Positions 1 through 64,000 of a DNA stretch of 64,000 bases are shown in pieces. The notes under the pieces were generated by a model, which ran no database searches, was not told the DNA's origin, and was given only the letters and a program-made list of their open reading frames with translations. The DNA lies in the NCBI GenBank assembly GCA_021815305.1, contig JAKAHC010000003.1, positions 186,001 to 250,000 of the forward strand. Direction: 5' to 3'. This DNA is from Deltaproteobacteria bacterium. GTDB lineage: Bacteria > Desulfobacterota > Deferrimicrobia > Deferrimicrobiales > Deferrimicrobiaceae. Positions within the stretch are counted from its first letter, which is position 1. The number at the start of each line of letters is the position of its first letter. The translations under genes and the position numbers were made by a program.

Positions 1-18
1 CTTTCATTTTCGTCCATA

Positions 19-41
19 ATTTTGTAGCAACGTCCCCTATT
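19..41 (-). repeat. GTAG-type REP-like repeat, copy A
   Basis: On the plus strand this reads ATTTTGTAGCAACGTCCCC then TATT. It is the same short element as the copies at 1014-1035, 2145-2170 and 5168-5195. A GTAG tetranucleotide lies next to the conserved ACGTCCCCT core, as in repeats mobilised by REP-associated transposases. It lies just upstream of the epimerase gene and in inverted orientation to copy B at that gene's 3' end. Confidence 0.7.
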
Positions 42-76
42 ATTGGTGCCTCTTTTCATGATTCCATGGGGGAAGC

Positions 77-1027
77 ATGCGATACCTTGTGACGGGCGGG
101 GCGGGGTTCATCGGGTCGAATCTGACGCGGGCGCTCCTCGCCACCGGACAGACCGTTCGTGTGCTGGACAATTTCCTCACGGGAAAGCGGGAGAACCTCG
201 CCGGCCTGGCCGAGGTGCACGGCGGATCCTTCGAACTGGTCGAAGGGGACCTGTGCGACCTCGCGACGGTGAGGAAGGCGGCAAAAGGGATCGAATACGT
301 CCTCCACCAGGGAGCTCTGCCTTCGGTGCCGCGTTCCGTTGCCGATCCCGTCCTCTCCAACGCGATCAACGTGGGGGGCACGGTAAACCTCCTGGTCGCC
401 GCCCGGGACGCCGCTGTCCACCGTGTGGTGTTCGCCGCCTCCTCCTCCGCCTATGGCGACACCCCCGCGCTGCCGAAGCGGGAATCGATGACCCCCAACC
501 CGAAGTCCCCTTACGCGGCGCAGAAGCTGGTCGGGGAGCATTACATGCGGATTTTCCACGAAATCCACGGGCTCGAGACCGTGTCGCTGCGCTACTTCAA
601 CGTATTCGGCCCCCGGCAGGATCCGAAATCGATGTACGCCGCCGTCATCCCGCGCTTCATCACCGCGGTGCTGCGCGGGGAGCCTCCCACACTGTACGGA
701 GACGGTCTCCAGACACGCGATTTCACCTACATCGACAATGTGGTTCAGGCAAATCTCGCGGCCTGCGAGGCGCCGGGAACGGCGTGCGGGAAGGTCATAA
801 ACATCGCGTGCGGGGAGCGGGTTTCGCTCCTGGACATTCTCGAAATCGTCTATGGCCTGGCGCGGAAACGCGTGCCGCCGAAGTTCGAGCCGGGACGGGC
901 AGGGGATGTCCGCGACTCCCTTGCCGACATCTCCCTGGCTCGGGAACTCCTCTCCTATGACCCGAAGGTCCCTTTCGCAAAGGGCCTCGCCGCCACGTTC
1001 GACTGGTTCCAACAAAAGGGGACGTAG
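77..1027 (+). CDS. NAD-dependent UDP-sugar 4-epimerase/dehydratase (extended SDR)
   Basis: This 316-aa protein is an extended short-chain dehydrogenase of the UDP-glucose/UDP-GlcNAc 4-epimerase type (WbpP/GalE-like). It would act in the cytoplasm to make nucleotide sugars for surface polysaccharide. The N-terminus has the Rossmann motif TGGAGFIGSNL at residues 7-17. The active site is visible as SSSAYGDTP followed by SPYAAQK, the YxxxK pair. The ATG at 77 follows a purine-rich stretch (GGGGGAAG). The last codons, AAG GGG ACG TAG, lie inside repeat copy B, so the repeat supplies the C-terminal KGT and the stop codon; the ancestral protein may have ended differently. The exact substrate cannot be told from the sequence. 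Confidence 0.88.
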   Translation: MRYLVTGGAGFIGSNLTRALLATGQTVRVLDNFLTGKRENLAGLAEVHGGSFELVEGDLCDLATVRKAAKGIEYVLHQGALPSVPRSVADPVLSNAINVGGTVNLLVAARDAAVHRVVFAASSSAYGDTPALPKRESMTPNPKSPYAAQKLVGEHYMRIFHEIHGLETVSLRYFNVFGPRQDPKSMYAAVIPRFITAVLRGEPPTLYGDGLQTRDFTYIDNVVQANLAACEAPGTACGKVINIACGERVSLLDILEIVYGLARKRVPPKFEPGRAGDVRDSLADISLARELLSYDPKVPFAKGLAATFDWFQQKGT

Positions 1028-1035
1028 CTACAATT
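1014..1035 (+). repeat. GTAG-type REP-like repeat, copy B
   Basis: The copy reads AAAAGGGGACGTAGCTACAA then TT and contains the palindrome GTAGCTAC. It overlaps the stop codon of the epimerase and lies about 75 bp upstream of the RAYT gene. It is inverted relative to copy C on the other side of the RAYT. Confidence 0.75.
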
Positions 1036-1109
1036 CTCCCGCTTCCCGAGGGGGCCTCCTGCGCGGGTCTTCGCAGCCGGTTGGCACGGGGTTTGGATTC
1101 CCCCTTCCC

Positions 1110-2003
1110 ATGCCTCGCTTGCCGAGAGTCGATTTCCCGGGGGCGGTACACCACGTATACGGCCGCGGGATCGAGAAAAGAGACCTGTTCCTCGATGACG
1201 GGGACCGGGAACGTTTTGTATTACGACTGGGCGCAAACCTTGCACGCTGGCGGATTCACTGCATTGCATGGGCCTTGATGCCGAATCACTTTCACCTTCT
1301 CATCCGCTGCCCGTCGGGAAACCTGGCCTCGCTCATGCGCTGCCTGCTGACCGGATACAGCATCTACTTCAATAAGCGTTATAGCCGTGTCGGGCACCTT
1401 TTTCAAAACCGGTATAAATCCCAGGCGCTGACGCGGGATGGGCATTACAGGGAACTGGTCCGATATATCCACCTCAACCCGATACGCGCCGGAATGGTGG
1501 ATGATCTGGACACGCTCTCCGGGCATCCATGGACCGGGCATCGCGGGATTGTTTCCGGATCCATCCCCGATTGGCAGGATCTCGAATCGATCCGGGAGAT
1601 CTTCGCTTCTCCCCAAGGATCCTGGATACAGGCATACATGGAGTTTCTCCAGATCGGGCTTCGTCTTGGCAACGGCTCCACATTGCCCGCCTGCTCGGAC
1701 TCTGCCAGTGCGGCAAGGAAGCCGAACCGGCACTCCCTACACATGACCGACGCGCCTCCGGAAATGTTCTTCGGGATTCTCGAGCAGGTCCTCTCGAAGA
1801 CCGGTGTGGCAGCGAAAGACATCCCAGGGAACGCCAAGCACGCCCGCGTTGTCCGCGCACGGCGCCTTCTGTTGAGGATTTGCCGTAGGGAATTGGCGGT
1901 TCCGGTTTCGAAAATCTGTCAATGGGCCGGCATCCCGGAGTATAGCGGGTGGTATCTGCTGAAGGACGAAGCCGATGACGGGAGTCCGATGCTTCGACGT
2001 TGA
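1110..2003 (+). CDS. REP-associated tyrosine transposase (RAYT, Y1 HUH family)
   Basis: This 297-aa protein belongs to the Y1_Tnp/RAYT family of single-strand HUH nucleases, which are thought to mobilise short REP palindromes. The N-terminus MPRLPRVDFPGAVHHVYGRG is the usual family start. The metal-binding HUH motif is in MPNHFHLLI near residue 57, and the candidate catalytic tyrosine is in TGYSIYFNKRY, followed by the family block GHLFQNRYK. The C-terminal third looks like the helix-turn-helix tail often found in this family. I chose the ATG at 1110 because upstream in-frame sequence runs through the epimerase gene in another frame; no good Shine-Dalgarno is visible. The gene sits between inverted copies B and C of the short repeat, as expected for a RAYT and its substrates. 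It looks intact. Confidence 0.9.
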   Translation: MPRLPRVDFPGAVHHVYGRGIEKRDLFLDDGDRERFVLRLGANLARWRIHCIAWALMPNHFHLLIRCPSGNLASLMRCLLTGYSIYFNKRYSRVGHLFQNRYKSQALTRDGHYRELVRYIHLNPIRAGMVDDLDTLSGHPWTGHRGIVSGSIPDWQDLESIREIFASPQGSWIQAYMEFLQIGLRLGNGSTLPACSDSASAARKPNRHSLHMTDAPPEMFFGILEQVLSKTGVAAKDIPGNAKHARVVRARRLLLRICRRELAVPVSKICQWAGIPEYSGWYLLKDEADDGSPMLRR

Positions 2004-2144
2004 GGTCTTGCGCCTCCGTCCCCCATTCCGCCAAACCCCTGCCCCGTGCCTATTTCGGACCTGCCCTTCACTCCCCCGTTTGCATTCATCCCTGGGTATA
2101 TTGCAGATATTCCCCTTTATGGAACATCCCAAGTTTGCAGGCAA

Positions 2145-2170
2145 GAATTCCAGCAACGTCCCCTATTGTG
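2145..2170 (-). repeat. GTAG-type REP-like repeat, copy C
   Basis: The plus strand reads AATTCCAGCAACGTCCCC then TATTGTG, a slightly diverged copy in which GTAG has become CCAG. It is inverted relative to copy B, so B and C bracket the RAYT. Its left part is outside trmI; the CTA at 2163-2165 within it is the trmI stop codon (TAG) on the minus strand. Confidence 0.7.
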
Positions 2171-2960
2171 TTTTGCGGGCGACCACGAGGAAGGCGGAGT
2201 GGGAGAACATCCACTGGACGGGGCGTACGGACATCCCCTTCACGTGCCAGGGGCGCAGGATCACCTCGAACGTTTCGGGGTCCGCGAAGCCGCCCACCTC
2301 GACGAACCGGTCGCACAGCTGCTTCACCTGGGTCGTGGAAGGGAGGTAGGACAGAAGGATCCCGCCGGGCAGGAGCGCCGAAAGGGCGTGCGGCACCACG
2401 TTCCACGGTTCGGGAAGGTCGAGCACCACCCGGTCGACCCCGCGCTCGTCGATCCCCTGGGAGATGTCGCGGACCTTGATCTCGTGGTTCTCGGTCTCCC
2501 CGAGGTACCGGCGGACGGTGCGCGCCCCGCTCTCCGCGAAATCGTCCCGGATCTCGTAGGAGACGACCTTCCCCTCCGGGCCGACCGCCTCGAGCAGCTT
2601 GATGGTGAGCGCCCCCCAGCCGATCCCGGCCTCGATCACGGTGGCGCCCGGAAACACGTCGGCCCAAAGCAGGATCGGGCCCGTGTCCTTCGGATAGATG
2701 ATCTGGGCGTTGCGCTTCTGGTTCATGACGTACTGGATGTAGGTGGGGCGGAAGACCCGGTATTCGCTTCCCATCGCCGTCCAGGCGCGGCACCCGTCCT
2801 CCTTGCCGACGATGTCGTCGTGGAGGAGGTTCCCCTTGTGCGTTCCGAAGACCTTCCCGTGCGCCAGGGTCACCAGGTGCTCCTCGCCCTTGGGAGAGAC
2901 CAGGAGAACGTCCTCCCCCGCCTGGAACGGTCCCCTTCGGATGCGCCCCCCCTCCGTCAT
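2163..2960 (-). CDS. trmI: tRNA (adenine(58)-N1)-methyltransferase TrmI
   Basis: This 265-aa class I SAM methyltransferase would methylate A58 in the tRNA T-loop. The N-terminal beta domain precedes IIYPKDTGPILLWADVFPGATVIEAGIGWGA... territory: the SAM-binding motif I is VIEAGIGWGALT near residue 110. The family block VVLDLPEPWNVVPHA supplies the catalytic Asp region. The ATG at 2960 has GGGAG upstream and gives the standard family length; a longer upstream reading has no family similarity. The stop codon lies inside repeat copy C, so the last residues (KTQ) come from the repeat. The gene is followed upstream on the same strand by TtuA-like and TtuB-like genes, which modify neighbouring position 54 of the T-loop. 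Confidence 0.92.
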   Translation of the reverse strand: MTEGGRIRRGPFQAGEDVLLVSPKGEEHLVTLAHGKVFGTHKGNLLHDDIVGKEDGCRAWTAMGSEYRVFRPTYIQYVMNQKRNAQIIYPKDTGPILLWADVFPGATVIEAGIGWGALTIKLLEAVGPEGKVVSYEIRDDFAESGARTVRRYLGETENHEIKVRDISQGIDERGVDRVVLDLPEPWNVVPHALSALLPGGILLSYLPSTTQVKQLCDRFVEVGGFADPETFEVILRPWHVKGMSVRPVQWMFSHSAFLVVARKTQ

Positions 2961-3183
2961 CCCAAGCGCTCCCTGTCGCCGACACGGAAAAGGGCAACGT
3001 AGACTCCGGGCTCGCGGGGAAGCTTCCACTCCGCTACGCTCGCGACCCTCGTCCGCTTGCTGCGATTCCGCTCGACGCAATCGCTGCCTCGCTCCATACG
3101 CCGCTGCGGGAAACTCCCCCGCTGCGCCCTGCGTCCGGGTATCCAACGGTTACGGTTATCTATCCCCGCGGCGAAAGGAAGCA
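2961..3183. other. 223-bp intergenic stretch, no gene recognised
   Basis: This lies between trmI and the ttuA-like gene. I see no convincing coding sequence. It contains many short GC-rich words built on GCAGCG, GCGAGC and GCTACGC, and looks like dispersed-repeat sequence rather than a promoter. It may still carry the trmI promoter close to 2961. Confidence 0.35.
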
Positions 3184-4158
3184 TCACGTTTTCTCCCGCC
3201 GGCGTTCCCGCTGCTCGCGGACGCGTTCCTTCAGCCGGCAGAAGGAGCACACCTGCGCGAACGTGGAAGCCCCGCACGACGAACACGCCCCCGGGACGCC
3301 CCCGGCCGATCCCTTCCCGAACCCCGTTTCTTCCCCGTCATCCGCCATCGGTTCGACCGTCGCCTGCCGCAACGGGTTCGAAGCGTCGAGAAAGCCCTGG
3401 TAGAACACGATCCGCGTTCCCGGCATCTTGTCCTCGATGAGAGACAGCGCCTCCTTGTACACGAGGGAGGTCGCGTCGAGGCTCATCGGGCACTCCTCCG
3501 TGACGTAGTCGATTCCCTTGAGGAAGCCGTACGCCGCCGTCTCCATTTCGGTTATGCGCCACAGCGGCTTCACCTTCCGAACCAGCCCCGTCCCCGCTTC
3601 GGGCAGGAACGGATGCTGCCGGGCCAGGTGGTCCCGCTGCCAGTGGAGGAGGTTCCCCAGCAGGCGCGCTCCCTCGTCGTCCAGGTTGTGCCCGGTCGCC
3701 ACCACGCTGAACCCGCCCTCGGCGGCAACCTTGTTGAAGAAGTACCGCTTGACGGTCCCGCAGATGGAGCACTCCTGCATCCGGATGCACCGCGCCGCCT
3801 CCGGGATCGGGATCCCCTCCTTCGCCAGCTCCACGACGATGGGCGTCTTCCCCCGCGCGGCGGCAAAGGCTGCGACCTTCTCCCGGGACCGGGCCGAATA
3901 CCCCTCGATTCCCAGATCGATGTAGAGCCCCTCGGTCTTGTACCCCGCCTCCATCAGGACGTCCCAGAGGACGAGGCTGTCCTTGCCGCCCGACACGCAC
4001 ACGAGCACGCGGTCGCCGGGAGCGAGAAGCCGGTACCTCCGGATCCCTTCCCGGACCTGTCGCCGGAAGAAGACGAAGAAGCAGTCGGGGCAGAAGGCGG
4101 CGTGGTGGCTCGGCAGGTCGACCGCGGCCTCGGCCCTCCGGCAGCGCTTGCACTTCAT
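3184..4158 (-). CDS. ttuA: TtuA-like tRNA U54 2-thiolation enzyme
   Basis: The 324-aa protein belongs to the TtcA/TtuA tRNA thiolation family. The N-terminal zinc finger has Cys at 3, 6, 23 and 26. The PP-loop for ATP is CVSGGKDS at 54-61. The [4Fe-4S]-binding cysteines fall at 130, 133 (QECSIC) and 223 (EECPMS), nearly the numbering known for Thermus TtuA. A C-terminal zinc finger has CSSC and CSFC at 292-307. Two zinc fingers plus a neighbouring GG-ended ubiquitin-like protein favour TtuA (2-thio-5-methyluridine 54) over TtcA (2-thiocytidine 32). The gene starts 8 bp after the ttuB-like stop and is clearly co-transcribed with it. The E1-like activating enzyme is not in the window. Confidence 0.87.
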   Translation of the reverse strand: MKCKRCRRAEAAVDLPSHHAAFCPDCFFVFFRRQVREGIRRYRLLAPGDRVLVCVSGGKDSLVLWDVLMEAGYKTEGLYIDLGIEGYSARSREKVAAFAAARGKTPIVVELAKEGIPIPEAARCIRMQECSICGTVKRYFFNKVAAEGGFSVVATGHNLDDEGARLLGNLLHWQRDHLARQHPFLPEAGTGLVRKVKPLWRITEMETAAYGFLKGIDYVTEECPMSLDATSLVYKEALSLIEDKMPGTRIVFYQGFLDASNPLRQATVEPMADDGEETGFGKGSAGGVPGACSSCGASTFAQVCSFCRLKERVREQRERRREKT

Positions 4159-4166
4159 CGGCCGGG

Positions 4167-4364
4167 TCAGCCCCCGGAGACGACGGAGATGACCTCGATC
4201 GTCTCCCCGTCCTCGACCTTGTGGTCCCGGGTCAGGAGCCGCTTCCCCTGCGTCACGATCACCGTGGTCGGGCGGACGCCCGCTTCGGCGAGGATGTCCA
4301 TCACCCGCCGGGGGCCGGGGACGTCGAGTTCCCTCTTTTTCTGCGGAAGCCGCACGCGGATCAT
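4167..4364 (-). CDS. ttuB: TtuB/ThiS/MoaD-like ubiquitin-fold sulfur carrier
   Basis: This 65-aa beta-grasp protein ends exactly in Gly-Gly (VVSGG) before TGA, the signature of sulfur carriers activated as C-terminal thiocarboxylates. It begins MIRVRLPQKKRELDV and has the MDILAEAG and DGETIEVIS blocks of the MoaD/ThiS fold. Its position directly upstream of the TtuA-like gene makes it the probable sulfur donor for U54 thiolation, as TtuB is in Thermus. Another ATG lies 9 nt upstream (4373). A TATAAT hexamer overlaps that upstream ATG, so transcription probably begins at or next to the ATG at 4364, giving a leaderless mRNA; no Shine-Dalgarno is visible. Confidence 0.85.
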   Translation of the reverse strand: MIRVRLPQKKRELDVPGPRRVMDILAEAGVRPTTVIVTQGKRLLTRDHKVEDGETIEVISVVSGG

Positions 4365-4366
4365 CG

Positions 4367-4372
4367 GATGCA
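4367..4372 (-). promoter_or_regulatory. Candidate -10 box for ttuB-ttuA (leaderless start)
   Basis: On the minus strand the sequence is CTGTATAATGCATCCGATG. TATAAT lies 7-8 nt before the ATG at 4364, which places the transcription start at the start codon. No good -35 is apparent. The pattern recurs in front of the nifA-like and lipid kinase genes. Confidence 0.45.
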
Positions 4373-4523
4373 TTATACAGGAAACCGCGCCGCTCCCGCG
4401 GTTCGGGAAGTTTCCCTTGCGGGACACGGGCCCGCAAGGCATCGCCGCGTCCACAAATGATTTGAGTCCCTCCATGGCGGGGAGTAAACTGGGGCCATCA
4501 TTCCCCAAAGGAGGATGTTGGAA

Positions 4524-4844
4524 ATGCGCTTGCGCTCTGCGTTGATGTGTCTCTTCTCCGGGCTGATCCTCACCCTTGCCGTCGCCTGCTCGAAGCAGGA
4601 AGCCCCCAGGCAGGAGGCTCCTCCGGCGGCGCCCGCGGCAGGCGGCGCGATGGACGGGAAGGCCCTCTTCGAACAGAAGTGCAGCGTGTGCCACGGACTC
4701 GACCGCGCGACGTCCCGCAAGGAATCGAAGGCCAAGTGGACGGCGATCGTGAAGGAGATGCAGGGGAAGAAGGCCGGGTGGATCTCGGACGCGGAAGCCG
4801 ACAAGATCATCGACTTCCTCGTGGCGGACCACGGGACGAAGTAA
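4524..4844 (+). CDS. Small monoheme c-type cytochrome lipoprotein
   Basis: The 106-aa protein starts with a lipoprotein signal: charged MRLR, a hydrophobic stretch, then the lipobox LAVAC, so Cys about 20 would be lipidated. A low-complexity Glu/Ala/Pro linker follows. The mature domain has one heme site CSVCH in LFEQKCSVCHGLDRATS. It is probably anchored in the periplasm-facing membrane as a small electron carrier. AAAGGAGG at 4507-4514 is 9 nt from the ATG at 4524; the earlier ATG at 4515 is too close to that site. The next gene encodes a related cytochrome, and both probably form one operon. Confidence 0.85.
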   Translation: MRLRSALMCLFSGLILTLAVACSKQEAPRQEAPPAAPAAGGAMDGKALFEQKCSVCHGLDRATSRKESKAKWTAIVKEMQGKKAGWISDAEADKIIDFLVADHGTK

Positions 4845-4868
4845 CCTTCAGCGAAAAGGGGGGTTTCC

Positions 4869-5168
4869 ATGGGAACGAAGCGGGGGATCTCGGTGTTTCT
4901 CTCGGCGACGCTGCTGCTGGTCGGACTTTCCACCCTGGCGGGCCCTGCGATGTCCGCCGCCGAGTCGCAGGCCAAGGAGAAGGCGCTGTTCGAGAAGAAG
5001 TGCTCGATCTGCCACGCCCTCTCCCGGCCCCTCGGCGAGCAAAAAAGCCGCGCCGAATGGACGAAGACAGTCGCGCAGATGCGGAAGAACGGGTGCCCCA
5101 TCAACGACGCGGAGGCGAAGGAGATCGTCGATTACCTCGCGAAGGTCCGCGGCCCGAAGAAAAAGTAA
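4869..5168 (+). CDS. Small monoheme c-type cytochrome
   Basis: This 99-aa protein is a relative of the preceding cytochrome. An N-terminal signal peptide (MGTKRGISVFLSATLLLVGL, then cleavage near PAMSAAE) directs it to the periplasm. The heme site is CSICH in LFEKKCSICHALSRPLG. A conserved tail (NDAEAKEIVDYLAKV) matches DAEADKIIDFLV of its neighbour, so the pair probably arose by duplication. The methionine in VAQMRKNG may be the distal heme ligand. A GGGGGG stretch precedes the ATG. The stop codon overlaps the first bases of repeat copy D. The redox partner is unknown. Confidence 0.83.
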   Translation: MGTKRGISVFLSATLLLVGLSTLAGPAMSAAESQAKEKALFEKKCSICHALSRPLGEQKSRAEWTKTVAQMRKNGCPINDAEAKEIVDYLAKVRGPKKK

Positions 5169-5195
5169 CAATAGGGGACGTAGCTACAATTTTAT
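5168..5195 (+). repeat. GTAG-type REP-like repeat, copy D
   Basis: The copy reads CAATAGGGGACGTAGCTACA followed by ATTTTAT. It has the same orientation as copy B and starts right at the stop codon of the second cytochrome gene. It contains the palindrome GTAGCTAC. Confidence 0.75.
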
Positions 5196-5303
5196 CGCAG
5201 GAATCGACCTCGGGCGGGGGATCGCCCGGGCGGCGAATCCGTACGCGGGCGGTTCCGCAGGCGCTCCGGGGCCGCCCGTTCTTCTTGCGGGGGTGGCGGG
5301 CTC

Positions 5304-6245
5304 TTGGACATCCTGCAGTCGGTCTTCCCGGTATTCCTCGTCGTGGTGCTGGGCGTCGTCCTGCGCAGGTACCGCTTCCTGGACGAAAGGTTCATCGCCG
5401 CGGCGAACGACCTTGTCTACTACCTCCTTCTCCCCATGCTGCTTTTTTACGAGGTCGGGACGACGAACTTCCTGGAGTCGTTCAGCGGCTCCCTTGTGAT
5501 CGGCGCTTACGCCACCACCCTGGCCGTCTTCCTCCTCGCCTTCTCCCTGTCCCGCCTCCTCGGCATCGGCCCCGCGGAGACGGGGGCGTTCGTCCAGGGA
5601 TCCTTCCGCGCGAACCTCGCTTACATGGGCCTGCCGGTCGTCTTCAACGCCTTGGGCCAGGCGGGCTTGAGCAGGGCGGGGATCTTCCTCGGCTTCGTCG
5701 TGCCGGTGATCAACGGGCTGTCCGTCATCGCGCTCATGATCCCCCACGGAGCGGAAAAGGAGGAGGGGATCGCCGCGACCGGATGGCGCATCCTCCGGCA
5801 AGTCGCGGCCAACCCCCTCATCCTGGGGTGCGTGTCGGGCATCGCCTGGAGCCTCCTGAAACTCCCGTTCCCCCTGATGGTGAAGCGGACCCTGTTCCTG
5901 CTCACTCCCGCCACGCTGCCGCTTTCGCTGCTGTGCCTGGGGGGATCGTTCTCGTTCCAGCGGGCGCGCAGGGGATTCTCCCTCGCGGCGCTGGCTGCGT
6001 CCCTCAAGGTGATCGTTGCGACGGCGCTTGCGATTGCCATCTACCGATGGATGGGCGTTTCGGGCGAGGACCTGCGGATCGGCGTGATCATGCTCGGTTG
6101 CCCGACGGGGGTGATCACCTATGTGCTGGCGAGCCAGCTTCGGGGGGATGCCGACCTCGCCGGGACGATCATCATCGTCTCCACCGTCGCCTCCGCCTTC
6201 ACGATCACGGGGTGGCTATTCCTCCTGCGGGCGATGGGGTGGTAA
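5304..6245 (+). CDS. AEC-family (auxin efflux carrier type) transporter
   Basis: This 313-aa integral membrane protein has about ten hydrophobic segments arranged as two halves around a polar middle, typical of the AEC family (malate/malonate or other carboxylate permeases in bacteria). Family blocks are VYYLLLPMLLFYEV near residue 38, GSFRANLAYMGLPVVFN near 100 and the C-terminal LGCPTGVITYVLASQL. The start is a TTG after GGGGGTGGCGGG; no in-frame ATG or GTG is available upstream. It is convergent with the lactate-oxidation genes. It may import lactate or a related carboxylate, but that is inference from position. Confidence 0.82.
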   Translation: MDILQSVFPVFLVVVLGVVLRRYRFLDERFIAAANDLVYYLLLPMLLFYEVGTTNFLESFSGSLVIGAYATTLAVFLLAFSLSRLLGIGPAETGAFVQGSFRANLAYMGLPVVFNALGQAGLSRAGIFLGFVVPVINGLSVIALMIPHGAEKEEGIAATGWRILRQVAANPLILGCVSGIAWSLLKLPFPLMVKRTLFLLTPATLPLSLLCLGGSFSFQRARRGFSLAALAASLKVIVATALAIAIYRWMGVSGEDLRIGVIMLGCPTGVITYVLASQLRGDADLAGTIIIVSTVASAFTITGWLFLLRAMGW

Positions 6246-6278
6246 CCGCGGGAGAGCTCGCGCCCCCGGCCCGTCCGC

Positions 6279-6923
6279 TCACACCAGCAGGACGATCACT
6301 TTCCTCGGTCCGTGTGCTCCCACCGCGAGGGTCTGCTCGATGTCGGCGGACTTGCTGGGTCCGGAGAGGAAGGAGATGTTCCGGGGCGGGCCGGCGGCAA
6401 GAGCGGCGAGCGCCTCGTCCATCCGCTCGACAACGGAGGACGCGGGAAGCAGCGACACGTGCACGTCGGCCAACAACCCCGGGAGAAGCGTCCTCCCGCC
6501 TGCGCTGGTCTCCACGACCGTCCCCGTCTCGGCGATTCCCGCCTCTGCGCTGCGGAATCCCGCCGTCACGGCGGGGCTCCCGCCGCGGACCTCCGCCCCG
6601 GTCGTGAGGTGGAACGGCCCGAACGGGACGAGTGCCTCCGCAATCTCGCGCGCCGACGCGTCGTCTTCCGGGAAGAACAGGGCGGCCACCCCCTCCGTGC
6701 GCAGAATCTCCCCGAGGTCGGACATCACCTTTTCCATCGGCCCGCGGAAAATCACGCCTCCGGCGGAGAGGAACATCCTCTCGAACAGATCCAGACGCTC
6801 GTCCTCCGCAAGCGGATTCCGGGCGCCTTCGGCCGGGGCGGCACCGCCCGCTTCCGCGCCATGCTTCCCCACGGCGGACCTGACGCGGCGCAGAAGGAGT
6901 TCCCTCTCGTCCGTGGGCGTCAT
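6279..6923 (-). CDS. lutC: LutC-like lactate utilisation protein (LUD domain)
   Basis: The 214-aa protein is a LUD-domain protein similar to LutC, the small subunit of the LutABC iron-sulfur L-lactate oxidation complex. The family core is seen in VTAGFRSAEAGIAETGTVV and HVSLLPASSVVERMDEAL. Its ATG (6921-6923) overlaps the TGA of lutB in an ATGA arrangement, so the two are translationally coupled. It is the last gene of the lutA-lutB-lutC operon. Confidence 0.88.
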   Translation of the reverse strand: MTPTDERELLLRRVRSAVGKHGAEAGGAAPAEGARNPLAEDERLDLFERMFLSAGGVIFRGPMEKVMSDLGEILRTEGVAALFFPEDDASAREIAEALVPFGPFHLTTGAEVRGGSPAVTAGFRSAEAGIAETGTVVETSAGGRTLLPGLLADVHVSLLPASSVVERMDEALAALAAGPPRNISFLSGPSKSADIEQTLAVGAHGPRKVIVLLV

Positions 6924-8332
6924 TCCCGCACTCCCCGCCGGGCCTTCCACAGCTTGCGGAACGGCCGGATGGCGACCGCCGGGAAGTCGCGCCGCTCCGT
7001 CCACCCCGAGAACGGGTGCGGGAGCCCCTCCACCGGCTTTCCCTTCGTGAAAAACTGCACGAGTACCCCCGCGATCCGCTCCACCGCCTCGAGCAGGCCC
7101 GCGCGCTTCATCACGCCGGCGTATCCCTTCATCCCCGCGATCTCCCCCGGAGTCTTCAGGCCCTGCTCACGCGCGTCGGCGCGCAGCTCCAGGAGGAAAT
7201 CGGGAAGCGGGATCTTCACCGGGCACACCTCCGCGCACGCGCCGCAGAGGGTGCTTGCGTCGGGCAGCGGCGCCGCCTCGGAAAGGCCGATCAGGAGGGG
7301 CGTGAGGACCGCGCCGATGGGCCCGGAATACACCCACCCGTAGGCGTGTCCCCCCACGCTCTGGTACACGGGGCAGGAGTTGAGGCACGCGCCGCACCGG
7401 ATGCACTTGAGCACCTCGCGGTATTTCCCCTCGAGGATGGCGCTGCGGCCGCAATCCACGAGGAGGATGTGCATCCGCTCGGGTCCTTCCGCGTCGCCCG
7501 CCTGCCTTGTCCCCGTGAGGATCGACACGTAGGAGGAGAGGATCTGCCCCGAAGCGCTGCGGGGCAACAGCCGCAGGAACGCAGGCAGGTCCGCCATCCG
7601 GGGGATCACCTTCTCGATCCCGGCGACGGCCAGGTGGACGCGCGGGAGGATCGTGCCCATGCGTCCGTTTCCCTCGTTCGTGACGAGCACGACGGATCCC
7701 GTGTCGGCCACGAGGAAGTTCGCCCCCGAGACGCCCATCCCGGCGGAGAGGAACTTCTCCCGGAGGTGTCGCCTTGCGATCGCCACCAGCTCGGGGATGC
7801 TGTCGGTGGGGGGCGCGCCGAGACGGCGAGAGAAAAGCTCCGAGATCTCCGCGCGTGATTTGTGGACGGCGGGGGCGATGATGTGGGACGGCGGTTCCCC
7901 CGCCAGCTGGAGGATGAACTCCCCGAGGTCGGACTCCACCACCTCCAGGCCCGCCTCCGCCAGGGCCGCGTTGAAGGAGATCTCCTCGGAGACCATCGAT
8001 TTCGACTTGACGGCCAGGGCGACCCCTTCTTCCCGGGCGATTTGCGCGGCGATCCCGCGCGCCTGCACGGGCCCCTTTGCGACGTGGACGACGGCGCCCC
8101 GCTTCTCGGCCTCCTCGATGAACCGGGACAGATGAACGTCGAGGCGGGAGAGAGCCTCCAGCTTGATCGCCGAGGCCCGCTCCCGGGTCGCCTCGAATTC
8201 CGGGAAAGCGGCCACCGCGGCGGCGCGGTGATCCAGGAACCGTCCGGTGGTGCGTCCGAGGGCGGCCTGAAGCGCGGGATCCGAAAGCGCCTTCCGGGCG
8301 TTCCGGGGAAACGCCTTCGCCCCGGGCTCCAT
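6920..8332 (-). CDS. lutB: LutB-like iron-sulfur LUD protein of lactate oxidation
   Basis: This 470-aa protein has an N-terminal LUD domain (SKSMVSEEISFNAALAEAG, GANFLVADTGSVVLVTNEGN) and a C-terminal ferredoxin-like region with two [4Fe-4S] motifs (CIRCGACLNSCP and CGACAEVCPVK). That arrangement is diagnostic of LutB, the electron-transferring subunit for oxidation of L-lactate to pyruvate. I chose the ATG at 8332, which overlaps the lutA TGA; the open frame continues upstream through lutA in another frame without similarity. Length matches the family. Confidence 0.93.
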   Translation of the reverse strand: MEPGAKAFPRNARKALSDPALQAALGRTTGRFLDHRAAAVAAFPEFEATRERASAIKLEALSRLDVHLSRFIEEAEKRGAVVHVAKGPVQARGIAAQIAREEGVALAVKSKSMVSEEISFNAALAEAGLEVVESDLGEFILQLAGEPPSHIIAPAVHKSRAEISELFSRRLGAPPTDSIPELVAIARRHLREKFLSAGMGVSGANFLVADTGSVVLVTNEGNGRMGTILPRVHLAVAGIEKVIPRMADLPAFLRLLPRSASGQILSSYVSILTGTRQAGDAEGPERMHILLVDCGRSAILEGKYREVLKCIRCGACLNSCPVYQSVGGHAYGWVYSGPIGAVLTPLLIGLSEAAPLPDASTLCGACAEVCPVKIPLPDFLLELRADAREQGLKTPGEIAGMKGYAGVMKRAGLLEAVERIAGVLVQFFTKGKPVEGLPHPFSGWTERRDFPAVAIRPFRKLWKARRGVRE

Positions 8333-9135
8333 CAGCTCCTTCCCTCCCCCGGGGAGCCGGCCGCGGCGGGCGCCCCCGAAGATTCGCCCGCGAGGATCTC
8401 CGCAAGGTGGATCGCCTTCACCGGATACCCCTGGCGGGACAGCATCCCGCCGATGTTCATGAGGCATCCCAGGTCCCCGGAGGTGACGTAGGAAGCCCCG
8501 GTCGCCAGGATCCGCTCGATCTTGCGCTCCGTCATCCTGCAGGAGATCTGGGGGTACTTGATGGAGAAGACGCCTCCGAACCCGCAGCACCGGTCGGCCT
8601 CCTCCATCTCTACGAACTCGACGCCGGGGACGGCGCGCAGAAGCTTCCGCGGGGCCTCGACCACCCCCAGCCCGCGCCGCAGGTGGCACGAGTCGTGGTA
8701 AGTCACCTTCCCCCGAAAATCGGACTTCGGGTCGGTCACCCCGAGCACGTCGACCAGGAATTGGGAGAGTTCGTAGATCCGCTCTCCGACGGCATGGGCG
8801 AGCGCGAGGGTCCTGGGCTCGTCGCGGAACAGCACGGGGTAGCCGTGCCTGACCATCGCCGCGCAGGAGCCCGAGGGCGTCACGATGTAGCCTTCGCCGG
8901 GGAAGGAGAGGAGGAACTTCCGCGCCATCGCCCTCGCCTCCTTCCGGTTCCCGGAGTTGTACGCGGGCTGCCCGCAGCAGGTCTGGGAGAGGGGGACGCG
9001 CACCTCGGCGCCGAACCGCTCCAGCACTTTGACCGTCGCGAAACCCACCCCGGGAGAGAAGGCGTCGGCGAGGCAAGTGAAGAAAAGGGAAACGGGGATG
9101 GGCCCCTTCGGATCCATCCCCGTAGTATACGGCAT
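8332..9135 (-). CDS. lutA: LutA-like (Fe-S) CCG-domain protein of lactate oxidation
   Basis: The 267-aa protein carries two cysteine-rich CCG domains: SQTCCGQPAYNSG near residue 51 and DRCCGFGGVFSIKYP near 180, plus the conserved YHDSCHL. These bind an iron-sulfur centre in the catalytic subunit of LutABC and related heterodisulfide-reductase-like enzymes. GGAGGGGAG lies 6 nt before the ATG at 9135. It is the first gene of lutABC. The operon lacks an adjacent LldP-type permease, but an AEC transporter lies convergently beyond lutC. Confidence 0.92.
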   Translation of the reverse strand: MPYTTGMDPKGPIPVSLFFTCLADAFSPGVGFATVKVLERFGAEVRVPLSQTCCGQPAYNSGNRKEARAMARKFLLSFPGEGYIVTPSGSCAAMVRHGYPVLFRDEPRTLALAHAVGERIYELSQFLVDVLGVTDPKSDFRGKVTYHDSCHLRRGLGVVEAPRKLLRAVPGVEFVEMEEADRCCGFGGVFSIKYPQISCRMTERKIERILATGASYVTSGDLGCLMNIGGMLSRQGYPVKAIHLAEILAGESSGAPAAAGSPGEGRS

Positions 9136-9157
9136 TCGCGTCTCCCCTCCATGGGAC

Positions 9158-9230
9158 GATCCTTCCGGGGGAGCACTTCGGCATGGGAGGAGGAGGGGTT
9201 CTCACATCATGCCGCTCCCCCGGAAGGATC
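9158..9230. terminator. Long stem-loop between the PII gene and lutA
   Basis: A perfect 17-bp inverted repeat (GATCCTTCCGGGGGAGC with its complement at 9214-9230) extends by GGCATG/CATGCC after a 5-nt bulge. It lies just beyond the stop of the PII gene and upstream of lutA on the same strand. There is no U-tract. It may stop read-through from porin-amt-glnB into lutABC, or it may be a hairpin-type repeat. Confidence 0.55.
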
Positions 9231-9233
9231 AGG

Positions 9234-9587
<354 letters not shown>

Positions 9588-9603
9588 TCAAGGATCCCGC
9601 GCC

Positions 9604-11250
9604 TCAGCGGGGGAAGTTCCGGAGGTTGAAGTCGGGGTACGCGATGACCGCCACCTCGTGCTGGTCGAGCCCCTCCACTTCCTGCTCCGGGTCGACCCGC
9701 AGCCCCATCGTGAGGTCGAGCAGCTTGAACACGGCGTAGCCGATGGCGGCTACGTACACGATGTTGGTCAGCGTACCGATGCATTGCGCGACGAACTGCG
9801 ACGCGTCGCCGTACAGAAGCCCCTTGACCGTTCCGGCCACGCCGTTCCACCCGTCTCCGTACGAGCCGTCCGCGAAGATTCCCAGCGCGATCACGCCCCA
9901 TGCCCCGTTGACGCCGTGCACCGAGATGGCGCCCACCGGGTCGTCGATCTTGAGCGTCCGCTCGACGAAGAAGACGGACCAGCAGAGGAAGATCCCCGCG
10001 AGGACACCGATGAGGACGGCCGACGGGGCGGTGACGAAGGCGCAGGGGGCCGTGATGGCCACAAGGCCCGCGAGCAGTCCGTTCGCCGCCATGCTGATGT
10101 CGGGCTTGCCGTACCGCAGCCACATGTAGATCGCAGCGGAGAAGGCGCCCCCGGCGCTTGCGAGCATCGTGTTGGTCGCGATGACGCCGATCCGCAGGTC
10201 GGTCCCGGAGAGGGTCGAGCCGGTGTTGAATCCGAACCACCCGAAGGCGAGGATGAAACAGCCTACGATCGCCATCGGGATGTGGTGCCCCGGCATCGCG
10301 TTCGGGGTGCCGTCCTTGCCGAACTTGCCCAGGCGCGGCCCCAGCATCCTGGCGCCGACGTAGGCGAGGACGCCGCCGGTCATGTGGACCACCGAGGAAC
10401 CCGCGAAGTCCACGTGGCCGTGGCCCAGCCCGAAGTTGCTCCCGAGCTTGGAGAGCCAGCCGCCGCCCCAGACCCAGTTTGCGTAGAGCGGGTAGATGAC
10501 GGCGCCCACGACGATCCCGTAGACCATGAAGGATTTGAAGCTCCACCGCTCGGCCATCGACCCGGTCGGGATCGTGGCGGTGGTGTCCATGAACACCATC
10601 TGGAACAGGAACATGGTGAAGATCGAGGCATCGTACGCCTGCCCGGAAAGGAAGAACCCCTTGGTGCCGAACAGACCGAACTCCTTTCCGAACAGGCGGA
10701 TCACAAACTCTCCGTTCATCGTCCCGCCGCCACCAAGCGTGGCGAAGGGACCCGCCCCTCCCATCTGCAGGGCGAAGCCGGTAAGCCAGAAGCCCAGCAT
10801 CCCGAGAGCGTACACCATGAAGTTCATCGCCATCGTGTGGCCGGCGTTCTTGGCCCGCGTGAAGCCGGTCTCGGCCATGGCGAACCCCGCCTGCATGAAC
10901 ATGACGAGGAAGCCGCACACAAGGGTCCAGACGATGTTGATGGCGATCCGATTGTGGCCCGCGACGTCGCCGACCTTGGCGGCGAGCGGCTCCTTGCCGG
11001 ACAGCTGCTTGATGTCGTTGTCGGTGGGAGCGCCCGCCGAGGCGGCGAGAATGTCCGAGATCCCGCCGGTGTTGGCCCCCGACGGGTCGTTCCGCGGCGC
11101 CACCGCTTCGGGCGCGGCGGTTGCCGCCGCCGCGTTGTCCGCGGGTTTCGCCTCGTCCGCCGCGGCAGCGCGGGGGACCGTGCCGGCGGCGAGGAAGAGC
11201 GCCGCCAGGCACAGGGCCGTCAGGGTCCATTTCCGTAGATGACTTTCCAT
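9604..11250 (-). CDS. amt: Ammonium transporter Amt
   Basis: This 548-aa protein is a member of the Amt/MEP/Rh family, long because of an N-terminal signal sequence and about 60 residues of Ala-rich linker before the first membrane helix. Family blocks include WTLVCGFLVMFMQAGFAMAETG, the pore-lining FGWFGFNTGSTLSG and HGVNGAWGVIALG. Eleven membrane helices are expected. AAGGAGA lies just upstream of the ATG at 11250. The gene lies between the porin (34 bp upstream) and the PII gene, so nitrogen status probably controls both expression and channel gating. Confidence 0.94.
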   Translation of the reverse strand: MESHLRKWTLTALCLAALFLAAGTVPRAAAADEAKPADNAAAATAAPEAVAPRNDPSGANTGGISDILAASAGAPTDNDIKQLSGKEPLAAKVGDVAGHNRIAINIVWTLVCGFLVMFMQAGFAMAETGFTRAKNAGHTMAMNFMVYALGMLGFWLTGFALQMGGAGPFATLGGGGTMNGEFVIRLFGKEFGLFGTKGFFLSGQAYDASIFTMFLFQMVFMDTTATIPTGSMAERWSFKSFMVYGIVVGAVIYPLYANWVWGGGWLSKLGSNFGLGHGHVDFAGSSVVHMTGGVLAYVGARMLGPRLGKFGKDGTPNAMPGHHIPMAIVGCFILAFGWFGFNTGSTLSGTDLRIGVIATNTMLASAGGAFSAAIYMWLRYGKPDISMAANGLLAGLVAITAPCAFVTAPSAVLIGVLAGIFLCWSVFFVERTLKIDDPVGAISVHGVNGAWGVIALGIFADGSYGDGWNGVAGTVKGLLYGDASQFVAQCIGTLTNIVYVAAIGYAVFKLLDLTMGLRVDPEQEVEGLDQHEVAVIAYPDFNLRNFPR

Positions 11251-11284
11251 GACGTTTCTCCTTTTCATTTTATGGGTCGGCGGG

Positions 11285-12109
11285 TCAAGGGAAGTTGATG
11301 TCGACCTGGACGGTGGCGGTGTTCTGCCCCGCGCGGTCCTTGTTGTTATAGACGTCGTACCCGAGGATGACGCTCACGTTCTTGGCGAAGGCCCAGGAAG
11401 CGCCGAAGCTTGTGGCTCCGTAGGCGTTCTTGCCGCCCTGGTAGTCCACGGCGACCCACAGCTTGTCGGAGATCTCCGTCATCGTGCGGTCCCAGGACAG
11501 GAGGACGCCGGAGTCGTCGCCCTTCGTTCCGTTGCCGTCGTAGACGGTGGCTACGGACGATTTCCTGTTCAGCCCGTAATACCCGACGGAGAGCCGGCCG
11601 ATCACGGGAAGCGTCCGCGCGACGAGGCCGTAGTAGATGTTCGCGTCCGTGCCGTTCTTCGTGTAGACGCCGTTTTGCACCTCGCCCTTCTTCGTTCCGA
11701 AGTTGTAGCCCCCGACCGCGATCGCCGGGGAGTATTTGAAGAGGGAGTCCTCCGGCGTTCCGATCTTCGCGTGGAAATAGAGGGGGTCCTTGTCGAGCCC
11801 CGCCGCCGTGTTCGTCCCGCCGTACATGAGGTCGAAACCGACTTCCGCCTGGATTTTTTCGAACGGCAGGACGCCGACCGTGGGGCCGACGAGATACATG
11901 GGCGGGTCGTTCGCTCCGTTGGAGTTGGCCTTCGTGCGGACGTAGCTGTCGATGTTCAGGTGGAGCGTCTTGTACGGCTGGATGTCCGTGGAGGGGATCC
12001 AGATCTGCGTGGACGGCGTGGCCATTGCCGCGGTCGCGACGAGACCGCACACCGCAAACGCCGCGAGGGAGATGCCGGTCGTCCGGATGATCCTGCTGCT
12101 CTTTAACAT
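11285..12109 (-). CDS. Outer-membrane beta-barrel (porin-like) protein in the amt operon
   Basis: The 274-aa protein has a clear signal peptide (hydrophobic ISLAAFAVCGLVATAAMA) and alternating amphipathic strands ending in aromatic or charged residues (VQVDINFP at the C-terminus, without the canonical final Phe). It resembles putative outer-membrane transporters found next to ammonium permease genes. AGGAGGACATC lies just before the ATG at 12109. A strong sigma-54 promoter lies about 60 bp upstream, so this gene leads the porin-amt-PII operon. Passage of ammonium or a small nitrogen compound is inferred from position only. Confidence 0.75.
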   Translation of the reverse strand: MLKSSRIIRTTGISLAAFAVCGLVATAAMATPSTQIWIPSTDIQPYKTLHLNIDSYVRTKANSNGANDPPMYLVGPTVGVLPFEKIQAEVGFDLMYGGTNTAAGLDKDPLYFHAKIGTPEDSLFKYSPAIAVGGYNFGTKKGEVQNGVYTKNGTDANIYYGLVARTLPVIGRLSVGYYGLNRKSSVATVYDGNGTKGDDSGVLLSWDRTMTEISDKLWVAVDYQGGKNAYGATSFGASWAFAKNVSVILGYDVYNNKDRAGQNTATVQVDINFP

Positions 12110-12164
12110 GATGTCCTCCTGAAAGAGAAAGAGTGAAGAAAATGGTTGCGACGGGTGGTGTGGG

Positions 12165-12180
12165 AGCATCTCCCGTGCCA
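12165..12180 (-). promoter_or_regulatory. Sigma-54 (-24/-12) promoter of the porin-amt-PII operon
   Basis: The minus strand reads TGGCACGGGAGATGCT. GG and GC are 12 bp apart, matching the TGGCAC-N5-TTGCW consensus except at one T. The predicted transcript start is about 44 nt before the porin ATG. A NifA-like activator gene ends 170 bp upstream. No TGT-N10-ACA NifA site was found in the 240-bp gap. Confidence 0.8.
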
Positions 12181-12348
12181 TGCCGGGGAAAGGGGGGGCG
12201 GATCAGGAGCAACTTGCTGAAATCCAAGGAGAGAAAAAGCGGGACGGGGCGCGACGGTGTTCCGGGGCGAAACCGCCGGCGCTACGGAAATGTCTGGAAG
12301 TCTACGACAATGGCGCTACGGGCACTGCCGGGCCGCGGCGTGCGGGGA

Positions 12349-13971
12349 TCACTTTTTCCAGGGGGAGGAGAGCCCGTACTTCTTCATCTTGTAGGCGACC
12401 TGCCGCGGCGTCCAGCCCAGGAGCTTCGCGGCGCGGGCGATCACCCATCCCGCCCCCTCCAGCGCCCTGCGCAGCTCCTCGATCTCCATCTCCTTGAGGT
12501 ACGCCGAGCGGGGCTTCCCCTCCCGGCCGTGGTCCGGGGAATCCGGTTCCGTCGCCGCCGAGGCCACCGAAAAGGTCCGGGGATCGATCGGTTGCCCGTA
12601 CAGCCCGATCGCGTGGGGACCGGAGGAAACGCGGATCGCCCGGGGAAGATCCTGCGACGGCACGGTGGACGACTTCGCCATGACCACGGCGCGCTCCACG
12701 AGATTTTCCAGCTCCCGGACGTTTCCCGTCCACCGGTACTCGAGCAGCAGGTCCAGCGCCTCCTTGGTGAAAACGACGTTTTTCCCGTGCTCCCGGTTGA
12801 AGCGCTCGAGGAAATGCTCCGTCAGCGGCAGGATGTCCTCCCTCCGGTCCCGCAGCGGGGGAAGGTAGACCGGGATCACGTTGAGCCGGTAGTAGAGGTC
12901 CTCGCGGAACGTCCCCGCCGCCACCATCCTCTCGAGGTCCGCGTTCGTCGCGGCGATGATCCGCACGTCCACGGAAACGGGGCGGTTCTCCCCGAGCCGC
13001 TCGAACTTGCGCTCCTGGAGGACGCGCAGCAGCTTCACCTGGGTGGGAAGGGGGATGTCGCCGATCTCGTCGAGGAAGATCGTCCCTCCCGCCGCCTCCT
13101 CGAAGCGGCCCTTGCGCTCCTCCACCGCGCCGGTGAAGGCCCCCCGCTTGTGGCCGAACAGCTCCGATTCCAGGAGCGTCTCGGGAAGGGCCGCGCAGTT
13201 GACGGCGACGAACGGCCGCTCGGCGCGGGGTCCCCCCTGGTGGATCGCCCGCGCGATCATCTCCTTGCCGGTGCCCGACTCCCCGCGCAGCAGCACGGTG
13301 GCGCGCGATGCGGCTACGCTGGTCACCGCGGCGAACACCTCCTGCATCCGTTTGCTCTGGCCCACGATGTTCTCGATGCGGTAGGTCTTGCGGATCGTCT
13401 TCTCGAACTCCTGCCGCTGCCGCTGGAACTCCTCCTGGAGACGCTCGATCGCCCTGTGGAGCTTGAGGGTCTGCCCGATGAAGCAGCCGACCACGTTGAG
13501 GATCCGGGCGTCGCTCTCGAGCGCCTGCGTCCCGACGCGCCCGATCCGCTCGGCGGTGAGGACCCCAAGGGTCTCCGAGCCGATGCGGATGGGAACGGAA
13601 AGGTAGGAGAGGGGTGCAGCGGAGGATTTCCCGTGGGCGCGGGTCTTGTCGAGGAACGTGGGTTCTTTCCGGACGTCCGGGAGCACGATGGGACTGCCGG
13701 TCTTCATCGTCTTTCCGACGATCCCCTCGCCCCACACGTACCGGGACCGCCCGCGCTGCTCCGCCGTGTACCCCGCGGCGATCTCCATCCGGATCTCGCG
13801 CGTGGCCTCGTCGGGGCGGAAGATTGCGGCGCGGTCGAAGCCAAGGAAGCTCTGGAGGGTGCGCAGGGTGGTCCCCAGCGCCCGGTCGAGGTTCTGGGTG
13901 GAGGTGAGGATCTTGGCCACCTCGTGGATAGCCGCGATCTCGGCTTTTTCGGGGACGCGGAAATCTGTCAC
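12349..13971 (-). CDS. nifA: NifA-like sigma-54-dependent transcriptional activator
   Basis: The 540-aa protein has the NifA layout. An N-terminal GAF domain is at about 20-180 ([22 protein letters not shown]). The AAA+ domain at about 220-445 shows Walker A (GESGTGKE), the sigma-54 contact GAFTGA and Walker B ([11 protein letters not shown]). A Fis-type helix-turn-helix sits at the end ([19 protein letters not shown], the NifA form). The start is GTG at 13971, with TATAAT 6 nt upstream, so the mRNA may be leaderless. It points toward the porin-amt-PII operon and its sigma-54 promoter. No nitrogenase genes are in the window, so its target could be general nitrogen assimilation. Confidence 0.9.
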
Positions 13972-13977
13972 GGGGGG

Positions 13978-13983
13978 ATTATA
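13978..13983 (-). promoter_or_regulatory. Candidate -10 box of the nifA-like gene
   Basis: On the minus strand TATAAT is followed by CCCCCC and then GTG. Transcription would start at or beside the start codon. A second TATAAT on the plus strand at 13987-13992 serves the divergent deoxyhypusine-synthase-like gene. Confidence 0.45.
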
Positions 13984-13986
13984 GCG

Positions 13987-13992
13987 TATAAT
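13987..13992 (+). promoter_or_regulatory. Candidate -10 box of the deoxyhypusine-synthase-like gene
   Basis: GCGTATAATGCGG contains a perfect TATAAT 64 nt before the ATG at 14057. It is arranged back to back with the -10 box of the nifA-like gene, only a few bases apart. Confidence 0.45.
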
Positions 13993-14056
13993 GCGGGCCA
14001 ACGGCCGGGACGCCTGGCTGCGGCGGAAAAGGGATCGCAAGGGAGGAGATCGGCGG

Positions 14057-15202
14057 ATGGCGAAGACATCGAAATTCCTTCGGGGAGCGCGCATTCTCCC
14101 CCCCCCCATCGGGAAGGGAATGGACGTTGCGGACCTGGTCGAGAAGACGTTCCTCGCCTACAACGCGGGGAGGCTTAGGGAGGGTGCAAGGCTTCTGGCC
14201 GAGCGGATGCTGCGGCCCGGCGTGACGGTGGGGCTTTCTCTCACGGGAGCGCTCACGCCGGCGGGGTTGGGGATGTCGTGCGTGGTGCCGCTTCTTTCGG
14301 CGGGGTTCGTCGACTGGATCGTTTCGACGGGAGCGAACCTGTACCACGACGCCCACTTCGGGCTGGGGCTGCCGATGCACGCCGGGTCCCCGTTCCTGGA
14401 CGACCGCATCCTGCGCGAGGAGGGCGTCGTGCGGATCTACGACGTCCTCTTCGATTACAACGTGCTCCTCGACACGGACGCCTTCTTCCGCCGGGTCTTG
14501 GACCTCCCGGAATTCCAGGGAGTCATGGGGACGGCGGAGTTCCACAACCGCCTGGGGCGGTACATGGCGCAGCGGGAGCGCGCCCTCGGGAAGAGGGAGG
14601 TCAGCATGCTCGCGGCCGCGTGGCGGTACGGCGTTCCCGTGTACACCTCCTCGCCCGGGGACTCCTCCATCGGCATGAACGTCGCCGCCATGCGCCTTGG
14701 CGGACGGGGTGTGGCGTTCGACGTCTCCCTCGACGTCAACGAAACGGCGGCGATCGTCTACGACGCGAAGCGCAAGCGCGGGAAGAGCGCCGTCTGGATC
14801 CTGGGAGGAGGCTCGCCGAAGAACTTCATGCTCCAGACCGAGCCGCAGATCCAGGAGGTCCTGGGGCTTGACGAAAAGGGGCACGACTACTTCCTTCAGG
14901 TCACCGACGCCCGCCCCGACACGGGAGGGTTGTCGGGCGCCACCCCGTCGGAAGCGGTTTCCTGGGGGAAAGTGGACCCGGACCGGTTGCCGGACACCGT
15001 CGTGTGCTACCTGGACTCCACCGTGGCGCTTCCGCTGTTGTGCGCCTGCGTATTCGACAGGGCGGGGAAGCGGCCCCTGAAGCGCCTCTACGATCGCCGG
15101 GAGGAGATGCTGACGGCGCTGGAGAAAGCGTACCGCAGGACGGTTTCCGCCGCGAAGGTGACGCAGAAGCGGAAGATCGCCCGCGAAAAACCGGCGAGAT
15201 GA
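14057..15202 (+). CDS. Deoxyhypusine synthase family protein
   Basis: The 381-aa protein belongs to the deoxyhypusine synthase fold family. The NAD-binding blocks include [14 protein letters not shown] near 58-72, [14 protein letters not shown] near 91-104 and [12 protein letters not shown] near 198. The catalytic Lys is in EAVSWGK (Lys305), the position used by the eukaryotic enzyme. Bacteria lack eIF5A, so the role is not deoxyhypusine formation on eIF5A; homospermidine synthesis or another aminobutyl transfer is possible. GGGAGGAG is 8 nt from the ATG at 14057. No other polyamine gene is adjacent. The gene is divergent from nifA. Confidence 0.85.
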
Positions 15203-15271
15203 GGAAGGGCGGAAGGACCCTCCTCCCGTCCGCGGCCGGGCCGCCCCGCTGCGGCTGCCGCGATCGTGGGG

Positions 15272-16579
15272 TCAGGCGCGGCGGCGATTCCTCCCGCCGA
15301 GGAACCGCAAAAGGAAGACCGGCCCCAGAAGAAAAGCGGTGTTGAGGAGGACAAGGCCCGCGTTCTCCGGCGCGCTCCGCTTCCCGTCCCCGTTCCTTCC
15401 GGAAACCACGCTGCAGCCCGACGCGTCGTTTCCCATCCCCCGGCTCGGGAGATTCGACGTGGACGGCGGAACGGCCGTGGCGCCGGCGACCCTGGCGCCG
15501 GTGGAGTCGGAGCCGGTGTCCGCCTCGTCGTACGCCGCGGTCAGGGTCAGCAGGTCGGTCGTCTCCGCCGCCGCACCGGCCGGGATCGTCACCCGCACGT
15601 AGACCAGCGCGTCGGTCCCGCCGCCCAGGGTGACGGAGGGAAGGGGGTTGCCGAAGCCGTCCACGACCGAAGCGGCAAAGCCGTTGGAGGAAAACGGGCT
15701 CAGGGAGATGTTCCGCGATCCGGCATCCAGGTTGCGCACCGTGAAGGCGTAGGTCAGCGTGTCTCCGGGAGAGCCCGTCTGCTCCGCGGGTGCGTTGACC
15801 TGCACACCCACCGCCCGGGTGAACTTCTCGTAGGCGATGATCGTCCAGGTCTGCCCCGGGGCGAGGGAAGAGCGAATCCATCCGAGGGAGTAGCCGCCGT
15901 CCACGCCGGTGGGGTCGGCGGTGTTGTCCATCGTCCAGGAGTTCATCCGCGCCTGGTTTTCGGAGTAGTACCCTTCGAAATAGCAGTGGAACGGAGTGCT
16001 CGCGGAGGCGTAGATCCCCATCAGGTCCGCGGTCCCCGAGGCGACGTCGGCCACGTACACCATCTTGAGGGCGTTGTCGAAGTGCCCCTCGCCGTGGTCG
16101 CTCCCGGCCAGGTCGGTGTCCTCGCCGTGGGCGAACCGCACGTCGTTGTAGGTCGCGGACCCGATGTTCTCGATGTTCCATTGCATCCGGTAGTAGGGTC
16201 CGGGGGTGACCGTCGTGATCTGCGTGATGCGCACCCCGCCGTCGGGCGTCCGGAACCTCGTCGTGATCGCGGTGTTGTCCGCGTTCGTGGTGTTCGAGAC
16301 CGGGATCCAGAGCGACCCGGTGCGTCCTCCCCCGAAGATCATCGCGGGATTGTCGCCGTCGAGGAAGAGGAGGGAGTATTTGGAATTGACCCCGTAGGTC
16401 TGTTTCACCCAGGCGTTGCCGCCGAAGCGCCAGGCGGCCATTCTTCCCATGTCCTCCACGGAGACGCGGACCGACCCGTTCATCGCTCCGTTTTGGATGA
16501 CCTGTTCCCCGGCGAAGGAAACGCCCGCCGACAGCAGCAGGATCGCCGCGCCGACGCCAAGGAACCCTCTCGTTTTCAT
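15272..16579 (-). CDS. Exported protein with NEW3-like domain and Cys-type C-terminal sorting tail
   Basis: The 435-aa protein has a signal peptide (MKTRGFLGVGAAILLLSAGVSFAG). A novel exported domain runs from about 25 to 255 (HGEDTDLAGS, GYSLGWIRSSLAPGQTW). A beta-sandwich NEW3-like domain follows at about 265-355 (GSPGDTLTYAFTVRNLDAG, VYVRVTIPAGAAAETTDLLTL). The tail is tripartite: Gly-Cys motif (GMGNDASGCS, Cys389), a membrane segment (about 407-426) and Arg-rich end (GGRNRRRA). It resembles sorting signals such as MYXO-CTERM or JDVT-CTERM but does not match a form I know. GGAGGTGA precedes the ATG. A paralogue follows next upstream at 16928-19120. Function unknown; surface exposure is inferred. 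Confidence 0.75.
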   Translation of the reverse strand: MKTRGFLGVGAAILLLSAGVSFAGEQVIQNGAMNGSVRVSVEDMGRMAAWRFGGNAWVKQTYGVNSKYSLLFLDGDNPAMIFGGGRTGSLWIPVSNTTNADNTAITTRFRTPDGGVRITQITTVTPGPYYRMQWNIENIGSATYNDVRFAHGEDTDLAGSDHGEGHFDNALKMVYVADVASGTADLMGIYASASTPFHCYFEGYYSENQARMNSWTMDNTADPTGVDGGYSLGWIRSSLAPGQTWTIIAYEKFTRAVGVQVNAPAEQTGSPGDTLTYAFTVRNLDAGSRNISLSPFSSNGFAASVVDGFGNPLPSVTLGGGTDALVYVRVTIPAGAAAETTDLLTLTAAYDEADTGSDSTGARVAGATAVPPSTSNLPSRGMGNDASGCSVVSGRNGDGKRSAPENAGLVLLNTAFLLGPVFLLRFLGGRNRRRA

Positions 16580-16680
16580 CGCCTCACCTCCGGAAGGAGC
16601 CTGCCGCTTCATGGGGCATTGCGCCAAAGGAACCAGACAATGCCGGGAAATTTTCCAGCGACCGTGCGATCGGGCAAGGA

Positions 16681-16696
16681 GCAAGAGGTATGCCTT
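16681..16696 (-). promoter_or_regulatory. Sigma-54-type promoter of the exported protein gene
   Basis: The minus strand reads AGGCATACCTCTTGCT, with GG and GC at -24/-12 spacing and a perfect TTGCT. It is 102 bp upstream of the ATG. The paralogous gene has a matching site at 19232-19247, while surrounding sequence has diverged. Confidence 0.6.
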
Positions 16697-16699
16697 GCG

Positions 16700-16870
16700 T
16701 GGGTTGAAAGAGGAAAGGCGTCGGAACTTATGGAGATACTTTGGGTATTATTTTTTCCTATGGCGACGAGATTTCGTGAGATCGGATTTTCGTGGCTAAA
16801 AACATATCCAATAAGGGCAAATATTTTACCGACGGTGAGTAATGTGTGAAAATTGGTTCCTGGCCGGGAC
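16700..16870. other. AT-richer gap upstream of the exported protein gene
   Basis: Part of the 348-bp interval between the two paralogous genes. Besides the -24/-12 promoter and the terminator it contains AT-rich runs (TATTATTTTTTCC, AAATATTTTACC) that may be activator or IHF sites. No gene was found. Confidence 0.3.
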
Positions 16871-16907
16871 GGAAAAGGCCGGGAGGATGATCCTCCCGGC
16901 CTTTTCC
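16871..16907. terminator. Perfect 17-bp stem-loop terminator
   Basis: GGAAAAGGCCGGGAGGA pairs with its exact complement around a TGA loop. It lies 20 bp past the stop of the 16928-19120 gene; on the minus strand the stem ends in CCTTTTCC. It separates the two paralogous genes. Confidence 0.8.
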
Positions 16908-16927
16908 GATTCCGATTGCCTTCGCGG

Positions 16928-19120
16928 CTACTGCCTGTAGGCCACCCCGAGGATGCCGCGCCACTGCGGCGCGCCCATTCCCTTGTTGAGGCCTCCGCCT
17001 CCGCCGACCTGGAGCGTCCAACCGGGGGTGACCTCGGTCCGGTACGCGGCCAGGAACTCCATCGGGGAAAGCGTCGAGTGGTGGAACGGCGTGGACCAGC
17101 TGGTTTCGCCGTTCACCTCCGCCACGATTTGCGCCTTCCGCCCCTGGAGCCGGTATTCGGCGCCCACCCCGTATTGGATCCAGGGGGTGTAGTACCCGGG
17201 GCCGTCCGCGCTGACGAACTTTCCCACGTGCTCCAGTCCCAGGTTCGCGTACATCGTCAGCGTCTTCGTCACGTCCAGGTGTCCGGCACCCTTCAGGCCG
17301 AAGCCGAACTTCTCTTCCGAGAGGAGATAGTCCTTGTCGCCGGTGGCGAAGTTCACGAAAGGCACCAGCGCCACCCCGTACGACCCGCCCGAGAGCACCC
17401 GGTACTTCACGTTCGCCCGGATGTCCCCGAGGTGGAAGTCGGTGTCGCGCTGGCCCGTCGTCAAGTTCAGGCTGTTGCGCGCATAGTCGTACGGCAGGTC
17501 GACTCCCACTTCGAGATTCCGGGTGATGCCGTACGCCGCGGTCAAATCCGCGGTGTACAGCTCGTCGACAAGAACCTGCTCGACCCTCAGTTCGCGGATA
17601 TCCCCGATGTTCAGGGGTTTCTTTGCGCCGCTCAGCGTGAGCCCCGCAGCGAGCTGTCCTTCGCCGACCGTCGCGTCGGAGTCTACCGTAAGCGTCCCCA
17701 TCCCGTCGGCGGTGGGGTGGAATCGTTGGGCCTTGGGCGCGATGAGCCGCGTGGCGTGCGCCGAAGCGGCGACGAGAAGGGATGCCGCCACGAGGAGGGA
17801 AAGCAGTCCCGCCTTCTCAAAAGGGCGGCGCCTCCTCCCGGAAAGGAAGCGGAGGAGGAAGATCGGCCCCAGGAGAAGGGCCATGTTGAAGAGAACGAGG
17901 CCGGCGCTCTCGAGGGGGCTCCGCTTCCCTTCCCCGCCGATGCCGGAAACCATGCTGCAGCCCATCCAGCCGTTCCCCATCCCGTTGTTCTGGAAGTTGA
18001 GGGAAGGAGGCGGGGGCACCGCGGTTCCGGCGACGACGGTGCTGGTGGAGTCGGAGCTCGTCCCCCCTTCACCGAAGCTTGCGGTCAATGTCAGCAGGTC
18101 GGTCGTCGCCGCCGCCGCCCCGGCCGGGATCGTCACCCGCACGTGGACCAGGGTCTCGGTCCCGCCACCCAGAGAGATGGAGGAAAGAGGGCTGCCGGAG
18201 CCGTCCACGACCGAGGTGGTCCAGCCGTTGGAAGAGGACGAACCCAGGGAGATGTTCATGAGTCCCGCGTCGAGGTTCCGCACGGTGAAGTCGTACGTCA
18301 GCGTGTCGCCCGGGGCGCCCGACTGCTCCGCGGGCGCGATTACCTGGATACCGACCGACTGGGTGAACTTCTCGTAGGCGATGATCGTCCAGGTCTGCCC
18401 CGGGGCGAGGGAAGAGCGAATCCATCCGAGGGAGTAGCCGCTGTCCACGTTGGCGGGATTGACGGTGTTGTCCAGCGTCCAGGATCTCATCCGGGAGTAA
18501 TTTTCGGAGTAACCCCCTTCGAAGTAGTAGCTGAACGGGGTGCTCGCGGAGGCATAGAGCCCCATCAGATCCGCCGTGTAGCCCGGGTTCATCACGTACA
18601 CCATGTTGAGGGTATTGTCGAAGTGCCCCTCGCCGTAGTCGCTCCCGGCCAGGTAGGTGTCCTCGCCGTGCGTGAACCGCAGGTCGTTGTAGGTTACGGA
18701 CCCGATGTCCTCGATGTTCCACTGCATCCGGTAGTAGGGGCCGGAGGTGACCGTCGTGGTCTGGGTGACGCGCACGGCGTTGTCGGCCGCAAGGAAAACC
18801 GTCGTGATCGTGGTGTTGTCCGCGCTCGTGGTGTTCGAGACGGAGGTCCAGGTGGTCCCTGCGAGCCCCGCGCCGAAGATCATCGACGTGTTGTCCCCCG
18901 CGAGAAAGAGGAGGGAATATTTGGAGTAGGGACCGTAGGACTGGTTTATCCAGGAGGCGCCGTCGTACCGCCAGACGGCCATCGTTCCCCCGTCCTGCAC
19001 CGCAACCCGAACCGATCCTGCCGTCGTCCCGTTCTGGATGACCTGCTCCGCGGCGAAGGAAACGCCCGCCGACAGCAGCAGGATCATCGTGCCGACACAA
19101 AGGAACCACCTCGTTTTCAT
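16928..19120 (-). CDS. Exported sorting-tail protein fused to an outer-membrane beta-barrel
   Basis: This 730-aa protein is a paralogue of the 435-aa neighbour with an extra C-terminal half. Signal peptide 1-23; exported domain to about 255; NEW3-like domain 265-350; Gly-Cys motif at 387-388 (NGWMGCSMVSG); membrane segment 405-426; RRRR at 429-432. Then, without a stop, comes a second signal-peptide-like stretch at 438-455 (LLSLLVAASLLVAASAHA) and a barrel domain at 456-730 (GYYTPWIQYGVGAEYRL, ending GVAYRQ). The layout looks like two genes joined at residue 432 (near base 17825). No internal start codon with a suitable ribosome site was found. Cleavage at both signals would release two proteins. 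Function unknown. Confidence 0.75.
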   Translation of the reverse strand: MKTRWFLCVGTMILLLSAGVSFAAEQVIQNGTTAGSVRVAVQDGGTMAVWRYDGASWINQSYGPYSKYSLLFLAGDNTSMIFGAGLAGTTWTSVSNTTSADNTTITTVFLAADNAVRVTQTTTVTSGPYYRMQWNIEDIGSVTYNDLRFTHGEDTYLAGSDYGEGHFDNTLNMVYVMNPGYTADLMGLYASASTPFSYYFEGGYSENYSRMRSWTLDNTVNPANVDSGYSLGWIRSSLAPGQTWTIIAYEKFTQSVGIQVIAPAEQSGAPGDTLTYDFTVRNLDAGLMNISLGSSSSNGWTTSVVDGSGSPLSSISLGGGTETLVHVRVTIPAGAAAATTDLLTLTASFGEGGTSSDSTSTVVAGTAVPPPPSLNFQNNGMGNGWMGCSMVSGIGGEGKRSPLESAGLVLFNMALLLGPIFLLRFLSGRRRRPFEKAGLLSLLVAASLLVAASAHATRLIAPKAQRFHPTADGMGTLTVDSDATVGEGQLAAGLTLSGAKKPLNIGDIRELRVEQVLVDELYTADLTAAYGITRNLEVGVDLPYDYARNSLNLTTGQRDTDFHLGDIRANVKYRVLSGGSYGVALVPFVNFATGDKDYLLSEEKFGFGLKGAGHLDVTKTLTMYANLGLEHVGKFVSADGPGYYTPWIQYGVGAEYRLQGRKAQIVAEVNGETSWSTPFHHSTLSPMEFLAAYRTEVTPGWTLQVGGGGGLNKGMGAPQWRGILGVAYRQ

Positions 19121-19231
19121 TCCTCGACCCCTCCGTTGAATGTGGCTTGCATGAGGCATGCGGCAAAGCGAAAAAACGGGTAATAAAACAAATGTTTCGC
19201 GCAATGGCCTCTTCGACGACGGCTGCAGAGG

Positions 19232-19247
19232 AGCAAGACATATGCCG
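19232..19247 (-). promoter_or_regulatory. Sigma-54-type promoter of the fused exported protein gene
   Basis: The minus strand reads CGGCATATGTCTTGCT with -24 GG and -12 GC correctly spaced, 112 bp before the ATG. It matches the site of the paralogue at 12 of 16 positions. The rest of the 306-bp gap (19121-19426) holds no gene that I can see. Confidence 0.6.
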
Positions 19248-19426
19248 TATGCGGAAGATCGGGAGAAAAACCGATGAAACCCGTGAAGATATAGTGCGTA
19301 TTCCGGTTCTCTTCGGGAAAACGAACCAGGTTTTCCCAGCCTGAAAAGAAATGCGCTTCCCATAAAGGGCAAAACGATTCCCTGTATTATCCTTAGAGGG
19401 ACTTCGTCGAAGGGGCCGGCTGTGCG

Positions 19427-19951
19427 TCACCATTGTGTCGGAGCGAGATGGATCAGGAGCTTGCCGGCTGCCCATGCGTCGGCTTCCGCGCGGTGGAAGG
19501 CGGAAGAGATCCCGAATTCCCGGCACAGGTCGGGAAGGGAGTGGGAACGGAAACGTCCCGTGCGGCGGGCAAGGGCCAGCGTGTCGATGACACGGTTCCC
19601 CGGCCACGCGCCGCCCGCCAGCCGCGCCTCGGCGCGCAAAAACGACAGGTCGAACGGCGCGTTGTGGAACACCACCGGGTCGTCCGCGAGGAACGTCAGG
19701 ATCCGGGGGAAGAGGTCTGCGAAGGTCGGAGCGAAAGAGACCATCGCGTCGGTGATCCCGTTGACGGCGGAAGCGCCGGGATCGATGGGACGCATCGGGT
19801 TCACCAGCGAAACGAACGAGTCGATGACCACGCCCCGCAGGAAGCGGAGCAGGGCGACCTCGCAGACCCTGTGTCCTTCCGCGGGGTAGAGGCCCGTCGT
19901 CTCCACGTCCGCCGCGACGAACGGGAACTCCGCGATGTCTCCCCCGGCCAT
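19427..19951 (-). CDS. DnaQ-like 3'-5' exonuclease (DEDDh)
   Basis: The 174-aa protein is an RNase T/DNA polymerase III epsilon-type exonuclease. All three Exo motifs are present: VAADVETTGL (DxE), FHNAPFDLSFL and HRAEADAWAA (HxxxxD). It is short and consists of the exonuclease domain only, so it is more likely a stand-alone DNA or RNA repair nuclease than the replicase subunit. It is divergent from the small rubredoxin-like gene. Confidence 0.87.
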   Translation of the reverse strand: MAGGDIAEFPFVAADVETTGLYPAEGHRVCEVALLRFLRGVVIDSFVSLVNPMRPIDPGASAVNGITDAMVSFAPTFADLFPRILTFLADDPVVFHNAPFDLSFLRAEARLAGGAWPGNRVIDTLALARRTGRFRSHSLPDLCREFGISSAFHRAEADAWAAGKLLIHLAPTQW

Positions 19952-19972
19952 TGGCCTCCTCCCGAACGGCTA

Positions 19973-19981
19973 TGGTATAAA
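19973..19981 (+). promoter_or_regulatory. Extended -10 promoter for the rubredoxin-like/SDR genes
   Basis: The sequence TATGGTATAAAGT contains TGGTATAAA, an extended -10 element (TGn before TATAAA), about 30 nt upstream of the ATG at 20010. Confidence 0.4.
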
Positions 19982-20009
19982 GTGGGCATCATCTCACGGG
20001 GGCCGTCGG

Positions 20010-20120
20010 ATGAAAAAGTGGAAGTGCGGCGTCTGCGGACACATACGCATCGGAGACCGGCCGCCCGGTTTCCGCCCCATCTGCGGCGCCCCTTCCGACG
20101 AGTTCCGGCAAGTAGGATGA
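20010..20120 (+). CDS. 36-aa rubredoxin-like protein lacking one metal ligand
   Basis: The product is similar to the short rubredoxin domain of rubrerythrins (MKKWKCGVCGHIRIGDRPP). The first knuckle CGVC is intact, but the second, normally KCPxCGAP, reads GFRPICGAPSDEF, so the third cysteine is Arg. Three thiols remain, which should not make a normal Fe(Cys)4 centre. The stop overlaps the ATG of the SDR gene (ATGA). It starts with the same seven bases-plus (ATGAAAAAGTGGA) as the true rubredoxin at 20823, so it may be a diverged duplicate. Confidence 0.65.
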   Translation: MKKWKCGVCGHIRIGDRPPGFRPICGAPSDEFRQVG

Positions 20121-20806
20121 GGGAAGCCGGGGGGAAGGTTGCGCTGGTCACCGGCGGCGGCCGGAGGATCGGCGCGGCGATCTCCCGCGCCCTGGCGCGG
20201 GGCGGCTACATTGTCGTCCCGACGTACCGTTCCGGACGCGGCGAGGCTTTGCGGATCGCCGCGGAGATCGGCGGGAACGCGCTTCCCCTCGACCTGTCCC
20301 GTCCCTCGACGTTCGCCCGGTTCGCGGAACGCCTGGAGAGGGAACACGGCCGGCTGGACCTGCTGGTCCACAGCGCGGCCGTCTTTCCGCGCACCCCCCT
20401 TTCGACCGTGACGCCGGCCGGGTGGGACGAGGTCTTCGCCGTCAACCTTCGCGGGCCGTGTCTTCTGACCCGCGCGCTCTTCCCCCTGATGCGCCGGGGC
20501 GCCGGGGTCTGTTTCGTGGGGGACGCGGGAGCAAGGGATCTGTGGCCCGCGTACCTTCCGTACTGTCTCTCGAAAATCGCCCTCGAGGCGTTCGCAGCGG
20601 GTCTCGCGGAGGCCGCTCCCCGGGACATCCGCGTGGGAGTGGTCCGCCCGGGGCTGGTTCTCCCGCCGCCCGGGTTCCCCCGGGAACGGTGGGAGCGGCT
20701 CCGCGGGAGCTCCCGCCGCCGCGGAATCCGCACCCCGGAGGGGGTTGCGCGGGCGATCTTGCGGTTCGCCGGGGGCGAGGGTATAATCTCGAAACTTTCC
20801 CCTTGA
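20117..20806 (+). CDS. Short-chain dehydrogenase (pteridine reductase/FolM-like)
   Basis: This 229-aa SDR has the nucleotide motif TGGGRRIG near residue 12; the Arg-Arg and the following TYRSGR suggest NADPH. The catalytic Tyr and Lys are in YLPYCLSK. The usual catalytic Ser strand is FVGDAGAR, where Ser is replaced, as in some pteridine reductase-like SDRs. The ATG overlaps the stop of the rubredoxin-like gene. The substrate is not determined; the pteridine assignment is tentative. Confidence 0.75.
20759..20787 (+). promoter_or_regulatory. Sigma-70 promoter for rubredoxin-flavodiiron genes
   Basis: TTGCGG at 20759-20764 and TATAAT at 20782-20787 are separated by exactly 17 bp. The promoter lies inside the 3' end of the SDR gene and would drive the rubredoxin and flavodiiron genes independently. 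Confidence 0.65.
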
Positions 20807-20822
20807 AGGAAGGAGTCCCCCG

Positions 20823-20984
20823 ATGAAAAAGTGGAGATGCAACGTGTGCGGCTACATCTATGACCCCGCTGCGGGAGACCCGGACAACGGCGTACCCCAG
20901 GGAACTCCCTTCGAGTCCATCCCGGAAGATTGGGTGTGCCCGCTCTGCGGCGTGGGGAAGGACGAATTCGAGGCCGTTTCGTGA
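20823..20984 (+). CDS. Rubredoxin
   Basis: The 53-aa protein is a complete rubredoxin. It starts [19 protein letters not shown] and has both knuckles, CNVCGY and [11 protein letters not shown], binding a single iron. It carries electrons to the flavodiiron oxygen reductase encoded by the next gene, whose GTG overlaps this stop (GTGA). AGGAAGGAG precedes the ATG. Confidence 0.95.
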
Positions 20985-22183
20985 CCACGCAGGCCCTCGC
21001 CCCGAACGTCCATTGCGTGGGGGTCAAGGACCCCGGTCTCACCGTATTCGACATCGTCATCCCGACGGAGTACGGGACCACGTACAACTCCTACCTGGTC
21101 CGGGGGACGGAGAAGACCGCCCTGATCGACTGCGTGAAGCGGCCCTTCGCGGAGGAGTTCTTCCGCAACATCGAGGAGATCCTCCCCGTCGGGAAGATCG
21201 ACTACGTGGTCATCAACCACTCCGAGCCCGACCACTCGGGAGCCTTGGTGGATCTGCTGAAGCGCCACCCGAACGTGACGGTCCTTCTCTCCCGCCCCGC
21301 CAAGACGTTCATCGACAACCTCGTCAACTCCGAGTACCGCTTCCGCGTCGTGAACGACAACGAGGAAATCTCCCTGGGCGGGAAGACGCTGCGGTTCATC
21401 AGCGTGCCGTTCCTGCACTGGCCCGACACCATGTTCACCTACCTGGTGGAGGACAGGATCCTGTGCCCCTGCGACTTCCTCGGCGCCCACTACTCGAGCC
21501 CTCACACCTTCAACGACGAGATCCACGAGCCCGGGAAGGCGCGCAGCGCCTTCGAGTTCTACTACAGCACGATCATGCGGCCGTACAAGGAGCACATCCT
21601 GAAGGCGTGCGACCGCCTGCGGGACCTCCCGATGGACATGATCGCCCCTTCCCACGGGCCGGTGCTGCGGAAGGACCCGCGGGAATACCTGTCGTGGTAC
21701 GAGGATCGGGCCTCCGCCAGCCGGCGGGTGAAAGAGAAGAAAGTGCCGATCGTCTACGTTTCCGCCTACGGGAACACGGCGGCGATGGCGCGGAAGGTGG
21801 CGGAGGGGGTGGCCGCGGGCGGGCTCACCCCGGTGCTGTTGAACTGCGTGGAAGTCCCGATGCCCCGGATCATCGACGAGCTCGACGAGGCGGTGGGCTT
21901 CCTGATCGGAACCCCGACGCTGAACAGCAACGTGCCGCACCCGATCCTGCACCTGATCGGGAACCTGGTGACGCTGAACATGAAGGGGAAGCCCGCCTCC
22001 GTGTTCGGCTCCTACGGATGGAGCGGGGAGGCGGTCAAGACGATCCAGGACATCCTCACGTCGATGCGGATCAAGGTGTCTCCGGAGCCGATCCGGGTGA
22101 AGATGACGCCGTCGGAGCAGGATCTGCTGGCCTGCGTGGATCTCGGCAGGAAATTCGCGGAGATCGCGGGGGGCGCCGCCTAG
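20981..22183 (+). CDS. Flavodiiron protein (rubredoxin:oxygen oxidoreductase)
   Basis: The 400-aa protein reduces O2 to water (or NO to N2O) in the cytoplasm using electrons from rubredoxin. The N-terminal metallo-beta-lactamase-like domain has the diiron ligands in NHSEPDHSG near residue 79 and [10 protein letters not shown] near 165. The C-terminal flavodoxin domain starts near 250 ([13 protein letters not shown]) with FMN-binding [12 protein letters not shown] near 350. It starts with GTG overlapping the rubredoxin stop. The TAG stop lies in the outer edge of the 170-bp hairpin repeat, which thus sets the C-terminus (GGAA). Confidence 0.95.
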
Positions 22184-22349
22184 TGCACCGTCTCACAAAT
22201 AGCTTGACGCACTGAGAGCGTCGATGCGCCGCGCCAGCTTCGTTGCGCAAGTGAAGGCGTACCGGGAGAGTACGGCGAACTTGTGCAACGAAGCTGGAGC
22301 GGATGCGGCGGCGCTCGAATGCCAAGGTATTTGCGAGACGGTGCACTAG
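22180..22349. repeat. 170-bp imperfect hairpin element (MITE-like)
   Basis: The outer ends are a perfect 15-bp inverted repeat, CTAGTGCACCGTCTC with its complement. Inner arms also pair: CAAATA/TATTTG, CCAGCTTCGTTG with CAACGAAGCTGG, and a central CGTAC-CGGGAGA-GTACG. The whole unit can fold into one long stem. It lies exactly between the flavodiiron gene and a small convergent gene; the first gene's stop codon (TAG, 22181-22183) is inside it and the other's begins at 22352. It encodes no protein. The form suggests a non-autonomous mobile or extragenic palindromic element. Confidence 0.75.
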
Positions 22350-22532
22350 TCACCCCCCGCGCTTTTTCCCGAGGTCCGTCCCTTCCTTGTGGAGGGAATG
22401 GTCGGCGTCCTTCCGGATCTGGTGCTGGTGCTCGAGCGCCTCTCCGCGGATGATCGCCTTGCACAGATCGCAGATCCCGCCCTCGAAAGCGCCGTCTTTT
22501 GCGCAAACCAGGCAACGGTTCGTATCGGTCAT
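22350..22532 (-). CDS. 60-aa protein with treble-clef-like zinc motif
   Basis: The small protein begins MTDTNRCLVCAKDGAF and has CLVC and CDLC (about residues 7-27), so a four-Cys zinc site is likely. The rest is basic and charged (HQHQIRKDADHSLHKEG). The function is unknown. An upstream in-frame ATG at 22580 would add 16 residues. Its stop directly abuts the hairpin repeat. Confidence 0.6.
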   Translation of the reverse strand: MTDTNRCLVCAKDGAFEGGICDLCKAIIRGEALEHQHQIRKDADHSLHKEGTDLGKKRGG

Positions 22533-22682
22533 ATCGCCCTCGAGGGAGGCGTTCCGCCTCCCTCTTCCATTATTCCACAATCACCCGAAGTCTCGGTCGG
22601 TCGGCCCGAAGGAAGTTCCTCCCCCGGGGAAACGCCCCGGCGGCGGCCTCATCTTAAAGGCTCGGGAGAGGAGGGTTGCGCC

Positions 22683-23252
22683 GTGCCGGATCCCCCAGAG
22701 AGGCAGCGCCTGCCGGAGAAGCCCCGCCACGGGCTGGTCGTCGTGGTGACGGGGGAGGGGAAGGGGAAGACCACCTCCTGCCTCGGGATGTCGGTCCGCG
22801 CCGTCGGCTACGGGATGAAGGTCGTCATGATCCAGTTCATCAAGGGGTCGCTCCACTACGGGGAGCTCGACGGCGCGAAGCGCCTTGCCCCCGAGTTCGA
22901 GCTCCTCCCGATGGGGAAGGGATTCGTGGGGATCCGCGGCGACTCCCTGCCCTTCGAGGCGCACCGGGAGGCGGCGCGGGAAGCGCTCGCCGAGGCAAGG
23001 GAACGGATGCTTTCGGGGAAATACGACATCGTGATCCTGGACGAGGTGAACGTGGCGCTCCACCTCGGGCTGCTCGACCTGGCCGACGTGCTCTCGTTGA
23101 TCCGGGAGAGGCCGCAGAACGTCCACCTGATCCTCTCGGGCCGCCATGCCCACGAGGAGGTGATCCGCCTGGCCCACATGGTGAGCGAGGTCCGCAGCGT
23201 CAAGCACCCCTTCGACGCCGGGATCGAGGCGGAGAAGGGGATCGACTATTGA
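22683..23252 (+). CDS. cobO: Cob(I)yrinic acid a,c-diamide adenosyltransferase
   Basis: This 189-aa protein is a BtuR/CobO-type ATP:corrinoid adenosyltransferase that makes adenosylcobalamin. The modified P-loop is GEGKGKTTSCLG near residue 24, and the family blocks VVMIQFIKG, DIVILDEVNVALHLGLL and LILSGRHAHEEVI are clear. The start is GTG at 22683 after GGAGAGGAGGG. The methylmalonyl-CoA epimerase at 49015 belongs to a pathway that uses this cofactor. No other cobalamin gene adjoins it. Confidence 0.93.
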   Translation: MPDPPERQRLPEKPRHGLVVVVTGEGKGKTTSCLGMSVRAVGYGMKVVMIQFIKGSLHYGELDGAKRLAPEFELLPMGKGFVGIRGDSLPFEAHREAAREALAEARERMLSGKYDIVILDEVNVALHLGLLDLADVLSLIRERPQNVHLILSGRHAHEEVIRLAHMVSEVRSVKHPFDAGIEAEKGIDY

Positions 23253-23283
23253 TCCGGACCGGCGATCGCCCGGAACCCGCTTT

Positions 23284-23607
23284 TCAGGCGATTTTCCGTT
23301 GCTGGAACCTTCCGAGTCCCCACGCGGCCGCCCACCGGACGACCTGGTTCTCGTCCTGCGCCGAGCAGACTTCGAGCGGTTCGAGGGCGCGGGGGTCCCT
23401 GATCCTTGCAAGGGCCAGCGCCGCCTTCCTCCGCACGTCCGGGTCGCGGTCCTTGAGAGCTTCGATCAGCGGTTCCACGGCTCCGGGATCCCGAAGCACG
23501 CCGAGCGCGCGGGCCGCTTCCCACCGGGCGTGGGGATTTTCGTGGCGCAGCTGTGCGACCAGGGATTCGAGCGTGGGGGGATTCGGCACACCTGTCCGTT
23601 CGGCCAC
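23284..23607 (-). CDS. HEAT-repeat protein
   Basis: The 107-aa protein consists of about three PBS-lyase-type HEAT repeats (NPHARWEAARALGVLRDPGAVEPL, DPDVRRKAALALARIRDPRA, NQVVRWAAAWGLGRF). It starts at GTG 23607, with GAGGAG 6 nt upstream. Such proteins act as protein-binding scaffolds; no partner is evident. It is on the same strand as the FAD oxidoreductase but 188 bp away. Confidence 0.78.
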   Translation of the reverse strand: MAERTGVPNPPTLESLVAQLRHENPHARWEAARALGVLRDPGAVEPLIEALKDRDPDVRRKAALALARIRDPRALEPLEVCSAQDENQVVRWAAAWGLGRFQQRKIA

Positions 23608-23795
23608 AGCGGTCTCCTCGGGGTTCGGGTCCCTTTGCCTTGTATTTGGATGAGTCGAAACGGATTTTCCGTTCAGGCGCGAAGCATACCGCAAAAACGC
23701 CCGTCTTGCAACCGGACCGACGCCCCGGTCTTCCCGTTTCGGCGGGCGGGGCCACCGGCGCCGCGGGCCCGTGACCCCGCGGCGTCTCCCGCGGG

Positions 23796-24803
23796 TCAGC
23801 TCCCCGCGCGATCCGGCAGCGGCGACCCGTACAGCAGGCCGAAATAGTCCTCGGTGTTCCGGATGTAGACCTTCCCCCCCCCCGCCATGTTCTCCCCGGC
23901 GAGCTGCCCCTGCTTGATCGCGCTGCGCCAGCCGAAGTTGATGCGGCTCTCCCTGCGGTTGATGTCGTAGACCTCGGCGCAGTCGCCCGCGGCGTAGATG
24001 TTGGAGACGTTGGTCCGCAGATACTCGTCGACCAGGACCCCCGCGCCCGCCTTCACGCCGCTCCCCTCGAGGAAGCCGATGTTGGGAAGCCGCTCGGTGG
24101 CCACGACGATCAGGGAGCAGCGGATCTCCTCGCCGCCCGCGGTCACCACGGAGTACGTCCGTCCGTCGACGTCGAGGACGTCCGCGATCTCGGTGCCCTC
24201 CACGACCTTCACGCCCTTGCCGCGAAGCTGCTCGGTGACGCGCGCCTCCACGTCGCCGGAGATCGGGTTGCCGAAACGGGGCAGCCCCGGGTTGACCCAC
24301 GCGACCTGCAGGCCGATGTGGCGCAGCGCCCGGGCCGCCTCGATCCCGAGGTAGCCGGGGCCGTACACCACCGTCGTGTCGGAACGCATCGCGCGCTCCC
24401 GGACCCGCCGGGCGTCGCCCAGGGAGTTCAGGAACAGGAACGATCCGGGCGCCCCCATCAGGGACAGCGGCAGGATGGGGCGTCCGCCCGTGGCGACGAG
24501 CAGGAAGTTGTACGTCTCTTCGGACCCGTCGGAGAAGGCGACGCGGTTCTTCGCGGCATCCACCCGCCGCGCCCGCTTCCCGCCCCGCACCTCGATCCGC
24601 AACCCGGGGAGGTCCTTCGCCTGGGGGTCGGCGAAGGCGGAGAGCTCCATCTCTCCGGAGACCAGGTCGGGCAGGCACGGCCGCAGGTACGGCGCCGCGT
24701 GCTCCTCCGTGGCGATAAGCACCTCCGCTTTTCCGTCCAGATTGCGTGCCGACTTGGCGGCGGCGATGGCGGCGGGGCCGCTTCCCAGGATCAGGTAGCG
24801 CAT
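23796..24803 (-). CDS. FAD-dependent pyridine nucleotide-disulfide oxidoreductase
   Basis: The 335-aa protein has the FAD motif LGSGPAAIAAAKSA at the N-terminus, a weak NAD(P)-binding segment (VVYGPGYLGIEAARAL near 145) and the second FAD motif NIYAAGDCAEV near 275. It resembles NADH:rubredoxin or nitrite-reductase-type flavoproteins. No disulfide CxxC pair is seen, and the iron-sulfur and siroheme domains of NirB are absent. It could supply electrons to the rubredoxin encoded 3 kb away; that is speculation. Confidence 0.82.
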   Translation of the reverse strand: MRYLILGSGPAAIAAAKSARNLDGKAEVLIATEEHAAPYLRPCLPDLVSGEMELSAFADPQAKDLPGLRIEVRGGKRARRVDAAKNRVAFSDGSEETYNFLLVATGGRPILPLSLMGAPGSFLFLNSLGDARRVRERAMRSDTTVVYGPGYLGIEAARALRHIGLQVAWVNPGLPRFGNPISGDVEARVTEQLRGKGVKVVEGTEIADVLDVDGRTYSVVTAGGEEIRCSLIVVATERLPNIGFLEGSGVKAGAGVLVDEYLRTNVSNIYAAGDCAEVYDINRRESRINFGWRSAIKQGQLAGENMAGGGKVYIRNTEDYFGLLYGSPLPDRAGS

Positions 24804-24844
24804 GGGCGTCCTCCGTGGGTGGATTCCGGTATCGAATCTACCAT

Positions 24845-25687
24845 CTACCGGTTGGAGGGGCAAAGGGGACGGAGGGATTCAAGCTTTCCCGCCATCTCCC
24901 GGAATTCGCGGAACGAGCGGGACCGGAGGGTCCGGAACGCGGTCTCCAGCGCGCACTCCTCGCGCAGGCCGAGGATTCCCTCCCGGAAGGCGCGGGCTTC
25001 GACGAGGATCCCGTCGCAATCGTGGATCGTTCCCAACAGCGTCTGGAAGGCGTGGAGCCGTTTCGCGGTCCTCTTCGCATTACCGTGTCCGCCGCCAGGA
25101 GCGAGCGCTTCCCACGCGTATCGGTATTTCTTGAACGCCAGCCGCATCCGGTGGAGCGCCAAGGGGTTCGACGGGTCGAGGGCCGCAGGTGTGTGACGCG
25201 CGACATCGGCCCACAGACGTGCCAGCAGGAGGGCTCCCTCGTCCGGCGCATTGCCGCCTCCTCGACCTTCGGGGAAAGCGCCCGGCATGGGAACCCGTAT
25301 CGCGCGGATGCGTTTCCCGGCCAGGAGCTTCCCGGCCCGCCGCTCCCACCGCAGGACATCGCTCACCACCAGGACGGCGTATCGGTACGACGGCTCGTCC
25401 CCCGCGGGAACGAGCCCGCGGATCCGGTCCCTTTTCACCTGGGCGTCGCGCAGCTTCCCGAGCGGCGACATGAGGCGTTTCAGGGAGGCGCGCGCCGCGG
25501 TAAGCCGCCGGTCCGGGCCCGCCATCGCCTCGTGCACGGCGATCCAGGCGAGGACCCTCCGGATGGAAACCCGCAGGTCGTGGATGGTTTCCTCCCGGGA
25601 AGGATCGGCGGCCGCGCCGTTGAGGCACTCCCGGAACCGCCCGATCCGTTCCCTGCCCGCCTCCGAGAGGAGTCCTGAGGCCCTCAA
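24845..25687 (-). CDS. CHAD domain protein (polyphosphate-binding)
   Basis: The 280-aa protein is a single CHAD domain, a conserved-histidine alpha-helical bundle that binds polyphosphate. Conserved elements include ETIHDLRVSIRRVLAWI, LKRLMSPLGKLRDAQVKRD, LHRMRLAFKKYRYAWEAL and LLGTIHDCDGIL. The arginine- and histidine-rich surface is evident. The start is TTG at 25687, 10 bp after the preceding stop; no ATG or GTG fits. It ends the run phoU-ppx-kinase-kinase-orf-CHAD, which supports a role at polyphosphate granules. Confidence 0.88.
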   Translation of the reverse strand: MRASGLLSEAGRERIGRFRECLNGAAADPSREETIHDLRVSIRRVLAWIAVHEAMAGPDRRLTAARASLKRLMSPLGKLRDAQVKRDRIRGLVPAGDEPSYRYAVLVVSDVLRWERRAGKLLAGKRIRAIRVPMPGAFPEGRGGGNAPDEGALLLARLWADVARHTPAALDPSNPLALHRMRLAFKKYRYAWEALAPGGGHGNAKRTAKRLHAFQTLLGTIHDCDGILVEARAFREGILGLREECALETAFRTLRSRSFREFREMAGKLESLRPLCPSNR

Positions 25688-25697
25688 GGCCGTCCCC

Positions 25698-26084
25698 CTA
25701 TTCCTCCAGTTCCTTCAGGAGGGTCTCCGCCGCCTTCTCGATGCGGACCAGGTCCTTGCGCCGTCCTTTCTGCGGTTTGACGGCCAGGTCGCGCACGAAC
25801 CGGAGCATTCCGGCGATTTTTCCGGCGGGAAGGGGTTTCGTTTCCATGGCCTCGATGACGGAGGCGATCTTCCCTTCCGTGTTCTCCGCATAGCGCTCCG
25901 CGATCTCCGAGAACATCGCGCGGAGGCGGCGTGTCTCGAGGAGGAGCATCTCCCGCTCCATTTTTCGGGACGGCTTCTTCCCCAGGGCCGCCGCGATGTT
26001 CCGCAGGGACTTTTTGCCCCTGGCCGCGGGATGGGCCGCGGGGGGCGGTTCGCCCTTCGGTCTGGCCTTCTTTACCGGTGCCAT
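25698..26084 (-). CDS. 128-aa basic helical protein of the polyphosphate operon
   Basis: I do not recognise a family. The protein has a Lys/Arg/Pro-rich head (residues 1-45) and then predicted helices with heptad-like spacing (MLLLETRRLRAMFSEIAERY, LVRIEKAAETLLKELEE). A basic head would suit binding to polyphosphate or nucleic acid. It lies 13 bp after the second kinase-like gene and 10 bp before the CHAD gene. Confidence 0.65.
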   Translation of the reverse strand: MAPVKKARPKGEPPPAAHPAARGKKSLRNIAAALGKKPSRKMEREMLLLETRRLRAMFSEIAERYAENTEGKIASVIEAMETKPLPAGKIAGMLRFVRDLAVKPQKGRRKDLVRIEKAAETLLKELEE

Positions 26085-26097
26085 CTCCCCCTCCCCC

Positions 26098-26802
26098 TCA
26101 GGTTTCCGCTCCGATGACCGACTCGATGCGGGTCTGCAGCTCCCGGGTTACGAACCGCGGCGTCCTCATGCCGTTCACGGGCACGAAGCCGTAGATCGCC
26201 TGGAGCCGCATGAACGACCGGTGGAGCTCCGTCTGGTACCGGATGAACGAGTCGTACCAGGAACGGCTGTAGCCGATATCCATCCCCGACTCCCAGTAAT
26301 CGAGCTCCCGGCCCCGGTAGATGTACCGCTCCAGCAGCTTCTGCGGCGTCACGCGGAGGTACATCACGAGGTCGGGCACCAGGGCGATGCTATAGACAGA
26401 CTGCAGCCAGGCCAGGTCCGCTCCCCGGACAATATCCCGCGCCATCAGCGTGTAGATGTACCGGTCGGCGAGCACGATGAACCCCGCCCGCAGGGCAGGG
26501 AGGATCCGGTTCTCGATCTGGTCGGCGAAATCGGTGGCGTAGAAGAGCGACAGGGTGCGAGGGGAGAGGATGTTCCCCTCCTTGGCCTTCGCAAGCTCGG
26601 CGGAGACCAGGGTGGAGCGCTTCAGCCCCACGTGCTCCACGGCGTGCCCCCGGCGCTCCAGCCAGTCGGTGAGCAGCGCGATCTGCGTGCTCCTCCCGGA
26701 GGCGTCCGGCCCCTCGAGGACGATGAGCTTTCCCTTGAGGTCGGAAAGGTTCACCCCGGGAATCCCCGCCCCGTAGAAGGAGAATGCCTTCGCCCGCGTC
26801 AT
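26098..26802 (-). CDS. Thymidylate-kinase-like P-loop protein with Walker-A Lys to Arg change
   Basis: The 234-aa protein belongs to the dTMP-kinase-like P-loop family. Its Walker A reads EGPDASGRST (31-39), so the invariant Lys is Arg37; the codon is AGG at about 26692-26694. The DRY motif survives (FIVLADRYIYTLMARD) and a Trp/Tyr-rich region follows (YWESGMDIGYSRSWY). The ATG overlaps the stop of the paralogous kinase gene (ATGA). It may be a pseudokinase partner of that protein. A dTMP substrate is unlikely given the missing thymidine-binding features and polyphosphate neighbours. Confidence 0.8.
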   Translation of the reverse strand: MTRAKAFSFYGAGIPGVNLSDLKGKLIVLEGPDASGRSTQIALLTDWLERRGHAVEHVGLKRSTLVSAELAKAKEGNILSPRTLSLFYATDFADQIENRILPALRAGFIVLADRYIYTLMARDIVRGADLAWLQSVYSIALVPDLVMYLRVTPQKLLERYIYRGRELDYWESGMDIGYSRSWYDSFIRYQTELHRSFMRLQAIYGFVPVNGMRTPRFVTRELQTRIESVIGAET

Positions 26803-27497
26803 GGGAGGATCCACCGCGATACGGCCCGGTATTGCGCGAGATCGATCCGTTCGCGAAGGAGCTCCCGGACCTCCTCTTGGATCGCCTCCACAGGGCGGTC
26901 GGAACGGATCCGGGTGAAGCGGTGCTTCCTTGCGAGGGCCTCGTACGCCTGGTGGATCCTTCCCTGGAAGATTCGGAAGCTCTCCACCGGATCGGGCGAG
27001 AGCCCCATGTCCATCCCCGCCTCGTGGTACTTGAGGGCCGGCCGGCCCGCCAGGATCCGGTCGAGCGCGGTGCGCAGCGGCAGGGAGAAATAGAACGTGA
27101 TATCCGGCTGGAACGCGAAGCTGTAGAGCTGATCGACCCAGTCCAGCGGGCACCCCCGCACGGTGTCGCGCGCCAGCGCCGTGAACTTGTACCGATCCGC
27201 CAGCACGATGAACCCCGCCTTGAGCATCGGGAGGATGTTCCGCTCGTACCGGTCGGCGAAGTCGGTGCAGTGGATCAGGGAGAAGGTGGTCGGCGTGAGA
27301 AGGTTCCGCTTCTTCCCCTTCCGCGTGGCCTCCCGGACGATCGAGGAGGAGTTCCACTCCGTGAAGAACACCTTGTACCCCGAAAGCTCCAGCCACCGCT
27401 TGATGAGGTACACCTGGGTCGATTTCCCCGATCCGTCGAGCCCCTCGACGGCGATCAGCTTTCCCGGGGTGTCGTTCACGACGGGTTGCGTCGGCAT
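26799..27497 (-). CDS. Thymidylate-kinase-like P-loop protein
   Basis: The 232-aa protein has an intact Walker A (EGLDGSGKST, 18-27), a DRY motif (FIVLADRYKFTALARDTVRG) and the conserved GMDMGLSPDPVESF block shared with its neighbour (GMDIGYSRSWYDSF). It looks like a nucleotide kinase of the TMPK superfamily but lacks the typical dTMP-binding residues. It begins 5 bp after the ppx/gppA stop. Two diverged kinases in tandem suggest a heterodimer. Operon context suggests a link to polyphosphate; the true donor and acceptor are unknown. Confidence 0.83.
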   Translation of the reverse strand: MPTQPVVNDTPGKLIAVEGLDGSGKSTQVYLIKRWLELSGYKVFFTEWNSSSIVREATRKGKKRNLLTPTTFSLIHCTDFADRYERNILPMLKAGFIVLADRYKFTALARDTVRGCPLDWVDQLYSFAFQPDITFYFSLPLRTALDRILAGRPALKYHEAGMDMGLSPDPVESFRIFQGRIHQAYEALARKHRFTRIRSDRPVEAIQEEVRELLRERIDLAQYRAVSRWILP

Positions 27498-27502
27498 TCC
27501 CG

Positions 27503-29041
27503 TTACCCCTCCGGCTCGATGGTGAACTGCACGTCGACGCCGAAATGTTCCCGGAACATCGACGCGTTCTTCGATACGCTCAGGGCCTCCAGCCGGCACG
27601 ATTTCCTGCTCAGGGCCCGCAGGAGCAGCGACCCGTCCTGGAGCCGGCAGTCGATGCCGTGGACGGCGCCGGCGTGCTCCTTGTCGAGGGCGTCGGCGAT
27701 CCGCAGCATCGACGCCAAGGCCCGTACCACCTCCTGCTCCCGCTTGGAAAGGCCTTCGACCTCGGGATGACCCGACGTCGGGACCGCCTTGCGGTGGTAC
27801 CGGGCGATCCCCGCGACGACGAGGCGCTCCGACGGGGAGAACCCCACGATCTCCGTGTTGGCGATGATGTAGTGACTGTGTTTGTGGTGCTTCTGCATGC
27901 TGATGAAGTAGCCGATGTCGTGCAGCAGGGCCGCCGCCTCGAGATAAATGCGCTCCTGCTTCCCGAGACCGTGGAGGGATTCCGTCTTGTCGAAGAGCTG
28001 GAGCGCGAGCTCGGACACCTTCTCCGAGTGCTTGATGTCCACCCGGTACCGTGCGGCGATCTGGCGGCAGGAGACCCCCACCTGCTCCCGCAGGTCGAGA
28101 AAGCGCTCGGCCCCTTTCTCCCGGGCGAGCAGGTCGAGGACCAGGCCGTCCTTGAGGCTCACCCGCGGGACCAGGATCTCCTCGGCGCCGTTTTGCTCCG
28201 AGATCCGGTGGTAGACAAAACACGCGGGCAGGATGACGTCGGCGCGGTCCTCCCGGAGGCCGTATCGCTCCATGCGGCTCCTAAGCGACATCCCGGAGAG
28301 CTCCTCCATCAGCTTCCGGAGGTTTTCGGGCCGGATGACGACCGTGTCGGGGTAGTCGGCATGGGCTTGCGCGCCGATCGCGGGGATGGAGGCGATCGTC
28401 TCGATGTTGCCCCCCGTGGCGATGAACAGGGCTGCCTTCTTCCCGGTCCCACGGCGGGAGAGCTTCTGGCCGACCAGGTCCATGTACTCGTTCAGAAGCT
28501 GGCCCGCCCCCCGCAGGTCCTCCTCCGCGGAGGAGAGCAGGTCCAGCAGCCGGACGGCGCCGAAATTGTGGGAATCGGTCAGGGTGATGCGGCCGTTCTC
28601 CACGAAGGCGATCTCCACCGAGCCGCCCCCCAGGTCGACGATGAGGGCGCTCTTTTTCGCCAGCGGGATCTTTTTCCCGACCGCCAGGGCGATCAGCCGC
28701 GCCTCCTCGTCGCCGTTGATGACCTCGACGCGGATGCCCGAGGCGCGTTCCAGGCGGGAGAGGAGCTGGTCGGCGTTCGCCGCTTCCCGGGTGGCGCACG
28801 TGGCGACCGCCTTCACGTTCTGCACCCCGTGGGTCTTGAGCAGCTGGCGGAACCGGCGGAAGGCGGCCTCGGCCTTGCGCAGGTTCTCCTCGCGGATCTT
28901 CCCGGACAGGAATACGTCGCCGCCCAGGCGGATCGGCTCGCGGAGGTTCTCCAGGACGCGGTAGCCGGAATCCACCGTCGTTTCGACCACGTAGAAGCGG
29001 ATCGCGTTGGAGCCCATGTCGATGGCTGCGATCCGTGGCAA
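27503..29041 (-). CDS. ppx: Ppx/GppA exopolyphosphatase with C-terminal HD domain
   Basis: The 512-aa protein would hydrolyse terminal phosphate from polyphosphate (or pppGpp). The N-terminal ASKHA domains show AIDMGSNAIRFYVVE, ATCATREAAN and the Gly-rich IVDLGGGSVEIAF near 140. The C-terminal HD-type domain has AAALLHDIGYFIS near 370. Length matches two-domain Ppx/GppA. It starts at TTG 29041 after a GGGGGGG stretch, 23 bp after phoU, and runs 5 bp from the first kinase gene, so it probably belongs to the pst transcription unit. Confidence 0.92.
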   Translation of the reverse strand: MPRIAAIDMGSNAIRFYVVETTVDSGYRVLENLREPIRLGGDVFLSGKIREENLRKAEAAFRRFRQLLKTHGVQNVKAVATCATREAANADQLLSRLERASGIRVEVINGDEEARLIALAVGKKIPLAKKSALIVDLGGGSVEIAFVENGRITLTDSHNFGAVRLLDLLSSAEEDLRGAGQLLNEYMDLVGQKLSRRGTGKKAALFIATGGNIETIASIPAIGAQAHADYPDTVVIRPENLRKLMEELSGMSLRSRMERYGLREDRADVILPACFVYHRISEQNGAEEILVPRVSLKDGLVLDLLAREKGAERFLDLREQVGVSCRQIAARYRVDIKHSEKVSELALQLFDKTESLHGLGKQERIYLEAAALLHDIGYFISMQKHHKHSHYIIANTEIVGFSPSERLVVAGIARYHRKAVPTSGHPEVEGLSKREQEVVRALASMLRIADALDKEHAGAVHGIDCRLQDGSLLLRALSRKSCRLEALSVSKNASMFREHFGVDVQFTIEPEG

Positions 29042-29064
29042 CGTCCCCCCCTTTGCGGTTTCCC

Positions 29065-29727
29065 CTACGCCAGCGGCCCCTGGTGCCGGACGTCTTTCCC
29101 CTTCACCATGAAGATGACGTCCTCGCAGATGTTCGTCGCGTGGTCGGCGATCCGCTCGATGTTGCGGGACACGAGGATGAGGTCGAGCGCCCGCGGGATG
29201 GTCGACGGGTCCGCCATCATGTACGTGAGCAGTTCCCGGAACACCTGGTCCTTGAGCTGGTCCACGGTGTCGTCCCGCAGGATCGTCTCGAACGCCGCTT
29301 CATCGTCGCCGTTGACGAAGGCGTCCAGCGAGGCCTTGAGCATCTCCTGCGCGATCTCCGCCATCCGCGGGATGTCGATCAGGGGCTTCAGCGGGGGGAC
29401 GGCGAGCAGCGATTCCGCGTGCTCCGTGATGTTGATCGCCTGGTCGCCGATCCGCTCCATGTCCGTGTTGATCTTCATGGCCGCGGCGATGAACCGCAGG
29501 TCGGCCGCCGCCGGCTGGCGCAACGCGATCAGCTCGAGGCACGCCTCGTCGATCTCGATGTGGAGCTGGTTGACCTGGTTCTCCATCGCCCGGACCTCCG
29601 CGAGCAGGTTGAGGTTCCGCTGCACGAGCGACTGGACCACCCGCCGCGTCATCTGCTCCACCAGCCCCCCCATCCGCAGGACGAGCTCCCGGACCCCGGC
29701 CAGCTGTTCCGAATAATGTTTCTTCAT
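29065..29727 (-). CDS. phoU: Phosphate signalling protein PhoU
   Basis: This 220-aa all-helical protein has the two PhoU repeats with metal-binding signatures (MKINTDMERIGDQAINITEHA and ILVSRNIERIADHATNICEDV). It transmits the activity of the Pst transporter to PhoR. It follows pstB by 29 bp, the normal order. Confidence 0.96.
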   Translation of the reverse strand: MKKHYSEQLAGVRELVLRMGGLVEQMTRRVVQSLVQRNLNLLAEVRAMENQVNQLHIEIDEACLELIALRQPAAADLRFIAAAMKINTDMERIGDQAINITEHAESLLAVPPLKPLIDIPRMAEIAQEMLKASLDAFVNGDDEAAFETILRDDTVDQLKDQVFRELLTYMMADPSTIPRALDLILVSRNIERIADHATNICEDVIFMVKGKDVRHQGPLA

Positions 29728-29756
29728 CCCCGTTCACCGCCTCCGCGAAGAAATGG

Positions 29757-30518
29757 TCAGCCGAACCGCCCCGTGATGTACTCCTCCGTCCGCTTGTCCG
29801 AAGGATTGGTGAAGATCTTGCCGCTCTTGTCCATCTCGATCAGTTCGCCCAGGAGGAAGAAGGCGACGCTGTCGGAAATCCGCGCCGCCTGCTGCATGTT
29901 GTGGGTCACCACGACGATGGTGTACCTCTCGCTCAGGTCCTCGATGAGCTCCTCGATCTTTGCGGTGGAGACCGGGTCCAGGGCGGAGCACGGCTCGTCC
30001 ATCAGGAGGATCTCCGGCTCCACGGCCAGCGCCCGGGCGATGCACAGACGCTGCTGCTGGCCGCCCGAGAGGGACAATCCCGGACGATCCAGGTGGTCCT
30101 TCACCTCGTTCCAAAGCGCCGCCATGTGGAGGGATTTCTCCACCGTTTCCGCGATGCTGGCGCGGGTAAGCTTCTTCCCGTTCAATTTCAGGCCCACGGC
30201 GACGTTCTCGAACACCGACATGCGCGGGAACGGGTTCGGCTGCTGGAAGACCATTCCGACCCGCCGGCGCAGGTTCACGGGGTCGATCCTTTCGGACTGG
30301 ATGTTCACGCCGTCCAGGAGGATCTCTCCCGTCGACCGGAACCCCGGGGTCAGGTCGTGCATGCGGTTTAAGCACCGGATGAAGGTGCTCTTCCCGCACC
30401 CCGAGGGGCCCATCACCGACGTCACGGAGTTCCTCCCGACGTCCATCCGGATGTCCGTGAGCACCTGGTGGCCTCCGAACCAGGCCGACAGGCCCTTTAC
30501 CTCGAGGACCGATTCCAT
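29757..30518 (-). CDS. pstB: Phosphate ABC transporter ATP-binding protein PstB
   Basis: The 253-aa ATPase has Walker [10 protein letters not shown], the Q-loop VFQQPNPFP, the signature [15 protein letters not shown], Walker [14 protein letters not shown] and the switch His. PstB-specific blocks ([21 protein letters not shown]) are present. It follows pstA closely. Confidence 0.97.
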
Positions 30519-30538
30519 CGCCTTCTCCTTCCCTTGCG

Positions 30539-31375
30539 CTATTTCTTCTCCCGCCCGAAGAACCGTGCGGTCAGGCTGATCAGGAGGACCATGGCGATCA
30601 GGACCAGGGCCCCCGCCCACGCCTTGTCGTGCCAGTCCTCATACGGAGATATGGCGTACGTGAACACCTGCAGCGGGATCGCCGCGATCGGCTGATCCAG
30701 CCGGGTCTGCCAGAACTGGTTCCCCAGGGCGGTAAAGAGCAGCGGGGCCGTCTCCCCTAGGATGCGGGCCATGGCCAGCAGGATCCCCGTGAGGATCCCC
30801 GAGGACGCCGTCCGGACGACGATGTACAGGATCGTCTTCCACCGTTCGATCCCCAGCGCCAGCGCCGCCTCGTGAACGTGGTGCGGGACGGTGCGCAGCA
30901 TGTCCTCGGTCGTGCGGACCACCACCGGGATGAAGATCATGGAGAGCGCGGCCGCGCCGGCCCACGCCGAAAACCGCTTCATCGGGACGACCAGGAGGAT
31001 GTACCCGAAGATCCCCATGATGATGGAAGGGACGCCGGTCATCGTGTCGGCGGCGAAGCGCACCGCGGAGGCGAACTTCCCCCTGCCGTACTCGGCGAGA
31101 TAGATGCCGCACAGGACCGCCGTGGGGACCGACCAGAGCATCGTCAGCAGCGTGATGACGATCGTCCCGACGATCCCGTTGGCGATCCCTCCCCCCGGTT
31201 CGCCGACGGGGTGCGGCAGATCGATCAGCAGCGACGGTTTGAGCTCCTTGGCTCCCTTGATCACCAGGTCGAAGAAGATGACGAACAGCGGCAGGATGAC
31301 GAGGACCGCACAGACGCAGAACAGGGCTTTCATGCACCGGTCGAGGGCCTTGCGGCGGAAGGAGACCGTTTCCAC
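30539..31375 (-). CDS. pstA: Phosphate ABC transporter permease PstA
   Basis: The 278-aa permease has six membrane helices and the EAA-type loop ([29 protein letters not shown]). The PstA feature [14 protein letters not shown] is present. It starts 4 bp after the pstC stop. Confidence 0.96.
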
Positions 31376-31379
31376 TCTT

Positions 31380-32312
31380 TCAGATCCCCCTTGCGGCGCG
31401 CGCGACCATTTTCGAGAGAACCCACTTGGCCGCCAGGTTCGCGACGAAGGTCATCGCGAACAGGATGAGCCCGATGAGGATCAGGGAAGAGAGGTAGACG
31501 TCGCCGACGGCCTCGGTGAACTCGTTGGCGATGACCGCCGCCATCGAATAGCCGGGCTGGAAGACGGAGAGGAGGACCTCAGGACGGTTCCCGATGACCA
31601 TGGTGACGGCCATCGTCTCGCCCAGGGCCCGCCCCAGGCCCAGGACCGTCGCGCCGAAGATGCCGGGGATGCAGTGCTGCCCGATGGCGATCCGGATCAT
31701 TTCCCACCGCGTGCCTCCCAGCGAGAGGACGGCCTCCTTCTGGCGCTGGGGGACGGTCGCCAGAACCTCCCTGCTGACCGAAAGGATGAAGGGGACGATC
31801 ATGATCGCGAGGAGGACCCCCGCTGCGAGCATGCTCGGCCCGTAGACGGGTCCCTTGAAGAGCGGGATCCATCCGAGGACCTTCGCGACCGGTTTCATGA
31901 ACCAGTCCCGCAGGACCGGCACGAGGACGAAGATCCCCCACAGCCCGTAGATCACGCTGGGAATCGCGGCAAGGAGTTCGGCCAGGAAAGCGACGGGGGC
32001 CTTCATCCACGGCGGGGCGAAGTCGTTGATGAAGATGGCCGCCCCGACGCTGAGCGGGAGGGCGATGAGGATGGCGAGGAAAGAGGAAACCAGGGTGCCG
32101 TAGATGAACGGGAGCGCGCCGAACTTCGAAAGCACCGGATCCCACGTCCCCGTGACCAGGAACGCGGCCCCGAATTTCCGCAGCGCCGGAACCGACCCCC
32201 GCAGCAGGACCCCGAACAGGAGGACCGCAAGGGCGAGGACCGCGAACGCGAAAGCGGCCGTCGTCCGTTCGAAGAGGAGATCCTTGAAGTTCCTGCCGGT
32301 CTTCCGGGCCAT
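31380..32312 (-). CDS. pstC: Phosphate ABC transporter permease PstC
   Basis: The 310-aa permease has an N-terminal cytoplasmic leader then six helices. PstC blocks are FGALPFIYGTLVSS, AAIPSVIYGLWGIFVLVP and the coupling loop EAVLSLGGTRWEMIRIAI. The ATG at 32312 follows GAGGAAAGG. A G/C-rich hairpin lies between it and pstS. Confidence 0.96.
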   Translation of the reverse strand: MARKTGRNFKDLLFERTTAAFAFAVLALAVLLFGVLLRGSVPALRKFGAAFLVTGTWDPVLSKFGALPFIYGTLVSSFLAILIALPLSVGAAIFINDFAPPWMKAPVAFLAELLAAIPSVIYGLWGIFVLVPVLRDWFMKPVAKVLGWIPLFKGPVYGPSMLAAGVLLAIMIVPFILSVSREVLATVPQRQKEAVLSLGGTRWEMIRIAIGQHCIPGIFGATVLGLGRALGETMAVTMVIGNRPEVLLSVFQPGYSMAAVIANEFTEAVGDVYLSSLILIGLILFAMTFVANLAAKWVLSKMVARAARGI

Positions 32313-32342
32313 CCGGGGCCTTTCCTCACCGTTCTTGGAGAA

Positions 32343-32371
32343 GGAAAGGGGGGGATTGCCCCCCCCTTTCC
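32343..32371 (-). terminator. Intercistronic hairpin between pstS and pstC
   Basis: GGAAAGGGGGGG pairs with CCCCCCCTTTCC around a short loop. It lies 30 bp before the pstC ATG and has no U-tract. It probably attenuates transcription or protects the pstS mRNA 3' end so that PstS is made in excess. Confidence 0.6.
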
Positions 32372-32414
32372 GATCGTACATCCAGCTTGCGCCCCCGCAC
32401 GGGGGATTGGAAAC

Positions 32415-33461
32415 TCAATACAGGGATTTCCCTTTGTACATGATCCCCTTCAGCGCATGCTCGACCTTCTCCACCACGGGCTTGGGCAGCGGAGCGTAGT
32501 CCAGCGCCGCCTCCAGCTTCTGCCCGTCCGTCATCGCCCATTTGAGGAACTGGATCAGCGCCTTCCCCTTGGCCTCGTTCGTCTGGTTCTTGTACACGAG
32601 GAGCCAGGTCATCCCCGCGATGGGGTAGGTGTCCTTCCCCGGGGCGTCGACCAGGGAGACCCGGAAGTCGGCGGGCATGTTCTTCGCCGCGCCCGCGCCT
32701 GCGGCCGACGTCGCCGCGAGCGTCGGGAGGACGAAGTGCCCGTCCCGGTTCCGGAGAGCGGCCACTTTCATCTTGTTCTGCTTGGCGTACGCCAGTTCGA
32801 CGTACCCGATGGCGCCGGGGGTCTGCTTCACCACGCCGGACACGCCCTCGTTCCCCTTGCCGCCAAGACCCACCGGCCAGTTGACGGACGTACCGCGGCC
32901 GACCTTCGCCCGCCATTCGGTGTTCACCGTCCGCAGGTAATTCGTGAAGATGTCCGTGGTGCCCGAGCCGTCCGAGCGGTGGGCGACCACGATGTCGGCG
33001 TTGGGCATCGTCACGGTCTTGTTCAGCTCCGCGACCTTCGGGTCGTTCCAGCGGGTGATCTTGCCCAGGTAGATGTCGGCGAGGACTTCGGGAGTGAGCT
33101 TCAGCCCGCTGTTCACGCCGTCGAGATTGTAGACGATGACCACCGCGCCGATCGTCGTCGGGATGTGGAGGATCGGCCCCGGGAGCTTGGCCATTTGCCC
33201 CTCCGTCATCGGGGCGTCGGATGCGCCGAAGTCCACCGTCCCCGTTGTGATCTGCTGGATCCCGGCGCCGGACCCGATCGACTGGTAGTTGAACCGTACA
33301 CCGGGGTTGGCGTTGGAATAATCGTAGAACCACTTGGAGTAGAGCGGGTACGGAAACGTCGCCCCCGCGCCGTTGACCGTCAGCGGCTCCGCCGAGAATG
33401 CGGCGGATGCGACCGCAATCGTTGCCAGAACGGCTGTCAGGACCCCGTAGAGCTTTTTCAT
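32415..33461 (-). CDS. pstS: Phosphate-binding protein PstS
   Basis: The 348-aa periplasmic binding protein starts with a signal peptide (MKKLYGVLTAVLATIAVASAAFSA). It has the PstS blocks TVNGAGATFPYPLYSKWFYDY, SIGSGAGIQQI, FGASDAPMT, WNDPKVAELN and the phosphate-binding HRSDGSGTTDIFTNYL. It heads the pst operon, with a Pho box 70-100 bp upstream. Confidence 0.97.
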   Translation of the reverse strand: MKKLYGVLTAVLATIAVASAAFSAEPLTVNGAGATFPYPLYSKWFYDYSNANPGVRFNYQSIGSGAGIQQITTGTVDFGASDAPMTEGQMAKLPGPILHIPTTIGAVVIVYNLDGVNSGLKLTPEVLADIYLGKITRWNDPKVAELNKTVTMPNADIVVAHRSDGSGTTDIFTNYLRTVNTEWRAKVGRGTSVNWPVGLGGKGNEGVSGVVKQTPGAIGYVELAYAKQNKMKVAALRNRDGHFVLPTLAATSAAGAGAAKNMPADFRVSLVDAPGKDTYPIAGMTWLLVYKNQTNEAKGKALIQFLKWAMTDGQKLEAALDYAPLPKPVVEKVEHALKGIMYKGKSLY

Positions 33462-33530
33462 TCCTTTGACCCTCCTGATGAATAGTCCGCATCTGCGGCT
33501 TTGAGGGTACCGTAGGATATGTACATCAAG

Positions 33531-33563
33531 AAGGAGTGAGAAGCGTGTTAAGATCGCGTTAAG
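33531..33563 (-). promoter_or_regulatory. Pho box upstream of pstS (three 11-bp units)
   Basis: Reading the minus strand, consecutive 11-mers are CTTAACGCGAT, CTTAACACGCT and TCTCACTCCTT. They share YTTMAC-N5 spacing, as known for PhoB-type regulators bound to tandem 11-bp units. The array is about 70 bp upstream of pstS. Confidence 0.65.
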
Positions 33564-33696
33564 GTTCGCGCCAGGAATAGTCCTTGTGAATCGAAAGGTT
33601 ATGACGTAGCTGTCTCCTCCGGAAGGTTTTGGTTGAACATCCTTCCATTCGAATCTATGCTTTCCCCGTTCCACATTTCCGCAAGGGGGTTCATCG

Positions 33697-34038
33697 ATGA
33701 GGAAACTGGCGGCATTGACGGCTCTGGTCGTTTCGGTGGTCTTCGCCTTCGGCACGGCGTTCGCCGCGCCCCCTGACAAGATGGTCCTCAAGGAGATCCG
33801 GAAGATCAAGGCGCCGGTTTCCTTCGACCACAAGGCGCACGCGGAAATGCTCAAGAAGTGCGCGGTATGCCACCATGCGGACGCGGCGGGGAAGGAGCAG
33901 AAATGCTCCAAATGCCACGGCGAAAAGACCGAGGGGAAGAAGGTCTCCCTGAAGGAAGCGTTCCACACCCAGTGCAAGGGGTGCCACCAGAAGGAGAAGA
34001 AGGGCCCCGTGAAGTGCGACGACTGCCATAAGAAGTAG
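33697..34038 (+). CDS. Tetraheme c3-type cytochrome
   Basis: The 113-aa protein has a signal peptide (MRKLAALTALVVSVVFAFGTAFA) and four CXXCH heme sites: CAVCH, CSKCH, CKGCH and CDDCH. His residues in FDHKAHAEM, CHHAD and AFHTQ can serve as distal ligands. It is a periplasmic class III (c3/c7-like) cytochrome, as used by sulfate- or metal-reducing bacteria. It lies oddly between pstS and phoR, on the opposite strand to both; no link to phosphate is evident. Confidence 0.9.
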   Translation: MRKLAALTALVVSVVFAFGTAFAAPPDKMVLKEIRKIKAPVSFDHKAHAEMLKKCAVCHHADAAGKEQKCSKCHGEKTEGKKVSLKEAFHTQCKGCHQKEKKGPVKCDDCHKK

Positions 34039-34076
34039 GAAGGGCCGGTACAGGCCTTCGAGGGGTTTCTCCGGAA

Positions 34077-34107
34077 ACGGGGCGGAAAGAGCGATCTTCC
34101 GCCCCGT
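34077..34107. terminator. Bidirectional terminator between c3 cytochrome and phoR
   Basis: ACGGGGCGGAA pairs with TTCCGCCCCGT across a short loop, followed by CTTTCCTT on the plus strand. It separates the convergent cytochrome and phoR genes. Confidence 0.7.
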
Positions 34108-34125
34108 CTTTCCTTATTCGGCGCC

Positions 34126-35913
34126 TCACGGGGTCACCGGAAACCGCAGGACGAACCGGGTCCCGACTCCCAGGCGGCTGTCCACCGCGATCGTGCCGCC
34201 GTGCGATTCCACGATGTGTTTTGCGATGGAGAGCCCAAGCCCCGTCCCTCCCAATTCCCGGGAGCGTCCCCTGTCGACCCGGTAGAAGCGCTCGAAGATC
34301 CGGTCCAGATGCTCCTGCGGGATCCCGGGGCCGTCGTCCGAGACCGAAAGCACGACGGCGCCCTCCTCGATCCTCCCGTCGAGGGTGATCCGCCCCCCTT
34401 CCTTGCCGTATTTGATCGCGTTGTCGACCAGGTTCGATAGGGCGAGCAGGATCTTCCGCAGGTCCGCTTGGAACGTTCCTTCGCCCGGCGACACGTCGAG
34501 GATCTTCCCCATCCGTTGCGCCTCCGGGCGATGCAGGGCGGCAACCCGGGCGAGGAAGTCGGACAGGGGGGCTTCCTCCTTTTCGAGGGGGATCGCGCCG
34601 GACTCGGCGCGGGAGAGCTCCAGGAGATCGTCGATGATCCGTTCCATCCGGAGAGCGTTCCCCAGGGCCACGGAAAGGAACGACGGGTCGGGTTCCGCGC
34701 CTTCCCGCATCGCGTCCTGGATCGCCTCGAGGTAGCCCCGGATGTTGGTCAGCGGGGTGCGCAGCTCGTGGGACGCGTTGGAGACGAAATCGTTTTTCAC
34801 CTGGGAGAGCCGTTTCTCCTCCGTGATGTCCCGAAGCGTAAGCAGAACGTCGGCTCCCTCCTCTCCCCGGTAGCGGACCGTCGTCCCGGACATGCGGACC
34901 ACGCGGTTCCCCTGCCGCGTCGCGAGGGAGACGTCTCCTGTGCCCGGGTTGACACCCTTGACCCACCCGTCGATGAACGCGAGAACCTGCGGGTGCCGGA
35001 TCACCTCCGCGTAAGAGCGCGTCTCGCCCATCGTTTCGGAGACGTCCAGGATCGTTCCCGCCTCGCGGTTCATCATCCGTACGGTCCTGTCGGATGCGAC
35101 CACGATCACACCGTCGGACAGGTTGGCCAGAAGCGTCTCCAGGCGCGCCTTTCCGGCATCGAGCTGCGCGATCGTGTTCGAAAGCCGGGAGGCCATGCGG
35201 TTCAAGGATTCCGCCATGTCCTCGAGCTCGTCACCCGTCCGGACCAGGACGCGCCGCGACAGGTCGCCCGCGCCCATCTCCTTCGCCGCCGCCCGCATCT
35301 CCGAAAGGGGGCCGGTGACCCGGCGCGCCATGAAGGCGGCCCCGCAAAGGATCATGAGGAGCGCCGCGAGCCCCGTCCCCCAGATGATCGTGGTGACCTG
35401 CCACATCCGGCGGTAGAGGGTCGTTGCCGGCACGGAGGCGCGCGCGGCCCCGAGGATCCTTCCGTCGTCCCGTATCGGAACCGCCGCGTACCGCTGCTCC
35501 TCCCGGACGGTAATGCTTCGGCGGAGGGAGAACGAGGGGGAACCCGAAAGGGCCACCTGGACCTCGGGGTGGTGCGCGTGGTTCTCCATTTCCGGCACGC
35601 CTTCCGCCCCGACGGTGGAGTCGGCGATGACGACGCCGTCGGGGAGTACGATCGTGACGCGCGCGTCGAGCTCCTGTCCGAGGCGGTCGACCTGCTGCGC
35701 GATCCGCCGGCGATCCGGCGACGGGGCGGCAAGCAAAGGACGGAACCGCTCCGCGGCAAGGCGCGCCCTGGAGAGCAGGGCTTCGTCGGCGTCGGACATC
35801 ACGAGGGAGCGCACGAGCAGAAATCCGGCGGCGCCGGCGATGAAAAGCGCCAATCCGGCGATCACCAGGTTGGTGAGGAAGAATTTGGAGGAGATGGAAA
35901 GGCGGCGCGCCAC
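34126..35913 (-). CDS. phoR: PhoR-type phosphate sensor histidine kinase
   Basis: The 595-aa membrane kinase has an N-terminal helix (about 12-32), a periplasmic domain of about 130 residues, a second helix near 165-185, HAMP (ARRVTGPLSEMRAAAKEM), PAS (LLANLSDGVIVV) and the kinase core: H-box SNASHELRTPLTN, N-box SNLVDNAIKYG and G-boxes DDGPGIP and GGTGLGLSIAKHIV. The periplasmic domain is larger than in E. coli PhoR, as in many other bacteria. The start is GTG at 35913, 7 bp after phoB; an ATG at 35949 would overlap phoB. Confidence 0.92.
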   Translation of the reverse strand: MARRLSISSKFFLTNLVIAGLALFIAGAAGFLLVRSLVMSDADEALLSRARLAAERFRPLLAAPSPDRRRIAQQVDRLGQELDARVTIVLPDGVVIADSTVGAEGVPEMENHAHHPEVQVALSGSPSFSLRRSITVREEQRYAAVPIRDDGRILGAARASVPATTLYRRMWQVTTIIWGTGLAALLMILCGAAFMARRVTGPLSEMRAAAKEMGAGDLSRRVLVRTGDELEDMAESLNRMASRLSNTIAQLDAGKARLETLLANLSDGVIVVASDRTVRMMNREAGTILDVSETMGETRSYAEVIRHPQVLAFIDGWVKGVNPGTGDVSLATRQGNRVVRMSGTTVRYRGEEGADVLLTLRDITEEKRLSQVKNDFVSNASHELRTPLTNIRGYLEAIQDAMREGAEPDPSFLSVALGNALRMERIIDDLLELSRAESGAIPLEKEEAPLSDFLARVAALHRPEAQRMGKILDVSPGEGTFQADLRKILLALSNLVDNAIKYGKEGGRITLDGRIEEGAVVLSVSDDGPGIPQEHLDRIFERFYRVDRGRSRELGGTGLGLSIAKHIVESHGGTIAVDSRLGVGTRFVLRFPVTP

Positions 35914-35920
35914 CGGCTTC

Positions 35921-36610
35921 TTATCCTTCCCGGAGCTTGTACCCGACATCCTTGACGGTTTCGATGGCCTTGACCAGGAGGGGGATCTTCTGCCGCAGCT
36001 TCGCGATGTGGACATCGACCGTCCGGTCGATCACGTGGGTGTCCTCGCCCCAGACCTTCCGCAGGATGGCCTCGCGGGAGAGGACCCTTCCGGAGGAGGC
36101 GAGGAGCGCCTGCAGGATGCGGAACTCCTTGGAGGTAAGGGATACCGGTTTGCCCTGGATCCGGACCTCGTGGCGGCCCACGTCCATCCGCAGCTCCCGG
36201 TACGACAGCAGCGCCGGCTCGGGCTCGCCGGCCGCCGCGTGGCTGCGGCGCAGGATCGCCTTGATCCGCGCCACGACCTCCCTGGGGCTGAACGGCTTGG
36301 GGATGTAATCGTCGGCTCCCAGCTCCAGCCCGACGATGCGATCGGTTTCATCGCCCTTCGCGGTGAGCATGACCACGGGCGTCCCGGCGATCTCCGGTGT
36401 CGTGCGGATGGCGCGCAGCACCTCCAGGCCGTCGGCCTTCGGCAGAAGGATGTCGAGAAGGACGAGGTCCGGCTTCTCCCGCCTCGCACTCAGGATCGCC
36501 GTTTCTCCATCGGGGGCGAGGAGCGGCGAGAACCCCTCCTTCCGGAGGTAGAGTGCGAGAAGGTCCCGGATCTCCTTCTCGTCCTCGACCACGAGGATGC
36601 TTCGCGGCAA
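35921..36610 (-). CDS. phoB: PhoB-type phosphate response regulator
   Basis: The 229-aa OmpR/PhoB-family regulator has a receiver domain (ILVVEDEKEIRD, phosphoacceptor in DLVLLDILLPKADG, MLTAKGDETDRI, DDYIPKPFSPREVVARIKA) and a C-terminal winged helix (LTSKEFRILQALLASSGRVLSRE, VDVHIAKLRQKI). The start is TTG at 36610 with AGGAGG 5 nt upstream. The ATG at 36643 overlaps a TATAAT and is better read as promoter. It probably binds the Pho boxes listed here. Confidence 0.93.
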   Translation of the reverse strand: MPRSILVVEDEKEIRDLLALYLRKEGFSPLLAPDGETAILSARREKPDLVLLDILLPKADGLEVLRAIRTTPEIAGTPVVMLTAKGDETDRIVGLELGADDYIPKPFSPREVVARIKAILRRSHAAAGEPEPALLSYRELRMDVGRHEVRIQGKPVSLTSKEFRILQALLASSGRVLSREAILRKVWGEDTHVIDRTVDVHIAKLRQKIPLLVKAIETVKDVGYKLREG

Positions 36611-36641
36611 CGCCGCCTCCTGAGGATCCGTCTGGGACCTC

Positions 36642-36647
36642 ATTATA
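36642..36647 (-). promoter_or_regulatory. -10 box of phoB-phoR
   Basis: The minus strand has CCCTATAATGAGG, a perfect TATAAT 31 nt before the TTG start. No clear Pho box was found upstream. Confidence 0.5.
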
Positions 36648-36796
36648 GGGCTGGGAGCGGAAATGGTACACCCTTGCCGGTCCATGCCGACATTCACACG
36701 ACAGGATGGACCCAGATGAATTCGCCGGGGAGCGGAAGGCTCCGGCGTGCGGAGATCGCTCCCATGGCGGCCAACCGGAGGATGCGGCGCACTCCC

Positions 36797-37615
36797 CTAC
36801 CCGAGGAACCGGCGGCTGTACCGGTGCACGATGTCACGGGTCCTGGCGAGGACGAAGAAGTCCGTTGTCCCGAACGAGCGGTCATAGGCGGGGGGGCCGC
36901 ATACTTTCGCCCCCAGCCGGAGATACCCCTTGAACAGCGGGGGGAGTTCGCGGAAAGCCGCCGTCTCGTCCCTCGGGACGGATCGCGAACAGGGCGGGAC
37001 GTCGAATCCCCTCCGCGGGGTGACCCGCAGGGACGGTTCGGACAGGAACCGGCGGGAGATCATTTCGTTAACCGCGGAAATCTTCGGGAGGTCGGTCCCG
37101 TGGAGGCTTACGCAACCCATCAGGGCGTCCGCCCCGCACCGTCGGAGATACTCCGCGATCCCCCGGAACAGCAGCCGGATGACGTTCCCATCGCGGTATT
37201 CGATGGCGACGCAGCTTCGCCCCAGCTCGAGGAGGCGCAGCCCGGACCGCTTCAGGTTCGTCAGGTCGAACTCCGTTTCCGAATAGAAGCCGAACGACGG
37301 CACCCGGTCGAAGGAGAGGAGCCGGTACGTGCCCACCAGGCAATCCCGCGCGGTGTCGATCACCAGGAGATGGTCGCAGTAACCGTCGTGCGCGTCCTGG
37401 TCCAGGCCGGTCGCGAGCGAGGAGGTCAACCCGAGCCGAAGCTCCAAGTTGAAAACCTCGAACCGCAGCCTCTGGGCATCGGTCGTGTCGGCCCGGCTTC
37501 CGGCCACCCGCAGCTCGAGCCCGCTCTCGCGGAGGACGAACCTGGGCCTTGCCGGCCGCCGGGGCAGGGGTTGCGCACGGGGAGCGGTATCCGAAACGTC
37601 GATGAACGGCAGCAT
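36797..37615 (-). CDS. olsB: OlsB-like GNAT N-acyltransferase (ornithine lipid)
   Basis: The 272-aa protein belongs to the family of OlsB, which acylates the alpha-amino group of ornithine (or another amino acid) with 3-hydroxyacyl-ACP to make lyso-ornithine lipid. Family features include DAQRLRFEVFNLEL, DQDAHDGYCDHLLVID, GTYRLL and LLELGRSCVAIEYRDGNVIRLLFRGIAEYL. Ornithine lipids are phosphorus-free and are made on phosphate starvation in several bacteria. A Pho box 75-107 bp upstream supports that here. OlsA is not in the window. Confidence 0.85.
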   Translation of the reverse strand: MLPFIDVSDTAPRAQPLPRRPARPRFVLRESGLELRVAGSRADTTDAQRLRFEVFNLELRLGLTSSLATGLDQDAHDGYCDHLLVIDTARDCLVGTYRLLSFDRVPSFGFYSETEFDLTNLKRSGLRLLELGRSCVAIEYRDGNVIRLLFRGIAEYLRRCGADALMGCVSLHGTDLPKISAVNEMISRRFLSEPSLRVTPRRGFDVPPCSRSVPRDETAAFRELPPLFKGYLRLGAKVCGPPAYDRSFGTTDFFVLARTRDIVHRYSRRFLG

Positions 37616-37689
37616 GCGGCACCCCTCGGCGGCTCCGTCATCTTCCGTGTTTCGTGGAGCCGCTCCTTGGATGGGCGAAGCGTACCCGC

Positions 37690-37722
37690 CGGGTGTGAAG
37701 GGAGTATTACGGCGGAGTGAAA
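37690..37722 (-). promoter_or_regulatory. Pho box upstream of olsB
   Basis: On the minus strand the 11-mers are TTTCACTCCGC, a degenerate CGTAATACTCC, then CTTCACACCCG. The outer two conform to YTTMAC-N5 and are exactly 22 bp apart. The array is 75 bp from the olsB ATG. Confidence 0.5.
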
Positions 37723-37752
37723 ATCGCGCTTTAGGGACCGGCTATCGCGAAA

Positions 37753-37774
37753 CTTCACCGTATCTTGACGCGCG
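37753..37774 (+). promoter_or_regulatory. Pho box upstream of the GH1 gene
   Basis: Two adjacent 11-mers, CTTCACCGTAT and CTTGACGCGCG, match the YTTMAC-N5 pattern in the direction of the glycosidase gene. It lies 30 bp from the olsB box on the opposite strand. Confidence 0.45.
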
Positions 37775-37879
37775 GGAGGCGGTCGAAACCGTAAAATAAG
37801 CCAACCGCGGGATCGACGGCCGCGGAATCACGCGGGGAGATGCGCAAAATTGCATCGGGGAGCAGTGTACCCGCTCGGG

Positions 37880-39160
37880 ATGCGGAAGTTCCTCTGGGGA
37901 GTGGCGACTTCGGCGTTCCAGATGGAAGGCGCGCCCCGGTGCGATTGGACCCACTGGAAGATCCGGGACGAGGCCGACCGCAAGGCACGGCTTCACGGCG
38001 TGGGGCACATCGAGCGCACCGAAGAGGACCTCGCCCTGCTGTCGGACCTCGGCGTCAACGCGTACCGGTTTTCGGTGGAGTGGAGCCGGGTGGTCCCTCG
38101 CCGCGGCGAATGGAACCGCAGGGAGTTGGACCGCTACGTCCGCATCGCCGCTTCGTTGCGCGACTCCGGAATCGAGCCCGTCGTCACGCTCCACCATTTC
38201 ACAAACCCGGCGTGGCTGGTCGGGCGGTCCGCCTGGGAGAACCCGGCCACCGCGGCGGAGTTTCTGCGCTTTGCGGAACGGGCTGTGCGCGCCCTCCGGG
38301 ATTCCGTGCGCGTCTTCATCACGTTCAACGAGCCCAACGTGTTCATCGTGGCGGGGTATTTCGCAAAGCGGATGCCTCCGGGAGGGAAACGGGCGCGGGA
38401 GGGCCTTGCGGCGTTCGCGAACGTCCTCCGGGCGCACGGGACGTTGTACGACATGATCCACGCTCTGGGACGGGAACGGCCGGCGGTCGGCCTGGCCCAC
38501 AACATGGTGGCTTTCCACCCCGCTTCCGACAAATCGGCTCTCGACCGGTGGGCCGCCGGGGTAGCCCACACCTTCTACAATATGGGGCTGATCGAGACCT
38601 TCCGGACGGGAACGTTCTCCGTCCGCATTCCGTTTCTCCTCGACGAGGAAACCCCCGTGGGCGTTCGGGACAAGGTGGACTTCCTCGGCGTGAACTACTA
38701 CTTCCGCATGTTTCTCCGCATGTCCCCCCTGAGCCTCAAGGGGCCGGATCCCTTCTGGGAGGACCGTGGCGGTCGCGGGCTCACCGAGACCGGCTGGGAG
38801 GTTTACCCGAAGGGATTCGAAGACGTGCTCCGTGCGGCCGCCCTGGCGGGAGTCCCCATCGTCGTCACGGAAAACGGAACGGCCGAGACCGACGACCTCC
38901 GGAAGATCGCCTACATGAAGGAACATCTGCGTGTCGTCCGCCGGATGATCCGGGAAGGCATCGACTTGCGGGGGTACTTCTGGTGGTCCCTGATGGACAA
39001 CTATGAATGGCTTGAAGGCCTGCGCCCCCGGTTCGGGCTGTTCCACGTGGACTTCGATACGCTCGCCCGCCGCCCGACGGATGCATCCTCGTATTTTTCC
39101 CGCTGGGTCCGGCGGAGAATCGCCGCGGACGAGGCCGCCCGCCGGCACAATACTCCTTAA
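37880..39160 (+). CDS. GH1 family glycosidase
   Basis: The 426-aa TIM-barrel protein begins MRKFLWGVATSAFQMEG, a typical GH1 start. The acid/base Glu is in TFNEPN and the nucleophile Glu in VTENGTAE. It is a cytoplasmic beta-glycosidase (glucosidase or galactosidase) with no signal peptide. The closer TTG at 37850 has a better purine stretch, so ten more residues are possible. It lies between olsB and a glycosyltransferase in a set that appears PhoB-controlled; a role in glycolipid turnover is inferred. Confidence 0.88.
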   Translation: MRKFLWGVATSAFQMEGAPRCDWTHWKIRDEADRKARLHGVGHIERTEEDLALLSDLGVNAYRFSVEWSRVVPRRGEWNRRELDRYVRIAASLRDSGIEPVVTLHHFTNPAWLVGRSAWENPATAAEFLRFAERAVRALRDSVRVFITFNEPNVFIVAGYFAKRMPPGGKRAREGLAAFANVLRAHGTLYDMIHALGRERPAVGLAHNMVAFHPASDKSALDRWAAGVAHTFYNMGLIETFRTGTFSVRIPFLLDEETPVGVRDKVDFLGVNYYFRMFLRMSPLSLKGPDPFWEDRGGRGLTETGWEVYPKGFEDVLRAAALAGVPIVVTENGTAETDDLRKIAYMKEHLRVVRRMIREGIDLRGYFWWSLMDNYEWLEGLRPRFGLFHVDFDTLARRPTDASSYFSRWVRRRIAADEAARRHNTP

Positions 39161-39188
39161 CGCACCCTTTACGCCGATTTCATTTCCC
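39156..39188 (+). promoter_or_regulatory. Pho box upstream of the PHP-GT21 genes
   Basis: Three adjacent 11-mers, CTTAACGCACC, CTTTACGCCGA and TTTCATTTCCC, follow YTTMAC-N5. They begin inside the GH1 stop region. A TATGTT -10-like hexamer at 39205-39210 follows, so transcription would start near 39217. Confidence 0.65.
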
Positions 39189-39205
39189 CGCAGCACCGGG
39201 TTGTT

Positions 39206-39928
39206 ATGTTTTCGTCCATGTCCATGTTGTTATGCGATTTCCACATCCACACCACCTGGTCGGACGGTTCGGTCGACCTCCCGGACGTGGTCGATATCTA
39301 CGGGCAGGCGGGATTCGACGTGATTTCGGTCACCGACCACGTCTACAACAGCGACAGCACGATCGGGGCGTGGGCGGACCGGCTGAACCAGGCGGTATCG
39401 GAGGAGAACTTCCCGACATACATGGAAGCTCTGCGCGTGGAATCCGAGCGTGCGATGCGCAGGTACGGCATGCTGCTCATCCCCGGAGTGGAAATCACGA
39501 AGGACTACCTCTCCGAGGAGGCGTCCGCGCATGTCCTGCTGTTGGGCCCGGGCAGGTACATATCGGCCGACCTGCCATGGCCGGACATCTTCCGCGAGGC
39601 TCGCGGGCAGGGGGCGATCGTGGTCGCGTGCCACCCGCACTACACCGACCACGAGCTTCACGACACGTTGTACTTCTGGAGGCACCGCCGGCAGTACGCT
39701 CCGTTCTTCGACGCGTGGGAGGTGGCGAACCGCAACGACCTGTTTTCCGTGGTGAGTTTGAACAACTATCCGATCCTGGCCAACGGCGACTTCCACAAGG
39801 CGCAGCACCTCTACTCCTGGAAGACGCTCCTCCCGTGCAGGAAGGAGGAGGAATCCGTGAAGGAGTGCATCCGGGACAACCGGGGGGTCGCGATCACCAT
39901 GTTCCGGAACGGGACGGCGAGAGAATAG
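39206..39928 (+). CDS. PHP-domain phosphoesterase
   Basis: The 240-aa protein is a PHP metal-dependent phosphoesterase. Metal ligands are in CDFHIHTTWSDG, VTDHVYN, IPGVEIT, CHPHYTDHE and NGDFHKAQH. No signal peptide is evident, so it is cytoplasmic. ATGs at 39218 and 39224 are alternative starts; the deduced promoter position favours one of these. It is followed 12 bp later by a GT21 glycosyltransferase. It may release phosphate from a phospho-lipid or sugar intermediate; the substrate is unknown. Confidence 0.85.
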   Translation: MFSSMSMLLCDFHIHTTWSDGSVDLPDVVDIYGQAGFDVISVTDHVYNSDSTIGAWADRLNQAVSEENFPTYMEALRVESERAMRRYGMLLIPGVEITKDYLSEEASAHVLLLGPGRYISADLPWPDIFREARGQGAIVVACHPHYTDHELHDTLYFWRHRRQYAPFFDAWEVANRNDLFSVVSLNNYPILANGDFHKAQHLYSWKTLLPCRKEEESVKECIRDNRGVAITMFRNGTARE

Positions 39929-39940
39929 GGGGAAACGCAG

Positions 39941-41122
39941 ATGATCACGCCGCTGGAATTCCTGGTATCCGCATCCCTTGCGGCCTCCACGCTGCAGTTC
40001 GGGTGCGCGTGGAAGGCGCTTCGCGGAAACCGCCGCAGCGAGCTGCCCGCGGACGCGGAGCTGCCGCCCGTATCGATCCTGAAACCGTTGAAGGGTGTGG
40101 ATGACCGGCTCCTGGACAACCTCTCCGGCTTCTGCCGTCTGGACTACCCGAAGTACGAAATCCTCTTCTGCGTCCAGGGGGCGAGCGATCCCGGGCTGCG
40201 GGTGGCCCGGAAGGTGAAGGAGTCGCACCCGGAGCGGGAGATCTCCATCGTGGTGGCGGATCGACGGGAGGGGCTCAATCCCAAGGTGAACAACATGATC
40301 CCGGGATACGACGCGGCGAAGTATCCGTTCGTGCTCATCAGCGACAGCAACGTTGCGCCGGATTCCGCATACCTCCGGGAGGCGATGTCGCACTTCCGGG
40401 ACCCCGGCGTGGGGATGGTCTCCCACCTGGTCCGGGGTGTCGGCGCGAAAACGTTGGGGGCGCGTTTGGAAAGCCAGCACCTGAACACGTTCATCCTTCC
40501 ATCCGTCTGCCTGCTCGAAGCCATGTTCTCCATGCCGTGCGTCATCGGGAAGTCCATGCTCATGCGGCGGTCGGACTTCGACGCATTGGGGGGATTTCCG
40601 GGGGTGAAGGATTACCTCGCCGAAGACTACATCCTGGGCAAGCGGTTCCGCGCGGCGGGAAAGAAGGTGGTGGTGTCCCCTTGGCCCGTGGATACGGTAA
40701 ACGTCTACCGCACGGTGCGCCAGTTCCTTTCCCGGCACGCCCGCTGGAACCGGATGCGTTTCTCCATCGCGGGCCCGGCGTACCTCGCCGAGCTGGTCAC
40801 CAACCCGGTCGGGCTTTCGGTCCCGATGGTCGCCGCGGCCGGAGGGACCGGCGAAGCCTTCCTTTTCGCCGGGCTGGTTACGGCTGCGAAGATGGCGATG
40901 GACGCCGCGATGCTCCGGCGGCTCGGGGAGCGGAAGGCGGCGCGATGGGCGTTTCTCGGTCCCTTGCGGGACCTGATGGGCTTCGGGTTGTGGTTCTCCG
41001 CGTTCTTCTCCCGGAACGTGGAGTGGCGCGGACAGACGCTGCGGATCTGCAAGGGTTCCCGCCTCGTGCCCGTGGTGGAGCTCCTCGCGATGGAGCCGAA
41101 GACGGAGGCTGCGGCCGGATGA
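39941..41122 (+). CDS. GT21 ceramide glucosyltransferase-like glycosyltransferase
   Basis: The 393-aa membrane protein belongs to GT2/GT21 (ceramide glucosyltransferase, HpnI-like). An N-terminal helix is followed by PPVSILKPLKGVDDRLLDNL, the DxD-like ISDSNVAPD, the catalytic EDYILGKRFRAAGKK and the (Q/R)xxRW motif (SRHARWNRMRF). C-terminal helices follow. It would transfer a hexose to a lipid acceptor at the inner membrane. It is in a PhoB-type transcription unit with a PHP protein, suggesting a phosphate-starvation glycolipid. No hopanoid genes surround it, which argues against HpnI. Confidence 0.85.
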   Translation: MITPLEFLVSASLAASTLQFGCAWKALRGNRRSELPADAELPPVSILKPLKGVDDRLLDNLSGFCRLDYPKYEILFCVQGASDPGLRVARKVKESHPEREISIVVADRREGLNPKVNNMIPGYDAAKYPFVLISDSNVAPDSAYLREAMSHFRDPGVGMVSHLVRGVGAKTLGARLESQHLNTFILPSVCLLEAMFSMPCVIGKSMLMRRSDFDALGGFPGVKDYLAEDYILGKRFRAAGKKVVVSPWPVDTVNVYRTVRQFLSRHARWNRMRFSIAGPAYLAELVTNPVGLSVPMVAAAGGTGEAFLFAGLVTAAKMAMDAAMLRRLGERKAARWAFLGPLRDLMGFGLWFSAFFSRNVEWRGQTLRICKGSRLVPVVELLAMEPKTEAAAG

Positions 41123-41346
41123 CCCGGAAACCCGGGGTCGGATCGAGAAGCCTCCAATGCCGCGTCTTCGGTACGGCGGGAACCAAGGCCGCGCCGGGCG
41201 GCACGGCGCAAGGGCACGGGCAGGTCATCGACCTGTCGGGACGGGGGCATCGCAAGCCCCTCCCCTTAAGGACGGCGGGAGGGCGGAAGCCGCGTCCGGG
41301 CCGCATCTACAGCTTTCCTTTGAGAAAAGAGCCCGAAGGGAAGTAA
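41119..41346 (+). CDS. 75-aa ORF coupled to the GT21 gene
   Basis: The ATG overlaps the GT21 stop (ATGA). The product is basic and Gly-rich (GHGQVIDLSGRGHRKPLPLR; RPGRIYSFPLRKEPEGK) and resembles no family I know. Coupling and an uninterrupted frame support it, but it could be chance in GC-rich DNA. Confidence 0.4.
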   Translation: MTRKPGVGSRSLQCRVFGTAGTKAAPGGTAQGHGQVIDLSGRGHRKPLPLRTAGGRKPRPGRIYSFPLRKEPEGK

Positions 41347-41382
41347 CCGCCCTGCCGCCCTTCCCATCCCGTCAACCTTCCG

Positions 41383-41415
41383 TTTCACGAATTTTTTACC
41401 CCGCGTTCACAATTT
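41383..41415 (+). promoter_or_regulatory. Pho box upstream of the secreted PHP-like protein
   Basis: Three adjacent 11-mers, TTTCACGAATT, TTTTACCCCGC and GTTCACAATTT, match YTTMAC-N5 at strict 11-bp spacing. The 203-bp gap has no other gene. Confidence 0.55.
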
Positions 41416-41549
41416 CGCAAAACCGGATTGGTACATCTTCCTGAAGGGGCCAACCGCATTCCAGGGGGGTCGATTCCAAGGAAGGAGGGGAAGGATTGTC
41501 GGTTTGTCGCGCCGCAAAAATATCCTCAGGGACAAAAGGAGAACCGGGA

Positions 41550-43409
41550 ATGAGAGGGATGAATTCCAGTCTGAGACTAGGGGTGGCCGCATTGGCCCTC
41601 TGCATGGCTTTGGCAAGTCCCGCAGGCGCCGAAAACCAGGATCGTGGGAAGGAAAAGGATCATGGGAAGGGAAAAGATCACCGGAAGGAAAGAGTGAAAT
41701 GGATGGCCGGCGATTTCCATAACCACACCCCATTCACCGACGGCAGCTGGCCCATGAACGACCTGACCGGGCCGGACGCGATCCTCGGGTCTGCGGTTTC
41801 GGGCACCACCGGGCCGTATCGGCAGGGCACGGCGCCCACCGGGTTCCGGAACGGCCTCGACTTCTTCACGAACTCCGAGCACGGGGGCCTCCGCGCCCGC
41901 GACGGCTTCGGCCGGAACTGGAACGACACGACAGCCTATCCGACGCTTCCGGCGATCGGGGATCCTACCGGCGGCCAGATGTGGCGTTGGCAGTCTCTCA
42001 TCAACCCGGCCGACATCCCGGGCTATTCCGGCCCCTGGTACCTCGGCGCATACGACTGGATCGAAGGCATCCGCGCCAACTGGCCGGACAAGATCGTGAT
42101 GACCGGCATGGAATGGAACGTCCCGGGCCACGAACACGCGAGCACCGCGATCGTCGCCGATGACCCGCTGCCGATCGCCGAATTCGAGTACCGCTTCGAC
42201 AACTCCGACACCGACGGCACGACCACTGCCGCCACGGCCACCACCATGGGGTGGACCGGCAAGATCCAGAGCAGCGGTTACGCCGCTCCCGCCTATCCGG
42301 ATTATTCCTCCGTTCTCGCCCTGAACGCCAAGCACAACAAGACCATCGATGCCGTCAAGTGGATGCAGGCCCACTACCCCACGACCGGGTACATCATCCC
42401 GGCCCATGTCGAGCGGGCGGGGTGCGGCGTGGGCGGCTACTCGATCGCCGCCTTCCGCGACATGAACGACAACGGTCCGACGGTGGCTTTCGGCTTCGAG
42501 GGACTTCCCGGGCACGACAAGGCGAGCAACCGCGGCGAATTCAGCGGCAGTGCCTGCGGCGGCGGCACCTATGGCGGCGCGGGCATCTACATCGCCCAGG
42601 TGGGCGGCCTCTGGGACAGCCTGCTGGCCGACGGGCGCAGGTTCTACAACTTCGACAGCTCCGACTTCCATGATACGCCCAACGATTTCTGGCCCGGAGA
42701 GTACGAGAAGACCTACGTGAAGGTGAAGGGTTCCGGCCATGGCGGGACCTACACCCAGGAAGACGTCATCGACGGCCTGCGCTCCGGAAACGCCTTCTCC
42801 GTCCACGGAGACCTGATCAACGAGCTCGATTTCCGGGTCTTCCCCGGAGCCTCCTTCGGCAGCCGCAGCGCCACGATGGGGGAGACGCTTTCCGTCGGGA
42901 AAGGGGAAAAGGTAACCGTCCGGATCCGGTTCAAGAGCCCTGCCGCCAACAACTGCAAGCCGGGCGTCAATGCCTCCGCGGGCTATGTCTGCGCCCTTCC
43001 GGTGGTTCACCACGTGCAGTTGATCCAGGGGCGTATCAACCCGACGAAGGCGAAGAAGTTTCTTGGCGACGGCGTTACCCCGAACCCTGCCTACAATTCG
43101 ATCGACAGCACGGCCGCCGGCATCGTCAAGACGTTCGATGCCTCTTCTTGGCGCATCGACGAGGAGGGCTTCACCACGATGTACTTTGTCGTTCCGCACG
43201 TCCGGAACGACATGTTCTTCCGTATCCGGGGCACGAATCTCCCGTATCACGAAGTCCGGTATGACGCGACGGGCACAAGGATCGTGTACGGGACCGATGC
43301 CGCGGGCAGTCCGCTGCAGAACACCCCCGGCACGAACAACGCGGAAATGGCTTGGAGCGACCTCTGGTTCTACAGCAACCCGGTCTTTGTCGACGCACGG
43401 TTGCGGTAG
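41550..43409 (+). CDS. Secreted PHP-like metallophosphoesterase
   Basis: The 619-aa protein has a signal peptide (SLRLGVAALALCMALASPAGA), then a Lys/His/Glu-rich linker (about 28-48) and a PHP-like domain. Its metal motifs are AGDFHNHTPFTDG near 52, FFTNSEHGGLR, EWNVPGHEHAS and NFDSSDFHDTPND. The C-terminal half is beta-rich. It is probably periplasmic or secreted and could scavenge phosphate from organic esters. AAAGGAG precedes the ATG at 41550. A Pho box upstream supports induction by phosphate starvation. It is followed by a terminator. Confidence 0.8.
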   Translation: MRGMNSSLRLGVAALALCMALASPAGAENQDRGKEKDHGKGKDHRKERVKWMAGDFHNHTPFTDGSWPMNDLTGPDAILGSAVSGTTGPYRQGTAPTGFRNGLDFFTNSEHGGLRARDGFGRNWNDTTAYPTLPAIGDPTGGQMWRWQSLINPADIPGYSGPWYLGAYDWIEGIRANWPDKIVMTGMEWNVPGHEHASTAIVADDPLPIAEFEYRFDNSDTDGTTTAATATTMGWTGKIQSSGYAAPAYPDYSSVLALNAKHNKTIDAVKWMQAHYPTTGYIIPAHVERAGCGVGGYSIAAFRDMNDNGPTVAFGFEGLPGHDKASNRGEFSGSACGGGTYGGAGIYIAQVGGLWDSLLADGRRFYNFDSSDFHDTPNDFWPGEYEKTYVKVKGSGHGGTYTQEDVIDGLRSGNAFSVHGDLINELDFRVFPGASFGSRSATMGETLSVGKGEKVTVRIRFKSPAANNCKPGVNASAGYVCALPVVHHVQLIQGRINPTKAKKFLGDGVTPNPAYNSIDSTAAGIVKTFDASSWRIDEEGFTTMYFVVPHVRNDMFFRIRGTNLPYHEVRYDATGTRIVYGTDAAGSPLQNTPGTNNAEMAWSDLWFYSNPVFVDARLR

Positions 43410-43439
43410 CATCCGCAATCCGCAGCCGGGGACACTGCT

Positions 43440-43469
43440 GGGGGGAGGCGGGGCGACCCGCCGCCCCCC
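43440..43469. terminator. Terminator between secreted PHP-like gene and lipid kinase
   Basis: GGGGGG-A-GGCGGG pairs with CCCGCC-G-CCCCCC across GCGA, one mismatch. It separates the convergent genes at 43409 and 43491. Confidence 0.7.
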
Positions 43470-43490
43470 TTCGAGCCGGAACGGGGGCCG

Positions 43491-44369
43491 TCAGAGGGCG
43501 GGGAATGCCGGCGGGACGACGATTTTCAGGGGAACGCCGGTCATCGTGAAGCGGACGGGGAGGGGTCCGAGGTACTCCCCGTCCACCTGCGCCGCCGAAG
43601 GGATGGACGAGCGGACCACGACGGAGGTCGTTTCCCGGACCAGGACGTGGCGGGATGCGGTGTGCCTTCCCCGGAGGGCGTCGAGGGCGAACTGCGCGAT
43701 CGCCCATCTTCCCTTGCGGAGAAGCCCGATCACCTGGAAGGCGGTCCCCTCGATGTTCCCGGCGGGCGCGATGGTCACGTTGCCCCCGTACTTCTTCCCC
43801 CGGACGATGATCACCGACTGCACCTCGATCCGCTCGCGGCCGGGGAGCTCGAGCCACAAGGCGGGCTGTTTCCGCAGGATGTGCCGGGCGCCGACCAGGA
43901 CGTAGGCGGCGATCCCCAAGGCGTTCTTCTGGCGGTGGTGCATCCGTTCCACGACCTCGGCGTCGAAGCCGGCGGAGGCGAGGAGGACGAAATAGCGGTC
44001 GTTCGCCTTCCCCAGCGGGACGGAGATCGTCTTCCCTTCGGTCAGCAGGGCCAGGCACCCTTCCACCGAGGCGGGGAGGGAGAACTCCTTGGCGAACACG
44101 TTCCCCGTCCCCCCGGGAACGACCGCAAGCCGGGTCGCGGCGCCCGCCAGCCCGTTGGCGGCCTCGTGGACCGTCCCGTCGCCGCCGACGGCGACCACCG
44201 TGTCCGCCCCCTCGAAGGCCGCCTCGCGGGCCATCACGACGGCGTCCCCGGGCCCTGCCGTCTCGCGGATGCGGAAGGGGACGCCTTGCCGGGACAGGTA
44301 CGAGCGGACCTTTTCGATCCTGCCCGCAATCTTCGGCCCGGCGACCGGATTGTAGATCACGTCGATCAT
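43491..44369 (-). CDS. Diacylglycerol kinase-like lipid kinase (YegS/LCB5 family)
   Basis: The 292-aa protein has the DAGK catalytic motif VVAVGGDGTVHEAANGL and VVPGGTGNVFAKEF, IYNPVAGP at the N-terminus and the C-terminal beta-domain (AGFDAEVVERM, VDGEYLG). It would phosphorylate diacylglycerol, a sphingoid base or a related lipid. TATAAT is 8 nt upstream of the ATG, so the mRNA may be leaderless. Its location among lipid-modifying genes fits recycling of diacylglycerol. Confidence 0.9.
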   Translation of the reverse strand: MIDVIYNPVAGPKIAGRIEKVRSYLSRQGVPFRIRETAGPGDAVVMAREAAFEGADTVVAVGGDGTVHEAANGLAGAATRLAVVPGGTGNVFAKEFSLPASVEGCLALLTEGKTISVPLGKANDRYFVLLASAGFDAEVVERMHHRQKNALGIAAYVLVGARHILRKQPALWLELPGRERIEVQSVIIVRGKKYGGNVTIAPAGNIEGTAFQVIGLLRKGRWAIAQFALDALRGRHTASRHVLVRETTSVVVRSSIPSAAQVDGEYLGPLPVRFTMTGVPLKIVVPPAFPAL

Positions 44370-44376
44370 CGGCTGC

Positions 44377-44382
44377 GATTAT
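44377..44382 (-). promoter_or_regulatory. -10 box of the lipid kinase gene
   Basis: The minus strand reads CCTATAATCGCAGCCGATG, TATAAT 8 nt before the ATG. This gap of only 28 bp also serves the divergent glycerophosphodiesterase. Confidence 0.4.
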
Positions 44383-44397
44383 AGGATACTTTACGGT

Positions 44398-45123
44398 ATG
44401 CGTCCTCTCTTCCCCTGCAAGGAGCCGGGCCGACCCGTTTTCGTCGCCCACCGCGGCGCGTCGGACCGCGCGCTGGAGAACTCGGCCGCCGCCTTCGGGC
44501 TGGCGGTCGCCGACGGCGCCGACATGATCGAGTTCGACGTCCGGCTCTCTTCGGACGGCGTGCCGGTGGTCTTCCATGACGAGAGGACGGGACGCACGGC
44601 GAGGGAGAACCTCTCCGTGTCGGGAACGCCCGTGGCGCGCCTGTGCCGGGTCCGGCTGAAGAACGGGGAGGCGCTTCCCACCCTGGCGGACGTGCTGGCC
44701 CTGGTCCGCGGCGCGGTCCCCCTGAACATCGAGTCGAAGGCGGAGGGCGGGATGGCCGCGACGAAGGACGCGCTGATCGCCGTGGGATACGTCGGCGAGT
44801 TGGCGCTCTCCTCGGGCCTCCGGCGGGAGTGCCTGGCGGCGCGATCCCTTTTTCCGGGGCTGCCGTGCGGGCTGGTGACGCGCCGTCCGTCGGCCTCGGA
44901 CCTGGCCTTCTGCCTCCGCCACGGCCTCTCCTCGATCCACCCCGACCACCGGCTCCTCACCGTCTTGCGGCTTCGGGAGCTTGCGGCCGCGGGGGTCCCG
45001 TTCCTGCCGTACACGGTCGACGAACCGGACGAGGCGTCCCGCCTTTTCGCCGCCGGCGCGATCGGCGTCTTCTCCGACCGCGCCCGGACCCTGCGGGAGG
45101 AGTGGCGCCGCCGCGCCGGGTGA
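44398..45123 (+). CDS. Glycerophosphodiester phosphodiesterase
   Basis: The 241-aa protein is a GDPD TIM barrel. Catalytic blocks are VAHRGASDRALENSAAAF, MIEFDVRLSSDGVPVVFHDE and NIESKAE. It hydrolyses deacylated phospholipids to glycerol 3-phosphate and an alcohol, in the cytoplasm as no signal is seen. It is divergent from the lipid kinase. It would help recover phosphate from degraded phospholipid. Confidence 0.92.
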   Translation: MRPLFPCKEPGRPVFVAHRGASDRALENSAAAFGLAVADGADMIEFDVRLSSDGVPVVFHDERTGRTARENLSVSGTPVARLCRVRLKNGEALPTLADVLALVRGAVPLNIESKAEGGMAATKDALIAVGYVGELALSSGLRRECLAARSLFPGLPCGLVTRRPSASDLAFCLRHGLSSIHPDHRLLTVLRLRELAAAGVPFLPYTVDEPDEASRLFAAGAIGVFSDRARTLREEWRRRAG

Positions 45124-45155
45124 CCGGGTCTTCGCGCGCTGCGGACGCGGGACGC

Positions 45156-46124
45156 CTACCGCCCGAGGTCGCCGGAGAGGATGTACTCCTTGGCGGTGTT
45201 GACCGCGGTGGCGGCCTCGCCGGCGCCCGCGGTGATGAGGAGGACCTTGCCGGCGTAGGTCACGATGTCGCCGGCCGCGAACACGCCCGGGAGGTTGGTG
45301 GACATGTCGGGGGCCACGGCGATCCCGCTGCCGACGATGGAAAGCCCCCAGTCGCGGAACGGCTCCATGTTCGTCAGCATGCCGATGGAAAGGACGATCG
45401 CGTCCACATCGATCGTCTCCTCCAGGCCGCTGCGCTCGTTCCAGATGACCGCACCGGTGACCCTGTCCTCCCCGAGGACCTGCTTCAGCGTGTAGTAGGG
45501 GTACTTCACGCGCACGTGCGAAGCGAGGAGCTGGTGCACCATCGCCTCGTGGGCCTGCCACTTGTACATCCGGTGGCACAGGGTGACCTCGGAGGCGATC
45601 TCGTCCAGGGAAAGCGCCCAGTCGACGGCGCTGTTCCCGCCGCCGACGATCAGGACCCTTTTTCCACGAAGCGGCTCGAACGATTTCAGGAAATAGTAAA
45701 TCCCGTGTCCCTCGAAATCGATGAGGTTGGGGATGTCCAGCTTTCTCGGGACGAAGGCCCCGCACCCGGCGGTGAGGATGACCGTCTGCGTGTAGTGCAG
45801 CCCCCTCGGGGTGGCGAGCTCGATGATCCGCTCGCCGAGGATCCGAAGTCCCGTGACCCGCTCGTTGAGGACGACGGTGGGATCGTACTGCATCGCCTGG
45901 GCGGCCAGCTCCCTGACGAGCTCCGCCGCGAGGATCTTGCGGTGGCCCGCGACATCGAAGATCTCCTTTTCCGGGTACATGGAGATCAGCCGCCCGCCCA
46001 CCTGGGGATACGTCTCGATCAGTTTCGCGCGGCACTCCCGGAGTCCCGCGTAATAGGTCGCATAGAGCCCCACCGGCCCCGCGCCGACCACCGTGATGTC
46101 GTAGAACTCGGCCTGCAGGACCAT
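45156..46124 (-). CDS. Ferredoxin/flavodoxin-NADP+ reductase (YumC type)
   Basis: The 322-aa flavoprotein resembles thioredoxin reductase but lacks the CxxC pair. FAD motif VVGAGPVGLYATYYAG, NADPH motif VLIVGGGNSAVDWAL and the second FAD motif GVFAAGDIVTYAGK are clear. This is the type 2 ferredoxin-NADP+ reductase pattern. Its promoter shares a 12-bp sequence in mirror image with the divergent nitronate-monooxygenase-like gene. Confidence 0.88.
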   Translation of the reverse strand: MVLQAEFYDITVVGAGPVGLYATYYAGLRECRAKLIETYPQVGGRLISMYPEKEIFDVAGHRKILAAELVRELAAQAMQYDPTVVLNERVTGLRILGERIIELATPRGLHYTQTVILTAGCGAFVPRKLDIPNLIDFEGHGIYYFLKSFEPLRGKRVLIVGGGNSAVDWALSLDEIASEVTLCHRMYKWQAHEAMVHQLLASHVRVKYPYYTLKQVLGEDRVTGAVIWNERSGLEETIDVDAIVLSIGMLTNMEPFRDWGLSIVGSGIAVAPDMSTNLPGVFAAGDIVTYAGKVLLITAGAGEAATAVNTAKEYILSGDLGR

Positions 46125-46135
46125 GGCGCCCCTAC

Positions 46136-46147
46136 TATACCAGACCC
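46136..46147 (-). promoter_or_regulatory. Extended -10 promoter of the FNR gene
   Basis: The minus strand reads GGGTCTGGTATAGT, an extended -10 (TGGTATAGT), 9 nt before the ATG. The same GGGTCTGGTATA occurs on the plus strand at 46241-46252. Confidence 0.5.
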
Positions 46148-46240
46148 GGACCGCGATCCCGAAGCGCATCGATCCTCTCCGTGCGTCCCCGGGTTTGTGA
46201 ACCGGGGAACCAGGCCCTGAATCGGGTGTATATCCCCACG

Positions 46241-46255
46241 GGGTCTGGTATATAT
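46241..46255 (+). promoter_or_regulatory. Extended -10 promoter of the FabK-like gene
   Basis: GGGTCTGGTATATAT carries TGGTATAT and lies about 40 nt before the ATG at 46294. It is a 12-bp exact inverted copy of the divergent promoter. Confidence 0.45.
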
Positions 46256-46293
46256 TAGGTGATTGCCATCCACACAGCCGGAGAGAACCTTAT

Positions 46294-47310
46294 ATGGATT
46301 TGAAGGAACTGAAGCACCTGCCCGGGGCGTGGAAGCGGGGGACGGACTTTCTGGGGACCCGCTACGCGATCCTTTGCGGGGCGATGACCTGGGTCTCCGA
46401 GGCCGATCTGGTGTCGGCCATCTCGAACGAGGGCGGGTTCGGAGTGCTCGCCGCCGGCAACATGCCGCCCGAGGTCCTGGCCGCGGAGATCGCGAAGACC
46501 CGCGAAAAGACGAAGCACCCCTTCGGGGTGAACCTCATCACCGTGGCGCCTTCGTTCAAGCAGCACATCGAGGTCGTCATCCGGGAGAAGTGCCGGTTCG
46601 TGTTCTTCGCGGGAAGCATTCCCTCCGGGCGTGACATCGCGGAGGTGAAGGCCGCCGGGGCCAAGCTCGTCTGCTTCGCGCCCGTCCTCACGCTTGCCAA
46701 GCGCCTGATCAAGCAGGGGGTCGACGCGCTGGTGATCGAGGGGAACGAGGCGGGGGGACACATCGGACCGGTCGCCACGTCCGTCCTCGCGCAGGAGTTT
46801 CTCCTGAACATCACCGAGATCCCCGTCTTCGTCGCCGGCGGGATCGGAACGGGGGAGATCATCGCGCAATACCTTTCGCTGGGCGCCGCCGGCGTGCAGC
46901 TGGGGACGCGGTTCGTCGCCGCGGAGGAGTGCGCGGCGCACCCGCGTTTCAAGGAGGCGTTCATCCGCGCGGCCGCGCGGGACGCGATGCCCACATCCCA
47001 GTTCGACCCGTCCCTCCCCACGATCCCCGTGCGGGCGATCCAGAACGAGGGGACGAAGGACTTCAACCGGCTCCAGCTTGCGCTCCTGAACAAGGTGAAG
47101 ACGGGCGAGATGCCCCGCGAGGAGGCCCAGGTCAAGCTCGAAGAGTTCTGGGTCGGGGCGCTGCGGCGCGCCGTTCAGGAAGGGGACGTGGAGCACGGAT
47201 CCCTGATGGCCGGCCAGAGCGTGGCGTTCGTCAAGAGGATCCAGCCCGTGCGGGAGATTCTCGAGGAACTCGTGACCGGGGCCGAAGCGGCGCTGTCCCG
47301 GCGCGCTTAG
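46294..47310 (+). CDS. FabK/nitronate monooxygenase-like flavin enzyme
   Basis: The 338-aa TIM-barrel FMN protein has CGAMTWVSEADLVSAISNEGGFGVLAAGNM at the N-terminus, IEGNEAGGHIGP near 150 (the flavin/active-site block) and IPVFVAGGIGTG, GAAGVQLGTRFVA. It is similar to enoyl-ACP reductase II (FabK) and to nitronate monooxygenase; sequence alone does not decide. It is divergent from the ferredoxin-NADP+ reductase, which could supply reducing power. Confidence 0.85.
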   Translation: MDLKELKHLPGAWKRGTDFLGTRYAILCGAMTWVSEADLVSAISNEGGFGVLAAGNMPPEVLAAEIAKTREKTKHPFGVNLITVAPSFKQHIEVVIREKCRFVFFAGSIPSGRDIAEVKAAGAKLVCFAPVLTLAKRLIKQGVDALVIEGNEAGGHIGPVATSVLAQEFLLNITEIPVFVAGGIGTGEIIAQYLSLGAAGVQLGTRFVAAEECAAHPRFKEAFIRAAARDAMPTSQFDPSLPTIPVRAIQNEGTKDFNRLQLALLNKVKTGEMPREEAQVKLEEFWVGALRRAVQEGDVEHGSLMAGQSVAFVKRIQPVREILEELVTGAEAALSRRA

Positions 47311-47319
47311 GGAGGGGAG

Positions 47320-47943
47320 ATGTTCCGGATCATTCCGCGGGACCAGGAGTTTTTCGCGTTGTTCCAGAAGGCCTCGGAGAACATCATCGAGGGGGCGGAG
47401 CGCCTCAAGGATCTCCTCGACCATTTCGACGACCTGAAGGAGCGGGCCCGCATGATCGAAGAGGTGGAGCACAAGGGCGACACCATCACCCACGACATCG
47501 TCAAGAAGCTCAACACCACCTTCATCACGCCGATCGACCGGGAGGACATCCTCGCCCTCTCCTCCTCCCTCGACGACGTGATCGACCTGATCCATGGGGT
47601 GGCGACGCGGCTTCTGCTCTACAAGGTGACCGAGACCACCCCCCACGCCCGGGAACTGGGGTTCCTGATCCTCAAGTCGGTACAGGAACTTCAGAAGGGA
47701 ATCGCCCACCTTCCCCTTGCGAAAGGGAGGGACCGGGTGTACGAACACTGCGTCGAGGTCAACTCCCTCGAGAACGAGGCGGACCGGGTCTGCCGGGACG
47801 CCATCGCCTCCCTCTTCCAGAACGAGAAGGACCCCGTGGCGATCCTCAAGTGGAAGGAGATCTACGAAACGCTGGAGTTGGCCACCGACCGGTGCGAGGA
47901 TGCAGCCAACGTCCTGGAAGGCGTGGCGCTGAAGAATGGTTGA
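47320..47943 (+). CDS. DUF47/PhoU-like Pit accessory protein
   Basis: The 207-aa helical protein belongs to DUF47, distantly related to PhoU, and usually encoded with Pit phosphate transporters. Characteristic blocks are IEEVEHKGDTITHDIVKKLNTTFITPIDREDI and ATDRCEDAANVLEGV. Its 3' end overlaps the pit start by 8 nt. Confidence 0.93.
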   Translation: MFRIIPRDQEFFALFQKASENIIEGAERLKDLLDHFDDLKERARMIEEVEHKGDTITHDIVKKLNTTFITPIDREDILALSSSLDDVIDLIHGVATRLLLYKVTETTPHARELGFLILKSVQELQKGIAHLPLAKGRDRVYEHCVEVNSLENEADRVCRDAIASLFQNEKDPVAILKWKEIYETLELATDRCEDAANVLEGVALKNG

Positions 47944-48940
47944 TGCGCCGGCGCTGCTCCTCGGGTTCGTGATCGTCGCCGCCCTGGTCTTCGATTTCAT
48001 CAACGGCTTCCACGATACGGCGAACGCCATCGCGACCTGCATCTCCACGAAGGCGATCCCGATCCGCAACGCCATCCTCATGGCGGCGGGGTTGAACTTC
48101 CTCGGGGCGCTCGTCTCCACCCACGTCGCCACCACCATCGGGAAAGGGATCGTCGATCCCGGGAACGTTTCGCAGATCGTCGTGCTGTCCGCGCTGGCGG
48201 GGGCGATCTTCTGGGACCTTCTCACCTGGCGCTACGGCATTCCCGCCTCCTCCTCCCACGCGATCATCGGGGGCTTGATCGGGGCGGTGGTGGCGGCCCG
48301 CGGGTTCCAGCCGCTCCATTGGGGGGGGATCTCGGAGATCCTCGTCGCCATCGTCCTGTCGCCCGTCACCGGGACGATCGTGGCGTTTCTCCTCATGGTC
48401 GTCATCTACTGGGTCTTCCGGGATTACCATCCCTCTCCCCTCAACCGCGCCTTCCGCCGCCTGCAGATCCTCTCCGCCGCCTTCATGGCCTTCTCCCACG
48501 GTTCCAACGACGCGCAGAAGTCCATGGGCGTCATCACCCTCGCCCTGGTTTCCTACGGGACGCTGCCGACCTTCGCGATCCCCGTGTGGGTCATCCTGGC
48601 CTGCGCCGCCGCGATGGCCCTCGGGACCGCGATGGGGGGGTGGCGCATCATCAAGACCGTGGGCACCGACTTCGTGGAGCTCAAGCCGGTCCACGGGTTC
48701 TGCGCGGAAACCTCCTCGTCGGCCGTGATCCTCACGGCGACGGCGATGGGGATCCCGATCAGCACCACCCACGTCATCACCTCGGCGATCCTGGGCGTCG
48801 GCCTGACCCATGGGAAGAGGAAAGTGAACTGGGGGGTGGGAATCCGGATCGTCTGGGCCTGGGTCCTGACGATCCCGGCCTCCGCCGCCGCCGGGTATTT
48901 CGCCTTCCGCCTGCTCTCCCCCTTCCTCGTCAAACTGTAG
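47936..48940 (+). CDS. pit: PiT-family inorganic phosphate transporter
   Basis: The 334-aa membrane protein has the two PiT signatures: FINGFHDTANAIATCISTKAI near residue 20 and AFSHGSNDAQKSMGVITLAL near 185, plus GIPISTTHVITSAILGVGL. It takes up phosphate (or metal phosphate) with low affinity. It overlaps the DUF47 gene. Its stop codon lies in the first unit of an 18-bp tandem repeat. Confidence 0.95.
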   Translation: MVDAPALLLGFVIVAALVFDFINGFHDTANAIATCISTKAIPIRNAILMAAGLNFLGALVSTHVATTIGKGIVDPGNVSQIVVLSALAGAIFWDLLTWRYGIPASSSHAIIGGLIGAVVAARGFQPLHWGGISEILVAIVLSPVTGTIVAFLLMVVIYWVFRDYHPSPLNRAFRRLQILSAAFMAFSHGSNDAQKSMGVITLALVSYGTLPTFAIPVWVILACAAAMALGTAMGGWRIIKTVGTDFVELKPVHGFCAETSSSAVILTATAMGIPISTTHVITSAILGVGLTHGKRKVNWGVGIRIVWAWVLTIPASAAAGYFAFRLLSPFLVKL

Positions 48941-48982
48941 CCATCGGTTACACTGTAGCCATCGGTTACACTGTAACCATCG
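48935..48982. repeat. 18-bp tandem repeat of a palindromic unit
   Basis: CTGTAGCCATCGGTTACA occurs twice in tandem, followed by a partial third unit CTGTAACCATCG. Each unit is nearly palindromic (TGTARCC-ATC-GGTTACA). The first unit contains the pit stop codon. It could be an operator array for the downstream epimerase, or slipped-strand duplication. Confidence 0.7.
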
Positions 48983-49014
48983 CGGTTCCATTGCAGACAT
49001 CGGAGGTCCTCGTG

Positions 49015-49428
49015 ATGATCCGGAAGATCCAGCACATCGGCATCGCCGTCCGCAGCCTGCGGGAAGCCGTTCCGTTCTACAGGGACGTTTTGGGGCTTTC
49101 GCTCCTCGGGACCGAGGAGGTTCCGGAACAGAAGATCCGCGCCGCCCTCTTCCGGGTCGGGGAGAGCGCCATCGAGCTGATCGAGTCGACGGCCGCCGAC
49201 GGGCCCGTGGGGAAGTTCCTCGACAGGAACGGGGAGGGAATCCACCACCTCTGCTTCCAGGTGGACGACGCGGCCGCCGCCCTGTCGGACGCGAAAGGGA
49301 AGGGGGTCCGCCTCATCGACGAGTCGCCGCGGGAGGGCGCCCACGGGACGCGGATCGGCTTCCTCCACCCGAAATCCACCTTCGGCGTGCTGACCGAGTT
49401 CGCCCAGGAAGGGGACGGAGAGCATTGA
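49015..49428 (+). CDS. mce: Methylmalonyl-CoA epimerase
   Basis: The 137-aa VOC-fold protein epimerises (2R)/(2S)-methylmalonyl-CoA. Metal ligands and family blocks are IQHIGIAVRSLREAVPFYRDVLG, GEGIHHLCFQVDD and HPKSTFGVLTEF. GGAGG is 8 nt before the ATG at 49015; a GTG just upstream is less likely. The 3' end overlaps the TTG of the GH57 gene by 4 nt. Confidence 0.93.
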   Translation: MIRKIQHIGIAVRSLREAVPFYRDVLGLSLLGTEEVPEQKIRAALFRVGESAIELIESTAADGPVGKFLDRNGEGIHHLCFQVDDAAAALSDAKGKGVRLIDESPREGAHGTRIGFLHPKSTFGVLTEFAQEGDGEH

Positions 49429-51563
49429 CCGGCCCCCGTCCCGCGCCCTCGCGGCGCGTCCTCCTCCTCTGTTTCCACAACCACCAGCCGGTGGGGAACT
49501 TCGACTCCGTCCTCGAGGGGGCGACGCGGGACGCCTACCGGCCGTTTCTGGCCACCCTCGCCGCCTTCCCCTCCGTCAAGGCCACGATCCACTTCTCCGG
49601 GTGGCTGCTCCGGTGGATCGAGGAGCGCGCCCCCGAGACGTTCACCCTCCTCCTGGACCTCGTGTCCCGCGGCCAGGTGGAGCTTCTGGGCGGGGGGATG
49701 TACGAACCGGTCCTTGCGCTGCTTCCCGAGCGCGACCGGCGGGGGCAGATCGAGGCGCTCTCCGGGGCCATCTCCCGCCGGTTCGGGAAGGCGCCTCAAG
49801 GGATCTGGCTCGCCGAGAGGGTGTGGGAGCCCGACCTGCCCGCGACGCTCTCCGCGGCGGGGGTCGGGTACCTTCCGCTGGACGACTACCACTTCGTGCG
49901 CGCGGGCCTTGCCCGCGAGGAGCTGGACGGGGTCTACCTGACGGAGCACAACGGGGCGGCCGTCCGGGTGTTCCCGGGGAACGAGCGGCTCCGGTACCTC
50001 ATCCCCTTCGGGGACGTGGAATGGACCCTCTCGGAGATCGGGCGGATGACCTCGCGCGACGTCCCGTTCCCCGCGGCGATCTTCGCCGACGACGGCGAGA
50101 AGTTCGGCGTCTGGCCGGGGACCCACAGGAGCGTGTACCAGGAAGGGTGGCTGAACCGGTTTTTCGAGGGGATCTCCGCCCGCGCCGGCTGGCTGACGAC
50201 GATGACCTTCGGGGAGTACGCAGCCGCCGCGCCGCCGCGCGGGACCGTCTACCTCCCCACCTGCTCCTACATCGAGATGGGGGAGTGGACCCTGCCGCCG
50301 CGGCCCGCGGCCCGGTTCGGCGAACTGCTGCACGACTTCCGCGCGGGGAGGATGACGGAGATCCTGCCCTTCGCCCAGGGGGGACACTTCCGAAACTTCC
50401 TCCGCAAGTACGACGAGTCGAACCAGCTCCACAAGCGGGTGCTGTGGGCGAGCTCCCGGGTCGAAGCGGCCGAACGGAAAGGGGGACCTGGCGCGCGGGG
50501 GATCCGCGACGATCTCTACAGGGCGCAGAGCAACGACGTCTACTGGCACGGCGTCTTCGGGGGACTCTACCTCAACCACCTGCGAGATGCGGCGTACTCG
50601 AACCTTCTCAAGGCGGAAAGAGCGGCGGATGCGGTGCTGCACGCCGGGAAGGCGGGATGGATCGAGGTCGTGAAAGGGGACATCGACCGGGACGGCGGGC
50701 CGGAGCTGCTCCTCAAGACCTCCCTCCTCACCCTCTTCGTGCACGCGCACGACGGCGGCGCCCTGACCGAGATCTCCCTCCCTTCGCGGGGCGTGGCGCT
50801 GGGGCACGTGCTCACGCGGAGGGAGGAGGGGTACCACGCGAAGTTCCGCCGCGCGGCGGGGTCGTTCGACGGATCGACGAGCATCCACGACGTCCTGGTG
50901 CTCAAGGACCCGTCGGTCCTCTCCGCCCTGGGGGCGGACCCGTGGCAGCGCGCCTCCTTCCGGGAGGCGATCTACCGGGAGGAGGACTCCCCGGAGGCGA
51001 TCTTCTCGGGGGCGGCGGGTCCGCGTTGCGCGACGACCGCGGGACAGGATGCGAAGGTGTCGACCTCGCGGCGGGGAGCGCGCCTCGACGTTACGCTCTC
51101 CCTTCCCTTTCGGGGCGAAGGGCTCGACCTGCTGTTGTCGAAATCTCTGGTCCTTCGGGCCGGAACGGAGGGGTTCGAGGCGTGTTACCGGCTCGCGAAC
51201 CGTGGGACGCAGAGCGTTTCGGGGCGGCTCTGCGCGGAGTGGAACCTGAACCTCCTGTCGGGGAGCGGGCCGGAACGGTATTACGAGGGGATGGGGGATG
51301 CGCGGGAGATGTCCTCCTCCGGGGTCGCGGACGGCGTGCGGCGATTCCGGCTCGTGGACGGCTGGCGCAAGGTGGCCGCCCAGGCCGATCTGGACCGGGA
51401 GAGCGCCGTACTGCGGTACCCCATCGAAACCGCGTCTCTTTCCGAGGCGGGGGCGGAGAGGATCCACCAGGGAGTCTGCCTGCGGATCCTCTTTCCCTTC
51501 CATCTTCCGCCAGGGGAATCCGAACGATATTCCGTCCTTTGGTCCTTCTATTCCGTTGATTAA
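49425..51563 (+). CDS. GH57 family 4-alpha-glucanotransferase/amylase
   Basis: The 712-aa protein is a GH57 enzyme of alpha-glucan metabolism. The N-terminal catalytic barrel has HNHQPVGNF, the nucleophile in GIWLAERVWEP and the acid/base Asp in IFADDGEKFG. DUF1925/DUF1926-like beta domains fill the C-terminal half (NLLSGSGPERYYEGMG). That layout is typical of 4-alpha-glucanotransferase. The start is TTG, overlapping the epimerase stop. No other glycogen gene adjoins it. Confidence 0.9.
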   Translation: MTGPRPAPSRRVLLLCFHNHQPVGNFDSVLEGATRDAYRPFLATLAAFPSVKATIHFSGWLLRWIEERAPETFTLLLDLVSRGQVELLGGGMYEPVLALLPERDRRGQIEALSGAISRRFGKAPQGIWLAERVWEPDLPATLSAAGVGYLPLDDYHFVRAGLAREELDGVYLTEHNGAAVRVFPGNERLRYLIPFGDVEWTLSEIGRMTSRDVPFPAAIFADDGEKFGVWPGTHRSVYQEGWLNRFFEGISARAGWLTTMTFGEYAAAAPPRGTVYLPTCSYIEMGEWTLPPRPAARFGELLHDFRAGRMTEILPFAQGGHFRNFLRKYDESNQLHKRVLWASSRVEAAERKGGPGARGIRDDLYRAQSNDVYWHGVFGGLYLNHLRDAAYSNLLKAERAADAVLHAGKAGWIEVVKGDIDRDGGPELLLKTSLLTLFVHAHDGGALTEISLPSRGVALGHVLTRREEGYHAKFRRAAGSFDGSTSIHDVLVLKDPSVLSALGADPWQRASFREAIYREEDSPEAIFSGAAGPRCATTAGQDAKVSTSRRGARLDVTLSLPFRGEGLDLLLSKSLVLRAGTEGFEACYRLANRGTQSVSGRLCAEWNLNLLSGSGPERYYEGMGDAREMSSSGVADGVRRFRLVDGWRKVAAQADLDRESAVLRYPIETASLSEAGAERIHQGVCLRILFPFHLPPGESERYSVLWSFYSVD

Positions 51564-51635
51564 ATATTCCTGAAACTGTATGTTGGGACCACGAATTCCA
51601 CGGGGGCGGTGAATTCCGCGAGGAGGAGGGTCCGC

Positions 51636-52964
51636 ATGAGGAGGGGATGGAAGGCGTTACCGGTGATGCTTGTCCTGCTGTTCGCGGCGAGCACGTCGCA
51701 CGCGTCGGGGTTCCGGTTGCCGGAGGCCGGGGCCAAGGCGATGGGGATGGGGTTCGCCTTCACGGCGCAGGCGGACGATCCGTCCGCGATCTACTTCAAC
51801 CCCGCGGGTCTTACCCAGCTCTCGGGGAACAACGCGATGGTGGGCCTCACGTACGTGAAGGAAAACGGCGGGAAGTTCTCGGGGACCACGCCGGTGGACG
51901 ACTTCCTCGACGGGTTCACCGCCGCCAAGTCGGAGACCCAGAAGACGCTGAACTTCTACATCCCGAACGGGTACTACACCCGGACGACGCCCTCGGGATT
52001 CGCGTACGGGATCGGGGTCTTCACGCCTTTCGGCCTCGGCCAGGAGTACGAAAACCACCAGACCAGCATCTTCCGGAACCAGGTCACGAAGATCGACCTT
52101 CGGACGTTCGTGGTGAACCCGACGATCGCGTTCAAGGTGAACGAGGTGCTGTCGGTGGGGTTCGGGATCGACTGGATGTATGGAACGGCGAAGCTGGGAA
52201 AGACGCCGTGGGCGCCGACCCTGGGCGGAAACCTCTATGAACTGGCGCTGAAGGCGCACGGGGATGCGTGGGGGTACAACTTCGGACTGCTCCTGAAACC
52301 GACGGAAAACCTGCGGATCGGAGCGTCCTACCGCAGCCCGTTCACCCTCCGTCTCAAGGACGGGGATGTGAATCTCGACGGCATCAACACCACCGGCGTC
52401 GCCGCCCTCGGAGGGGCGTCCGTTTCCCAGGCGTTCTTCGGCGGAAACACGTCGTTCGGAACGAAGGGGAACGCCACCATCAATCTTCCCGCCACATTCG
52501 CGCTGGGCGCAGCGTACACCGCGGGGCGCCTGACCGTGGAGGCGGACGCGGACTGGACCTTCTGGCACAGCTACACCGACCTGCCGATCACCATCCAGGA
52601 CCAGAGGCCGCCGGTCCTTGTGAGCACCGACGCCCAGAAGCGCTGGAAGGACGTCGTCGCGCTCCGGTTCGGAGCCGAGTACCGGGTCACCGATCCCCTC
52701 TCGCTGCGCGCGGGTTTCGTCTACGACCCGACGCCGGTGCCCGCGGATACGATGGGCCCGGAGCTTCCCGACGCCACCCGGCTGAACTACACGGCGGGGG
52801 TGGGGTACAAGATCGGTCCGTGGACGATCGACGGCGCCTTCATGTACATCGACAAGTTCGACCGCACGGTCAACAACCAGAATAACGCGACGTTGACCGG
52901 GTTCAACGGCACCTGGACGGGGAACGCCTGGCTCGCGGCCCTGGACATCGGGTACAAGTTCTGA
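51636..52964 (+). CDS. OmpP1/FadL-family outer-membrane transporter
   Basis: The 442-aa protein has a signal peptide (LPVMLVLLFAASTSHA) and starts the mature form with SGFRLPEAGAKAMGMGFAFTAQADDPSAIYFNPAGL, the FadL hatch region. A 14-strand barrel follows, ending DIGYKF with a terminal Phe for BAM recognition. It moves hydrophobic compounds such as fatty acids or aromatics across the outer membrane. GGAGGAGGG is 7 nt before the ATG. Confidence 0.93.
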   Translation: MRRGWKALPVMLVLLFAASTSHASGFRLPEAGAKAMGMGFAFTAQADDPSAIYFNPAGLTQLSGNNAMVGLTYVKENGGKFSGTTPVDDFLDGFTAAKSETQKTLNFYIPNGYYTRTTPSGFAYGIGVFTPFGLGQEYENHQTSIFRNQVTKIDLRTFVVNPTIAFKVNEVLSVGFGIDWMYGTAKLGKTPWAPTLGGNLYELALKAHGDAWGYNFGLLLKPTENLRIGASYRSPFTLRLKDGDVNLDGINTTGVAALGGASVSQAFFGGNTSFGTKGNATINLPATFALGAAYTAGRLTVEADADWTFWHSYTDLPITIQDQRPPVLVSTDAQKRWKDVVALRFGAEYRVTDPLSLRAGFVYDPTPVPADTMGPELPDATRLNYTAGVGYKIGPWTIDGAFMYIDKFDRTVNNQNNATLTGFNGTWTGNAWLAALDIGYKF

Positions 52965-52970
52965 AGCGCA

Positions 52971-53001
52971 CGTCCCCCCGCGGGGAACCCGCGGGGGGAC
53001 G
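52971..53001. terminator. Strong 14-bp stem-loop terminator
   Basis: CGTCCCCCCGCGGG pairs with its exact complement across GAA, 7 bp after the FadL stop. It serves both the FadL gene and the convergent ferritin-like gene. Confidence 0.75.
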
Positions 53002-53027
53002 CATCCCATCGCGCCCGCCGGCGCGCC

Positions 53028-53507
53028 TTACAGCGCGGCAAGCTCCTTCTCGATCCACTGGACGTGCCCCTTCTCGAACCCCATGAGGAATTCGAACATC
53101 TTCTTCACCTCCGCGTCCTGGGTTTTCGCGAAGCCGGCGCTGAAGAGGTCGAACGCCTCCTTCTCCAGCATCAGCGCCATCTCCAGCACGTCCTTTTTCG
53201 ACGACAGCTTCCCGATCCTGGAGAGGAGCTCCTTGTGTGTCTCCTGCACGAGCTCGTCGATGTCGGGCAGCCCTTCCTTGCCCAGGATGTCCTTGTAGGG
53301 AGCCCACATCTCCGACCGGACGTTGCGATCGTAGAGATCCTCCAGCGAGAGGAAGTGGTTCTTCTCGTCGCCCGCAAGCGAAAGGAGCGTATCCTGCAAC
53401 CCCTTGTCGTGGACCAACTTCCCGGCCTTCTTGTAGAAGAGATACGCGGCGATTTCGGACTCGATGCCCAGGTTGAGGAACGTGAGCGCATCTTCGGAAA
53501 ATTGCAT
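53028..53507 (-). CDS. Ferritin-like/rubrerythrin-type diiron protein
   Basis: The 159-aa four-helix protein has diiron ligand patterns: GIESEIAAYLFY, AGDEKNHFLSLEDL, LEKEAFDLFSAG and GFEKGHVQWIEKEL. There is no rubredoxin domain. It may act in peroxide or oxygen defence, like other rubrerythrins. Electron donors could be the rubredoxins elsewhere in the window. Confidence 0.85.
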   Translation of the reverse strand: MQFSEDALTFLNLGIESEIAAYLFYKKAGKLVHDKGLQDTLLSLAGDEKNHFLSLEDLYDRNVRSEMWAPYKDILGKEGLPDIDELVQETHKELLSRIGKLSSKKDVLEMALMLEKEAFDLFSAGFAKTQDAEVKKMFEFLMGFEKGHVQWIEKELAAL

Positions 53508-53589
53508 GGATGACGTCCTCCGGAGGTTGTTTGGTTCCCCTTTTCTATCACAATCCCGGGGAGATCGGCCACCTCCCGGCCGCGGGGGG

Positions 53590-54726
53590 TTACCCCCGTT
53601 CGGCGATGCCCGCCATGGCTTTCAGCCGTTGGATGCGGAGCGCCGTCGGGGGATGCGTCGACATCAGGGCCGATGCGTCCGGTCCGAAATCCTTCAGGGG
53701 GTTCACGAGGAACAGGTGCTGCGTCCCGCGGTTTTCGCCGGGGACCTGCGCCCCGTTCGCGGTGATCTTCGCGAGCGCGGACGCGAGGCCCATGGGGTTG
53801 CGGGTGAAACCGGCCGCCGCCGCGTCGGCGTGGTACTCCCGCTCGCGGGAGATGCTCATCTGCAGGATCTTCGCCGCAAGGGGCGCCAGGAGGGCGAGGA
53901 GGATCCCCGGCACCAGGAACGCGGCGTTTCCCCTTCCCCCTCCGCTCCGTCCTTCTCCGGAGGAACGCGGGCCCCGGCCGAAGAGGGTGCCGCGCAGGAA
54001 CATGTCGGAGAGCAGGGCGATGGCCCCGACGAGGACGGCGGCGCTGACCCCGTACAGCGTGTCCCGGCTCTTGATGTGCGCCATCTCGTGGGCGATCACC
54101 CCCTGCAGTTCCTCGCGGGAAAGCCGGTCGAGGAGTCCCGTCGTGACGGCGACGCACGCCTCCTCCGGCCTCCTGCCCGCGGCGAAAGCGTTCATCCCCT
54201 GCGACGGCATCACGTACACCTTCGGCATCGGGATGCCGGCGGCGATCTTCATCTCCTCCACGACGTTCACGAGTTGCGGGTATTCCGTCGCGCCGGCCTC
54301 CACCGCGTCGTGGATCGAAAGGACGATTCCGGCGCCGCCGGAATACGCGACGCCGCCGAGGATGGCGAAGAGGACCGTCGCGAGCCCGAGCCCCCTTCCG
54401 ACGTCGCCGTACGCGGCGCCGATCGCGGCGCCCAGGAGCAGGAAGACGCCGAAGAGCAGGAGGAAGAGGACCACCGACATCCGGACGTTGCGCCGCTCCG
54501 CGTCGGTGAACAGGAGCATCGGGATGGCGCGGGCCGCCGGCCTGGGAGGACCGCCGGGCTTTCCCGCGAGGGCCGGGGCGCCGGCGCTCTCCGGGGCAAG
54601 GGCGACCGCCGCTCCCGGGAAGGGCATGGGCGGCGCGGCGAACGGCTCCTGGCAGAGGTAGCAGTAATCCGCCCCGGGCGGGTTCCCGGCGCCGCACTTC
54701 GGGCACATCCGGCCCGTTGCGCTCAC
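53590..54726 (-). CDS. M48-family metalloprotease (HtpX-like) with N-terminal zinc ribbon
   Basis: The 378-aa protein starts with a zinc ribbon (CPKCGAGN...CYLC, about 7-24), a Pro/Ala linker, two membrane helices near 90-145, then the peptidase with HEMAHIKSRD (HExxH) near 222 and the third ligand region SREREYHADAAA. The GTG at 54726 has GGAGGG 8 nt upstream. It follows LemA closely, a common pair in membrane-protein quality control. The zinc ribbon is not part of E. coli HtpX. Confidence 0.9.
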   Translation of the reverse strand: MSATGRMCPKCGAGNPPGADYCYLCQEPFAAPPMPFPGAAVALAPESAGAPALAGKPGGPPRPAARAIPMLLFTDAERRNVRMSVVLFLLLFGVFLLLGAAIGAAYGDVGRGLGLATVLFAILGGVAYSGGAGIVLSIHDAVEAGATEYPQLVNVVEEMKIAAGIPMPKVYVMPSQGMNAFAAGRRPEEACVAVTTGLLDRLSREELQGVIAHEMAHIKSRDTLYGVSAAVLVGAIALLSDMFLRGTLFGRGPRSSGEGRSGGGRGNAAFLVPGILLALLAPLAAKILQMSISREREYHADAAAAGFTRNPMGLASALAKITANGAQVPGENRGTQHLFLVNPLKDFGPDASALMSTHPPTALRIQRLKAMAGIAERG

Positions 54727-54781
54727 TTGCCCGGCCCTCCGGGGAGCAGGGTCTCGGGGCGGGGGAACCGGGGCACCGGGC

Positions 54782-55330
54782 TTACCGGAGGGCCGCCTTC
54801 GGGACCTCCCGGTCCCGGCCATCCGCCTCGAAGTACGTCTCCGCCCCGAAGTGGAAGAGGGAGGCGACGAAATTGCCCGGGATCGCCTGGATCGCGTTGT
54901 TGTAGGTCATCACGGAGTCGTTGTAATACTGCCGGGCGAAGGAGATCCTGTTCTCCGTTCCCGTCAGCTCTTCCTGGAGGGAGGCCACGTTCCGGTTCGC
55001 CTTCAGGTCGGGGTAGTTCTCCACGACGGCGAAGAGGCTCTTGAGCGACTCGGTGAGGATGTTCTCCGCCTTCGCCTGCGCCGCCGTTCCCCGGGCTCCC
55101 ACGGCAACCCCGCGCGCCTCGATGACCTTCGCAAGCGTTTCCTGCTCGTAGGACATGTAATCCTTCACGACCTCGACGAGGTTGGGGATGAGGTCGTGGC
55201 GGCGCGTAAGCTGCACGTCGATCTGGCGCCACGCGTTCCGGATCTGGTTGCGCAGCCGGACGAGCCGGTTGTATGCGGCCACGAACCATCCGGCCACGAC
55301 TGCGATCAGGACGAGGGGTACATACGCCAT
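54782..55330 (-). CDS. LemA family protein
   Basis: The 182-aa protein has one N-terminal membrane helix (YVPLVLIAVVAGWFVAAYN) followed by the LemA coiled helices (NQIRNAWRQIDVQLTRRHDLIPNLVEVVKDY, ENRISFARQYYNDSVMTYN). It is anchored in the inner membrane. The M48 protease gene follows 55 bp downstream. Confidence 0.94.
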   Translation of the reverse strand: MAYVPLVLIAVVAGWFVAAYNRLVRLRNQIRNAWRQIDVQLTRRHDLIPNLVEVVKDYMSYEQETLAKVIEARGVAVGARGTAAQAKAENILTESLKSLFAVVENYPDLKANRNVASLQEELTGTENRISFARQYYNDSVMTYNNAIQAIPGNFVASLFHFGAETYFEADGRDREVPKAALR

Positions 55331-55404
55331 CTCGATCCTCCCGGCGGGGGATTGGGGCGATTCGCCTTGCGAATCGCTGCTTTTTCGGCAAGTCTAACGG
55401 ATGT

Positions 55405-55740
55405 ATGATGGAAGTCAAACGAAAAGGGGCGAAAGGACGAGGGGATCCCCCGGTGACGACGTGCCACAAGTGCGGCAGGGCCAGGGAAGGAGGAAGCCCC
55501 GTGGGGCGGAAGGAAACCTGCGACGGGTGCGGCGCCGACCTGCACGTGTGCCGGAGCTGCGATTTCCACGACACGGCCGCATACAACGAGTGCCGCGAGC
55601 CGCGGGCCGAGCGGGTCATCGAGAAGGACCGGTCCAATTTCTGCGACTGGTTCCGCGGTCGGTCCGGGTCCCGGGCCAAGGGGAAAGACGATCAGGAAAC
55701 CGACAGAAAACGGCTCGAATCGCTCTTCCGGAAACCGTGA
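55405..55740 (+). CDS. 111-aa zinc-ribbon protein
   Basis: The small protein has several Cys pairs: CHKCGRA, CDGCGADLHVCRSC and FCDWF, compatible with two zinc sites, and a charged C-terminal tail. It matches an uncharacterised bacterial family seen in anaerobes. The GTG near 55454 is a possible later start. Role unknown. Confidence 0.65.
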   Translation: MMEVKRKGAKGRGDPPVTTCHKCGRAREGGSPVGRKETCDGCGADLHVCRSCDFHDTAAYNECREPRAERVIEKDRSNFCDWFRGRSGSRAKGKDDQETDRKRLESLFRKP

Positions 55741-55777
55741 CGGGAAGCCCCCCGTCGTTCGGCGGGGGCCCGGAGAG

Positions 55778-58249
55778 GTGAAGCCGCCTCCCCGCCCGGG
55801 GGAGGAGCGGCGGAAATTTCCCCACCGCAGGCAAAGATCCGAACCCGCGCGCGGGCCGGTCCAGGCCCCCCCCGCGGAGAACCGTCCGAAAGGCCCGCGC
55901 CGCCCCCCCACGGCGCCCGGTCCCCTGCCGCGTTTCGCACGCCCCGCCTTCCCCGAGCTCCTGGCTCCCGCGGGTTCCGCGGAAGCGTACTTCGCGGCGG
56001 CGGACGCCGGTGCCGACTCCGTCTACCTGGGGCTGGGGAAATTCAACGCACGGGAGCGCGCGGAGAACTTCCAGCTGACCGACCTGTGCCGGATCCTCCC
56101 CCACGCGCGGGCCCGCGGCGTCCGCATCTACGTCGCGATGAACACGCTGCTCACGGAAAGCGACCTCCCCCAGGCGGTCGCCCTGCTCCACCAGCTGGCG
56201 CCGCTCGGCCCGGACGCGGTCATCGTGGCGGACCTCGGCCTGCTGCGGATCCTCCACGGGTTCTTCCCGGGGATCGCCGTCCACGTCAGCACGCAGGCGG
56301 GCTGCGCGTCCGCGGAGGCCGCGGAGGAGTATGCCCGGATGGGAGCGTCCCGGGTCATCCTCGAGCGGCACCTGAGGATGGAGGAAGTCGCGCGGATCGC
56401 CGCCCGCTCGCCGGTCGGCGTGGAGATCTTCGTCCACGGGTCCATGTGCTATTCCTACTCGGGGAAATGCTTCTTCTCCTCCTATCTCGGGGGCAAGAGC
56501 GGGAACCGCGGCGCGTGCGTCCAGCCCTGCCGCCGCCTGTACGGCCACGGGGAGGAGGGGGCCGAAGCGGTCTTCTCCACGCGCGACCTCTCGCTGCTCC
56601 CGCGCCTTCCGGAGATCGTTCCCCTGGGGATCTCGGCGCTCAAGATCGAAGGCAGGATGCGGGGCGCCGAGTACGTGGCCGGCGTAGTGTCGGCGTACCG
56701 CGCCGCTCTCGACGGGATCCGGGCGGGGAAACCCGCGGAAGGGGTCGCGGAGGGGATGCGGATCCTCGATGGGGTCATCGGGAGGGAGACGACTCCCGGG
56801 TTGACGGGCGGGGCCGCCCCCTCGGAAGTGGCCGCGGGGGGCGGTTCGGGGAACGTCGGGGACCTTGTGGGGGCGGTTGCCCGCTTCGAGGACGGATGGG
56901 CGTTCGTCCCCGGCGTCGCGCGGGTGACCGCCGGAGACCGGTTGCGCGCCCAGTTCCGCGAGGACGGCTCGGGGAAGGGGTTTTCCGCCTCCTCCCTGCG
57001 CACCTCGGAAGAAGGGGTCTACGTGAAGGTCCCGTTCCCGCTGTCCCCGGGAGACCTTCTGTTCCGCGTGGCGGGCGGGGGAAGGGCGGAGTTCACCCGG
57101 CGCGCGCGCCGGGAGATGGAAACCGCCCCTCCGGAAGGCGCGCGGTTCCTCGTTTCCGTGTCCCACGGAGCGGTGACGGTCGGCGCCTCGTACGGGGATG
57201 TGGCCAGGGAGTACCGATACAGGGTGTCCGGCCCCCCGGGAGGTCCTCCCGGATCGGTACCGCCGGACGGGGAGCGGCAGCTCTCCGGGTTGTATCGGGG
57301 CGACCTGCCGCTGGCCGGCGTGCAGGTCGTGTTCCACGGCGGTCCCAGCGCATGGGGGGACGTCCGGACCCTTTTTCTGCAAGCGGCGCGTCAGTTCGAC
57401 AAGGAGTTTCACCTGGCGGGGAAGCGTCTTCGGCTGGAAATCCTGCCGACGCTGCGGGTTTCGGGGAACCGCCCGGAGGAGGGGCCGGGCACGGTGATCT
57501 TCGCCGGATGCCGCCCGGAGCAGCTTCCGGACCTCCCCCGGGCTCCGGAAGTGGTGCCCGTGGTGGAGTTCACCCGCGCGCTGGCCCGCGATCCGTCTCC
57601 GGTGACCCGGTATGCCCGGTCCGGCGCCTTCTTCCGGCTCCCGGCCCCGCTGCTGGAATCGGACGCATCGTTCCTTCGGCGCACGGTGACCGATGCGGTG
57701 CGCAAAGGGCTCACGCGGTGGGTCCTGCCGGACGTGGGATACTTCCGCATCTTCGCCCCTTCCCCCCTGCGCCGCCAGGTGACGCTTTTCAGCGACCACT
57801 ACCTGTATGCCTTCAACATGGCGTCCCTCTCCGCACTCTCCCGGCTGGGGGCGGCCCGGATGATCCTGCCCCTGGAGGCGCCCCTGTCCGCGCTGCGCGA
57901 TGTGGGAAAATTCCTGTACGGGCTTGGGATCGCCGTCGCGTACGGCCGCGTGCCCCTGATGACCTCGCGGCTCACGCCCGCTTCCGGGGTGCGGAGCGGA
58001 GAGGTGGAAAGCCCGAGGGCGGAGCGGTTCCGGGTTACGGCGGACGAGCACGGGTCCGCCGTCTTCCCCGCGGAGGCGTATTCCGCGTCCGGCTCCCTTC
58101 ACGAACTCCGGTCCGCGGGGATCCGCGACTTCTTCGCCGACCTGCGGGGGCTTCCTCCCCAGGAGGCGCAGGCGGTGCTTTCGGCCCTCCTGGCCGACCG
58201 GCCGATCCCGGGGACTTCGACCTTCAACCTTTTCCGGGGAAATTTCTGA
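55778..58249 (+). CDS. U32 family peptidase-like protein (RlhA/TrhP type)
   Basis: The 823-aa protein has the U32 catalytic-like core after a proline/arginine-rich head of about 50 residues: FPELLAPAGSAEAYFAAADAGADSVYLGL and the Fe-S-type cysteine signature HGSMCYSYSGKCFFSSYLGG near 230. Members of this family make hydroxylated RNA (ho5U in tRNA, ho5C in rRNA) from prephenate rather than cleave proteins. The C-terminal half has the DUF3656-like region. The start is GTG at 55778. The head region is unusual. The EF-G gene follows 4 bp downstream. Confidence 0.85.
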   Translation: MKPPPRPGEERRKFPHRRQRSEPARGPVQAPPAENRPKGPRRPPTAPGPLPRFARPAFPELLAPAGSAEAYFAAADAGADSVYLGLGKFNARERAENFQLTDLCRILPHARARGVRIYVAMNTLLTESDLPQAVALLHQLAPLGPDAVIVADLGLLRILHGFFPGIAVHVSTQAGCASAEAAEEYARMGASRVILERHLRMEEVARIAARSPVGVEIFVHGSMCYSYSGKCFFSSYLGGKSGNRGACVQPCRRLYGHGEEGAEAVFSTRDLSLLPRLPEIVPLGISALKIEGRMRGAEYVAGVVSAYRAALDGIRAGKPAEGVAEGMRILDGVIGRETTPGLTGGAAPSEVAAGGGSGNVGDLVGAVARFEDGWAFVPGVARVTAGDRLRAQFREDGSGKGFSASSLRTSEEGVYVKVPFPLSPGDLLFRVAGGGRAEFTRRARREMETAPPEGARFLVSVSHGAVTVGASYGDVAREYRYRVSGPPGGPPGSVPPDGERQLSGLYRGDLPLAGVQVVFHGGPSAWGDVRTLFLQAARQFDKEFHLAGKRLRLEILPTLRVSGNRPEEGPGTVIFAGCRPEQLPDLPRAPEVVPVVEFTRALARDPSPVTRYARSGAFFRLPAPLLESDASFLRRTVTDAVRKGLTRWVLPDVGYFRIFAPSPLRRQVTLFSDHYLYAFNMASLSALSRLGAARMILPLEAPLSALRDVGKFLYGLGIAVAYGRVPLMTSRLTPASGVRSGEVESPRAERFRVTADEHGSAVFPAEAYSASGSLHELRSAGIRDFFADLRGLPPQEAQAVLSALLADRPIPGTSTFNLFRGNF

Positions 58250-58252
58250 AAC

Positions 58253-60274
58253 GTGACGCCGGCGGAGCGGTTGCGCAACATCGGGATCATCGCCCACATC
58301 GACGCGGGGAAGACCACCTTCACCGAGCGGCTCCTCTACTACGCCGGGATCACGCACCGGATGGGGGAGGTCCACGACGGGGACTCCCAGATGGACTATC
58401 TGCCGCAGGAGCGGGAGCGCGGTATCACCATCACGGCGGCCGTAACGCAGTTTCCGTGGCTGGGCGCGGAGATCCACCTGATCGACACCCCGGGGCACGT
58501 GGACTTCACCATCGAGGTGGAGCGGTCGCTCCGCGTGCTGGACGGCGCGGCGGCGGTGTTTTGCGGTGTGGGCGGCGTGGAGCCGCAATCCGAGGTGGTG
58601 TGGCGGCAGGCGGACCGGTACGGGATCCCCCGGCTGGCCTTCGTGAACAAGCTCGACCGGCCGGGAGCCGATTTCGACCGGGTGATCGCGGACATGGACC
58701 GCAAGCTCGGAGCCCGCGGCGTTCCGCTGACGGCGCCGCTGTACGAGGACGGAGCGTTCGCCGCCGTGGCCGACCTGGTGACGATGGAGCGCGTCTCCTT
58801 CTCCCCGGAGGACCAGGGGGCGACGGTGTCCCGGCAGCCGCTCGGTCCGCCGGAGCGGGAGGCGTGTGCGAGGTACCGGGAGACGCTGCTGGAGGCCGCC
58901 GCGGACGCCGACGACGAGGCGGCCGAGAAGTACCTGGCGGGGGAGGAGGTCCCTCCCGCGTTGCTGCGCAGGGCGCTGCGCCGGGGAACGATCTCCGGCG
59001 CGATCTTTCCCGTCTTCGCGGGCTCCGCGCTGCGCAACCGCGGCGTCCAGCCCGCGATGGACGGGATCGTGCACTATCTTCCCTCTCCCCTCGAGGCGCC
59101 CGCGGCGCGCGGCGACGACCCGCGGACCGGCGTCCCGTCGCAGCGGAAGCCGTCCGCGGCGGCGCCGTTCTCCGCCCTCGCCTTCAAGGTCGTCCAGGAG
59201 GAGGGTCGGCGCACGGTGTACCTGCGCGTCTATTCGGGGAAGACGGCCGAGGGGGCGACGATCCTCAACGCGTCGACCGGCGAGAAGGAGAAGGTGGCGC
59301 GCCTGTTCCGCATGCACGCGGGGAAGAAGGAACGGATCGGCGAGGCGCTGGCCGGGGACATCGTCGCCGCCCGCGGGATCAGGTCGGCGCGGACGGGGGA
59401 CACCCTGTGCGATCCCGAGGCGCCCATCGTCTACGAGAAGATCGAGATCCGCAGGCCCGTCGTCTCCGTCGTGGTGGAGCCGAGGACGGCGCGGGAGATG
59501 GACCGGCTGCGGGATCTCCTCGCCGGGATGACCGACGAGGATCCCACGCTGTCGTTCCGGGAGGACGCGGACACGGGGCAGATCCTCCTCTCGGGGATGG
59601 GTGAGCTGCACCTGGATGTCGTCCTCGACCGGCTGGCGCGGGAGCACGACATGGTGGTGCGGAAAGGGAATCCGCAGGTGGTGTACCGGGAGACGGTGTC
59701 CTCCGAGGGGAGATCGGAGAGCGCCTTCGAGCGGGAAGCGGCGGAGCGGCTGGTCAAACTCGCGACGGACGTCGTCGTCCGGCCGGGGCCGCGGGGCTCC
59801 GGCGTGCGGATCACCGACGGGTTCCGCCTGCTGGGGCTGCCTCCGGAAGTGGCGGATGCCGTGGAGATGGGAATCCGCGAAGGGGCGTTCACCGGCAGCC
59901 TCGGGTACCCGGTGGACGACGTGGAGATCTCCGTCTCCCGAGTGGAATTCCTCTCGGGCCTTCCCTCCCCCATGGCGGCGAAGGTGGGGGCCGCCAAGGC
60001 GTTCCAGGAGGCGTACGAGAAGGGGAAGCCGTATCTCCTGGAGCCGCTGATGGCCGTGGAGATCGTCGTGCCGGAGGAGTTCCTCGGCGGGGTCATCGGC
60101 GACATCAACGCCCGCAGGGGCAGGGTCACTTCCGTGGACCGGCGGCCGGAGGGGAGCTCTCTTTCCGCGCTGGTCCCCCTGAAGGAGATGTTCGGGTACG
60201 TCACGGCCCTGCGGTCCCTGTCCCAGGGACGGGGCAACTACACGATGAAGTTCTCCCGCTACGACAGGGTCTGA
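58253..60274 (+). CDS. Elongation factor G-like GTPase
   Basis: The 673-aa translational GTPase has G1 AHIDAGKTT, G2 RERGITITAA, G3 DTPGHVDF and G4 NKLDRPGAD, with domains II-V (SALAFKVVQEEGRRT, GMGELHLDVVLDRLAREHD, RGRVTSVD). It is slightly shorter than canonical EF-G and is not next to rpsL/rpsG or tufA, so it is probably a second EF-G (EF-G2 or a ribosome-recycling form). GTG start after the U32 gene. Confidence 0.9.
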   Translation: MTPAERLRNIGIIAHIDAGKTTFTERLLYYAGITHRMGEVHDGDSQMDYLPQERERGITITAAVTQFPWLGAEIHLIDTPGHVDFTIEVERSLRVLDGAAAVFCGVGGVEPQSEVVWRQADRYGIPRLAFVNKLDRPGADFDRVIADMDRKLGARGVPLTAPLYEDGAFAAVADLVTMERVSFSPEDQGATVSRQPLGPPEREACARYRETLLEAAADADDEAAEKYLAGEEVPPALLRRALRRGTISGAIFPVFAGSALRNRGVQPAMDGIVHYLPSPLEAPAARGDDPRTGVPSQRKPSAAAPFSALAFKVVQEEGRRTVYLRVYSGKTAEGATILNASTGEKEKVARLFRMHAGKKERIGEALAGDIVAARGIRSARTGDTLCDPEAPIVYEKIEIRRPVVSVVVEPRTAREMDRLRDLLAGMTDEDPTLSFREDADTGQILLSGMGELHLDVVLDRLAREHDMVVRKGNPQVVYRETVSSEGRSESAFEREAAERLVKLATDVVVRPGPRGSGVRITDGFRLLGLPPEVADAVEMGIREGAFTGSLGYPVDDVEISVSRVEFLSGLPSPMAAKVGAAKAFQEAYEKGKPYLLEPLMAVEIVVPEEFLGGVIGDINARRGRVTSVDRRPEGSSLSALVPLKEMFGYVTALRSLSQGRGNYTMKFSRYDRV

Positions 60275-60293
60275 CCGGGGAGGTGCCGCGCCG

Positions 60294-60851
60294 ATGGACA
60301 CGTTCGACGAGGAAAGGGAAAGGGAGCGGGTGAACCGGATCCCCTTCGTCCGGCTCATGGGGATGCGGCTTCTGTCCTGCGGCGGGGGAAAGAGCACGAT
60401 GCGGTGCCGCATGCGGCAGCGTCTCGAGAACTCCGCGGGCACGCTCCACGGCGGGGTGATGGGAGCGCTGGTGGACATGTCGGTGGCCACCGCGCTGCGG
60501 TCGGTCGTCCCGGCCTCGTCCGGGATGACGACGGTCGAGTACAAGGTGAACCTTCTGAAGCCTGTCCCCGGAGGGACGGTGACGGCGCACGGCTCGGTGA
60601 TCCGGCTGGGCAGGACGCTCGCCGTGGGGTCGGCGGAGATCCGGAACGAGGACGGCGAACCGGTGGCGTTCGGCTCCGCCACGTTCTACATCCTCGAACC
60701 CCGGGTTCCGGCCTCCTCCGGGGGACCCCGCCGCCTTCCGGCGCGGGCTTCCGCGGGAAGGGATCCCGGGGCGGGAAAGGATCCGCGGCGCCCGCGGGGG
60801 GCGCCCGGAGCGGGGAAAGCCGTTGACGCTTCGCGGCCGGACAAGGTATAA
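60294..60851 (+). CDS. PaaI-type hotdog thioesterase
   Basis: The 185-aa protein has the hotdog fold with RLENSAGTLHGGVMGALVDMSVATAL, the active-site block of PaaI-like acyl-CoA thioesterases, and VEYKVNLLKPVPGGTVTAHG. A proline/arginine-rich tail after about residue 140 is not part of the domain and may be disordered. It starts 19 bp after the EF-G gene. It may act with the acyl-CoA enzymes downstream. Confidence 0.85.
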   Translation: MDTFDEERERERVNRIPFVRLMGMRLLSCGGGKSTMRCRMRQRLENSAGTLHGGVMGALVDMSVATALRSVVPASSGMTTVEYKVNLLKPVPGGTVTAHGSVIRLGRTLAVGSAEIRNEDGEPVAFGSATFYILEPRVPASSGGPRRLPARASAGRDPGAGKDPRRPRGAPGAGKAVDASRPDKV

Positions 60852-60877
60852 AGATCGGACCACATGCTGAAACAGGA

Positions 60878-60892
60878 TTCCATATGGTGGAA
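60878..60892. promoter_or_regulatory. Palindrome over the IclR start codon
   Basis: TTCCATATGGTGGAA has 5-bp arms TTCCA/TGGAA and contains the start ATG of the IclR-type gene. IclR-family operators often have such arms, so it may be an autoregulatory site. Confidence 0.35.
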
Positions 60893-61642
60893 CACCCGCC
60901 CGGCGCCCGGCTGATCGACAAGGCCCTGGACGTCCTGCTCCTGTGCCGGGACGCCGGGGAGCCGATCGGGGTGACGGCGGCGGCGCGCCGCCTCGCCATG
61001 CCGAAATCCAGCGCCGCCCGCATCGTCCGGGCGCTCGTCCGGAGGGGGTTCCTGCGCCAGGAGGAGACCACCGGCAGGTACGCCCTCTCGAACATCTACT
61101 ACTCCTTCGCCTCCGCGCTTTCGGAGGGAAGCGACCTGATCTCCCTGTCCGTCCCGTGCATGGAACGGGTCCACCGCGCCCTCCGGGAGACGGTCCACCT
61201 GAACGTGGTGGACGGCGTCGAACGCGTCTGCGTCCACGTTCTCGACTCGCCGCAGCAGCTCAAGACGGTCATGTCCGTGGGGCAGCGGTCCCCCCTCCAC
61301 TGCGGCGGCTCCTCGAAGGCGCTCCTCGCCTTCTCCGACGAGAAGACCATCGAGCGGGTCTTCGCGCGGCCCTTCCGGAGGTACACGCAAAACACCATCT
61401 CCGGGAAAGGCGCGATGCGGGAAGAGCTCCGCAGGATCCGGGCGCGCGGGTACGCCGAAAGCGACGGGGAGCGCGTCCGGGGCGTGACCTCGGTCAGCGT
61501 GCCCGTGTTCTTCCCGGGCGGGAAGCTGGCCGCCAGCCTCACGGTGTCCGTTCCCTCGTCCCGGTACACCGGCCGGCGGAAGGAAAGGATCCTGCGGGAG
61601 CTCGCCGCCGCCGCGGCAGGCATCACGCGGAGGTTGAAGTAG
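60884..61642 (+). CDS. IclR-family transcriptional regulator
   Basis: The 252-aa protein has an N-terminal winged helix (VTAAARRLAMPKSSAARIVRALVRRGFLRQEE) and a C-terminal GAF-like effector domain (MERVHRALRETVHLNVVDG, GRSPLHCGGSSKALLA-type block, GVTSVSVPVFFPGGKLAASL). It probably controls the acyl-CoA dehydrogenase and CoA-transferase genes that follow, in response to an aromatic acid or dicarboxylate. Confidence 0.92.
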   Translation: MVEHPPGARLIDKALDVLLLCRDAGEPIGVTAAARRLAMPKSSAARIVRALVRRGFLRQEETTGRYALSNIYYSFASALSEGSDLISLSVPCMERVHRALRETVHLNVVDGVERVCVHVLDSPQQLKTVMSVGQRSPLHCGGSSKALLAFSDEKTIERVFARPFRRYTQNTISGKGAMREELRRIRARGYAESDGERVRGVTSVSVPVFFPGGKLAASLTVSVPSSRYTGRRKERILRELAAAAAGITRRLK

Positions 61643-61695
61643 CGTCTCCCCCCGCGGGGGGGAAAAACCGACAGCGGAAGGAGAGACGGAAGAAG

Positions 61696-62856
61696 ATGTT
61701 CAACGCCATCGACTATTACGACGTGGAAAGCGAGCTCTCCACGGAATCGCGCATGATCCGGGACTCGGTCCGGGGGTTCGTGGAGAAGGAGTTTCTCCCG
61801 GTCGTCCGCGATCATTACCGTGCGGGGGGGTTCCCCGGGCACATCATCCCGATGCTGGGAGAGCTGGGGCTGCTGGGGGCCAACCTTTCGGGGTACGGGT
61901 TGCCGGGGATCGACAACGTGTCGTACGGCCTCGTCATGCAAGAGCTCGAGCGGGGAGATTCGGGGCTGCGCAGCTTCGCCTCCGTGCAGGGCGCGCTGGT
62001 CATGTACCCGATCCACACGTTCGGCAGCGAGGCGCAGAAGCGGCGATGGCTTCCTTCCCTCGGATCCGGAAAGGCGGTGGGGTGCTTCGGACTGACCGAG
62101 CCGGACCACGGTTCCGACCCCGGCGGGATGAAGACGAAAGCGGTGAGGGACGGGGACCACTACGTCCTCTCCGGCGCGAAGATGTGGATCACCAACGGCT
62201 CCATGGCCGACGTGGCGGTGGTGTGGGCCAAGCTCGAAGGCGCGGTGCGGGGGTTCCTCGTAGAGAAGGGGATGCCCGGCTTCTCCGCCCCGGAGATCAA
62301 GTCGAAGCTCTCCCTGCGCGCATCCGTCACCTCGGAGCTCATCCTGGAGGACGTGCGGGTGCCGTCGGAGAACCTCCTTCCGGGGGTGCAGGGGCTGAAA
62401 GGCCCCCTCATGTGCCTGACGCAGGCGCGGTACGGGATCGCGTGGGGAGCGATCGGGGCTGCGATGGCGTGCTTCGACGAGGCGCTCACGTACACGAAGG
62501 AGCGCAGGATGTTCGGCAGGGAGGTCGCCTCCTTCCAGCTGACGCAGGCCAAGCTCGCCGACATGGTGACGCAGATCACGGCCGGCCAGCTGATCGCCCT
62601 CAAACTGGGACGGATGAAGGACGCGGGGAAAATGCGGCCGCAGCAGGTGAGCCTCGCCAAGCGCAACAACGTCCGCATGGCGCTCGAAATCGCCCGCACC
62701 GCCCGCGGGATGCTGGGGGCCAACGGGATCAGCGACGAGTACCAGGCGATGCGGCACATGTGCAACCTCGAGTCGGTGGACACCTACGAGGGGACGTACG
62801 AGATCCACACCCTGGTGCTGGGGAAGGACCTGACCGGCCTCGACGCGGTGTCGTGA
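61696..62856 (+). CDS. Acyl-CoA dehydrogenase, glutaryl-CoA dehydrogenase-like
   Basis: The 386-aa flavoenzyme has the ACAD signatures GCFGLTEPDHGSDPGGMKT and WITNGSMADVAVVWAK, and the C-terminal catalytic-base segment DTYEGTYEIHTLVLGKDLTG. The short, compact form with SDPGGMKT is closest to glutaryl-CoA dehydrogenase, which oxidises and may decarboxylate glutaryl-CoA. It lies 53 bp after the regulator gene and 31 bp before a CoA-transferase. Confidence 0.9.
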   Translation: MFNAIDYYDVESELSTESRMIRDSVRGFVEKEFLPVVRDHYRAGGFPGHIIPMLGELGLLGANLSGYGLPGIDNVSYGLVMQELERGDSGLRSFASVQGALVMYPIHTFGSEAQKRRWLPSLGSGKAVGCFGLTEPDHGSDPGGMKTKAVRDGDHYVLSGAKMWITNGSMADVAVVWAKLEGAVRGFLVEKGMPGFSAPEIKSKLSLRASVTSELILEDVRVPSENLLPGVQGLKGPLMCLTQARYGIAWGAIGAAMACFDEALTYTKERRMFGREVASFQLTQAKLADMVTQITAGQLIALKLGRMKDAGKMRPQQVSLAKRNNVRMALEIARTARGMLGANGISDEYQAMRHMCNLESVDTYEGTYEIHTLVLGKDLTGLDAVS

Positions 62857-62887
62857 TGCGTCGGGGAGCGCGCGGAGAGGGTGCACG

Positions 62888-64000
62888 ATGAGCGGACCGT
62901 TGTCGGACGTCCGGGTCCTGGACCTGTCGAGGGTCCTCGCGGGCCCCTTCTGCACCATGATCCTCGGGGACCTCGGGGCGGAGGTGATCAAGGTCGAGCG
63001 TCCGGAAGGGGGGGACGACACCCGCGAGTGGGGTCCGCCGTTCGCCGCCGGGGAGTCCGCGTACTACCTGTCGGTCAACAGGAACAAAAAGAGCGTCCTC
63101 GCCGACCTTGCGTCCCCCGAAGGGCACGGGGTCGTCGCGTCCCTCGCCGCGAAAAGCGACGTGGTCATAGAGAACTTCCGGGTGGGGGTCGCCGAGAAAC
63201 TGGGGCTGGGGTACGCGCAGCTGTCGGCTTCCAACCCGGGGCTGGTGTACCTGAGCATCACCGGCTACGGGCGCACCGGGCCGTACCGGGACCTTCCCGG
63301 GTACGATTTCATCATCCAGGCGATGAGCGGCCTGATGAGCATCACGGGGGAGAAGGAAGGCGAGCCGATGAAGCTCGGGGTGGCCACGGTGGACCTGACC
63401 ACGGGACTCTACGCCGCCGTGGCGATCCTCGCGGCCCTCCGCCGCAGGGACGCCTCCGGCCAGGGACAGCACATCGACGTCTCCCTCATGGACTCGGCCC
63501 TCTCGTGGCTTGCGAACGTGGGGGAGAACTACCTGGTCTCGGGGGAGATCTCCGGGCGGTTCGGCAACGGGCACGCCAGCATCGTGCCGTACCAGGTGTT
63601 CCGGGCGAGCGACGGGTACCTCGCCGTGGGGGTGGGGAACGACAAGCAGTTCCGGAAGTTCTGCGAAATCGCCGGGGCACCCGGACTCGCCGCGGACGAG
63701 AGGTTCGCCACCAACCCCGGGCGCGTCCGGAACCGGGAGGCCCTGATCCCGCTGCTCGAGGACCTCTTCGCCCGGCGGGAGACCCGGTTCTGGATCGGGA
63801 GCCTGTGGAAGGAGGGGATCCCCGCCGGCCCGATCCACACGGTGGACAAGGCGCTCGACGACCCGAACACCGCCGCGAGGGAGATGGTCGTCGAGATGCC
63901 GCACCCGAAGGCCGGATCGGTGCGCCTGATCGGGTCCCCGATGAAGTTCTCCGGAACCCCGGTGGAGTACCGCATGCCGCCTCCCCTGTTGGGGGAGCAC
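62888..64000 (+). CDS. CaiB/BaiF-type CoA-transferase (class III), partial
   Basis: The product runs off the window (at least 371 aa). It starts MSGPLSDVRVLDLSRVLAGPFCTMILGDLGAEVIKVE, the class III CoA-transferase N-terminus, with GLGYAQLSASNPGLVYLSITGYGRTGPY and the catalytic Asp region ISLMDSAL-like VSLMDSALSWLAN. It probably activates glutarate or a related acid using succinyl-CoA for the adjacent dehydrogenase. It begins 31 bp after that gene and is probably in the same operon. Confidence 0.9.
   Translation, partial: MSGPLSDVRVLDLSRVLAGPFCTMILGDLGAEVIKVERPEGGDDTREWGPPFAAGESAYYLSVNRNKKSVLADLASPEGHGVVASLAAKSDVVIENFRVGVAEKLGLGYAQLSASNPGLVYLSITGYGRTGPYRDLPGYDFIIQAMSGLMSITGEKEGEPMKLGVATVDLTTGLYAAVAILAALRRRDASGQGQHIDVSLMDSALSWLANVGENYLVSGEISGRFGNGHASIVPYQVFRASDGYLAVGVGNDKQFRKFCEIAGAPGLAADERFATNPGRVRNREALIPLLEDLFARRETRFWIGSLWKEGIPAGPIHTVDKALDDPNTAAREMVVEMPHPKAGSVRLIGSPMKFSGTPVEYRMPPPLLGEH

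Follow-up and report, generated by a model that had tools for sequence, protein, structure and literature searches.

Does the gene island at positions 36797-45123 of the window (the whole 64-kb stretch of DNA analysed) encode a phosphate-controlled replacement of membrane lipids, and which enzyme would then take the part of PlcP? Replacement of phospholipids by phosphorus-free lipids is a major microbial phosphate-saving route, and plcP has been used as a marker gene in studies of lipid remodelling. All seven island genes were confirmed by Pfam and NCBIfam assignments at the positions and in the families proposed by a sequence-only reading, which had also correctly placed the island beside phoBR. 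The phoBR genes (34126-36697), with pstSCAB-phoU beyond them, flank the island on one side and DUF47-Pit on the other; pst, pit and ppx genes occur in the vicinity. The genes are as follows.

32415-33460, minus strand: pstS (start approximate), head of pstSCAB-phoU, which gives the Pho context (similarity and gene order)
34126-36015, minus strand: phoR sensor kinase (Pfam HAMP, PAS, HisKA, HATPase_c)
35921-36697, minus strand: phoB response regulator (Pfam Response_reg, Trans_reg_C)
36797-37615, minus strand: OlsB-like N-acyltransferase (Pfam Acetyltransf_5; NCBIfam OlsB 171 bits, cut-off 350)
37880-39160, plus strand: GH1 beta-glycosidase (Pfam GH1; best PDB match 1vff, BGPh)
39206-39928, plus strand: PHP metallophosphoesterase, proposed to release diacylglycerol (PHP domain, predicted fold, conserved metal ligands)
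39941-41122, plus strand: GT21 lipid glycosyltransferase, proposed to act on diacylglycerol (GT21 domain, sequence motifs, tree)
41550-43409, plus strand: secreted PHP-like (CehA/McbA-type) hydrolase, accessory (NCBIfam CehA_McbA 48 bits)
43491-44369, minus strand: YegS/DagK-type lipid kinase, a neighbour outside the conserved cassette (TIGR00147 above cut-off)
44398-45123, plus strand: GDPD glycerophosphodiesterase, also a neighbour outside the conserved cassette (Pfam GDPD)

The whole 36.8-45.1 kb island was rejected as a unit. The conserved part is GH1-PHP-GT21, beside which olsB, pst and phoR are found repeatedly. It does not include DagK, GDPD or the secreted PHP-like hydrolase, all three of which had been counted as island members. 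This hydrolase has a hydrophobic stretch at its N-terminus and homologues in two other loci (L079 and L090). Conservation of the PHP-GT21 neighbourhood, proposed earlier as a check, was borne out: GT21 lies directly downstream of PHP in 65 of 66 Nitrospirota and deltaproteobacterial loci, at a spacing of -30 to about +220 bp; one cultivated carrier is Thermodesulfovibrio sp. N1. GH1 is present in 50/66 of these loci and directly upstream of PHP in 31/66; it is dispensable, because it is absent from some cassettes. Pst/PhoU, OlsB or a PhoR-like kinase was found in half of the loci (33/66), and olsB itself recurs in 6/66. Beyond these groups, Verrucomicrobia have a PHP domain from this subfamily joined in one protein to an MGDG-synthase-type glycosyltransferase (MGDG_synth-GT28), and in Acidobacteria the PHP gene has GT2 and GT4 genes as neighbours. 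PHP thus travels with four kinds of glycosyltransferase. No MGDG synthase was found in the window's own genome.

Regulation was examined through PhoB-type 11-bp direct repeats. The E. coli-like pattern alone gave three exact matches in the window, which was too weak, so the motif was derived de novo from the cassette promoters of other genomes, neither the window nor close relatives of it being used for training, and then cross-validated. The repeat recovered from cassette promoters reached a log-likelihood of 281, against about 70 for shuffles. In cross-validation, 35/66 cassette promoters were significant versus 48/185 other promoters at the same loci (Fisher p 7e-5), as were 7 of 11 pstS loci. 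A test with a 12-bit cut-off, tried first, was marginal (Fisher p 0.028), whereas the shuffle-based test was clear. The motif is also enriched at the remaining promoters of these loci, which is consistent with Pho islands but makes the motif less specific. The sites in the window are listed below.

33546-33563, minus strand: Pho box of pstS, CTTAACGCGATCTTAACA (exact CTTNACN5CTTNAC; 11.0 bits; regional p 0.051)
37694-37722, minus strand: Pho box facing olsB, three 11-bp half-sites, TTTCACTCCGC CGTAATACTCC CTTCACA (19.3 and 12.8 bits)
37753-37769, plus strand: Pho box facing GH1, CTTCACCGTATCTTGAC (exact consensus)
39156-39195, plus strand: Pho box of PHP-GT21, CTTAACGCACC CTTTACGCCGA TTTCATTTCCC (exact consensus; 10.5 bits; regional p 0.036)
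41383-41422, plus strand: Pho box of the secreted PHP-like gene, three to four half-sites (14.3 and 10.3 bits; regional p 0.019)

Repeats of this type therefore precede olsB, GH1, PHP, the secreted PHP-like gene and, weakly, pstS. The olsB-facing box is the top-scoring site of the entire 64 kb; it is kept in two relatives (G013 and G007), as is the GH1 box, which was identified by the consensus CTTNAC-N5-CTTNAC, and the region-wise p for the two is 0.002. The PHP-GT21 box is likewise kept in relatives. Seven motif sites of at least 10 bits occur in the window versus 1.75 expected; six of them precede olsB, PHP, the secreted PHP-like gene and pstS, and the seventh precedes a FadL-type gene. Neither the motif scan nor the regional test placed a Pho box upstream of phoBR, dagK or GDPD, so the earlier statement that most of the genes lie behind Pho boxes was about right.

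The PHP protein carries the full set of presumed PHP metal ligands (H13, H15, D20, H45, E96, H109, H143, D195 and H197); these positions are invariant or at least 90% conserved across 79 sequences. Its predicted fold (pLDDT 86.7) has as its nearest structure TM0559 of Thermotoga maritima (2anu; TM-score 0.93 by target length), a full-length match from the same PHP subfamily (292 bits, 40% identity) that was solved in 2005 as a hypothetical protein without assigned function. No reported activity was found for any PHP of the TM0559-type subfamily, nor was open-access literature found that ties PHP proteins to lipid remodelling.

That the PHP enzyme stands outside the PlcP route, as the sequence-only reading held, is supported by its PHP domain, which has no homology to the PlcP metallophosphoesterase. 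With one query protein, PlcP was not found in the window's genome, gave no match above 50 bits in 59 relatives and was absent in 25/25 PHP-bearing genomes tested (one 26-bit match), some MAGs in these sets being incomplete; elsewhere the query recovers PlcP-like proteins at 33-52% identity. In Gemmobacter and Pannonibacter, PlcP-like genes occupy the place of PHP ahead of GT21, and plcP followed by a GT21-type gene has been reported for plcP gene types 3 and 5 (PMC4796936). PHP, as the Pho-box-bearing gene directly upstream of a glycolipid glycosyltransferase, shows the same layout. In the plcP-agt and plcP-pgt operons of Alphaproteobacteria (PMC4796936, PMC8231724, PMC3972451), a phosphoesterase gene likewise immediately precedes the gene of a lipid glycosyltransferase, Pho boxes are present, and Pgt belongs to CAZy family GT21, as here. 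Unlike in those operons, the phosphoesterase of the window is a PHP protein non-homologous to PlcP, GH1 is added, and the cassette occurs in Nitrospirota and deltaproteobacteria, and with other glycosyltransferases in Verrucomicrobia and Acidobacteria. Since the GT21 enzyme Pgt, a phosphate-starvation route in Agrobacterium and M. loti (PMC3972451), and PlcP-GT21 operons (PMC4796936) were already described, GT21 is not the new part, and the enzyme set is unusual for PHP and GH1 only. The new part is the PHP protein in PlcP's usual place, and the gene set points to this protein, from another family, as the one that takes on PlcP's lipid-cutting job.

From the observed genes, Pho boxes, conserved cassette, fusion and GT21 placement, we infer the chemical steps of a remodelling model. 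With a probability of roughly 0.58, the locus encodes a Pho-controlled swap of phospholipids for a glycosyl-diacylglycerol and an aminolipid, in which PHP would be a diacylglycerol-releasing phosphoesterase and GH1 would trim or transfer sugars. The phosphate-starved bacterium probably degrades phospholipids and substitutes sugar lipids and amino-acid lipids; Pho boxes and gene content support the glycolipid and aminolipid foreseen for this locus. On phosphate limitation, PhoB would activate two lipid branches through the divergent promoters. In the first, the OlsB-like acyltransferase would begin a phosphorus-free aminolipid, probably ornithine lipid, to be completed by a PlsC/OlsA-type enzyme encoded outside the island. 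In the second, PHP would strip the phosphate-bearing head group from phospholipids, in the manner of a phospholipase C, or act on phosphatidate, yielding diacylglycerol and phosphate. PHP would thereby play the part of PlcP in the plcP-agt and plcP-GT21 operons, though unrelated to it. GT21 would transfer a sugar from a nucleotide sugar to this diacylglycerol, and a cytoplasmic, BGPh-related GH1 would trim or transfer the glycolipid sugars.

The aminolipid branch rests on a GNAT domain (Acetyltransf_5) whose scores of 171 and 156 bits fall below the OlsB cut-offs of 350 and 320, with OlsB still the best-scoring family. An aminolipid is still the predicted product, but given these scores the ornithine head group named earlier is no more than probable. 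OlsA is not encoded within the island; two PlsC-type proteins elsewhere in the genome match OlsA models below cut-off. For GH1, the catalytic glutamates lie at 148 (NEP) and 330 (TENG), kept in 45/47 and 47/47 sequences, and no signal peptide or TM-like stretch was detected. The best solved match of GH1, BGPh of Pyrococcus horikoshii (1vff; 261 bits over the whole length), is a membrane-associated beta-glycosidase that favours long-alkyl glucosides (PMC4687101); unlike GH1 in its present setting, BGPh has no known phosphate control or linkage to a lipid glycosyltransferase.

A different division of labour is possible, at clearly lower probability. Glycolipid and aminolipid synthesis would again be Pho-controlled, with diacylglycerol coming from PAP2 phosphatases, of which the genome encodes three, or from normal turnover. 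As PAP2 enzymes could supply diacylglycerol, PHP might act on something else, such as released glycerophospho-alcohols, nucleotides or sugar phosphates, in line with its characterised structural neighbours, whose substrates are nucleotides, histidinol phosphate and RNA. It might also take a substituent off the head of the glycolipid, as HpnK deacetylates after HpnI, a GT21 relative that pairs with a head-group-modifying enzyme. Against this, the partners of PHP comprise four kinds of glycosyltransferase, including a fused domain of diacylglycerol-glycosyltransferase type; the acceptor is the sole feature plausibly common to these enzymes, and PlcP takes the same operon place. That the island instead serves phosphate scavenging (by GDPD, the secreted PHP-like esterase and PHP), with unrelated carbohydrate genes as chance neighbours, is improbable. 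Scavenging is a typical role of GDPD and the secreted hydrolase, and pst, pit and ppx lie close by, but chance explains neither the retention of GH1-PHP-GT21 across phyla nor the glycosyltransferase fusion, and no Pho box precedes GDPD or dagK, which lie outside the conserved unit.

The GT21 protein itself carries the family signature D, D, (Q/R)xxRW (DSN 135, ED 227, RHARW 265). In a tree with UGCG as a fragment only, and with rhizobial and PlcP-linked GT21s in place of a characterised Pgt sequence, the window-type GT21 groups with these three (100/98) and HpnI falls outside. Its nearest solved structures are ceramide glucosyltransferases, which would fit a glucosyl-ceramide product such as the glycosphingolipid response of Caulobacter. 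We consider this very unlikely, as we do the glycosyl-ceramide suggested earlier: no serine palmitoyltransferase was found in the 97% complete genome, where the sole AOS-family enzyme found is BioF, above its own cut-off, and the GT21 relative Pgt prefers diacylglycerol (PMC3972451). Because serine palmitoyltransferase is lacking, the acceptor is likely diacylglycerol. A hopanoid-modifying, HpnI-type role, to which a shared GT21 fold, a top NCBIfam match to HpnI (270 bits) and hopanoid synthesis by the genome (squalene-hopene cyclase, 803 bits) might point, was rejected as scarcely credible, since that score is below the cut-off of 310, PHP-linked GT21s form their own clade apart from HpnI, contig C6 carries a distinct HpnI (431 bits) at a distance of about 2.5 kb from the cyclase, and the cassette lacks hpnJ/hpnK, with no hopanoid genes among the window genes.

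The proposed swap has a counterpart in an anaerobic deltaproteobacterium, Desulfovibrio alaskensis G20, which under phosphate limitation exchanges phospholipids for a glycolipid and ornithine lipid (PMC5193443). That organism uses a GT4 Agt and OlsF, whereas the window has GT21 and an OlsB-like enzyme, with PHP linked to the glycosyltransferase.

A broader proposal is more tentative: TM0559-type PHP proteins may be phosphate-starvation enzymes (phospholipase C or phosphatidate phosphatase) of a new, non-homologous class, supplying several different glycolipid synthases, in some cases as a fusion with the synthase, across Nitrospirota, deltaproteobacteria, Verrucomicrobia and Acidobacteria. GH1 would then be a glycolipid transglycosylase, similar to plant SFR2, and would extend the sugar head group with no further nucleotide sugar. 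If PHP does perform lipid remodelling in these four groups, the process would be undercounted in soils, sediments and groundwater; there would be a concrete gene marker for a bacterial glycolipid source in these environments, and a first testable function for the PHP subfamily of TM0559. The verrucomicrobial fusion would hold both proposed steps within one polypeptide. A PHP-GT21 fusion suspected in a further locus (L028) was rejected, as PHP is there joined to a response-regulator/histidine-kinase.

All genes of the island described in the sequence-only reading (olsB-like, GH1, PHP, GT21, secreted PHP-like, dagK and GDPD; 36797-45123) were found in place, in a genome of 2.77 Mb that is 97% complete; among named genomes it is nearest to 'Deltaproteobacteria bacterium' MAGs (loci L030, L031 and L063). 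A Pho neighbourhood flanks the island, with ppx, phoU, pstBACS, a small cytochrome c gene, phoR and phoB on one side and DUF47-Pit on the other. The cytochrome gene (33697-34038, + strand) is multihaem and sits between pstS and phoR, where two relatives of the same family (G013 and G007) carry similar small genes. What makes the locus interesting is PHP: the enzyme itself, how widely it is conserved and its fusion to a glycosyltransferase. In the window, PHP lies in the following cassette:

37880-39160, + strand, GH1 glycosidase
39206-39928, + strand, PHP metallophosphoesterase
39941-41122, + strand, GT21 lipid glycosyltransferase

A scan of the genome collection returned 80 loci. GT21 lies directly 3' of PHP on the same strand in 65 of the 66 Nitrospirota and deltaproteobacterial loci, the sole exception to this order (L085) being on a contig of only 3.3 kb. 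GH1 directly precedes PHP in 31/66 and occurs anywhere in the locus in 50/66, and Pst/PhoU, OlsB or a PhoR-like kinase is present in 33/66. Within the family, GH1-PHP-GT21 adjoins olsB and phoR/phoB in G013 and G007, and apparent phosphonate-uptake and C-P lyase genes (named by eye) in G010; PHP-GT21 adjoins phoBR in G011. The secreted CehA/McbA-like PHP protein (41550-43409) has its own Pho box and homologues at L079 and L090; since one Nitrospirota cassette includes a copy with 77% identity, the protein may sometimes travel with the cassette.

The PHP subfamily accompanies four kinds of glycosyltransferase (Nitrospirota/deltaproteobacterial, verrucomicrobial and acidobacterial loci), and its metal ligands are retained in all of these contexts. 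In Verrucomicrobia, the PHP domain (44-47% identical to the window PHP) is the C-terminal part of a fusion protein of ~665 residues, seen in at least six complete ORFs, whose N-terminal part comprises MGDG_synth and a GT28 C-terminal domain and has (di)glucosyl-diacylglycerol synthase as its nearest NCBIfam model. In Acidobacteria, PHP lies a few bases downstream of a GT2 gene and, at two loci, upstream of a second PHP gene followed by a GT4 gene. This GT2-PHP-PHP'-GT4 row (L096:7243-10894; L098:7123-10927) has a PHP_C domain in its second PHP, and its GT4 is nearest to N-acetylglucosaminyl-phosphatidylglycerol synthase. At L028 (7725-9680, + strand) one ORF joins a PHP domain from this subfamily to a response-regulator/histidine-kinase module, with PhoB- and PhoR-like genes nearby, and in a Chlorobium MAG (L106) the PHP gene stands alone near a pstS-like gene, no glycosyltransferase directly adjoining it.

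PHP is unrelated to PlcP, the metallophosphoesterase that releases diacylglycerol from phospholipid at phosphate starvation in other bacteria. The AlphaFold model of PHP (pLDDT 86.7) matches TM0559, a Thermotoga maritima hypothetical protein (2anu; E 1.8e-28, 40% identity; 292 bits in a profile search). Gemmobacter and Pannonibacter carry a gene for a PlcP-like metallophosphoesterase directly 5' of a GT21 gene, the arrangement known from the literature as plcP types 3 and 5 (PMC4796936). With PlcP as query, no match exceeded 26 bits in 25 PHP-cassette genomes or 50 bits in 59 relatives of the window's genome; the same query does recover PlcP-like proteins in plasmids (33-52% identity). The simplest interpretation is that PHP would take the place of PlcP functionally. 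Three PAP2 phosphatases in the genome could be an alternative source of diacylglycerol.

The sequence-only reading was half right on the lipids: membrane-lipid remodelling stands, as predicted from the genes, but the GT21 is no novelty, since GT21 enzymes (Pgt) that glycosylate diacylglycerol at phosphate starvation are already known (PMC3972451, PMC8231724). Its suggestion of a ceramide is unlikely, as BioF is the only AOS-family protein found in the window's genome, which makes diacylglycerol the probable acceptor. Identity with the hopanoid enzyme HpnI, the best NCBIfam model, was rejected on a score under its cut-off, a separate true HpnI on contig C6, and a tree in which PHP-linked GT21s form one clade (100/99) that joins UGCG, PlcP-linked and rhizobial GT21s (100/98) with HpnI outside. 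Squalene-hopene cyclase, also on C6, lies close to the true HpnI (35424-40910; L149, L111), so the organism probably makes glycosylated hopanoids.

GH1 is cytoplasmic, has both catalytic glutamates and is best matched among solved structures (261 bits) by BGPh of Pyrococcus horikoshii (1vff), which is membrane-associated and prefers long-alkyl glucosides (PMC4687101). Because GH1 shares a Pho-controlled unit with the glycolipid synthase, a role in shaping the glycolipid, through trimming or transglycosylation, is more likely than one in sugar utilisation. OlsB models give the OlsB-like protein its best match, with a score under the cut-off, and either of two PlsC-type acyltransferases elsewhere in the genome could be its OlsA partner. 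The head group of the aminolipid may be ornithine, glutamine or some other amino acid.

The consensus CTTNAC-N5-CTTNAC has three exact matches in the 64-kb window. To avoid a consensus picked by eye, a motif was also derived de novo from regions upstream of PHP cassettes in other genomes, with the window and its close kin left out of training for the window scan. The result, YTTMAT-N5-TGTAAC, has two half-sites spaced 11 bp, which is the PhoB layout (log-likelihood 281 vs ~70 for shuffled sequence).

33547, - strand, exact match before pstS
37753, + strand, exact match between olsB and GH1
39156, + strand, exact match between GH1 and PHP
37705, - strand, top-scoring motif site of the window, facing olsB, third half-site at 37694
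41405 and 41383, motif sites of the secreted PHP-like gene
33546, motif site of pstS
39178, motif site of PHP

In fourfold cross-validation, where a promoter had to beat 99% of its own shuffles, 35/66 cassette promoters passed vs 48/185 of the remaining promoters at those loci (Fisher p 7e-5); 7/11 pstS loci passed as well. The Pho boxes are conserved in G013 and G007; none was seen upstream of phoB, dagK or GDPD in the window. A strong Pho-box-like site (51560-51577, + strand; 19 bits, regional p 0.003) precedes a FadL/OmpP1-type outer-membrane transporter gene (51609-52964), a possible further member of the Pho regulon.
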